From an uncultured Pseudomonadota bacterium (GTDB lineage: Bacteria > Pseudomonadota > Gammaproteobacteria > Enterobacterales > Succinivibrionaceae): a DNA stretch of 32,717 nucleotides. Below the pieces are notes generated by a model that was given only the letters and a program-made list of their open reading frames with translations, was not told the DNA's origin and searched no databases. This document shows positions 1-32,717 of this stretch, one piece after another. The translations under genes were made by a program, and so were the position numbers. Position 1 is the first letter of the stretch; the number at the start of each line of letters is the position of its first letter. The stretch spans positions 1-32,717 of the forward strand of contig ONPL01000011.1 in assembly GCA_900319705.1 (NCBI GenBank). Direction: 5' to 3'.

Positions 1-169
1 AGTACCACAGCGGATATTTCCATTCAAAATTAGTCTGAAAAAGTTTTATAGCGGAAGATTCCTTCAGCGGGGACTCTCCGTCCCTGAAGGTTGAATATTT
101 GATCTTCAGATCTTCGGATTTAAATAGCGCGCGTTCCCCTGTAAACACCTGCTGAACCAGTTCCTTCAT
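1..169 (-). CDS. DUF3737 family protein, N-terminal part (runs off left edge)
   Basis: An open frame starts with ATG at 167-169 on the minus strand and stays open to the window edge, giving 56 residues that begin MKELVQQVFTGERALF and include DGESPLKESS and WKYPLWY. From memory these match the N-terminus of DUF3737 proteins, which start with a similar 'F.GERALY', 'GESPLKE' and 'YPLWH/Y' pattern and are predicted right-handed beta-helix proteins of unknown function. A Shine-Dalgarno sequence AGGAG lies six bases before the ATG, which supports the start. The gene is in the same direction as the formate dehydrogenase operon but lies beyond a terminator, so it is probably a separate unit. No function is inferred. 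Confidence 0.8.
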   Translation of the reverse strand, partial: MKELVQQVFTGERALFKSEDLKIKYSTFRDGESPLKESSAIKLFQTNFEWKYPLWY

Positions 170-485
170 AACAAACTCCTGATCTCCTCTCTGTAACTGC
201 ACAAATCAAGTTTTAATTCCTATCTTTTTTCTATGTTTTATTATAAATCCCCACCACGTAAGTCCGTCTCACAGCAATCAGGCAGATTACAAAACTTCCG
301 GAAACTTATATAACGAAATCAGACTGGAAACGACTGTTATATTTTACACGCGGAGGGTCTAAAAGAAAACCGTTCAGGAAGGCATAACTGCACCTTCAAA
401 TGCGGCTGACAACCGGATAAAAAACTCCCCCTCACCGGTTCTACGTTGAAAGGGAGTTTATCAGTCAGACTGACATTTTACCTGT
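170..485. other. Intergenic region between fdhA and the DUF3737 gene
   Basis: About 315 bases without a convincing gene. The fdhA-distal part holds the terminator at 419-459 and the left end holds the ribosome binding site of the DUF3737 gene. The middle should contain the DUF3737 promoter, but I see no good pair of -35 and -10 boxes. Confidence 0.5.
419..459 (-). terminator. Rho-independent terminator of the formate dehydrogenase operon
   Basis: On the minus strand the arms AAACTCCC and GGGAGTTT (plus-strand 422-429 and 452-459) can form an 8-bp stem around a 22-base loop. The stem is followed by a run of T residues (plus-strand A run 419-424). It lies 27 bases after the fdhA stop codon, where a terminator is expected. 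The long loop makes it less ideal than a compact hairpin. Confidence 0.7.
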
Positions 486-3197
486 CTACTGATTTTCTAT
501 TTTTTCAATTCTGACTGCACACACCTTGTATTCCGGAATACGGGCATACTTGTCCAGAGCGGCATTGGTCAGAACATTGGCATTACCGTCAGGGAAATGG
601 AACGGCATCCAGGTTTCACCCTGGGAAACCTTGGTGGAAACCCTTGCTTCGGAAACAATGCTTCCGCGGCGGGAGGTCACCCTGATCTTCTCCCTGTCGG
701 CAATACCGAGTTTTGCAGCATCTGCAGTATTAACCTCGATAAAGGAATGCCCCTCCTTCTCCATCAGACCCGGAGTCTTTCCGGTCATGGCTCTGGTGTT
801 GTAGTGATAGAGGATACGGCCGGTCATCAGGATCAGCGGATATTCATCATCCGGAAGTTCAGCGCTAGGCTGATATTTTGCCGGATAGAACCATCCCAGT
901 CCGCGGGAGAATTTTCCCACATGAAGGATCGGCGTACCCTTGCTTTCACGATCCGGACACGGCCACTGCAGTGTTTCCCCGTTATCAAGACGGGCATGAC
1001 TAATACCGCCGAAAATCGGAGTAAGGAAGGAGATTTCATCCATAATCTGCGCCGGTGTCAGGTACGGCTGGCTGTATCCCATGCGGTTCATCAGATCGGT
1101 GAAGATCTCGGTATCCGGTCTCATTTCACCTTCAAGGGTTACCGCCTTGCGCACGCGCTGCACCCTGCGTTCGGTATTACTGAAGGTTCCCTCCTTTTCA
1201 GCATAACTGATCCCAGGCAGAACCACATCGGCATACTGGCAGGATTCGGTCATAAACAGATCATCGATTACCAGGAAATCAAGACTTTCAAGAGCCTTAA
1301 CCACGTGATGCTGGTTGGCATCGGTAACCACCGGATCTTCACCGAAAATGAACAGACCGCGAACTTTCTTGTCGATTGCAGCCTGGAACACATCGGTGGC
1401 ATGAAGCCCAGGCTTGCGGCTCAGTTTAACCCCCCAGGCCTTTTCAAACTTATCCATCACCGCATCATTGGTAACTTTCTGGTAACCAGGCATATCACCC
1501 GGCATTGCCCCCATATCACAGGCACCCTGTACATTGTTCTGTCCGCGCAGCGGATTCACGCCGCATCCAGGACGGCCCAGTTTACCGACCATCATGGCCA
1601 TGTTGGACATGGACATAACACCCTCGGTACCGGTTGAATGTTCGGTAACACCAAGGCAGTAGATAATCGGAGCCTTTTTAGCCCTGGCATACATTCTTGC
1701 AGCCTCCCGCAGATGATCAGGATCGATATGGCAGATCTTCGCCACATATTCAGGAGTATATTCGCTGACAATCTGTTTAAGTTCCTCAAAGCCCTCGGTA
1801 CGGTTTTTAATAAACTCCTTGTCGATGAGTCCCTCTTCGATAAAGATATGCATCATACCGTTGGCAAAGGCCACATTGGTACCGGGTCTGAGTTTGAGAT
1901 GAATATCAGCCTCCTTGGCAAGACCGATATCGCGGGGATCCACCACTATCAGATGGGCGCCGCGGTTGACTGCCTGTCTGATCTGCATACCGATAACCGG
2001 ATGAGCCTCCTCCGGATTGGAGCCAACCAGCATGATCACATCCACATCACTGGCGGTGATATCCGCAATAGGATTGGTCATGGCACCGGAACCCAGAGTC
2101 ATGGCAAGACCGGCCACACTGGCGGAATGGCATACACGGGCGCAGTTGTCGACATTGTTGGTGCCGAAGGCGCATCTTACCATCTTCTGCAGCATGTAGC
2201 AGTCCTCGTTAGGAGATCTGGAGCAGGCGAAACCGGCCAGTGCATCGGCACCGTACTGGGCCTTGATCGCCTTGAATCGGGTTGCAATCAGATCCAGGGC
2301 CTCATCCCAGGTTGCCCGTTCAAATTCACCGGTTTCCCGGTTCTTGATCAGAGGATATTTAAGTCGTTCCGGCGAATGAATGAAATCAAAGGATCCGAAT
2401 CTACCCTTGACGCAGAGAAGTCCCTTGTTGGACGGTCCGTCAGCCGGCCGTACATCCACCACCCGGTTGTTCTTTACCATTAAATACATCTGGCAGCCGG
2501 TGGCACAGTGCGGACAGGTGGTCAGAACCTTCTCCACCTTGCTCTGGCGGTAGTTGCTCATATTCTTTGCAACCAGCGCACCGGTAGGACATACCTTCGC
2601 GCAGTTGCCGCACATTTCGCATTTTGAATTTTTCCAGTTTTTACCGAACGGGGCATCAATAAAGGTACTGGTTCCGAGTTTGGAGGAACGCAGCACCCCG
2701 TTTCCCACCACCTTGCTGCAGGTGCTTACACAGCGCTGACAGCCGATACACAGTTCAGGATAGTAGGAAAGAAAAGGATTGTCGGTAACCGGTCTGCGTT
2801 TTACCAGTTTGCGGTTGTACGGATTGCCGATCGGCAGATCGAACTCGTTGGACAGATTCTGCAGTTCACAGTCACCGCTCTTTGAACAGTTAAGACAGCG
2901 TACATCATGGTTTGCAAGGATCAGCTGCAGTACAAATTCACGGGAGGATTTCACCTTCTCGGAATTGGTATGGATCACCATTCCATCCTCAACCTTGGTG
3001 TTGCAGGAGGTGTACAGATGTTCATGACCCTCGATTTCAACCACACACATGCGGCAGGCGCCGATTTCGTTGACATCCTTGAGATAGCAGAGTGTCGGTA
3101 TGCTGATTTCCGATCTGCGGGCAACCTCCAGAATTGTCTCGTCAGGTGATGCCTTGATGGTTTTACCGTCAATAATAACAGTTACTTCGGTTTTCAT
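486..3197 (-). CDS. fdhA: Formate dehydrogenase catalytic (alpha) subunit with NuoG-like FeS head, Cys form
   Basis: This 903-residue molybdopterin oxidoreductase oxidises formate to CO2 (or the reverse) and passes electrons through a chain of FeS clusters. The N-terminal ferredoxin domain has 2Fe-2S ligands C37, C48, C51, C65. A NuoG-type His-Cys cluster follows (H97, C101, C104, C110), then two 4Fe-4S sites (C150/153/156/160 and C193/196/199/203). The catalytic domain has its own cluster (C228, C231, C235, C262) and the motif CARVCHSASVAG, in which C356 takes the Mo/W ligand position; many relatives have selenocysteine there, but the codon here is TGC. The C-terminal 120 residues are the dinucleotide-binding domain. 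The start follows the upstream stop directly (TAAATG), and the Shine-Dalgarno AAGGGGGA lies inside the upstream gene, so translation is probably coupled. The head implies a soluble, NAD(P)-linked enzyme. Confidence 0.93.
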   Translation of the reverse strand: MKTEVTVIIDGKTIKASPDETILEVARRSEISIPTLCYLKDVNEIGACRMCVVEIEGHEHLYTSCNTKVEDGMVIHTNSEKVKSSREFVLQLILANHDVRCLNCSKSGDCELQNLSNEFDLPIGNPYNRKLVKRRPVTDNPFLSYYPELCIGCQRCVSTCSKVVGNGVLRSSKLGTSTFIDAPFGKNWKNSKCEMCGNCAKVCPTGALVAKNMSNYRQSKVEKVLTTCPHCATGCQMYLMVKNNRVVDVRPADGPSNKGLLCVKGRFGSFDFIHSPERLKYPLIKNRETGEFERATWDEALDLIATRFKAIKAQYGADALAGFACSRSPNEDCYMLQKMVRCAFGTNNVDNCARVCHSASVAGLAMTLGSGAMTNPIADITASDVDVIMLVGSNPEEAHPVIGMQIRQAVNRGAHLIVVDPRDIGLAKEADIHLKLRPGTNVAFANGMMHIFIEEGLIDKEFIKNRTEGFEELKQIVSEYTPEYVAKICHIDPDHLREAARMYARAKKAPIIYCLGVTEHSTGTEGVMSMSNMAMMVGKLGRPGCGVNPLRGQNNVQGACDMGAMPGDMPGYQKVTNDAVMDKFEKAWGVKLSRKPGLHATDVFQAAIDKKVRGLFIFGEDPVVTDANQHHVVKALESLDFLVIDDLFMTESCQYADVVLPGISYAEKEGTFSNTERRVQRVRKAVTLEGEMRPDTEIFTDLMNRMGYSQPYLTPAQIMDEISFLTPIFGGISHARLDNGETLQWPCPDRESKGTPILHVGKFSRGLGWFYPAKYQPSAELPDDEYPLILMTGRILYHYNTRAMTGKTPGLMEKEGHSFIEVNTADAAKLGIADREKIRVTSRRGSIVSEARVSTKVSQGETWMPFHFPDGNANVLTNAALDKYARIPEYKVCAVRIEKIENQ

Positions 3198-5033
3198 TTA
3201 TACCAATCCCCCTTCCATTTTTCCGCTTCCAAATATATCGCAGCGCAGACATTTGCCGCTTTCCTGCATAGCCTCCTCATGGGACATACCGTTCTCCACC
3301 GGTTCGAAATTTATTCTGCGCTCCCTGGCAGATTTTTCCGTAAGCTGAACCCGGCCGAAATGAGAACGCATATTCTGTCTTGCCTCAGGGATCTGAATAT
3401 TGCTGTGGTATTCGTGATGATATCCGAGATATTCGTCTATATTGATTGCAGCAATCTTGCCGGTACCGATGGCCATAATGGCGGTTGCAGGACCGGTTAC
3501 ACAGTCACCGCCGGCAAATACTCCCGGATGATCCGTCACAGCAGTGGTATTATCGGTTACAAATGTTCCTTTCGGACCAACGCCGCAGGCGGCGAAAGGT
3601 TCCGACTCAATGGACTGGCCGATGGCCATAAAGATCAGATCACAAGGGATCTCGTAAGGCTCCTTGGCGGCATCCCGCACTGTCGGGGTTCCGGATCTTT
3701 CATCATAGTGACCGGTAATCTGCGGCTGGGTAACCAGGGCCACCACCTTTCCGTTTTCATCAAGTTTTACTTCAGACGGTGCAAACAGGGTTCTGAGTTC
3801 AACCCCCTCCTCGATGGCGCTCTGAATTTCCGAAGGCAGCGCAGTCATATCCTCCTGACGGCGGCGCACCACCACGGTCACCGATGCAGCCTTGCAGCGG
3901 ATTGCCGTTCTTGAACAGTCCATCGCCACATTACCGCCTCCGATTACAATCACGTTCTTGCCGGTGAAATCAGGAATGTCCCCGTGAGCCACCTGATCCA
4001 GGAAATCCATGGCGGAGGAAACACCAGGATTGTCGTAATTCTTGATCGGTGTAACCTTACCCTTCTGGGCTCCGATGGAAATATACACGGCGTCGTAGTC
4101 CTTTTCGAGCTGTTCAACGGTAAAATCCCGACCGATCCTGGTATTAAGTTTAACCTCTATGCCGCCCACTGCCAGCAGTGCATCGATATCCTGATCCAGG
4201 CGATCCTTCGGCAGACGGTAGTTAGGGATCCCGTAACGCAGCATTCCTCCGAGCTGCTCCTTGCTTTCATAGACCACTACTGAATGGCCCATGCGTGACA
4301 GGAAATAGGCGCAGGTCAGACCGGAAGGACCACCTCCGACCACCGCCACCCTCTTGCCGGTGTCAACATTTCTCTTCGGGATCGGCACCTTGTCAACCGA
4401 GATCTGATCCACCGCGAATTTTTTCAGACCGCGGATATTGATCTGGGAATCAATCAGACAGCGTCTGCACTGGGATTCGCACGGTTTTTCACAGACAAAG
4501 GCACAGGCGGTCGGGAACGGATTGTCCTCTCTTATCAGATTGACCGCATCGGCGTAGCGGCCCTCGTGCACCAGTGATATATAGCCCGGAATATTGACAT
4601 TGGCCGGACAGTTGTACATGCACGGAACCTTGATCGCGATATCGGACTGACACTTGTGGTGTTCGATATGGTGCATATACTCGTCATTGAAATTTTTAAC
4701 ATTGCACAGAACCATGTAGGCCGCCTCATAACCGATGGCGCAGTCCGCGGTGCATTTTATGGTGCGTGCAAGACGGATCATATCATTGTAGAGTTCCATG
4801 TCGGCAGCGCCGTCAAGGATCTTCTGCATCATACTTTCCAACTGTTCAAGTCCCTTGGCACACGGTACACACTTGCCGCAGGTCTGACTGCGGGCTGTAT
4901 GCAGATATGCAATGTGCGTGGCTATCGGACACACACCGGGTGGATTGGCATGAATTCTTTTTTCAAAAGAATTCAGAGAACTGATAATTAGCTTGTTTCG
5001 CTGATTGTTTTTTAAAACATGTTTTCTGTACAT
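3198..5033 (-). CDS. NuoF-FeS / GltD-like FAD-NAD(P) oxidoreductase, electron-transfer partner of formate dehydrogenase
   Basis: A 611-residue flavoprotein. Residues 30-115 resemble the C-terminal 4Fe-4S domain of NuoF (TCGKCVPCAKG, C52/55/58, with C98). Residues 130-200 are the Cys-rich N-terminal domain of the glutamate synthase small subunit (PCMYNCPANVNIPGY; C177, C181, C185, C189, C192). Residues 228 to 560 are a two-dinucleotide reductase: FAD site VAVVGGGPSGL and a second Rossmann site VIVIGGGNVAMD, followed by an Arg run (390-392) that favours NADP over NAD. It has neither the FMN/NADH domain of NuoF nor a NuoE subunit, so the pyridine nucleotide probably reacts at the GltD-like domain. 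It is the first gene of the operon and directly abuts fdhA. Start ATG with upstream AGGAAGAG. Likely role: coupling formate oxidation to NAD(P)H. Confidence 0.85.
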   Translation of the reverse strand: MYRKHVLKNNQRNKLIISSLNSFEKRIHANPPGVCPIATHIAYLHTARSQTCGKCVPCAKGLEQLESMMQKILDGAADMELYNDMIRLARTIKCTADCAIGYEAAYMVLCNVKNFNDEYMHHIEHHKCQSDIAIKVPCMYNCPANVNIPGYISLVHEGRYADAVNLIREDNPFPTACAFVCEKPCESQCRRCLIDSQINIRGLKKFAVDQISVDKVPIPKRNVDTGKRVAVVGGGPSGLTCAYFLSRMGHSVVVYESKEQLGGMLRYGIPNYRLPKDRLDQDIDALLAVGGIEVKLNTRIGRDFTVEQLEKDYDAVYISIGAQKGKVTPIKNYDNPGVSSAMDFLDQVAHGDIPDFTGKNVIVIGGGNVAMDCSRTAIRCKAASVTVVVRRRQEDMTALPSEIQSAIEEGVELRTLFAPSEVKLDENGKVVALVTQPQITGHYDERSGTPTVRDAAKEPYEIPCDLIFMAIGQSIESEPFAACGVGPKGTFVTDNTTAVTDHPGVFAGGDCVTGPATAIMAIGTGKIAAINIDEYLGYHHEYHSNIQIPEARQNMRSHFGRVQLTEKSARERRINFEPVENGMSHEEAMQESGKCLRCDIFGSGKMEGGLV

Positions 5034-5120
5034 TCTAAATCTCTTCCTGGTAAAATTTTTTCAAACATGCATGCAGAAAATCCGCCATTGTATTTTATAA
5101 GTATATCACCGGCACACACC

Positions 5121-5154
5121 GTGATAATTAGATCCGTGTCTAACTAATTGTCAC
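5121..5154. promoter_or_regulatory. Inverted repeat upstream of the formate dehydrogenase operon
   Basis: GTGATAATTAG (5121-5131) and CTAATTGTCAC (5144-5154) are inverted copies matching at 10 of 11 positions around a 12-base spacer. The repeat is about 90 bases before the first start codon (5033), in the gap between mobA and the formate dehydrogenase operon. Its size and place suit a dimeric regulator. It does not match the ModE or FNR consensus as I know them. A TATAAA box at about 5096-5101 (minus) could be the -10 element, but no good -35 goes with it. Confidence 0.45.
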
Positions 5155-5196
5155 ACGGCAGAATTCATCCGTAAGAATCCGTAAGAATATGCGGTC

Positions 5197-5799
5197 TCAA
5201 AGTTCCGCGGCTGCCGGATCAATCCCCTCTGATCTGCAGTATTCACGATACTCCTCCGGGGTATTGAGATTAAGATACTGTCTGCTTAACCGGGACTGAA
5301 AGAAAACGCCTCCGGCAGGCTCTATAATTCTGCCGGGGCGCAGTTCACCACGTTCCACCGCATGCTCGAAAAGCGGCAGGAGCCTTTTATGATATATGGC
5401 GGCAACCGGCTGACGTCTGCCGGCGGTTACGGCCGTCACTACATCCTCCCCGCGGTAGTGGGAGAGAATTTCCTCAGCCGCACTGCGATCATAGTAGGGC
5501 ATGTCACAGGCAAGAACCAGTACCGCATCCGTTTCGATACAGCCGAGCAGCGTACAGATCGCCCCGGCGGGTCCGGCACCTTCGTACCGGTCAACAATTC
5601 TGACGAAGCCGGGAACCTGAAGTTCCTGCTGCGATGCATTGACACAAAGGTAGCGGTGGCGGAAGTCTCCGACCGCACTGCACAGTCTGGTCAGCAGGGT
5701 GTCATTTCCCGCGGCAGGAAGATCCGGTTTTGATCTTCCCATGCGCGAGGATTTCCCGCCTGCAAGAACCGCCACGGCAACCTGATCATAAAGCTGCAT
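5197..5799 (-). CDS. mobA: Molybdenum cofactor guanylyltransferase
   Basis: MobA transfers GMP from GTP to Mo-molybdopterin, making the MGD cofactor needed by the formate dehydrogenase downstream. The signature [17 protein letters not shown] near residue 10 is the nucleotide-binding loop of the family, and VLACDMPYY carries the Asp for Mg2+ binding. The length of 200 residues is normal. I chose the ATG at 5799 ([15 protein letters not shown]) because GGGGA precedes it by five bases; a GTG at 5817 is possible but badly spaced. The gene overlaps the end of moaC by 14 bases, indicating coupled translation. Two tandem copies of TCCGTAAGAA follow its stop codon (5168-5187). Confidence 0.93.
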
Positions 5800-6262
5800 G
5801 ATAATCCCCGTGAACACCGCCGGTTTTATGCAGCAGTCTGATCTCCCCGATCTTCATATCCCGCTGCACCGCCTTGCACATGTCATACACCGTAAGCGCT
5901 GCGACACTCACTGCGGTAAGCGCCTCCATTTCAACGCCGGTTACCGCCCTGGTTTTGACCACTGCCTCAATTCTCACCGCCACCCGCTGCTCATCCAGTG
6001 ACAGTTTCAGATCAGCCCCGGTCATAGCAACCGGATGACACATCGGAATAAGTTCCGGTGTTCTTTTGGCCCCCATGATCCCTGCTATCTGTGCAACAGT
6101 GAGAACATCACCTTTTTTGATCCCCCCGCTTTTAATCAGGGCAAACGTCTCCTCACTGACGTAGATCCATCCTTCAGCCACAGCAGTTCTCACTGTCACT
6201 TCTTTTTCAGAGACATCCACCATCCGGGCCTTCCCCTGATCGTTAAAATGCGTAAAATCCAT
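5786..6262 (-). CDS. moaC: Cyclic pyranopterin monophosphate synthase
   Basis: MoaC acts with MoaA in the first step of molybdenum cofactor synthesis, turning the 3',8-cyclo-GTP intermediate into cyclic pyranopterin monophosphate. The 158-residue product has the family motifs [15 protein letters not shown] at the N-terminus, the [14 protein letters not shown] active-site loop (about residues 64-77) and [20 protein letters not shown] in the C-terminal half. Length is typical. AGGAGG lies seven bases before the ATG. The gene starts five bases after the moaA stop and overlaps mobA, so moaA-moaC-mobA are one unit. Confidence 0.96.
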
Positions 6263-6266
6263 ATTT

Positions 6267-7214
6267 CTAACCTCCTATGGCACACATTATCCTTCCGGCG
6301 CCCGCCCCCCGGTGCAGGGAATGAGAGGCCGGTTTGGCAAGAATGACACTGCTGAGCACACGCTCCATTTCCTGCGGTTCAAGATCCCTGATGCTGAATT
6401 CAGCCCTTCCGTGAAGACAGGGAAGAACAAATCCGTCTGCGGTAATGCGGATCCGGTTGCAGCTGTTGCAGAATTTTCTGCTTACCGGGGCAATAAAACC
6501 GATCCTTCCGGCAAACCCAGGAATGCGGAACATAACCGAGGTTCCGTCATTGTGCTGCGGTTCCAGCTGATACCTTCCGCGAAGCTGATTGAGCACGGTT
6601 GCAGCAGAAACATAATGCTCAGTGCCAAACCTTCCCCCCGGCATCGGCATCAGTTCAATGAAACGCAAATCGGCCGGACAGAATCTTACCAGTTCCAGCA
6701 AAGCATCCACCGAAGCCGGATCATCATTGAAACCACGGATCAGCACCGCATTGATTTTTACGGTGCAGAATCCTGCCTCCAGCAGCATTTCAAGTCCGTC
6801 CATCACATTCTTAAGTTCGCCGCCGGTCATGTCACGGTATCTGCGAGGATCGGCAGAATCCAGACTTACATTGATCAGATCGAAGCCGGTCTGTTCAAGC
6901 CGGGCAATATTACCTTTAAGATAACAGCCGTTGGTTGTCAGAGCAAGGGTTTCAAGATTTTCAATATTTCTGATGTCACTGCTGATTTTGAAAAAATTAC
7001 GGTGCAGCATCGGCTCTCCGCCGGTAAGTCTTATTTTTTCAATTCCGAGCCGCACCGCCGTACGCGCCGCCAGCACCAGCTGTTCATCCGGCAGCAGCGA
7101 CAGTTTCCGGGGACAGGGAGCTACCGGGCTGCAGTACCTGCAGTGCAGATTACACCTGTCGGTCAGAGACAGCCTCAGATAATTAATTTTTCTGCCGAAC
7201 CTATCTATAATCAC
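6267..7214 (-). CDS. moaA: GTP 3',8-cyclase (radical SAM)
   Basis: MoaA is a radical SAM enzyme that rearranges GTP into 3',8-cyclo-GTP for molybdenum cofactor synthesis. The SAM cluster motif [10 protein letters not shown] gives C21, C25, C28. The C-terminal substrate-binding cluster is visible as [11 protein letters not shown] (C249, C252) and LPCL (C266). The protein ends in the conserved Gly-Gly tail (AIGG), so the 315-residue chain is complete. The start is a GTG; the alignment of [20 protein letters not shown] with family N-termini supports it although the ribosome binding site is weak. moaC follows after five bases. Confidence 0.95.
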
Positions 7215-7296
7215 TTGTACACTTCTATCTCTTTTATACTTAAGTCACCTAAACGGACCATCCGGTATGCATTCAAAACCGGAAAAATACTCATGT

Positions 7297-8313
7297 TCAG
7301 TACCGGCCGAAAGTGCAGTTAGGGAAATGACAGTTGGCACACAGCTGGCACAGTCCCCCCTCCGCAAGAGCCGCCAGATCCTCCGGAGTAAATTTTCTAC
7401 CGGTGAAAATCTGCGGCAGAAAAACATCCAGGGTTGTCACGGGCCTCGAAACCGCCGCGCCCGGAACTCCGAGCATGGCAATATCCCCCGAGTAGGCAAG
7501 CAGCGACATATTGCCGGGCTGGGACGGAACACCGTAGGATACAATATCAGCACCGAGATTTCTGATCGCAGCCGGAGTAAGATCATCCGGATCCACCGAC
7601 ATGCCGCCGGTAAAAATCAGCAGCTGCGCCCCGGCATCAATAAAACCGGCGGCAGCCTCCTCGATCATCGACAGAGAATCATCACAGATCGATACTCCGA
7701 TTATTTCTGAAGGAAAAGCTGCAAGTTTCCTGCGCAGTACCGGTTCGAAACGATCCTCGATCCGGTGATGATAGATTTCAGAACCGGTAATCACAATTCC
7801 GACCCTGAGTTTCTTAAACGGAAGAAATTCAAACAGACTGCTCCGGGCGCACAGCTGCTCGAATTTCTCTATATTTGCTGCCGCAGTGACCAGCGGAACA
7901 ATCCTCATGGAGGCAATACGCTGATTTCTGCGTACCCGGTAGTGATTGGGAAGAGAACAGACCGTCACATCCGGGATCCGGTTAAGCCGGCCGAGCAGTT
8001 GAAGATCGATGCACAGGAATCCGTCCCGATCAGCAACCAGAACACATTTACCCTCAGCCGGTCCTTCATAATGAAAACCGTCGGTACAGAGCGCCTGCGC
8101 CATGCGCCGGGCACAGTCCTCCTCGTGGAGCTCACCGCCGGAGGGATCCCATACAAAAACATGAAGCTTGCCAATCCTGCGCAGATGCTCCAGATCACCC
8201 TGCTCAATAACATGGTTTCGTCTGAATGCAACTCCTTTAAAACCGTCTCTGATCTCCGTGAGATCATGGCACAGAGTCAGTCCCACCGCCTCTTCAATCG
8301 CTACTTTTTTCAT
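7297..8313 (-). CDS. MoeA-like molybdopterin-binding protein with C-terminal Cys cluster
   Basis: A 338-residue protein with a MoCF_biosynth (MoeA/MogA) fold in its second half: RVGIVITGSEIYHHRIEDRF at about residues 170-190 and LLIFTGGMSVDPDDLTP at about 230-250 are the pterin-binding loops. It lacks the N-terminal MoeA region found in the true MoeA at 10215-11447. The C-terminus carries C322, C325, C328 and C333 in the pattern CxxCxxCx4CxFG, which could bind FeS or zinc. Such proteins are often found near Mo hydroxylase or formate dehydrogenase genes; the exact step is unknown to me. It lies 82 bases upstream of moaA and probably leads that operon. Possible roles: molybdate insertion for a particular enzyme, or pterin sensing. 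Confidence 0.8.
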   Translation of the reverse strand: MKKVAIEEAVGLTLCHDLTEIRDGFKGVAFRRNHVIEQGDLEHLRRIGKLHVFVWDPSGGELHEEDCARRMAQALCTDGFHYEGPAEGKCVLVADRDGFLCIDLQLLGRLNRIPDVTVCSLPNHYRVRRNQRIASMRIVPLVTAAANIEKFEQLCARSSLFEFLPFKKLRVGIVITGSEIYHHRIEDRFEPVLRRKLAAFPSEIIGVSICDDSLSMIEEAAAGFIDAGAQLLIFTGGMSVDPDDLTPAAIRNLGADIVSYGVPSQPGNMSLLAYSGDIAMLGVPGAAVSRPVTTLDVFLPQIFTGRKFTPEDLAALAEGGLCQLCANCHFPNCTFGRY

Positions 8314-8396
8314 ATTTTAATTACAAATTCCCACTTGAGCTACACGATCAAATTGTCTTGAAACCAGGTATACACAAAGGTTTGTCAGTTCTCTGT

Positions 8397-9755
8397 TTAC
8401 AAGCAAAATGTCATATACGCCGGTATGCACACTATATTATTTTTCATATCCAGATTCCTCGGATGAATAATATAACTCTCTCCAATTCTTGATTTGTATT
8501 TTTCCATGAATCTGTTTAATGAAGTCGTAGTATATTTTTTTCCTGATTTAACTTCAATCGGGTACAATTGATATTTTAGCTTACTGTTATTTGAAATAAT
8601 GAAATCAATTTCTATATCATTTCGATGTTTTTGGGTTGAGTAATGTGTGTAGAAATACAGTTTGTGTCCATTTGCCACTAGCATCTGCGCTATAACATTC
8701 TCGTACAGCATTCCCTCATTAACTGAAAGTCTGTCATTAAGGATCTGTGAATACACCTCACTTTCTAACAGTTCATTTTCATCAAAAGCGTGGCTGAGCA
8801 GGAGTCCGGTATCACCCAAATAACATTTAACGTAAGTTCGTTCTTCATTTATTGAAAGTCCGACATTCGGATCATTACACAAGAAGCACTCATTTGAGAT
8901 CATAGAATCGGAAAGCCAAAAAAAGGTGTCACTGTATTGATCCGCATAACTACCTTCTTGTATATCTTTAAACACTACACGCTTCTCATGTTGTGACAGC
9001 AAACCGGGAATTTGATCGAAAATCGCCAGCACTTTACTTCGATACTGAGCTTTGATCTTCATGATCTCATTGCGATACAGTTTCAAGATATCTCTCTTTT
9101 CAGAATCAACTAAACTAAAATTTTTCTCATTTTCAATGTAAAGAATAACGGGTTTGGGCATACCTCCTACGAGCATGTACTGCTTAAAAAGCATCATTGC
9201 CTTATTATGCATCCCTCTTTCCAACGGCTCTCTCTTTTCAAAACAACTCTTTATATAATTAATTAATTGTTTTTCCCCAAACGCCCAGGCAAATTCCTCA
9301 AAATCAAGCGGATACATCGTAATACTTCTCTCCTCTGAAGGGATTACGATATCCTTTACATTTTCCCTAATTGATATCAGCGAACCGGTCTCTATATAAT
9401 CGTATCTGCCATCGGCAACAAGATACTTTATTGCAGCTCTGGCCTGCGGAAACATCTGCACTTCATCAAAAATCAGCACGGAATTTCTTGCAACCAGGTT
9501 AACACCGTAATACGTACCAAGCAGCATGAAAAAGTCATCCAGGTTATTAAGGTATTGATTGAAATACTCTTCTACAATCTTATCCTTTTTCGCAAAATCT
9601 ATAATGATATAGGATCTATATTCCTGCCTGGCAAATTCCTCTACGATCGTGGACTTACCGATACGTCTGGCTCCCTCCACCATTATAGCTTTCGTGCCCT
9701 TACACTCATTTTTCCAATTCAGTAATTTACTATAGATTTTTCTTTTTAAAATCAT
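8397..9755 (-). CDS. AAA_14/DUF4143 family ATPase
   Basis: A 452-residue ATPase of the AAA_14-DUF4143 type. Walker A is GARRIGKST (residues 28-36) and Walker B is VLIFDEVQ (about 93-100). The C-terminal DUF4143 part ends with a nuclease-like signature (DIEIDFII, then YPIEVKSGK), resembling a PD-(D/E)xK core. Function of the family is unknown; members are scattered, often strain-specific and common in gut anaerobes. Base and codon use are clearly more AT-rich than the flanking Moco genes, and the gene interrupts an otherwise continuous Moco region, which suggests acquisition by transfer. I chose the ATG at 9755 because GGAA precedes it by six bases; a TTG at 9767 is the alternative. Three spaced repeats lie upstream. 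Confidence 0.88.
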   Translation of the reverse strand: MILKRKIYSKLLNWKNECKGTKAIMVEGARRIGKSTIVEEFARQEYRSYIIIDFAKKDKIVEEYFNQYLNNLDDFFMLLGTYYGVNLVARNSVLIFDEVQMFPQARAAIKYLVADGRYDYIETGSLISIRENVKDIVIPSEERSITMYPLDFEEFAWAFGEKQLINYIKSCFEKREPLERGMHNKAMMLFKQYMLVGGMPKPVILYIENEKNFSLVDSEKRDILKLYRNEIMKIKAQYRSKVLAIFDQIPGLLSQHEKRVVFKDIQEGSYADQYSDTFFWLSDSMISNECFLCNDPNVGLSINEERTYVKCYLGDTGLLLSHAFDENELLESEVYSQILNDRLSVNEGMLYENVIAQMLVANGHKLYFYTHYSTQKHRNDIEIDFIISNNSKLKYQLYPIEVKSGKKYTTTSLNRFMEKYKSRIGESYIIHPRNLDMKNNIVCIPAYMTFCL

Positions 9756-9804
9756 GATCGTTTCCAATGCTAATCATAATCAGTACAGTACTTGCATCGT
9801 ATCT

Positions 9805-9886
9805 TTTGACAATGCGCAGATTTAATAATAGCCAAATCTTTGATTATACGCAATATAATTCACCTTATAAATTTTGATTATGCGCA
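9805..9886 (-). repeat. Three 14-bp direct repeats at exact 34-bp spacing upstream of the ATPase gene
   Basis: Plus-strand copies: TTTGACAATGCGCA (9805-9818), TTTGATTATACGCA (9839-9852) and TTTGATTATGCGCA (9873-9886). Read in the direction of the gene they are TGCGCATAATCAAA, TGCGTATAATCAAA and TGCGCATTGTCAAA. The copies begin 34 bases apart each time, slightly over three helical turns, so bound protein would sit on one face of the DNA. The nearest copy is 50 bases before the ATPase start codon. Likely operator sites, or binding sites for the ATPase itself. Confidence 0.75.
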
Positions 9887-10052
9887 CTTTTCTTTGTTTT
9901 TATGTATTATTCAGACCGACCAGTTTTATCGCAACTATCACTATTTAAAATTAAAGAAAACAGTATTGACTGAATTATAGTCAATATCTAATCTGATTAT
10001 AAAGAGGGTAAAAAGTCAAAGAATTAAAGCATAAAGATATAAGATCAGTTGT

Positions 10053-10126
10053 GGGTATACTACGAACGGTGCAGTATACCCTCCCCGATCAGCCATTATG
10101 AAAACAAAAGTAAACTGAGCGGGGAG
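10053..10126. repeat. Two consecutive inverted repeats in the moeA-ATPase gap
   Basis: GGGTATACT (10053-10061) pairs perfectly with AGTATACCC (10073-10081), a 9-bp stem with an 11-base loop. Directly next to it CTCCCCG (10081-10087) pairs with CGGGGAG (10120-10126) over a 32-base loop, and GGAG-TAA-CTCC (10123-10133) is an overlapping alternative stem. Neither stem has a T run on either strand, so simple termination is not supported. It could be a structured RNA, a mobile-element end or a 3' RNA-stabilising structure. Confidence 0.55.
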
Positions 10127-10214
10127 TAACTCCAAATGTATAACGAGTCACAGCAGAGCCGTTACATTTTATCTAAGACAGCTCCTTACCAGGATCAGGG
10201 CTCAGAGAAAACCG

Positions 10215-11447
10215 CTAGATCAAAAATGCATCCAGGATCTCACCGCTGGCAACCGGACCGTGTCCTGCCGGAACTACCGCAAGGAGATCCGATCCTGACA
10301 TGCTGCTGATCACAGCATTGCCCTGCTCCCTGCTGGCAACCATTTCGCAAACACCGTTTTCCAGCACCAGTGTTCCACGCAGAAGACGATCCGCCCTGGC
10401 GGTTTTGGAAAAATCATTTAACATTTTAACCTTGAACATTTTCGGGCACACTGCCGCATAACCGGCCATTTTTTTCAACAGCGGCGCAGCTACCGCATAG
10501 AAATTAGTCATGGCTGAGGCCGGATTTCCCGACAGTGCAATACACAGTCTGCCGTTTTTCATTCCGTAACAGCAGGCCATCCCCGGTTTCATTTTCACCC
10601 CGAAGGCTAGAACATCCACCCCGCATCTGACCATCGCCTCGGGCACGTAATCATAATCACCGGCGGAAACACCTCCGGTGGTAATAACAGCGTCGCACTG
10701 CTGCAGTCCGGTACCGAGAAGTTCAGCAATCTGTTCCGGATCATCACTGCAGTGTCCCAGATATTCATAATCAAACCTCAGCCGCTGAAGTTCCGCCGCC
10801 AGCAGGTAGCGGTTGGCATTATAAACCTTGCCGAAGGCAAGATGTCTGCCGATTTCCTGCACCTCGTCCCCCGTGGAGATAATGCCGATCCTAGGTTTTC
10901 TGTAAGTACAGATCTCGGAAAATCCCTGGGAGGCCAGCAGACCTGCCGCCGCGGGATCAATAACAGTCCCTTTGGAGAGCAGAAGACATCCCTTGCTCTG
11001 ATCCTCACCGATCTGAACCACATTCTGCTGCGGCTTCATGCTTTCTGTCACGGTTACCGCGGTCGAGGTGAAAGATGTTTTCTCATGCATGATCACACAG
11101 TCAGCCGTCTGAGGCACCGGAGCTCCGGTAAGTATTTTTACCGCCTCGCCCTTTGAGAGGATCTTCGAGGAAACCCTGCCAGGACGGATTTCATCCACAA
11201 TTTTCAGCACCACCGGATTATCGGGGGAGGCCAGCTCCACATCAACACTGCGCAGGGCAAATCCGTCATAGGGGGATCTGGCAAAATTCGGTACCGCATC
11301 CGGGGCAAAGTAGGAACGTGCCACTGCACGGCCGCAACACTGCTCCAGAGGAACATTCTCAAAACCAGGTTCTCCTATGTGTTCAAGCAGCAGATCCCTG
11401 GTTTCTATAAAATTTTTTTTAGGTAATTCCCTGTAATTCTGACTCAT
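10215..11447 (-). CDS. moeA: Molybdopterin molybdenumtransferase
   Basis: MoeA inserts molybdate into adenylated molybdopterin. The 410-residue protein is full length: N-terminal region with PNFARSPYDGFALRS, the GEAVKILTGAPVP loop, the MoCF domain with PRIGIISTGDEV and AVITTGGVSAGDYDYV, then KMKPGMACCYG and IALSGNPASA, and the C-terminal beta domain from about residue 335. The start codon overlaps the stop of modC by four bases (ATGA), so it is the last gene of the mod operon. It is distinct from the shorter MoeA-like protein at 7297-8313, and the two are separated by the ATPase insertion. Confidence 0.95.
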   Translation of the reverse strand: MSQNYRELPKKNFIETRDLLLEHIGEPGFENVPLEQCCGRAVARSYFAPDAVPNFARSPYDGFALRSVDVELASPDNPVVLKIVDEIRPGRVSSKILSKGEAVKILTGAPVPQTADCVIMHEKTSFTSTAVTVTESMKPQQNVVQIGEDQSKGCLLLSKGTVIDPAAAGLLASQGFSEICTYRKPRIGIISTGDEVQEIGRHLAFGKVYNANRYLLAAELQRLRFDYEYLGHCSDDPEQIAELLGTGLQQCDAVITTGGVSAGDYDYVPEAMVRCGVDVLAFGVKMKPGMACCYGMKNGRLCIALSGNPASAMTNFYAVAAPLLKKMAGYAAVCPKMFKVKMLNDFSKTARADRLLRGTLVLENGVCEMVASREQGNAVISSMSGSDLLAVVPAGHGPVASGEILDAFLI

Positions 11448-12541
11448 TGGCTTCGTTCCTCCTGTTTGAGCGGCATAACCGCATCCCGGCGCAGATACAA
11501 ATCAACATTATCCGTACCGCACGGCTCCCAGATCTGCTTTGATACCTGCCAGTAGAGCGGCAGAGCCTCCGCACCGGCAGTACTGCTGTATAATTTTACC
11601 GTATACGAAAAGACATTTGATAAAACATCGGCTATTTTGAAGTTAAAAACCGCTCCATCCTCAAATTCCGGTACAACAGCAGCCGGTTTGAGATCATTCA
11701 TACGGATCCCGGCATATTTTATATCCACACTGCGGCAGCCTGCCGGCAGCCGGTCACAGGCCAGGTCCAGCCCCCAGCCGGGGATCCGGATCCGGCCGTT
11801 CTCCACTGAAGCCGGTGCTATATTCTTGACCCCGGTGATTCGGGCACCGTCCACCGTCTCCGGGTTGGCAAAAACATTTGCCGGACTGTCGATTTTTTCT
11901 ATTTTCCCGCGGTTGACCAGCGCTATTTTAGAACCGAACCGGTAGGCCTGATCGCGATCGTGGGTCACCAGCAGTACATTGCCGCCGAAATTACCGATAA
12001 CATCACGCAGTTCCATTTCAAGAGAAAACTTCAGATGTTCATCCAGAGCTGACAGCGGCTCGTCCAGCATCAGCAGTTCGGCGTCATTAACCAGGATCCT
12101 TGCCAGAGCTGTGCGCTGCATTTCACCGCCGGAGATCGCGGTCACCGGGGAATCCCTTACCGCATCAAGATGCATCATGGAAACAGCATTATCAGCCTTC
12201 TGTTTAATCTGCAAGGTACTGTACCGTTCCCTGCGGATACTGTGAAAAATATTCTGGTAAACCGTCATGTTCGGGAACAGGGCATAATTCTGAAACAGCA
12301 GCCCCGTTCTTCGTTCCCGGGGAGTGAGGCAGATTTTCCGGTCCGAATCAAAAAGAACCCTGCCGTCCAGCACAATCCGTCCGGCATCCGGTCGCTCCAC
12401 CCCGGCAATGCATTTTAAGAGCATGCTTTTACCGCTGCCTGATGCTCCCAGAAGGGCAAGCGCCTCGGCGTCACCGATGGAGAATTCGACCTCCAGTTCG
12501 AAGGATGACAGTTTTTTCCTGATTGATATTTCCAGTGACAT
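11444..12541 (-). CDS. modC: Molybdate ABC transporter ATP-binding protein
   Basis: ModC hydrolyses ATP to drive molybdate (or tungstate) import through ModB. Walker A is GASGSGKS (residues 32-39), the ABC signature is SGGEM (137-141) and Walker B is LLMLDEP (156-162), followed by the switch His in LLVTHDRDQA. The length of 365 residues leaves a C-terminal region of about 130 residues of the Mop/TOBE type, which in homologues binds molybdate and lowers transport when the cell is replete; I see no clean TOBE motif, so that part rests on length and position. The start overlaps the modB stop by one base (TAATG) and moeA overlaps the modC stop. Confidence 0.93.
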   Translation of the reverse strand: MSLEISIRKKLSSFELEVEFSIGDAEALALLGASGSGKSMLLKCIAGVERPDAGRIVLDGRVLFDSDRKICLTPRERRTGLLFQNYALFPNMTVYQNIFHSIRRERYSTLQIKQKADNAVSMMHLDAVRDSPVTAISGGEMQRTALARILVNDAELLMLDEPLSALDEHLKFSLEMELRDVIGNFGGNVLLVTHDRDQAYRFGSKIALVNRGKIEKIDSPANVFANPETVDGARITGVKNIAPASVENGRIRIPGWGLDLACDRLPAGCRSVDIKYAGIRMNDLKPAAVVPEFEDGAVFNFKIADVLSNVFSYTVKLYSSTAGAEALPLYWQVSKQIWEPCGTDNVDLYLRRDAVMPLKQEERSQ

Positions 12542-13203
12542 TATGATTTGCGCCCCCGGCTTTCAAATACATTAAGACAGAGCAGCACCACCGCCGAAAT
12601 TCCCAGATTGAGAAGAACCCAGCGCAGGGCAAGATCATCACTCCCGGTACGCCACAGATTGTAGACGGTGGTGGAAATGGTGGCGGTAACACCCGGCGTG
12701 TAGCCTGAAATCATACTGGTGGCACCGTACTCCCCCATGGCACGGGCAAATGCCAGCACCAGTCCCGCGGTAATCCCGGCCCTGCAGCACGGGAGCCTGA
12801 TCCTCCAGAAAATAAAACTGTCGCTCAACCCGAGGGTTCTGGCAGAATCCTCGATGTTGCGGTCAAAGGACTGGAAGGCGCCGCGGGTGGTCCGGTACAT
12901 CAGCGGGAAAGCCACCACCGTGGTGGCAAAAACAGTCGACCACCAGGTCATGGTCAGCCTGATATCGAAATTTTCAAAAAAGAAGGCGCCGATAAACCGG
13001 TGAGGTCCGATAAACCGAAGCAGCAGATATCCGACCACCGTGGGAGGAAGCACCAGCGGAACAGTAAACAGAACATCCAAAGCCCCTCTGATCAGGGCCG
13101 GCAGTTTTGCCACATAGTAGGCAAGGCAGATCCCCAGAAAAAAAACCAGCACCGAGGAGATCAGCGCGATCCTCGCCGAGTTGTATAAAGGATATAAATC
13201 CAC
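12541..13203 (-). CDS. modB: Molybdate ABC transporter permease
   Basis: ModB is the membrane channel of the molybdate importer. The 220-residue protein has about five hydrophobic segments and the cytoplasmic coupling (EAA-type) motif DSARTLGLSDSFIFWRIRLP, which docks on ModC. FARAMGEYGATSMISGYTPG is a well-conserved stretch of ModB and CysT-like permeases. It lies 19 bases after modA and overlaps modC by one base. Confidence 0.93.
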   Translation of the reverse strand: MDLYPLYNSARIALISSVLVFFLGICLAYYVAKLPALIRGALDVLFTVPLVLPPTVVGYLLLRFIGPHRFIGAFFFENFDIRLTMTWWSTVFATTVVAFPLMYRTTRGAFQSFDRNIEDSARTLGLSDSFIFWRIRLPCCRAGITAGLVLAFARAMGEYGATSMISGYTPGVTATISTTVYNLWRTGSDDLALRWVLLNLGISAVVLLCLNVFESRGRKS

Positions 13204-13222
13204 CTGCGCTCCTGTCTGCTCC

Positions 13223-14053
13223 CTACTGTTTCAAAACAGTAAAACCGATCTTTTCGAAAACCGGCCGTGCCTCGGTACTTCCAAGATAATCAAGGAACTT
13301 CCGGGCCTCACTGTCTGAAGACGAACCTCCGGTCAGTGCTGCCGGATAAACGACCTTACCGCACAGTTTTTCAGTGGCTGTGTCCACCGCTGTCAGTCCG
13401 GCAGATACCGCGTCGGTGGCATAGACAATGCCGGCGGAAACCATACCCTCGGAAATCTGGGTTGTAACCTCCTTTACATTACTGCCGTAGGACAGGCATC
13501 CTGCCTTTTCCAGCTCCTCCGGTTTCAATCCGAGACTTTCAAAGATTTTCAGAGTGTACTGTCCGACCGGAACATCCGAATTTCCAATGGCAAATGGGAT
13601 TTTACAGTTCTGAAGTTTTGTACCCAGCTCTGCAAAGGTGTTGAATGTGTAGGGATTACCGGAGGCAACCGCCAGCACCACCTTGTTCTCCAGAAAATCA
13701 AACCTGCTCCCGTTCACAATATGGCCGCTCTTCTCAAGTTCATTCATCTGTTTCGGAGCTGCAGAAATAAAGATATCACTCTGCGCACCCTCTTCAATCT
13801 GACGCTTGAGAGTTCCTGATGAATCAAAATTGAAAACAACCTTCACCCCTGGATTCTTTTTTTCATAAGCTGAGCCGATTTCACTGAGTGACTCGGTAAG
13901 AGAGGCTGCGGCAAAAACTGTTATCACGGTCTGCTTAACCGCAGGTGCCGCACTGCTCTGCTCCGCCTGCTGACTTTTCTGCGCCTCTCCGCAACCTGCA
14001 ATCACTGCCCCTGATATTAAAGCCGTTACTACTGTACTTTTAAGTTTCCGCAT
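13223..14053 (-). CDS. modA: Molybdate-binding lipoprotein
   Basis: ModA captures molybdate or tungstate outside the inner membrane and hands it to ModB. From the chosen ATG (14053) the protein has 276 residues and starts with a lipoprotein signal: basic MRKLK, a hydrophobic stretch, and lipobox AVIAGC with C21 as the lipidated Cys. A Ser/Gln/Ala-rich linker follows, then TVFAAASLTESLSEIG, the family signature with the oxyanion-binding Ser, and later FNFDSSGTLKRQIEEGAQSD. A strong GGGAGGG seven bases before the ATG supports this start over the upstream in-frame alternative at 14119. It overlaps the end of the MOSC-MogA gene by 25 bases. Confidence 0.92.
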   Translation of the reverse strand: MRKLKSTVVTALISGAVIAGCGEAQKSQQAEQSSAAPAVKQTVITVFAAASLTESLSEIGSAYEKKNPGVKVVFNFDSSGTLKRQIEEGAQSDIFISAAPKQMNELEKSGHIVNGSRFDFLENKVVLAVASGNPYTFNTFAELGTKLQNCKIPFAIGNSDVPVGQYTLKIFESLGLKPEELEKAGCLSYGSNVKEVTTQISEGMVSAGIVYATDAVSAGLTAVDTATEKLCGKVVYPAALTGGSSSDSEARKFLDYLGSTEARPVFEKIGFTVLKQ

Positions 14054-14991
14054 TCTTTTTCCCTCCCCAGTAGAATGCCAAGTCCGTGTTGCAGCGGTTC
14101 CATAATCATCTGCATGCATTCTGTAACCGCCTTCTCACTGCCGGGCAGATTGATGATCAGAGTGTTGTTCCTGATTACCGACACAGCTCTTGACAGCATG
14201 GCCCGGCTGGTAATTTTAAATGATTCACTGCGTATATATTCAGCAATACCGGGTGCATTGCGGGTTGCCACCGCCATGGTTGCCTCGGGGGTAACATCCC
14301 GCTGGGAAAAACCGGTGCCGCCGGTGGTGATAATCAGATCGGCATGACGTTCGTCACTCAGTCTGAGCAGTTCCTTTTCAATCATCTCCCGATCATCCGG
14401 CAGCAGTACCCTTTCGAGTACCATATAACTGTTTTCCTTCAGGATCCTTTCTGCTGCCGCGCCGCTGCGATCCTCCCGTTCACCGCGGAATCCCTTGTCG
14501 CTCAGGGTTACCACCGCAGCGGTAAAACTGTACTGCGGAATAAAGGTTACCTGTACCGGGGCTCCAACTGTCACCGTACCGGAAGACAGAACTCTGGCAA
14601 ATACACCGCATCTTGGCATGATGCAGTCGCCCATCCGGTGGAAGATTTTACAGTGATGATGACACTTCTTGCCGATCTGGGTGGTTTCAAGCAGAGCATC
14701 TGCGATCCTGATTCGGGTTCCAACCGGATAATCCTTGAGGTTGATCCCGTCTATGATCAGATTTTCTCCGAAATCGCCGAAACGAACCTCCGCCCCGCGG
14801 GCACGGAAATTCTCGATTTCCTCAAGGCAGAGGATACTTACCTGACGGTGCCAGGTTCCGGCATGGGCATCATTCTCAAGCCCGTAATTTTCGATCAGTC
14901 TGATCCTGTTGGTCTCGCTCTTGGCGATCCCTCTGCTGGCACTGAGGCAGATTGCCCTTAATGTTCCCCTGCTGCTCTGATTGTCCTGCAT
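14029..14991 (-). CDS. MOSC domain-MogA fusion protein
   Basis: A two-domain, 320-residue Moco protein. Residues 8-150 form a MOSC domain (ENYGLENDAHAG, HRQVSILCLEEI, FGENLIIDG and a Cys/His-rich stretch KKCHHHC...DCIMPRCGVFARV); MOSC domains handle sulfur or Moco transfer. Residues 158-310 form a MogA/MoaB domain (AAVVTLSDKGFRGEREDRSG, IITTGGTGFSQRDVTPEAT, INLPGSEKAV), which adenylates molybdopterin before MoeA inserts metal. MOSC-MogA fusions are known in anaerobes. The ATG follows the mobB stop with GGAG six bases before it, and the 3' end overlaps modA. MogA and MoeA in one operon give the last two steps of metal insertion. Confidence 0.92.
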   Translation of the reverse strand: MQDNQSSRGTLRAICLSASRGIAKSETNRIRLIENYGLENDAHAGTWHRQVSILCLEEIENFRARGAEVRFGDFGENLIIDGINLKDYPVGTRIRIADALLETTQIGKKCHHHCKIFHRMGDCIMPRCGVFARVLSSGTVTVGAPVQVTFIPQYSFTAAVVTLSDKGFRGEREDRSGAAAERILKENSYMVLERVLLPDDREMIEKELLRLSDERHADLIITTGGTGFSQRDVTPEATMAVATRNAPGIAEYIRSESFKITSRAMLSRAVSVIRNNTLIINLPGSEKAVTECMQMIMEPLQHGLGILLGREKECGNLKVQ

Positions 14992-14992
14992 C

Positions 14993-15583
14993 CTAATCTC
15001 CGCATTCTTTATTTCTCTTTATGCAGCCGCCGCAGAAGTTCCGGCAGCTTTCCGGACGTGGAAGTCTCCCTACCGGTCCGGTAAATTCAGGTACGAGATC
15101 CACAACCAACCCTGCCAGTTCATCCGGCGCTTCAAGAGCGCTGACCGCAGGCAGTCCGCCTGCTGTCCCGCACCGTCCGGCAATAACACCGCTGACGGCA
15201 AAGGTCTTCTGCGTAACCCGATCTGCAAGTTCCCCTTCATCTGTCAGACAGACTATCCGTGGCAGATCATATTCGTATCCGCCTTCAACGATCACATAAT
15301 CAGGTTCATCAAGCGCAAGAAAATCCAGGATCCGATCTATGGACAGAGCTCTGCTGAACATGATGTCAGTCTCGGTTTTACCTGCAGCCACAGTGATCCC
15401 GGCGCCGGCATTGCGGTGGCGGCGGGTATTGGATGACTTCCCTGAATCAATTGCAAACACCGGACAGTTGATTGATTTGACCGTATCAACGGAATATCCA
15501 TTTTCCCGGAGACTTCTGATCAGCTGCTCAGCCGTGGTGGTCTTTCCCGACCTTCTTACACCCACAATCTGAAACACCCTCAT
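14993..15583 (-). CDS. mobB: Molybdopterin-guanine dinucleotide biosynthesis adapter protein MobB, with Cys-rich tail
   Basis: MobB is a GTP-binding partner of MobA. The P-loop GVRRSGKTT is at residues 8-16 and YVIVEGGYEY is the family's second conserved stretch (usually VEGxK/Y). It is 196 residues, longer than E. coli MobB; the extra C-terminus contains CRNFCGGCIKRNKECG, a four-Cys cluster that may bind metal or FeS. The gene is first in the operon mobB, MOSC-mogA, modA, modB, modC, moeA. GGAGG lies seven bases before the ATG. Confidence 0.88.
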   Translation of the reverse strand: MRVFQIVGVRRSGKTTTAEQLIRSLRENGYSVDTVKSINCPVFAIDSGKSSNTRRHRNAGAGITVAAGKTETDIMFSRALSIDRILDFLALDEPDYVIVEGGYEYDLPRIVCLTDEGELADRVTQKTFAVSGVIAGRCGTAGGLPAVSALEAPDELAGLVVDLVPEFTGPVGRLPRPESCRNFCGGCIKRNKECGD

Positions 15584-15608
15584 TGAAAATCCTCCGGTTA
15601 TCCTGGAA

Positions 15609-15630
15609 GGTCTGTACAGTGGGACAGACC
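15609..15630 (-). promoter_or_regulatory. Hairpin in the leader of the mobB-mod operon
   Basis: GGTCTGT and ACAGACC (arms 15609-15615 and 15624-15630) form a perfect 7-bp stem with an 8-base loop about 25 bases upstream of the mobB start. It has no T run, so it is not a terminator. It is far too small to be a Moco riboswitch by itself. A GATAAAAT stretch at about 15646-15653 (minus) is a candidate -10 element. Confidence 0.4.
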
Positions 15631-15735
15631 TTGATTTCGTTTATTTTATCAAATTGCCATCATCAGCTTACAGCAAAATATGCATTGTGTACCGCAGATC
15701 ACAGCATATTGAGTTAAAAAGAACCAGACTGCGGA

Positions 15736-15773
15736 AATAAAAAAAACCGCAGGGACATGACCATAACCTGCGG
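15736..15773 (-). terminator. Rho-independent terminator of metY-cysK
   Basis: On the minus strand CCGCAGG (plus-strand 15767-15773) pairs with CCTGCGG (15747-15753), a 7-bp GC-rich stem with a 13-base loop, followed at once by eight T residues. It lies about 35 bases after the cysK stop, separating it from the mobB operon. Confidence 0.9.
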
Positions 15774-15807
15774 CTGAAAAAATTTGTGTTCTTGTGAAAT
15801 ACTGCTG

Positions 15808-16749
15808 TTATTTAGGCTGCTCGGTAAACAGGGCGGTAGAATAATATCTGTCACCGCTGTCAGGCAGCAGAGCAACAATAACCTTGCCTTCATTCTCCGG
15901 CTGCTTGGCAAGCTCGATGGCGGCATACAGCGCAGCACCGGAGGAAATGCCCACGGAAACCCCCTCCTTTCTGGCCAGAAGCCGCGCGGTCTCAAAGGAA
16001 TCATCATTGGAAACCTTAATAACCTGATCGTAAACTTTGGTATTCAGTACATCAGGAACAAAGCCGGCGCCGATCCCCTGAATTTTGTGCGGACCCGCCT
16101 TGCCTTCGGAAAGCACCGGTGAATCGGCCGGTTCCACAGCCACCACCTTAACCTCCGGATTCTGCTCCTTCAGATATTCTCCGGTACCGGTAACGGTTCC
16201 GCCGGTACCTACACCTGCAATGAAGAAGTCAACTTTACCGTCGGTATCCTGCCAGATTTCAGGGCCGGTGGTTGCCTTGTGGACTGCAGGGTTTGCCGGA
16301 TTTACAAACTGGCCGGGAATAAAGCTGTTCGGGATCTCTTTTGCAAGTTCCTCCGCCCTGGCAATGGCACCTTTCATACCCTTGGTACCGTCGGTAAGAA
16401 CCAGTTCCGCACCGTAGGCCTTAAGAATATTCCTTCTTTCCACACTCATGGTTTCAGGCATGGTCAGAATAATCCTGTATCCCTTGGCGGCGGCGATTGA
16501 AGCAAGTCCGATCCCGGTATTTCCGGAAGTCGGTTCAATAATTACTGAACCCTCTTTGAGCAGACCTTTAGACTCTGCATCCTCAATCATTGCCTTTGCA
16601 ATACGATCCTTGACGCTTCCGGCTGGATTGAAGTACTCCAGCTTTGCAAGTATAGTAGCTTTCAGATTGAGAGCCTTTTCAATATTTACAACCTCCACCA
16701 GCGGGGTGTTTCCAATAAGACCGAGTGTTCCTTTATATATGTTAGCCAT
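15808..16749 (-). CDS. cysK: O-acetylserine sulfhydrylase (cysteine synthase A)
   Basis: CysK is a cytosolic PLP enzyme that makes cysteine from O-acetylserine and sulfide. The PLP lysine is K47 in NPAGSVKDR, the substrate loop is TSGNTG (74-79), and GTGGT (181-185) binds the cofactor phosphate. At 313 residues it is a normal CysK. A protein-thiocarboxylate-using CysM cannot be excluded by motif, because the two families share these signatures. AAGGT lies before the ATG. It follows metY by 45 bases in one operon and is divergent from the Rrf2 regulator; a terminator follows. Confidence 0.93.
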
Positions 16750-16794
16750 AACTGTATACCTTCTTAAAAATCTTTAAAAACTTAAAACTCTAAA

Positions 16795-18084
16795 TCACAA
16801 CTGTTTGACAGCATTAAAACCTTTTTCAAGATCTGCAATGATATCGTCGATATGTTCCGTACCGATGGAAAGGCGAATGGTGTTCGGACGGATGTTCTGC
16901 TCCAGCAGTTCCTTTTCAGACAGCTGGGAATGGGTGGTTGAGGCAGGATGGATCACCAGACTCTTTACATCGGCAACATTGGCCAGCAGTGAGAAGATCT
17001 TAAGGTTATCAATAAATTTCCAGGCCTCCTTCTGACCGCCCTTTATGTCAAAGGTGAAAATAGAAGCACCGCCGTTAGGGAAGTATTTCCTGTAAAGTTC
17101 GTGATCCGGATGTTCAGGAAGAGAAGGATGATTTACCTTTTCAACCTGCGGATGGTTCTTCAGATATTCCACCACCCTGGCGGTATTCTGGGCATGACGT
17201 TCAAGTCTCAGGGAAAGTGTTTCAACCCCCTGAAGCAGCAGGAATGCGTTAAACGGGGAGATTGCCGCACCGGTATCACGCAGCAGAATTGCTCTTACAT
17301 AGGTTACAAAGGCGGCAGGGCCGGCGGCGTCAAAGAAGGATACACCGTGGTAGCTCGGGTTCGGATCGGCGATGTTAGGATATCTGCCGGATGCTCTCCA
17401 GTCAAATTTTCCGGAATCAACAATCACGCCGCCGAGGGTGGTGCCGTGACCGCCGATAAACTTGGTGGCTGAGTGCACTACAATATCGGCACCGTGTTCA
17501 ATCGGTCTGATCAGATACGGGGTTCCGAAAGTATTGTCAATAACCACCGGCAGACCGTGACGGTGGGCCAGCTGAGCAACCGCGTCAATATCAGGGATGT
17601 CGCTGTTAGGATTGCCGAGGGTTTCCAGGAAAACCGCACGGGTGTTTTCGGTAATGGCGCTCTCCACTTCTTCAAGATTATGAATATCAACAAAAGTGGT
17701 TTTTATTCCATAAAGCGGCAGAGTTTGGGCCAGCAGATTGGAAGTTCCGCCGTAAATGGTTTTCTGGGCAACGATGTGACCTCCGTCAGCAGCCAGAGCC
17801 TGAATGGTATAGGCGATCGCAGCGGCTCCCGATGCCACAGCCAGGGCTGCACTGCCTCCCTCCAGAGCAGCAATTCTCTTCTCCAGCACCTCCTGGGTGG
17901 AATTGGTCAGTCTGCCGTAAATATTACCGGCGTCAGTCAGGCCGAAACGGGCAGCTGCATGTTCACTGTTGTGAAACACATAGGAAGTGGTCTGGTAAAT
18001 CGGTACGGCACGTGAATCGGTAACCGGATCAGCCTGTTCCTGTCCTACATGCAACTGTAATGTTTCAAATCTGTAATCGCTCAT
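16795..18084 (-). CDS. metY: O-acetylhomoserine sulfhydrylase (MetY type)
   Basis: A 429-residue Cys/Met-metabolism PLP enzyme. It should convert O-acetylhomoserine (possibly O-acetylserine) plus a sulfur donor to homocysteine. Family signatures are [26 protein letters not shown], the PLP lysine K208 in [15 protein letters not shown], and [17 protein letters not shown], which is typical of MetY rather than cystathionine gamma-synthase. AAGGAG lies seven bases before the ATG. It is the first gene after the divergent regulatory region, with cysK next, so both are candidates for control by the Rrf2 protein. A second, more divergent paralogue lies at 27064-28404. Confidence 0.92.
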
Positions 18085-18214
18085 GTTAAATCTCCTTGTG
18101 GAATTGTTTTCTCAAATCTTTTCGTCCGAAATACCCGGAACCTCAACTATAACTTTAAACTTTCCGGCGGCGGTCTCTGTTGTTTCGCCCCTGCACCGGA
18201 AGAACTTGTAATTA

Positions 18215-18300
18215 ATTTATAACCATTTACCCACCGTGTCAATAGGTTTTTATTTTTAATTTTTCTTGTTTTACCTATTTACCTTTGGGTATAATAGGTT
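18215..18300. promoter_or_regulatory. Divergent metY / Rrf2 promoter region with repeated ACCTATT boxes
   Basis: Plus strand (Rrf2): -10 TATAAT at about 18290-18295, with a weak -35 TTGTTT 18 bases upstream. The -10 overlaps an inverted repeat, ACCTATT (18272-18278) and AATAGGT (18293-18299). Minus strand (metY): TTGACA at about 18237-18242 with TATAAA or TAAATT as -10. A third AATAGGT overlaps this -35 (18241-18247), and AACCATTTACC (18221-18231) closely resembles ACCTATTTACC (18272-18282). Boxes of one sequence over both promoters suggest that one regulator, probably the Rrf2 protein, controls both directions. Confidence 0.6.
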
Positions 18301-18326
18301 GATTTTAAAAATTAACGGAGATAATT

Positions 18327-18764
18327 ATGATTTCAACCAGAGGAAGATACGCCATCCGCGTTCTTATAGATCTAGCTGAGCATGACAACGGCTGTTACAT
18401 CCCGCTCAAGGATATTGCAGCAAGGCAGGAGATTTCCAAAAAATATCTGGAAATAATTGTCAAGGATATGGTTGCCGGGAATCTGATCGTAGGAGCCAGC
18501 GGCAAAGGTGGCGGATACAAACTGTGCCGCAAACCGGAGGAATACATTATCGGAGATGTGCTCAAACTGATGGAGGAATCCCTCTCCTGCGTATCATGTC
18601 TTGAGGATAATCAGGCAATTGACTGCCCGCGCAAGAATGTATGCCGATCTCTTCCCATGTGGATCGAATACAATAAACTCATTCACAACTTTTTCTACAG
18701 CAAGAAGTTGAGCGATCTGGTAAAGGAACGCAGAGATATTCCTGCAGAAGCCCCGCAGATCTGA
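18327..18764 (+). CDS. Rrf2 family transcriptional regulator (CymR/IscR-like) with four Cys
   Basis: A 145-residue DNA-binding protein with the Rrf2 winged helix: MISTRGRYAIRVLIDLAEH at the start, IAARQEISKKYLEIIVKDM as recognition region and GGGYKL in the wing. The C-terminal half has C88, C91, C100 and C106. Rrf2 proteins use such Cys either to hold an FeS cluster (IscR, NsrR) or, as CymR with CysK, to report cysteine supply. The spacing here differs from the IscR Cx5Cx5C pattern, so cluster binding is uncertain. Divergence from metY-cysK and the shared promoter boxes suggest a sulfur regulator. GGAG precedes the ATG. It is the only well-supported plus-strand gene. Confidence 0.9.
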   Translation: MISTRGRYAIRVLIDLAEHDNGCYIPLKDIAARQEISKKYLEIIVKDMVAGNLIVGASGKGGGYKLCRKPEEYIIGDVLKLMEESLSCVSCLEDNQAIDCPRKNVCRSLPMWIEYNKLIHNFFYSKKLSDLVKERRDIPAEAPQI

Positions 18765-18948
18765 GAAAACTTATCCGTTCAGTCTGTCATTCCATGTCTC
18801 GGGATCTGTCCTAAAATCCCGGACATCTTCAACTCTACACATCCCAGAATATCAAACCCAAACTACGGATGCCCGTCAATTCATCCACATGCTGATCTTT
18901 GAGTCTTCACGCGCTCAGTGATACAGTTCCGGAAGATGAACCCGCCGA

Positions 18949-18979
18949 CAAAAAACCGCGGAAACTTAAGTTTCTGCGG
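18949..18979 (-). terminator. Rho-independent terminator of the encapsulin-sulfur operon
   Basis: A compact hairpin, CCGCaGAAACTTAAGTTTCcGCGG on the minus strand (plus-strand 18956-18979), is followed by six T residues (plus-strand A run 18950-18955). The stem is nearly perfect over 12 bases. It is about 70 bases after the stop of the TusA-like gene and marks the end of the operon. Confidence 0.88.
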
Positions 18980-19050
18980 TAAAACACAACTTAGGATATT
19001 ATTAGAATAATATTATTGAAAAAAAACTAGCAGTTGACTTCTTAGTCTTA

Positions 19051-19302
19051 TCATTCCTCGTTTTTTCTGATGAACAGTTCAAAGGTACCGTCGGAGTTGT
19101 CGGTGATTTTCAGTACTTCATGACCTTCCTCCCTGACACTTCTCGGAACATTCTGGATCGGCTCCCCGTCATTGAGATGAACCTGCAGGATCTGGCCGTT
19201 TTCAAGTTCATCAAGCGCAACCTTGGTTTTAACAAAGGTGATCGGGCAGTTCACATCCGTGATATCTATACGCTCATCCGGAGTAAATTCTGTTTCTGAC
19301 AT
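19051..19302 (-). CDS. TusA/SirA-like sulfurtransferase
   Basis: An 83-residue protein with the TusA fold signature: ITDVNCPITFVKTKVALDEL places the conserved Cys-Pro at C19-P20, then LNDGEPIQNVPRSVREEGHEV. TusA-like proteins accept a persulfide from cysteine desulfurase on this Cys and pass it on. As last gene of an operon containing a desulfurase and two sulfur-carrier systems, it is a good candidate for the relay from the encapsulated desulfurase to the activating enzymes. AAGGAG is seven bases before the ATG. It starts 42 bases after the JAMM gene. Confidence 0.9.
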   Translation of the reverse strand: MSETEFTPDERIDITDVNCPITFVKTKVALDELENGQILQVHLNDGEPIQNVPRSVREEGHEVLKITDNSDGTFELFIRKNEE

Positions 19303-19344
19303 TGTGGTCTCCTTATGTATGGTAGCAGTTACCGTTATATTTTT

Positions 19345-19788
19345 TCAGTTATTCAGATCATCTGTAATAATCAGTTCCTCTTTTCTTGCCGTGCGGTTCT
19401 CACCAGTTCCTTCGACATGGAACCCGTTGAGAACAGGATTTTCTCTGTCGGCAAGTGAAAGGATCAGATAGCTGGCACGGCTGTCATTTGCCCATCTGAG
19501 ATCCTCCTGAGAGGGGCGGGACGGGGTCTCCGGATGTGAATGCCAGTTGCCCAGCGGGGTCAGCTTGTTTGCCCGCATATCCTTCACCGCAGCCAGATGC
19601 TCCGCCGGATCTATGGAAAAATGCTCATTGGTATGATCAATATTGGTCAGAAGGTAAACCTTGCTGATCACTCTGAGCCCGTCATCCGTATCATATCCCG
19701 CAATCAGACCGCAGGCTTCATCCGGCAGTTCGGCCTCGGCATGGCGGCGGATTTTTTCAAAATCACTTCTTGAAATGGTTATTTTCAT
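19345..19788 (-). CDS. JAMM/MPN+ metalloprotease (Mec/HcyD type)
   Basis: A 147-residue zinc peptidase. The JAMM motif is complete: E24 (PDEACG), H83 and H85 (WHSHP), S93 and D96 (RPSQED). In Mycobacterium, Mec releases cysteine from the CysO-cysteine adduct; in Wolinella, HcyD trims the HcyS carrier; in the quinolobactin pathway, QbsD removes a C-terminal dipeptide from QbsE. The protein should therefore either trim the tail of the carrier encoded two genes upstream or free product from it. AAGGAA is eight bases before the ATG. It lies 19 bases after the E1-like gene. A second JAMM protein is at 26583-27074. Confidence 0.92.
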   Translation of the reverse strand: MKITISRSDFEKIRRHAEAELPDEACGLIAGYDTDDGLRVISKVYLLTNIDHTNEHFSIDPAEHLAAVKDMRANKLTPLGNWHSHPETPSRPSQEDLRWANDSRASYLILSLADRENPVLNGFHVEGTGENRTARKEELIITDDLNN

Positions 19789-19807
19789 ACTGCAGTTTCC
19801 TTACAGA

Positions 19808-20617
19808 TTAATGTTTCAGTTCACACACAGCCTGCTCATAATCGATAAGTTCGGTAATCGTAGGATGATCGGAACAAACCGCACATCCATCCCCTCTTGG
19901 AGGAAGCTTGATCTTGTGGAACTCCATTTTAAGTGCATCGTAGGTAAGAAGATAACCTACCAGCAGTTCACCTACACCGGTGATATACTTGACCGCCTCC
20001 ATCGCCTGCAGTGAACCGATCACTCCGCCCATGGCTCCGATCACTCCGGCCTGCTTACAGGTTGGAACAGCATCCTTTGGAGGCGGCTCCTTGAAAATAC
20101 AGCGGTAGCACGGACCTTTACCGGGAACAATGGTGGTCAGCTGTCCTCTGAATCTGATAATTCCGGCATGACTGAAAGGTTTCCCCGCCATTACACAGGC
20201 ATCATTGATCAGAAACTTGGCCGGAAAATTATCGGTGCCGTCGATAATGAAATCATATTCGCGCACCAGTTCCAGAATATTGGAGCTGTCCACAAAATCC
20301 TCATAGGTGTTTACCACAATATCCGGATTGATATCCTTCATGGTCTGGGCTGCCGAAATCACCTTCTTGACCCCGAGATCCTTGGTGGTATGAATAACCT
20401 GACGCTGCAGATTTGACAGATCCACCACATCGGCATCAACGATCCCGATGGTTCCCACACCGGCAGCCGCAAGATATAGTGCCGCAGGGGAGCCGAGACC
20501 GCCGGCCCCGATAATCAGAACTTTTGAGTTCAGAAGTTTTTTCTGCCCCTTCACCCCGATCTCACTGAGCAGAATGTGTCTTGAATACCGTTCAAGCTGC
20601 TCATTAGTAAACGCCAT
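19808..20617 (-). CDS. E1-like adenylyltransferase (MoeB/ThiF/HcyF family)
   Basis: A 269-residue enzyme that adenylates the C-terminal Gly of a ubiquitin-like sulfur carrier. The ATP site GAGGLGSPAA is at about 38-47, the catalytic Asp lies in IIDGTDNF, the conserved Cys is C187 (VPTCKQAG), and the structural zinc site is intact (C170, C173, C245, C248). The start is set at the ATG at 20617 because GGAGG lies eight bases before it; the frame is open further upstream but without a usable start signal. The first 14 bases overlap the carrier gene, so the two are translated together, which makes that carrier its likely substrate. It has no rhodanese domain, unlike the fusion at 24526-25986. Confidence 0.93.
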   Translation of the reverse strand: MAFTNEQLERYSRHILLSEIGVKGQKKLLNSKVLIIGAGGLGSPAALYLAAAGVGTIGIVDADVVDLSNLQRQVIHTTKDLGVKKVISAAQTMKDINPDIVVNTYEDFVDSSNILELVREYDFIIDGTDNFPAKFLINDACVMAGKPFSHAGIIRFRGQLTTIVPGKGPCYRCIFKEPPPKDAVPTCKQAGVIGAMGGVIGSLQAMEAVKYITGVGELLVGYLLTYDALKMEFHKIKLPPRGDGCAVCSDHPTITELIDYEQAVCELKH

Positions 20618-20822
20618 AACTGCCACCTCCCATAAAATACAGGAATTCAACTTCATCACCGTCATTAAGGATAGCCGTTGCAAAAGTTTCCTGTTTCACG
20701 AATTCCCCGTTCACAGATACTGTCACATACTGCGGTGTTTCAACCTTTTCAATTTCAATCAGCTGCTGAACCGTAATTCCGTCAGCAACTTCCTTTCTCT
20801 TTCCTGCAACAGATATAAACAT
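20604..20822 (-). CDS. ThiS/HcyS-like sulfur carrier protein with a tail after Gly-Gly
   Basis: A 72-residue ubiquitin-like carrier (MFISVAGKRKEVADG at the start, LNDGDEVEFLYFMGGG near the end). Such proteins carry sulfur as a C-terminal glycine thiocarboxylate. Gly65-Gly67 is followed by five further residues (SYGVY), so the glycine is not free and the protein would need trimming; a JAMM protease is encoded two genes downstream. The DNA for the tail also forms the ribosome binding site (GGAGG) and start codon of the E1-like gene. The ATG at 20822 has AAAGGAA eight bases upstream and is preferred to an in-frame TTG at 20846. The 'FLYFMGGG' end looks closer to HcyS-type carriers than to thiamin ThiS. 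Confidence 0.9.
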   Translation of the reverse strand: MFISVAGKRKEVADGITVQQLIEIEKVETPQYVTVSVNGEFVKQETFATAILNDGDEVEFLYFMGGGSYGVY

Positions 20823-20855
20823 ATATGTTATTCCTTTATTTTTCAATTATTTAAA

Positions 20856-21815
20856 CTAAATTATATAGAACCACTGGTTTCCCGGTTTTACCTCTTCAAT
20901 CTGCAGTCTGTGATCGGAGGTCTGGTATTCCATTTCAGGATTCTTTACCCTGACCTTGGTATTGGCTGGAACCGATGATGTTATAAATGTATTACCACCG
21001 ATCACCGTATTATTTCCAATCACGGTCTCCCCTCCCAGAATGGAGGCACCCGCATATATGGTTACATTATCACCGATGGTAGGATGACGCTTGAATCCGG
21101 AGAGCTTCTGCCCTCCCCTGGTGGAAAGCGCCCCGAGGGTCACCCCCTGGTATACTTTCACATTTTTGCCAATAATCGCAGTCTCCCCGATTACGATCCC
21201 GGTACCGTGATCTATAAAGAAACCGGCACCGATGGTGGCACCAGGGTGAATGTCTATCCCTGTTCTGGCATGTGCAAATTCGGTCATCAGTCTCGGAATG
21301 ACCGGCACTCCCAAAAGATACAGTTCGTGGGCAAGGCGGTACACCGTACCGGCGGTAAGCCCCGGGTAAGCAAGAATTATCTCCTCAAGGCTTCCTGCAG
21401 CCGGATCACCGTCAAATGCTGCAAGAAGGTCGGTTTCCACCAGCGCCCGCACCTGCGGAAGTCTTCTGAAAAACTCACTGCAGATCCGGAAACTGTCTTT
21501 TTTCCTAATCTCCTCAGGTTTGGTACCGCGCTCCTTACCGAAGTCAAGAGCCTTTACCACCAGCTTGTTAAGATGATAAAAAACATTTTCTACCGTCACG
21601 GCTACCGAATGCTGCCGGTTGTAAATTTTAATATTGCGATCCTTGTAATAACCGGGATATACAATCCCGAACAGTTCAGTTACGAGATCATAAACCTCCT
21701 GCCGGTCCGGCTTACTGTAGAAATCCGGATCATCTATGTGTTTGGTGCTGTTGAGATCCGCCACCACAATCCGTACCAGCTCATCAAGCGCGTGGATTTT
21801 TTCTTCATCTATCAT
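20856..21815 (-). CDS. cysE: Serine O-acetyltransferase (EpsC-like, encapsulin-associated)
   Basis: A 319-residue serine acetyltransferase that makes O-acetylserine, the cysteine synthase substrate. The C-terminal left-handed beta-helix is clear: HPGATIGAGFFIDHGTGIVI with the catalytic His, then GETAIIGKNVKVYQGVTLGA and GASILGGETVIGNNTVIGG. The N-terminal half is helical. It is longer than E. coli CysE (273 residues), as in the EpsC-like form known beside family 2A encapsulins. The ATG at 21815 has GGAG six bases before it; a GTG at 21845 falls inside the hairpin at 21836-21868 and is unlikely. The gene follows the desulfurase by 75 bases. Confidence 0.9.
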   Translation of the reverse strand: MIDEEKIHALDELVRIVVADLNSTKHIDDPDFYSKPDRQEVYDLVTELFGIVYPGYYKDRNIKIYNRQHSVAVTVENVFYHLNKLVVKALDFGKERGTKPEEIRKKDSFRICSEFFRRLPQVRALVETDLLAAFDGDPAAGSLEEIILAYPGLTAGTVYRLAHELYLLGVPVIPRLMTEFAHARTGIDIHPGATIGAGFFIDHGTGIVIGETAIIGKNVKVYQGVTLGALSTRGGQKLSGFKRHPTIGDNVTIYAGASILGGETVIGNNTVIGGNTFITSSVPANTKVRVKNPEMEYQTSDHRLQIEEVKPGNQWFYII

Positions 21816-21835
21816 TACATTCTCCGGACTTTCAC

Positions 21836-21868
21836 TAAAAGGCACGGTTTTCCGATAGTTCCGTGCCT
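21836..21868 (-). terminator. Terminator-like hairpin inside the operon, between desulfurase and serine acetyltransferase
   Basis: On the minus strand AGGCACGG (21861-21868) pairs perfectly with CCGTGCCT (21840-21847), an 8-bp GC-rich stem with a 13-base loop, followed by TTTT (21836-21839). It begins 23 bases after the desulfurase stop. The short T run suggests partial termination or a processing/stability element, which would give more encapsulin and cargo mRNA than mRNA for the six downstream-encoded biosynthetic functions. Confidence 0.65.
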
Positions 21869-21890
21869 GCTTGACATAAGCGACTGAAAA

Positions 21891-23522
21891 CTAGGCAAAA
21901 GTTCTCAGCGCACGCACCAGTGCGTCAATGTCACTCTCCGAGTTGTAGATCCCCAGAGTAGGTCTTACCGTACTTTCATAACCGAAATGTCTGAGCACCG
22001 GCTGGGCGCAGTGATGTCCGGTACGAACGGCGATCCCGTAGGAGTCAAGTCTCTGTCCAACCTCCTCGTCGGAATGTCCCGCCAGTTTGAACGCAAGGGC
22101 GGATGCCTTGTTGTCTGCGGTCCCCACCAGGGTAATCCCGGGAACACTCCTGAGTTCTCTTAACGCATACTGAAGAAGTTCATGCTCACGTCTGAACACA
22201 CACGGCATACCGATCCCGGAAAGATAATCGAGAGCCGCACCAAGCCCAACCGCATCGGCAATGCTGCCGGTACCGGCTTCGAACTTGTTCGGAACATCGT
22301 TGTAGATGGTACGTTCAAAGGTTACATCCCTGATCATGTTGCCGCCTCCGTGGTACGGTTCGGCCGCACGTAAAAGTTCCTTCTTGCCGTATACCACGCC
22401 GATCCCGGTAGGAGCATAAATTTTATGTCCGGAGAATACGAAGAAATCCGCATCCCACGCACTTACGTTTACCGGAATATGGGCAACAGACTGAGCTCCG
22501 TCAATCAGAATTCTGACGCCGTGACGGTGGGCAATCGCAATGAGTTCCTCAACCGGGGTTACGGTTCCCAGAACATTGGATACATGGGTTACCGACACAA
22601 ATTTTGTTCTTGGAGAGAACAGCTTTTCATATTCGCCCAAAAGCAGCTGTCCGGTTTCATCACAAGGAATAACCTTGATTACCGCTCCGGTCTGCTGGGC
22701 AATAAGCTGCCACGGAACAATATTCGCATGATGCTCCAGGATCGAAACAATTATTTCATCGCCTGGTTGCAGCTGCGGACGCACATAGGCATTTGCCACA
22801 AGATTGATCGCCTCGGTGGTGCCGCGGACAAACACAATCTCCTCTCTGGAGGATGCTCCGATGAAATTTCTGACAATATCCCTTGCATTCTCGTAGGCAT
22901 CGGTGGATCTTGCAGCCAGGGTATGAGCACCGCGGTGCACATTGGAATTCTCATAACGGTAGTAATGGGAAATTCTGTCTATAACCTGCTGGGGACGCTG
23001 GGTGGTGGCTCCGTTGTCCAGCCACACCAGCGGGTAACCGTTGATCTTCTCCGACAGTATTGGAAAATCACTGCGGATCTGGCCAAGGGTTTTAGTACCG
23101 ATCCGGATCCCGTCCTCAGAAGTACCGTGGGAAACTGCAGAAGCAGTCACTGCCTCTGACTGTGCCTGCTCTCTGCCCTGATTTTCCAACGCTTCGGCCT
23201 GCTCGGCAGACAGTACTTTCGGAGCATAACCTGTATTCTGAGCGGTTCCGGCAGACTGTTCCGGCTGACTTGGATAGTCAAACGGATGTTCCCAGTCAAA
23301 ACCGCCGGCAGATCCGGCCGCAGAACTTAGCTGTGCATTCTGCGATACCGCTTCATAACCCTGGGCCGGGACCGGAGCGGCTGCAGCTTCAGCTTCAGCC
23401 GACTGCCCGTAGATATCCCCGGTCAGATCAGGGAAGAGCTGATTGGCAAGAGCACTCAGTTGCGCAGCCGACGGCACCCCGGCAAGCTGCTCGAATGATC
23501 CTGTCTGATTAGTCGTAGTCAT
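21891..23522 (-). CDS. Cysteine desulfurase with long disordered N-terminal cargo domain (encapsulin cargo)
   Basis: A SufS-type (group II) PLP enzyme of 543 residues that takes sulfur from cysteine as a persulfide and leaves alanine. The catalytic part starts near residue 145 (TLGQIRSDFPIL): H264/H265 in ILEHHANIVPW, PLP lysine K367 in FSGHKIYAPTG, catalytic C505 in RTGHHCAQPVL. The first ~140 residues are rich in Ala, Gln, Ser, Gly and Glu, look disordered, and carry two more conserved-looking islands, QLSALANQLFPDLTGDIYG (21-39) and FDWEHPFDYP (75-84). In family 2A encapsulins such an extension loads the enzyme into the shell. Start ATG 23522, overlapping the encapsulin gene by 14 bases; in-frame upstream non-ATG starts are possible. 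Confidence 0.95.
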   Translation of the reverse strand: MTTTNQTGSFEQLAGVPSAAQLSALANQLFPDLTGDIYGQSAEAEAAAAPVPAQGYEAVSQNAQLSSAAGSAGGFDWEHPFDYPSQPEQSAGTAQNTGYAPKVLSAEQAEALENQGREQAQSEAVTASAVSHGTSEDGIRIGTKTLGQIRSDFPILSEKINGYPLVWLDNGATTQRPQQVIDRISHYYRYENSNVHRGAHTLAARSTDAYENARDIVRNFIGASSREEIVFVRGTTEAINLVANAYVRPQLQPGDEIIVSILEHHANIVPWQLIAQQTGAVIKVIPCDETGQLLLGEYEKLFSPRTKFVSVTHVSNVLGTVTPVEELIAIAHRHGVRILIDGAQSVAHIPVNVSAWDADFFVFSGHKIYAPTGIGVVYGKKELLRAAEPYHGGGNMIRDVTFERTIYNDVPNKFEAGTGSIADAVGLGAALDYLSGIGMPCVFRREHELLQYALRELRSVPGITLVGTADNKASALAFKLAGHSDEEVGQRLDSYGIAVRTGHHCAQPVLRHFGYESTVRPTLGIYNSESDIDALVRALRTFA

Positions 23523-24468
23523 AATATTCACCAACCTCTACATCTTCCAGAACCGCAATTGCATCATCAGCCAGAATAGCTGCAGAGCAGTACAGTGACA
23601 ACAGATATGAGGCAACACCCTTGTCATCAATACCGCGGAAACGTACCGAAAGTCCTCTTGAGTGTTCATTCTTGAGGCCGGCCTGGAACAGACCGATAAC
23701 ACCGCGTTTTGCTTCACCGGTTCTTACCAGCAGAATATTGGTTTTACCGCTCTGGGAGGTAGGATTCTTCAGACCGTCAACCAGCAGTTTATCTGTAGGG
23801 ATAATAGGGATGCCTCTCCAGGTGAGGAAGGTACCGCCGGAAATATTAACCACTACCGGAGGAACTCCTCTCTTGGTGCATTCTCTTTCAAAGGCAGCGA
23901 TAGCTCTTGGATGAGCCAGGAAGAATGAAGGTTCCTTCCATACCTTGGTAATAAGTTCATCAAGATCATCAGGGGTCGGAGCTCCGTTTCTGGTCTGGAT
24001 CCTCTGGGAATCTGCAATATTTTTCAGCAGACCGTAGTCATCATTGTTGATCAGCTGGCTTTCCTGACGTTCTCTCAGAGATTCAATTGCAAGAGAAAGC
24101 TGTTCCTGAACCTGATCATACGGAGAACTGTAAACATCCTCGATTGCAGTATTTACGTTGATGATGGTTGAAATTGAATTGAGCTGATACTCACGAGGTT
24201 CTGTTTCATATTCCACATAACCTTCCGGAATAATATCGGACTTTTTGGTCTGACTGCACAGAACATCAAGCGGAGTATCACCCTCCACCACCTTGTTCAC
24301 TCTGAAGATCCCGGTTTCAAGACCTTTGAATTCCAGGAATTTTGTCAGCCACTTCGGTGTCAGAGAGCCGAACTGCGGTCTGGTTTTGGTCACATTGGCC
24401 AGATTATATGCAGCGGCCTTGCCGAGAGCATTGATCTGGGTATTTTTCTGGTTTTCATTTGATGACAT
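23509..24468 (-). CDS. srpI: Family 2A encapsulin shell protein (SrpI-like)
   Basis: A 319-residue HK97-fold protein that self-assembles into a nanocompartment. It matches, from memory, the Synechococcus SrpI family nearly throughout: TKTRPQFGSLTPKWL, then GIFRVNKV, EPREYQLNSISTIINVNT, YSSPYDQVQEQLSLAIESL, NGAPTPDDLDELITKVWKEP, FFLAHPRAIAAFERECTKRG, FLTWRGIPIIPTDKL, LSVRFRGIDDKGVASYLLSL, and AILADDAIAVLEDVEVG. The length fits family 2A; there is no cyclic-nucleotide-binding insertion as in family 2B. AGGAG lies eight bases before the ATG. The desulfurase gene overlaps its end by 14 bases, giving coupled shell and cargo synthesis. Characterised relatives enclose cysteine desulfurase, respond to sulfur starvation, and in one case store sulfur. 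Confidence 0.96.
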   Translation of the reverse strand: MSSNENQKNTQINALGKAAAYNLANVTKTRPQFGSLTPKWLTKFLEFKGLETGIFRVNKVVEGDTPLDVLCSQTKKSDIIPEGYVEYETEPREYQLNSISTIINVNTAIEDVYSSPYDQVQEQLSLAIESLRERQESQLINNDDYGLLKNIADSQRIQTRNGAPTPDDLDELITKVWKEPSFFLAHPRAIAAFERECTKRGVPPVVVNISGGTFLTWRGIPIIPTDKLLVDGLKNPTSQSGKTNILLVRTGEAKRGVIGLFQAGLKNEHSRGLSVRFRGIDDKGVASYLLSLYCSAAILADDAIAVLEDVEVGEYYDYD

Positions 24469-24525
24469 TTAAATATCTCCTAATAACAATAACAAAAACA
24501 TAGCGCTTGATGAAAAGTTCGGACT

Positions 24526-25986
24526 TTAAATCCATCCGCCCTCTCCTGATAAAATCAAATCCTTCATTGAATCAAGACCTCCGCGAAGGCTGTACAGCGG
24601 TCCGAGATAACCTGCTTCACGCAGGGTTCTGACGGCAAGAACACTCCGCTTTCCTTCCTTACAGATAATCACGGTGTCATGTTCAGGGTTCAGTTCCCTC
24701 TTTCTGCGTTCAAGCTGACCGATCGGAATAACCACCGCACCGGAAAAACGCAGTATGGTTCGTTCATGCGGTTCACGGACATCAACTATGGTGAGTGGAT
24801 CTCCATCGGCAATTCTTCTGGCCAGTTCCTCCGGGGAAATCGTTTCCACCGGAATTTCTGTATTCTCCTGTTTGAGACCGCAGAAATCTTCATAATCAAA
24901 ATTCTCCACCGCAGTTACAGAAGCGTTGTCTCCGGATACCGGGCATGTACTGTTTCTGGCAACCTTCAGAAGTTCGGTCTTCAGATTGAGCACATCGATC
25001 CTGAACAGTCTGCCGGAAAGCGGCTCGCCGATCCCGATAATCAGCTTCAGAGCTTCATTAGCCTGGATACTTCCCACAATTCCGGGAAGAGAGCTGATGG
25101 TACCGTTTTCAGCGCAGGTCGGAACCAGTCCCGGTGCCGGAGGCTCCGGAAACAGACATCTGAGGCACGGACCGCCGTTGTAGTTGAGCACGGTAACCAG
25201 GCCCTCATACTGGTAGATGGCGCCGAAAACCAGCGGGATCCCGGCAATCACACAGGCATCGCTGATCATATATCTGGCCTTGTAATTATCAGTACAGTCA
25301 ATCACCAGATCGCATCCGCTGATCAGTTCCAGCGCATTGGATGCTTCAAGAGCCACCTTTTCGTCCTCGATTGCAATACCGCGGTTAACCGACCTGATCC
25401 GATCTTTTGCCGATGCAACCTTCGGACGTTTCAGATCACGCTGCGTGTAGAGAACCTGATTCTGAAGATTCCCCAGGGCAACGGAATCAAAGTCGATGAT
25501 CCGCAGAGTTCCGACACCGGCGGCGGCAAGACATTCAATCACCTGTGAACCTAGAGCGCCCAGTCCCACTACTGCCACTTTGGCCGCCTTGATTCGTTTC
25601 TGGCCCGGAACACCGATATCACGCAACAGCAGATGTTTGCTGAAACGTTCTATTTCATCCCCGTCAAGTGACTGTGATTTCCTTCTTTCGTCGGAAATAA
25701 TGCTTTCGGACGGAGCCCCTCCTGCAATCAGCGGCAGAAGCAGCACCTGCTGTTCATCAGCGATTTCCCGCTCATGAAATGACACATCGGTCCAGTCCTC
25801 CCCCGCTACAAAAATGCGGATAAAGGATCTCAGATTACCGTTATCAAACAGTCCCTTCTGCGCATCCGGATACTGTTTGGTCAACTGTTGAAGGATATTA
25901 CTGACCGTCACCTTCGGGATCTGCAGTTCAATTTCAGAATTTCTTCCGAAGAACTGCCTCAGTGTTGCTGATATATATACTTTCAT
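24526..25986 (-). CDS. Sulfur carrier - E1-like adenylyltransferase - rhodanese triple fusion
   Basis: A 486-residue protein with three parts. Residues 1-90 are a MoaD/CysO-type ubiquitin-like carrier (MKVYISATLRQFFGR; ends VLLLPLIAGG). A linker (91-110) leads to a MoeB/MoeZ-like domain (about 111-350): ATP site GLGALGSQVI, IDCTDNY, catalytic-type C291 (VPTCAENG), zinc Cys C274 and C277. The second zinc pair reads CPVSGD, so only C348 remains and the fourth ligand is Ser. Residues 380-486 are a rhodanese with active loop CKEGKRS (C442). Separate CysO and MoeZ do these jobs in Mycobacterium. The carrier's Gly-Gly (89-90) is buried inside the chain. The ATG at 25986 (AGGA six bases upstream) is preferred to one at 25992. 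It is first in the operon, 57 bases before the encapsulin. Confidence 0.92.
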   Translation of the reverse strand: MKVYISATLRQFFGRNSEIELQIPKVTVSNILQQLTKQYPDAQKGLFDNGNLRSFIRIFVAGEDWTDVSFHEREIADEQQVLLLPLIAGGAPSESIISDERRKSQSLDGDEIERFSKHLLLRDIGVPGQKRIKAAKVAVVGLGALGSQVIECLAAAGVGTLRIIDFDSVALGNLQNQVLYTQRDLKRPKVASAKDRIRSVNRGIAIEDEKVALEASNALELISGCDLVIDCTDNYKARYMISDACVIAGIPLVFGAIYQYEGLVTVLNYNGGPCLRCLFPEPPAPGLVPTCAENGTISSLPGIVGSIQANEALKLIIGIGEPLSGRLFRIDVLNLKTELLKVARNSTCPVSGDNASVTAVENFDYEDFCGLKQENTEIPVETISPEELARRIADGDPLTIVDVREPHERTILRFSGAVVIPIGQLERRKRELNPEHDTVIICKEGKRSVLAVRTLREAGYLGPLYSLRGGLDSMKDLILSGEGGWI

Positions 25987-26582
25987 AATCATTCCTGACG
26001 CCGGTACTGAACATTTCCACGCCGCCGGCGCCTGACTCCTCGCTAAATTCTGTTTTAAACTGTTCCGCAATCACCGTTAACCAGCAGGAAATCAATCTCT
26101 TAATTGAACTGTTTCGGGCATGCAGCCGCGATCGCGCTCCTGTTTTTTATGCCGAATGACATCTGCCGGACATCTGGTTACCTTTCTTTCCTGTCACCAG
26201 GAACTGTCAAAATATTATGGTTCTGTTGTAAACTTGTATTGATCATCCTCAGAATTCTGTTTAATTCGGTCTGACTTATAAAGTTCTTTGCTCTTTGTAA
26301 TGATTGTTTATCACATATCTGCCTTGATTATACAGATGTCTAGAATAAAGAAACTGCTCTTCAAACCATTCTGTTTTATCTATGTAGAAGCATGCGCATA
26401 AAATCATAGTAAATAGATATGTATTTAATATGCGACCGATTATAACATCATATACCCGTAAATCAAATATTATTAATAATATGCATTTAAATTATTTAAA
26501 TATGTCAATTTTAAAATTCAAACAACAAGTAATATTTTGGAATTTAAAGTCTGTTTGATGATTATTGTTAACAAGGATATAA
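25987..26582. other. Long leader/promoter region of the encapsulin operon
   Basis: About 600 bases without a convincing gene; the half near 26583 is very AT-rich. A TATAAT (minus, 26327-26332) is the best -10 candidate but has no good -35, which would suit an activated promoter. The octamer GACATCTG occurs as a direct pair (26158-26165 and 26169-26176) and once inverted beside the TATAAT (26333-26340). A short hairpin TTCCTG-GTGA-CAGGAA lies at 26188-26203. A possible 8-codon peptide (26147-26173) has a good ribosome binding site. No clear terminator for the preceding JAMM gene is visible. Confidence 0.5.
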
Positions 26583-27074
26583 TCAATACATAATTACAAC
26601 AGAGCCAATATTATTCTGTTTCGCGGCCGCCACCCGCATTTCAACCGCAGATCCATCTGACATAGTTTTCTTCCATACCCTCGGAGCATAAACTAACTCC
26701 GGCGTAACCGAAAAAATCATATACGCAAGCTCCGGGATCATCCCGTCAAGATCACGGTCCGACGGCACCGCCCTTCTGTCAGGATGTGAATGGTAGAATC
26801 CGGCCACTTCGAAGCCAAGTTCCGACCAGTACTGCTCCATTCTGAACAGCCGCAGCGGATTGATTCTGTAGGAATCGAGTGAATCGCTACCCTGACTGCA
26901 GTTTTCCGCCATGCAGAACTGCCTGATCCTGACTGTTGTCACCTCAGATCCGCCAATTTGTTTCAGCAGTACTCCGCAGGCCTCTGCGGGATACTGTCCG
27001 GCCACATGACTGCGGATCCCCTCTAGCACAGTATTGTCAATTTCAATCGAGGTTCCGGCGACGTTACTGTTCAT
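26583..27074 (-). CDS. Second JAMM/MPN+ metalloprotease
   Basis: A 163-residue zinc peptidase, clearly a different subtype from the one at 19345-19788. Its JAMM residues are E31 (PAEACG), H95 and H97 (YHSHP), S105 and D108 (VPSDRD). It overlaps the end of the second metY gene by 11 bases, so the two should act together: the protease would cleave homocysteine (or cysteine) from a carrier after MetY has attached it, or trim a carrier before use. The carrier within the fusion protein at 24526-25986 is a plausible partner. AGGAAA lies about nine bases before the ATG. Confidence 0.92.
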   Translation of the reverse strand: MNSNVAGTSIEIDNTVLEGIRSHVAGQYPAEACGVLLKQIGGSEVTTVRIRQFCMAENCSQGSDSLDSYRINPLRLFRMEQYWSELGFEVAGFYHSHPDRRAVPSDRDLDGMIPELAYMIFSVTPELVYAPRVWKKTMSDGSAVEMRVAAAKQNNIGSVVIMY

Positions 27075-28404
27075 GTCGGCTTTTTCCTATGGCATTGAGA
27101 AAATCTTCTATCAGATCCTCCTTGTTCTCTATGCCTACACTTATACGGATCGTGTCCTCAAAAACTCCGGCAGCCTCGGCCTCCTCTTTGCTGTTATGAC
27201 GGTACAGCGTTGAAGCCGGATGAATAACCAGAGTTCTTATGTCCCCCAGATTGCTGGCAATCTTGACATACCTGAGTGAATTGATCACCTCAAAGGCTCT
27301 CTCACGGCTCCCCACCCTGATGGTCAGGATCCCTCCGCCATATCCGTTCAATTCGCGCTCAACAAACTCATGATCCGGATGATGCGGAAGAGTAAGATAG
27401 TTGACAGTGATATCCTTCTCCTGATCCAGTCTTTCAGCCAGAGCTGCCGCATTTTCGCAGATCCTCTCCATTCTCAGGCCGAGGGTATCCACCCCGACGT
27501 AGGAAAGATATGCGTTGAGAGGTGAAATGCAGCCTCCGAGATTACTGCATATTTCCGTGCGGGCTCTTACGGAAAAAGCCATTTTCCCGTACTGACTGAA
27601 TTCCTCCAGAGCACCGTGCTTTGAAAAATCCCAGTTGAATTTTCCTCCGTCAACAATCATTCCGCCGATGGCATTACCGGTACCGTTCATATATTTTGAT
27701 GTCGAATGGATAACCACATCGGCACCCAGAGCAAGCGGTCTGGCAAGATAAGGGGTGGCGGTTGTTGCATCCACCACAAGCGGCACTGCATGCTCATGAG
27801 CAACCGCTGCAACCGCAGGCACATCCATAACCGACAGCGACGGATTTCCAATGAGTTCACCGAAAACCACCCTGGTCCGTTCACTGATTACCGCACGTAC
27901 ATTTTCTGCATTAAGTTTCGGTACAAAGACGGTATGGATCCCGAGTTTTTCGAAATTCCTCAGTAACCTGATGGTTCCGCCGTACAGGCCGGAACCGGCA
28001 ATAATTTCATCCCCGCTTCTGCAGATGGTCAGCAGAGCTGACGAAACCGCAGCCATTCCGCTACCGGTGCAGATCGCTCCGGCACCTCCCTCCAGCGCAC
28101 ATATTTTCTGTTCAAAGGCGGCTATGGTAGGATTGCCGATCCTCGTATAGGCAAATCCGGGAGCTCTGTGCGCAAAAACATTTTCCAGAGCCTCCATGTT
28201 TTCATACTGGAATGAAGTAACCTGCGATACCGGAGGCAGGAGTTCCCTCTGTGCATATCCCCTGGAAACCTTTCCGTGAAGAATCGATGTATTAAATCTA
28301 CAATCCTGTGTCATAAAATCTGCCAACAAAAAACAATCAAAATTCCGGCTGTTCAAACGACCGTGGACGAAACAACAACCATGTCCGACTAATCGGTCTG
28401 TCAT
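27064..28404 (-). CDS. Second O-acetylhomoserine/O-acetylserine sulfhydrylase-like PLP enzyme
   Basis: A Cys/Met-metabolism PLP enzyme, divergent from the metY at 16795-18084. Visible motifs: LLPPVSQVTSFQYENM, FAYTRIGNPTIAAFEQK, LYGGTIRLLRN, PLP lysine K237 in HSTSKYMNGTGNAIGGMIV, and [17 protein letters not shown]. Its pairing with a JAMM protease resembles MetY-HcyD of Wolinella, where MetY uses a protein thiocarboxylate as sulfur donor. The start at 28404 is favoured by AAGGTGG seven bases upstream and by a promoter whose transcript would begin just before it. That gives a 446-residue protein with about 30 unusual N-terminal residues (GHGCCFVHGR). Homologues more likely start near the ATG at 28314, which has only a poor ribosome binding site. 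Confidence 0.88.
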   Translation of the reverse strand: MTDRLVGHGCCFVHGRLNSRNFDCFLLADFMTQDCRFNTSILHGKVSRGYAQRELLPPVSQVTSFQYENMEALENVFAHRAPGFAYTRIGNPTIAAFEQKICALEGGAGAICTGSGMAAVSSALLTICRSGDEIIAGSGLYGGTIRLLRNFEKLGIHTVFVPKLNAENVRAVISERTRVVFGELIGNPSLSVMDVPAVAAVAHEHAVPLVVDATTATPYLARPLALGADVVIHSTSKYMNGTGNAIGGMIVDGGKFNWDFSKHGALEEFSQYGKMAFSVRARTEICSNLGGCISPLNAYLSYVGVDTLGLRMERICENAAALAERLDQEKDITVNYLTLPHHPDHEFVERELNGYGGGILTIRVGSRERAFEVINSLRYVKIASNLGDIRTLVIHPASTLYRHNSKEEAEAAGVFEDTIRISVGIENKEDLIEDFLNAIGKSRHEQ

Positions 28405-28426
28405 CTGCAAACCACCTTATGCACTG

Positions 28427-28455
28427 AGTATATGACCTTTCACCTACTATGTCAA
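28427..28455 (-). promoter_or_regulatory. Near-consensus sigma-70 promoter of the second metY-JAMM operon
   Basis: On the minus strand TTGACA (28450-28455) and TATACT (28427-28432) are separated by exactly 17 bases. Transcription would start near 28420, leaving a leader of about 16-20 bases that includes the AAGGTGG ribosome binding site. The spacer contains AGTAGGTGAAAGGT, loosely like the AATAGGT boxes in front of metY and the Rrf2 gene. Confidence 0.8.
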
Positions 28456-28679
28456 TATGTTTTAAATTTAAAGACTCGCGTTCGGCCAATTTGAATTCAG
28501 TCAGCCGGCAACATGCATATGTCTGCAATCACATAAATTCGGCACGAACGGTTCACGTCACACTGCCATCGGAAAAGGAATGAAGCGGATAAAAGAACAA
28601 GACGGCTCAAATCAGCACCGCGATCTGACACCGGAAAGAAATGTCGGGAGGTAAAGCGAAGAACAATTTCAGATTATCA

Positions 28680-29195
28680 TTATCTGCGGGGAAACCGCGG
28701 GATACAGCGGTTTACTCTGCTGCAGTACTGCGCATAAACTTCTCCGAATTTAGCTGCAAGTATTTTTTCCTCGGTGCTGCTGACCAGCACCGTAACCCAC
28801 AGCCAGTACAACGCTAACAGAAGAAGTGCCGCCAGGTTGCAGGTAATGAAAACAAGAACTGAAGTACACATCAGTGCAACAGCCACATAGAGCGGATTTC
28901 TGACCCAGGCATAAATACCCGTTGTTACCAGTTGATCTTTCATAACACTTTCTATCAGACGGGATCGGAATCCTGCTATAAACCACATTACGGCAGAGAC
29001 AACGGCAACCGCCGCACTGATAATTCTGACTGCTGTTGCGGCTGATGAAAACTCCAGGCGGAACAATAAACCGCACCGGTCAAAATATAAAAACAGAATC
29101 GCAAAAACAATCATACCGGGCACAACCACATATCCGATCCCTGCAATTTTGACAGCAGAGGCAAAAAACTTTCGAAATTCAACCTTCATCTTCAA
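28680..29195 (-). CDS. Isoprenylcysteine carboxyl methyltransferase (ICMT)/PEMT-like membrane protein
   Basis: A 171-residue membrane protein with four hydrophobic segments (about residues 17-37, 52-71, 104-117 and 119-137). The C-terminal half has the pattern of the ICMT/phospholipid N-methyltransferase fold: LVTTGIYAWVRNPLYVA, then STEEKILAAKFGEVYAQYCS, then VNRCIPRF. In the family this region binds S-adenosylmethionine. Bacterial substrates are mostly unknown, since protein isoprenylation is not expected. It is a single gene read toward the second metY, with no shared operon evident. The methyl donor links it only loosely to the methionine genes around it. Confidence 0.8.
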   Translation of the reverse strand: MKMKVEFRKFFASAVKIAGIGYVVVPGMIVFAILFLYFDRCGLLFRLEFSSAATAVRIISAAVAVVSAVMWFIAGFRSRLIESVMKDQLVTTGIYAWVRNPLYVAVALMCTSVLVFITCNLAALLLLALYWLWVTVLVSSTEEKILAAKFGEVYAQYCSRVNRCIPRFPRR

Positions 29196-29320
29196 TACCT
29201 GAACAGTAGTCTACCTGAACTTCATTCTAGCGCAATTTTCCGCATCAGCCCAGCGGCAGAGATAAAGCCAATTGTTTGGGGCAATTTAAATCAGCCGCAT
29301 TCCGAAACCAAGCCTGTAAA

Positions 29321-29356
29321 TAAAAATCCCGAAAAGCATGCACTCTCTCCGGGATT
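29321..29356 (-). terminator. Rho-independent terminator after the chemoreceptor gene
   Basis: On the minus strand AATCCCG (29350-29356) pairs with CGGGATT (29325-29331), and the stem is followed by TTTTTA (downstream A run on the plus strand 29322-29326, partly in the stem). It lies 54 bases past the chemoreceptor stop codon. The loop of 18 bases is larger than usual. Confidence 0.75.
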
Positions 29357-29409
29357 GTTGTCTGTTCGCAATAATTCATTATACCGGCGACTCTGCCGCC
29401 TTCGTTTTA

Positions 29410-31326
29410 TCAGACGGTGAATATATCGAGATGCTCCTTCTGACGGGAGGCATATTCCTGCTGCAACATGAATTTCCTGCTCTGATCTATCAGCAGGCTG
29501 TGGATCTCATCGTTGATTTTGGCAATCTCCCCTGACTGTTCACTCAGAGCTCCGGTAACAACACTCTGCTCTTCAGCAGTAGCCGACATCTGAGTGATCA
29601 TTCCGTTGATCCTTCCGGTAAGATCTGCAATTTCCTTAAGCAGCAGAGCTGTCTGACTGGCAATCTCCATGGTCTCCTTGGTATCCGTCTGGGACTCCAG
29701 CATGAAACAGTTAAGTTCCGAAGTACTGTCCTGAAGTTCACCGATAACCTGTGATATCTCCACAGTAGAATTCTTGGTTCTGGTTGCCAGAGTTCTGATC
29801 TCATCCGCAACCACAGCAAAACCGCGTCCGGCGTCCCCGGCTCTGGCAGCTTCAATTGCCGCATTAAGAGCAAGGAGAGATGTCTTTTCAGAGATTGACG
29901 AGATAACACTCAGAATCATTTTAATCTGCTGGGCCGCCTCGTTCAGCGCGCCAACTTTCAAAACTGCGGTATCAACACGCTGGGTAACATTATTCATGGA
30001 GCCGATCATAATCTTAACTTGCTCCGTACCTCTGTTAGTAACCTCAGCTGCATCATTGGTGGTTTTCGCAACCTCCTCGGCATTGAGAGCCATACCGGAG
30101 GCACTTTGACTGAGCTGGGATATCGATTCAACAAATGCATCTGTAGACTGTTTCTGTCTGTCAAGCGACACCGCTGCGGTTTCAGATGACTTTTCTATGT
30201 TCTGAGACAGTTCATACATCTGTTCAGATGTTTCCTTGCTGCCTACAATCAGATTCTGCAGTTTTTCAATGAAGGAGTTGACACCTCTGGCTATAGCTCC
30301 GATTTCATCCTTCTTCTCTGCATAATCAGCTCTGAAAGTCAGATCCCCGTCAAGTTCAAGCAGCTGTTTCGAAATAATTCTGAGCGGCCTCATGATTCTG
30401 CGGACCAGCACCGCCAGCAGCAGGGAAAACAGCGGGATGCACACCAGGCATATTATCACAGCCATGATCGCCAGCCTGCCTGCATCCTTCAGAACTGCAG
30501 CTTCAGAGATCTCCATCAGCATATGCCAGCCGATATTTGAAATATAGTAGGAACCGGCAATGTAAGATTCCCCGTTTCTTACGATCCTGTGAATTTCAAA
30601 ATCGCGTGAATCAAGAATTCTCTTCATCACAACAGAATTGTCGGAATAAATCGTCTTTGCCTTTTTGTCTCCCCCTCCAAGAACTATTTCACCGCGTTCA
30701 TTTACCAGGTATACCTTTCCTGTATCAGACTGGTTGAACGAATTTATTCTGTTGGTGAGATTTTCCAGCGAATTACCGACACCGGCTACACCCAGTAGTC
30801 TTCCGTTGTGATCCTTTACCATATAGTTAAGGAATACCGACAGCATCCCGGTATTTTCATCAAGATCCAGATTAAACAGATACGGTTTTCTGCTTTCAAT
30901 CAAATCATAAAACCAACGGTCTTTCTCGTTGTCTTTTGAAAGCACCTTTAAAAATCTGGTGTAGACATAATATCTTTCAGAAATGGATGAGGCAAAGAAT
31001 GCCGCTGAAGTATTGTAGACATTTTTTACCGAAGTAAGGTATTCAACAATTTTCTGATCATCCTCGGCAGTTGCCGCACCGGTATTGACCTGCGGCATTT
31101 TTTCAAGATCACTGCTCATACCGATCGACATGGTCAGCAACGGCTGAAGCTCCTTCTGCAGTTCTGCCGTTATCGCCTGTATTCTTGCCGGAAGGATCTC
31201 ATTTCTGACCTTATTTTCAATCAATGTTGAAGAATTGATATATGACAGAGCTATAACAACAGCCACAACCGAAGCTACAGCAGTTATACTGATAAGAACA
31301 AGCTTATTTGTAATCGAAAAACTCAT
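29410..31326 (-). CDS. Methyl-accepting chemotaxis protein with periplasmic Cache-type sensor
   Basis: A 638-residue transmembrane chemoreceptor. Transmembrane helix 1 is at about residues 9-29, a periplasmic region of about 250 residues (30-280) looks like a dCache sensor ([40 protein letters not shown]), and helix 2 is at about 285-308. A HAMP region follows ([20 protein letters not shown]). The signalling hairpin has the near-invariant core [20 protein letters not shown] followed by [15 protein letters not shown]. It ends in KEHLDIFTV, without an NWETF-type pentapeptide for CheR/CheB docking. Its ligand cannot be read from the sequence. It is a single gene with its own terminator; no other chemotaxis genes are in the window. 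Confidence 0.95.
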
Positions 31327-31834
31327 GATAAGTACAACCTATTCTCACTACCGGGATTACAGAAAAACATCCCGGCGCAATAATCCTTGTTTTCATAATA
31401 TATGATCTGAATTGTATGTGATTGCAATAAAAAATAGAAACTGTCTTAAAAATATATCAAACAAAGATCAAAAAAATAGCAGTAAAGTTCGTAAACCGGT
31501 TGTCATTCGTTGTATCGTCTGTTTCTGAAACTTTTCATGAAAACAGTTTCATCGTTAAGTCTATCACACGATTGTTGCTGTATTTTGGATAAACCCGGGA
31601 AGGGCATTTCTCAGATTTGAAAGAAAAAACATTGAATTCATTAGGACAGTTACCGTGCTGTCGGGAAGCTGTTTTTTGAAAAATCTCCGTCACATCATAA
31701 AGTGGCAACGGAGGCGAAGGAAGTTCAATCACGGGTGATAGTTTTTGGACAGAACATTATACTGATTTTTTTCTCTGTCGGGATGAGTATGGATTCACAC
31801 TGCGGTTTTAGCCGATAAAAACATCATCCTAAGA
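31327..31834. other. Intergenic region between luxS and the chemoreceptor
   Basis: About 508 bases. Close to the chemoreceptor, CCGGGAT (31351-31357) and ATCCCGG (31369-31375) form a perfect 7-bp stem that would lie in its mRNA leader about 25-50 bases before the start codon. TGTGATTGCA (about 31419-31428) is only half of a CRP-like site. The luxS-proximal part has a 65-codon open frame on the minus strand (31535-31732) with no ribosome binding site or recognisable motif, which I do not call. I see no luxS terminator. Confidence 0.5.
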
Positions 31835-32359
31835 TCATGAATCATAGAAGTGCTGTCCGTCCTCAGTAACAAGACGTTCAGTCTTAGGATATTCAAAGAT
31901 TGCACTGTTACCGGAATTTGCTTCAAGATAGGCGACAAACTCTCTTGCATACCATTTTGCCATTTCAAGATTATGCATACGGTAGTATCCGCAATTTTCC
32001 GGAGCGGTGCCTGGCACCTCCTGGACATTATTCACAGACTTGAAAGCACTCAGAAGCAGTGAATAAATTTCCTGCGGTGTTCGGTTGCCCTTAAGAATGA
32101 GATAAAAACCTGTCAGACAGCCCATAGGCCCCCAGTAAATAACCTCGTTTTTCCAGTCAGGATCATTTCGAAGGTATGTCGCGATAATATGTTCAAGTGA
32201 ATGCATTGCTGCAACATCAATAACCGGCTCTCTGTTAGGACGTTTTAATCTTATATCATAAGTTGTAACAGAATATTCTCCTAGAGAATCAACCCTGCTT
32301 GTGAAAATACCCGGTACTATGAGCGTATGGTCTACTGAAAAACTCTGTATTAATTCCAT
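31835..32359 (-). CDS. luxS: S-ribosylhomocysteine lyase
   Basis: LuxS splits S-ribosylhomocysteine into homocysteine and the AI-2 precursor DPD, recycling homocysteine from the S-adenosylmethionine cycle. The metal site is H53 and H57 in MHSLEH with C123 in ENCGYYRMHN; E56 is the general acid/base and C81 lies in PMGCLTGFY. The 174-residue form, with the 'IYWGPMGCLTGFYLI' stretch, is closer to the LuxS of Firmicutes and Bacteroidetes than to the E. coli type. The start at 32359 (MELIQSFSVDHT) fits the family and has AGGAG 11 bases before it. A perfect AAGGAGG further upstream (32416-32422) has no in-frame start for luxS. Confidence 0.95.
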   Translation of the reverse strand: MELIQSFSVDHTLIVPGIFTSRVDSLGEYSVTTYDIRLKRPNREPVIDVAAMHSLEHIIATYLRNDPDWKNEVIYWGPMGCLTGFYLILKGNRTPQEIYSLLLSAFKSVNNVQEVPGTAPENCGYYRMHNLEMAKWYAREFVAYLEANSGNSAIFEYPKTERLVTEDGQHFYDS

Positions 32360-32717
32360 TTCTGTTTTTGCTCCTGTTTCAACAGTTGTTACAGCATTGA
32401 TCTTATCACATTCAACCTCCTTGAGCATCTTTTCATGACAGCAATCAACTATTTGAAAAATATATGCTACCTTTTAAAAATCACTCGTTACCTCCATTTC
32501 GCATGTACCGGTCATATGTTCAAGGTTCTTGTGGAAAAACACGGTATCAACGGGCAGTTGAGGCAGAAATAATAGATAACAGAACAGGAATAAGACCGTC
32601 AGTTAACCATAGTGAATTATAGCGAACCTGAAGAACTGACCATTGGCATCTCTGAACTGGATGACATTGAGAACAAAATAGATCTTGAAGTAATCTCTAA
32701 AGAGATTAACAGAAGAG
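32360..32717. other. Right-edge region upstream of luxS, unassigned
   Basis: About 358 bases. The luxS leader holds an orphan AAGGAGG (32416-32422) followed by ATG-TGA. Beyond it I find only short, conflicting open frames: a 45-codon plus-strand frame from the ATG at 32435, another of about 52 codons from 32464, and a plus-strand frame open from 32594 to the window edge (possible GTG start at 32612) with acidic residues such as ELDDIENKIDLEVISKE. None has a ribosome binding site or recognisable motif. The last could be the start of a gene beyond the edge. Confidence 0.3.

What the first reader, a model, noticed from the sequence alone, without database searches (positions are those of the whole stretch)
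19051..25986. Encapsulin nanocompartment operon merged with a complete protein-thiocarboxylate sulfur pathway
Seen: one eight-gene minus-strand operon, carrier-E1-rhodanese fusion, family 2A encapsulin, desulfurase with cargo domain, serine acetyltransferase, ThiS/HcyS-like carrier, E1-like enzyme, JAMM protease, TusA-like protein, with short gaps or overlaps throughout and a terminator at 18949-18979. Known: family 2A shells enclose cysteine desulfurase and are linked to sulfur starvation and storage; separately, CysO/MoeZ/Mec and HcyS/HcyF/HcyD/MetY make cysteine or homocysteine from carrier thiocarboxylates. Inference: sulfur released by the packaged desulfurase is routed by TusA and rhodanese onto the carriers and then to O-acetylserine or O-acetylhomoserine, so the shell would be a sulfur store feeding protein-bound sulfur synthesis without free sulfide. 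I do not know of a description of this combination.
Basis: partly seen in the sequence, partly recalled or inferred. Interest (0 to 1): 0.93.

Follow-up and report, generated by a model that had tools for sequence, protein, structure and literature searches.

The report
Caged desulfurase with ubiquitin-like sulfur carriers
Rumen and gut bacteria of several phyla keep, in one gene cluster, the genes for a virus-like protein cage and its sulfur-releasing enzyme next to two ubiquitin-like sulfur carriers and their activating enzymes, and together these would likely pass sulfur on carrier proteins, without free sulfide, into the amino acids cysteine and homocysteine.

Summary
The eight genes are real; two more upstream (an O-acetylhomoserine sulfhydrylase and a second JAMM protease, to 28314) belong to the conserved cluster. 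Among the 80 nearest shell relatives (of 546 found), 73 of 74 with enough upstream sequence have the carrier-E1-rhodanese fusion directly before the shell; of 37 with 8 kb on both sides, 31 also encode the second carrier. None of 18 ordinary family 2A loci from Pseudomonadota and a cyanobacterium shows them. Carrier-linked shells form one group in a shell tree (98/88). An Aliarcobacter plasmid has the parts unfused beside a CysM-like synthase. The cluster merges family 2A encapsulin systems with two classes of ubiquitin-like sulfur operons catalogued in 2006; I found no description of the merger, but could not read supplements. All 84 distinct fusions keep P-x-[IV]-A-G-G before a variable linker, as a JAMM site would. 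The mechanism (caged desulfurase to rhodanese/TusA to carrier thiocarboxylate to cysteine and homocysteine) is inferred; weakest is the second carrier's sulfur source, since a sulfite reductase gene lies in 10 of 80 loci. New variant of a known kind.

The parts
27064..28314 (-). OAHS2: O-acetylhomoserine/O-acetylserine sulfhydrylase-like PLP enzyme (likely ATG at 28314; open frame to 28410)
   Evidence: PF01053 360.9 bits; TIGR01326 407.8, below its cut-off of 495.1; found in 31 of 37 loci with 8 kb on both sides
26583..27074 (-). JAMM2: second JAMM metalloprotease
   Evidence: PF14464 52.9 bits; motif HSHPDRRAVPSDRD; 70 of 71 loci; absent in view from L070, L100, L101, L103, L104
26439..26466 (-). 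promoter-like site before the fusion
   Evidence: TTGATT-16-TATAAT with TG before the second hexamer (consensus match only, 19 found in the region against 14.1 expected)
24526..25986 (-). Fusion: ubiquitin-like carrier + E1 (ThiF/MoeB) + rhodanese in one frame, with internal LIAGG|A
   Evidence: ThiS, ThiF and Rhodanese Pfam domains; P-x-[IV]-A-G-G in 84 of 84 distinct relatives; AlphaFold2 model
23509..24468 (-). Family 2A encapsulin shell protein
   Evidence: NF041162 493.6 bits against 380; solved relatives 8t6r and 6x8m/6x8t SrpI
21891..23534 (-). Cysteine desulfurase with about 150-residue N-terminal extension (likely ATG at 23522)
   Evidence: SufS subfamily 545.3 bits, cargo model 763.2 against 800; catalytic Cys and PLP Lys kept; N-terminal motifs kept
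20856..21845 (-). Serine O-acetyltransferase (EpsC/CysE-like)
   Evidence: NF041874 154.1 bits against 150; 34 of 37 loci
20604..20846 (-). ThiS/HcyS-like sulfur carrier ending FMGGG-SYGVY
   Evidence: TIGR01683 64.0 bits; GGG plus a tail in 65 of 65 distinct relatives
19808..20617 (-). E1-like (MoeB/ThiF) enzyme without rhodanese
   Evidence: PF00899 288.5 bits; MoeB subfamily NF004281 288.6 against 266
19345..19788 (-). JAMM1 metalloprotease
   Evidence: PF14464 87.8 bits; JAMM motif in 55 of 55 relatives
19051..19302 (-). TusA-like sulfurtransferase
   Evidence: PF01206 75.8 bits; 30 of 37 loci
18949..18979 (-). Intrinsic terminator
   Evidence: stem and T run read in sequence; fold -17.1 kcal/mol, z -2.0
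18327..18764 (+). Rrf2-family regulator (flank; between the IscR and CymR models, over neither cut-off)
   Evidence: PF02082 100.1 bits; IscR 86.9, CymR 77.6
15808..18084 (-). Flanking METY (16795-18084) and CYSK (15808-16749)
   Evidence: TIGR01326 626.2 against 495.1; TIGR01139 466.6 against 350.95

Best explanation
This is a conserved sulfur gene cluster in which a family 2A encapsulin shell and its cysteine desulfurase are encoded together with two ubiquitin-like sulfur carriers, two E1-type enzymes and JAMM proteases, and the caged desulfurase likely supplies sulfur that would be loaded on the carriers as thiocarboxylate to make cysteine and homocysteine. Shown here: the genes, their conservation as a set, one origin of the linkage in the shell tree, invariant glycine ends and kept catalytic residues. 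Inferred, step by step: (1) the desulfurase is packaged by its N-terminal extension and turns cysteine into persulfide or stored sulfane sulfur. (2) The rhodanese domain of the fusion, or TusA, collects that sulfur outside the shell. (3) A JAMM enzyme cuts behind Gly-Gly, freeing the fused carrier and trimming the short tail of the ThiS-like carrier. (4) The E1 domains adenylate the freed glycine and sulfur is placed there. (5) The fused-type carrier feeds O-acetylserine made by the acetyltransferase (cysteine, CysO-like); the ThiS-like carrier feeds O-acetylhomoserine through OAHS2 (homocysteine, HcyS-like). (6) JAMM releases the product from the carrier, as Mec does for CysO-cysteine. The homocysteine arm would move cysteine sulfur to homocysteine without cystathionine; all three Cys_Met_Meta_PP enzymes over cut-off in this genome score best with sulfhydrylase models.
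For: Linkage: fusion 5' of the shell in 73 of 74 loci, JAMM2 70 of 71; of 37 with 8 kb on both sides ThiS-like 31, E1 33, JAMM1 31, TusA 30, OAHS2 31, SAT 34. One group in the shell tree, 98/88, 1 change. Absent from 18 ordinary 2A loci. Split version with CysM-like synthase. P-x-[IV]-A-G-G in 84 of 84 fusions, linker 21-37 residues, Gly-Gly loop pLDDT under 50. ThiS-like carrier has GGG plus a tail in 65 of 65. Rhodanese CKxGxRS: C, G, R and S invariant in 84 of 84, K in 76. Desulfurase Cys and Lys kept. JAMM2 within 60 bp of the fusion in 53 of 61. Separate thiamine ThiS and no MoaE in this genome. Known chemistry: MoeZR charges CysO, Mec releases cysteine (PMC3227635 passages).
Against: No direct evidence of sulfur flow. 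A sulfite reductase gene lies in 10 of 80 loci and this genome has one elsewhere. Some loci lack JAMM2 (L070, L100, L101, L104) and L103 shows no JAMM in 20 kb. Making cysteine from cysteine sulfur is circular unless the shell is a store. OAHS2 is not closest to Wolinella MetY 3ri6: 273 bits against 321 for the best chain. By the CXXC rule of PMC3227635 the fusion's E1 is MoeBR-type, which did not charge CysO there; and the window copy has lost the fourth cysteine (Ser, 1 of 84). The window's cargo model and OAHS2 scores are below curated cut-offs. METY and CYSK, which use free sulfide in their known relatives, lie beside the cluster.
Confidence: 0.5

Rival explanations
1. Shared regulon, separate flows: the shell and desulfurase store or detoxify sulfur from cysteine, while the ThiS-like carrier is charged from sulfite or sulfide made by sulfite reductase; the genes sit together because all are needed under sulfur limitation.
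For: Sulfite reductase gene in 10 of 80 loci; Pseudobutyrivibrio sp. YE44 has sulfate activation, SiR and siroheme genes in the same cluster; class 4e operons of PMC1779556 join carrier, JAB, E1, SirA, SiR and OAH sulfhydrylase; half-modules are shuffled or apart in some genomes.
Against: 70 of 80 loci show no SiR in the stretch held (many stretches are cut short), and the rhodanese-bearing fusion is fixed beside the shell in 73 of 74.
Confidence: 0.3
2. The fused ubiquitin-like domain is not freed; it is a docking or regulatory domain of the E1-rhodanese, which charges only the separate ThiS-like carrier.
For: PMC1779556 describes ThiF proteins with a fused ubiquitin-like domain beside a separate ThiS and suggests a different role for the fused domain. 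Some loci lack JAMM2.
Against: A-G-G and the preceding proline are invariant in 84 of 84 although the linker behind them varies; the domain is a separate gene ending AGGI in Aliarcobacter; JAMM2 is next to the fusion in most loci.
Confidence: 0.1
3. The carriers serve molybdenum cofactor or thiamine synthesis, tRNA thiolation or protein tagging rather than amino-acid synthesis.
For: Molybdopterin genes and a molybdopterin oxidoreductase lie downstream in the window and no separate MoaD was found. The fused carrier hits MoaD_arch and SAMP1 models below cut-off.
Against: No MoaE in 8 of 8 genomes searched. A ThiS sits beside ThiG elsewhere in this genome. The recurrent neighbours in relatives are SAT, sulfhydrylase and TusA. 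tRNA thiolation and tagging were not tested.
Confidence: 0.06

Closest known systems
Family 2A encapsulin-cysteine desulfurase systems (SrpI/CyD of Synechococcus elongatus, PMC8049743; survey PMC8346489; passages read)
   Same: Shell family, desulfurase with N-terminal extension, serine acetyltransferase and a rhodanese nearby
   Different: Adds two carriers, two E1 modules, JAMM proteases, TusA and a sulfhydrylase; rhodanese fused to carrier-E1; cargo N-terminus lacks the YYFL-like motif of the unlinked ones (0 of 79 against 17 of 21)
ThiS/MoaD + E1-rhodanese + JAB + cysteine synthase operons (classes 4c and 4d of PMC1779556; M. tuberculosis, listed under 4d, is the CysO/Mec organism)
   Same: Carrier, E1, rhodanese and JAMM together; Aliarcobacter also has a CysM-like synthase
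   Different: Here carrier, E1 and rhodanese are one protein, tied to an encapsulin and desulfurase; E1 has CXXC motifs (MoeBR-type rule)
ThiS/MoaD + JAB + E1 + SirA + OAH sulfhydrylase operons (class 4e of PMC1779556, which lists Wsuc and Gmet; HcyS/HcyF/HcyD/MetY of Wolinella, recalled)
   Same: ThiS-like carrier, E1 without rhodanese, JAMM1, TusA (SirA family), OAHS2
   Different: Joined to the encapsulin half; sulfite reductase is on another contig in this genome and in 10 of 80 loci only
ThiF proteins with a fused N-terminal ubiquitin-like domain (Campylobacter jejuni type, PMC1779556 passages)
   Same: Ubiquitin-like domain N-terminal to an E1 domain, with a second stand-alone ThiS in the operon
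   Different: Described as typically in thiamine operons, with one exception (Pelobacter propionicus, beside OAH sulfhydrylase and cysteine synthase); here a rhodanese is also fused, Gly-Gly is invariant, and an encapsulin is next door

Membership tests
Family 2A encapsulin system | Shell matches the family 2A model over its cut-off | tested here: met
   NF041162 493.6 against 380
Family 2A encapsulin system | No cNMP-binding domain in the shell (2B has one) | tested here: met
   319 residues, only SrpI-like in Pfam at E 0.001; 2B model 381.4, below its cut-off of 400
Family 2A encapsulin system | Neighbouring cysteine desulfurase with a long N-terminal extension | tested here: met
   but the curated cargo model NF041166 scores 763.2, below 800, matching only from residue 112
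Family 2A encapsulin system | Shell assembly and loading of the desulfurase | not testable with these tools
   needs purification and electron microscopy
CysO/MoeZR/CysM/Mec cysteine pathway | Carrier with a Gly-Gly end | tested here: inconclusive
   Gly-Gly invariant in 84 of 84 but internal in the fusion; at the end plus one residue in Aliarcobacter
CysO/MoeZR/CysM/Mec cysteine pathway | E1 of MoeZR type (NYRD in place of the first CXXC, second mostly missing) | tested here: not met
   CXXC present: first 84 of 84, second 83 of 84; the exception is the window, so it is not filed as MoeZR
CysO/MoeZR/CysM/Mec cysteine pathway | Cysteine synthase in the cluster | tested here: inconclusive
   CYSK lies beyond the terminator, METY and Rrf2 in the window; CysM-like gene in Aliarcobacter; a cysteine synthase hit in 9 of 80 loci
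HcyS-type homocysteine pathway (class 4e) | ThiS-like carrier, E1 without rhodanese, JAMM, SirA/TusA, OAH sulfhydrylase | tested here: met
   together in relatives
HcyS-type homocysteine pathway (class 4e) | Sulfate/sulfite reduction genes in the operon | tested here: not met
   none in the window cluster; SiR on contig C189; met in Pseudobutyrivibrio sp. YE44
HcyS-type homocysteine pathway (class 4e) | Thiocarboxylate formed on the carrier and used by the sulfhydrylase | not testable with these tools
   needs mass spectrometry and enzyme assay

The most novel reading that the evidence does not exclude
The encapsulin is a protein-bound sulfur hub: a caged desulfurase hands sulfane sulfur to a self-contained ubiquitin-like polyprotein (carrier, E1 and rhodanese in one chain) that a JAMM protease cuts into carrier and activator. 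Together with a second carrier it makes cysteine and homocysteine with no free sulfide, giving the caged sulfur a dedicated exit and replacing cystathionine-based transsulfuration. The coupling arose once and spread among Bacillota, Pseudomonadota, Fibrobacterota and Campylobacterota.
Probability: 0.33. Interest if true: 0.88.

Novelty: new variant of a known kind. Interest (0 to 1): 0.76.

Why it matters
Two open ends would meet. What takes up the sulfur of family 2A encapsulins is not settled in the passages I read, and the sulfur donor of carrier-based cysteine synthesis is stated as unknown in PMC3227635 (passage). A conserved cluster that holds both makes each testable in culturable rumen isolates (Pseudobutyrivibrio and other Lachnospiraceae strains). 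The fusion with an invariant internal Gly-Gly and a neighbouring JAMM gene is also a clean test case for ubiquitin-like precursor processing in bacteria.

Tried and rejected
Chance neighbourhood: rejected by the 80-locus survey and by near-saturated synonymous sites. Recent transfer or contamination as the cause of the high shell identity: unlikely, because identity at fourfold sites is mostly 20-40% in all genes compared with Bacillota and Fibrobacter loci while the shell stays at 90-93% amino-acid identity. The window's LuxS is 98% identical to one in a same-genus genome, so the contig fits its bin. Intein-like 650-residue shell in G011: it is a stretch reading N, not an intein. OAHS2 as a close relative of Wolinella MetY 3ri6: not supported by rank (organism name recalled). 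Riboswitch control: no Rfam hit at gathering threshold in the window. In one search a loose JAMM pattern was mis-specified and gave 0; only the strict pattern is used. In one search the fusion-to-shell gap was measured in only 3 loci and is not used.

The unlinked set is 16 Pseudomonadota loci (17 of 398 genomes counting the window's own; two stretches only 3 and 6 kb), two plasmid loci, and 5 of the 6 Bacillota loci besides the centre genome (7 of 398 counting the centre; L168 ends 0.7 kb upstream of the shell). The tree used 24 hand-picked linked loci plus the window, L127 and L166; long branches and an unsettled bootstrap were flagged. The fusion alignment for the model used 39 of 65 candidate loci plus the window. 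Literature. 'encapsulin' with 'thiocarboxylate' gave 0 papers, with 'MoeB' 1 and with 'rumen' 1, both unrelated by title and abstract start. Supplementary tables (for example the Pfam neighbour table of PMC8049743) could not be read and may list ThiF.


Full report
WHAT IS THERE. The window is a whole contig (G000:C65) of a 2.54-Mb genome, 96% complete. Its family in the genome set includes Ruminobacter-named rumen genomes, and its shell groups with theirs, so I take the host to be a Succinivibrionaceae member. The eight genes of the finding are confirmed with the domains claimed. Two genes upstream, a second JAMM (26583-27074) and an OAH-sulfhydrylase-like enzyme (27064-28314), belong to the conserved cluster, although here 596 bp with promoter-like sites separate them from the fusion. 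The terminator at 18949-18979 is supported. Flanks: Rrf2 regulator, metY and cysK, then molybdopterin genes.

CONSERVATION. Eighty loci were fetched by shell similarity (80 kept of 546), mostly rumen and gut Lachnospiraceae by record title, with Succinivibrionaceae and Fibrobacter; nine records bear strain names with neither 'MAG' nor 'uncultured', for example Pseudobutyrivibrio xylanivorans DSM 14809. The fusion is directly 5' of the shell in 73 of 74 with at least 1.7 kb upstream, the desulfurase 3' in 76 of 77, JAMM2 in 70 of 71. In 37 loci with at least 8 kb on both sides: fusion 37, JAMM2 36, desulfurase 37, SAT 34, ThiS-like 31, E1 33, JAMM1 31, TusA 30, OAHS2 31. The 8 kin genomes with a readable shell, and 2 more with a masked or split one, all have the fusion. 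Gene order falls into two half-modules, [JAMM2-fusion-shell-desulfurase-SAT] and [OAHS2-TusA-ThiS-like-E1-JAMM1], which are arranged differently between lineages. JAMM2 and the fusion overlap or lie within 60 bp in 53 of 61 loci. A protein search with the fusion scored 8000 candidates and found 6693 at E 1e-30 or better; the 120 listed all carry ThiF and rhodanese domains, and those with a source name are called MoeB or adenylyltransferase and sulfurtransferase.

CONTRAST. Ordinary family 2A loci do not show this. None of 16 loci from 398 Pseudomonadota genomes (two of them short stretches) and neither of two plasmid loci (Synechococcus elongatus pANL, Azospirillum) shows a carrier, an E1 or a JAMM by my profiles; they show SAT (not in the 3-kb stretch), shell and desulfurase, some with a weak fusion-profile hit of 15-30 bits, which in S. 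elongatus is the annotated rhodanese. Of 6 Bacillota loci from 398 genomes (besides the centre genome G447, which has the cluster) one has fusion, ThiS-like, E1 and JAMM1, and five do not, one of those being cut off 0.7 kb upstream. In a tree of 50 shells the 27 carrier-linked ones lie on one side of a branch (98/88; 1 change; 0 of 500 shuffles as low), with Aliarcobacter at the base and an unlinked Bacillota shell (L165) as neighbour.

A SPLIT VERSION. Plasmid pACIB of Aliarcobacter cibarius carries CysM-like synthase, JAMM, carrier ending AGGI, E1, rhodanese, shell, desulfurase, cysE, a small protein and cysK in that order, with IS110 and IS5 copies inserted; IS5 lies between the E1 and rhodanese parts. 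The fusion profile matches carrier, E1 and rhodanese there in the same order (77.5, 406.8 and 87.2 bits), and its JAMM is closer to JAMM2 than to JAMM1 (131.1 against 56.5). This is the gene set of classes 4c/4d in PMC1779556 (passages; M. tuberculosis is listed under 4d), placed next to an encapsulin.

THE CARRIERS. All 84 distinct fusions keep P-x-[IV]-A-G-G; the next residue is A 60, S 18, V 5, K 1; the linker behind varies from 21 to 37 residues, 65 of them with 23. In the first 91 positions of 40 aligned fusions only five columns are invariant, three of them A-G-G. The AlphaFold2 model (mean pLDDT 81.2, pTM 0.61) drops below 50 at residues 88-91, the I-A-G-G loop, and also at 291-296, 371-378 and the end; its best fold matches are Uba4, MoeB and ThiF. 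All 65 distinct ThiS-like carriers have GGG followed by residues: 43 have one, 11 two, 4 three, 3 five, 3 six, 1 fourteen. An E1 needs a free glycine carboxylate (established chemistry of MoeB/ThiF), so both carriers would need trimming. The JAMM motif is kept in 55 of 55 JAMM1 and 69 of 73 JAMM2. Against a dedicated JAMM2: L070, L100, L101 and L104 have JAMM1 alone and L103 none in view.

THE CARGO TAG. The desulfurases of linked loci share N-terminal motifs (Y-x-P-x-V-x-S in 77 of 79, D-W-E-H-P-F-like in 60 of 79) that were not found in the unlinked ones (0 of 21), and lack the aromatic YYFL-like motif of the unlinked ones (0 of 79 against 17 of 21). That these are loading signals is inference.

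AGE. Identity at fourfold sites is mostly 20-40% against Bacillota and Fibrobacter loci (range 18-41%, and 14 of 24 in one TusA pair), while the shell stays at 90-93% amino-acid identity there and partners at 48-88%. The linkage is old and kept by selection, and the shell is the most constrained product.

WHERE THE SULFUR COMES FROM. This is the least secure step. Against: SiR lies in 10 of 80 loci; in Pseudobutyrivibrio sp. YE44 the cluster runs CysD-like, CysN-like, JAMM2, fusion, shell, desulfurase, SAT, OAHS2, SiR, TusA, thioredoxin, ThiS-like, E1, JAMM1, siroheme genes; this genome has SiR with siroheme genes on contig C189. I favour desulfurase to fusion for the cysteine arm, and either source for the homocysteine arm. 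Cofactor use is unlikely: a ThiS sits with ThiG on C122, and MoaE was not found in 8 of 8 genomes.

KNOWN OR NEW. PMC8346489 (passages) gives SAT and rhodanese as the most enriched partners of desulfurase family 2A systems; 'ThiF', 'MoeB' and 'sulfur carrier' do not occur in its main text. PMC8049743 (passages) has 0 for ThiF, MoeB and JAMM. PMC1779556 (passages) describes the carrier operon classes merged here, has 0 for desulfurase, and suggests that JAB might free fused carriers. PMC3227635 (passages) gives the CysO/MoeZR/CysM/Mec scheme and says the sulfur source is unknown. PMC12407261 (passages) cites desulfurase encapsulins as sulfur storage. The Wolinella HcyS work and the primary sulfur-storage paper are recalled, not read. 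No paper found joins the two fields; supplements were not readable. Verdict: a new variant of family 2A encapsulin systems, formed by merging with both carrier classes.

Noticed in passing
window 486-15583: A molybdopterin pathway (MoaA, MoaC, MobA, MobB, MoeA, MOSC-MoaB-type, ModABC) beside a formate-dehydrogenase-like molybdopterin oxidoreductase, yet no MoaE was found in the genome and its only ThiS/MoaD-family hits are the two cluster carriers and a ThiS beside ThiG. How the dithiolene sulfur is inserted is unexplained.
   Followed up: partly
window 31835-32428: A LuxS unlike the genome's other copy (C112, 36% identical); relatives of 69% or more occur in 8 of 41 kin genomes searched, 7 of which also match the encapsulin family.
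   Followed up: partly
window 24526-25986, residue 379 of the 514-residue open frame: The window's fusion has Ser where 83 of 84 distinct sequences have the fourth CXXC cysteine of the E1 domain.
   Followed up: no
window 15808-18764: METY and CYSK are 83-89% identical to genes near several Lachnospiraceae clusters (L032, L054, L063, L082, L084, L093), with an Rrf2 regulator in some; a wider sulfur island may have moved together.
   Followed up: partly
L153 (Pseudobutyrivibrio sp. YE44) 522-15875: One same-strand run from CysD/CysN-like genes through the encapsulin cluster, sulfite reductase and carrier genes to siroheme synthesis: a sulfate assimilation cluster with a cage in it.
   Followed up: yes
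L127 4340-8985: IS110 and IS5 copies interrupt the Aliarcobacter plasmid version; IS5 separates the E1 and rhodanese parts.
   Followed up: partly
window 23509-24468 and relatives: The shell keeps 90-93% amino-acid identity against Bacillota and Fibrobacter loci while synonymous sites are near saturation, more constrained than its partners.
   Followed up: yes
window 8397-9767: An AAA_14/DUF4143 ATPase gene lies among the molybdopterin genes.
   Followed up: no
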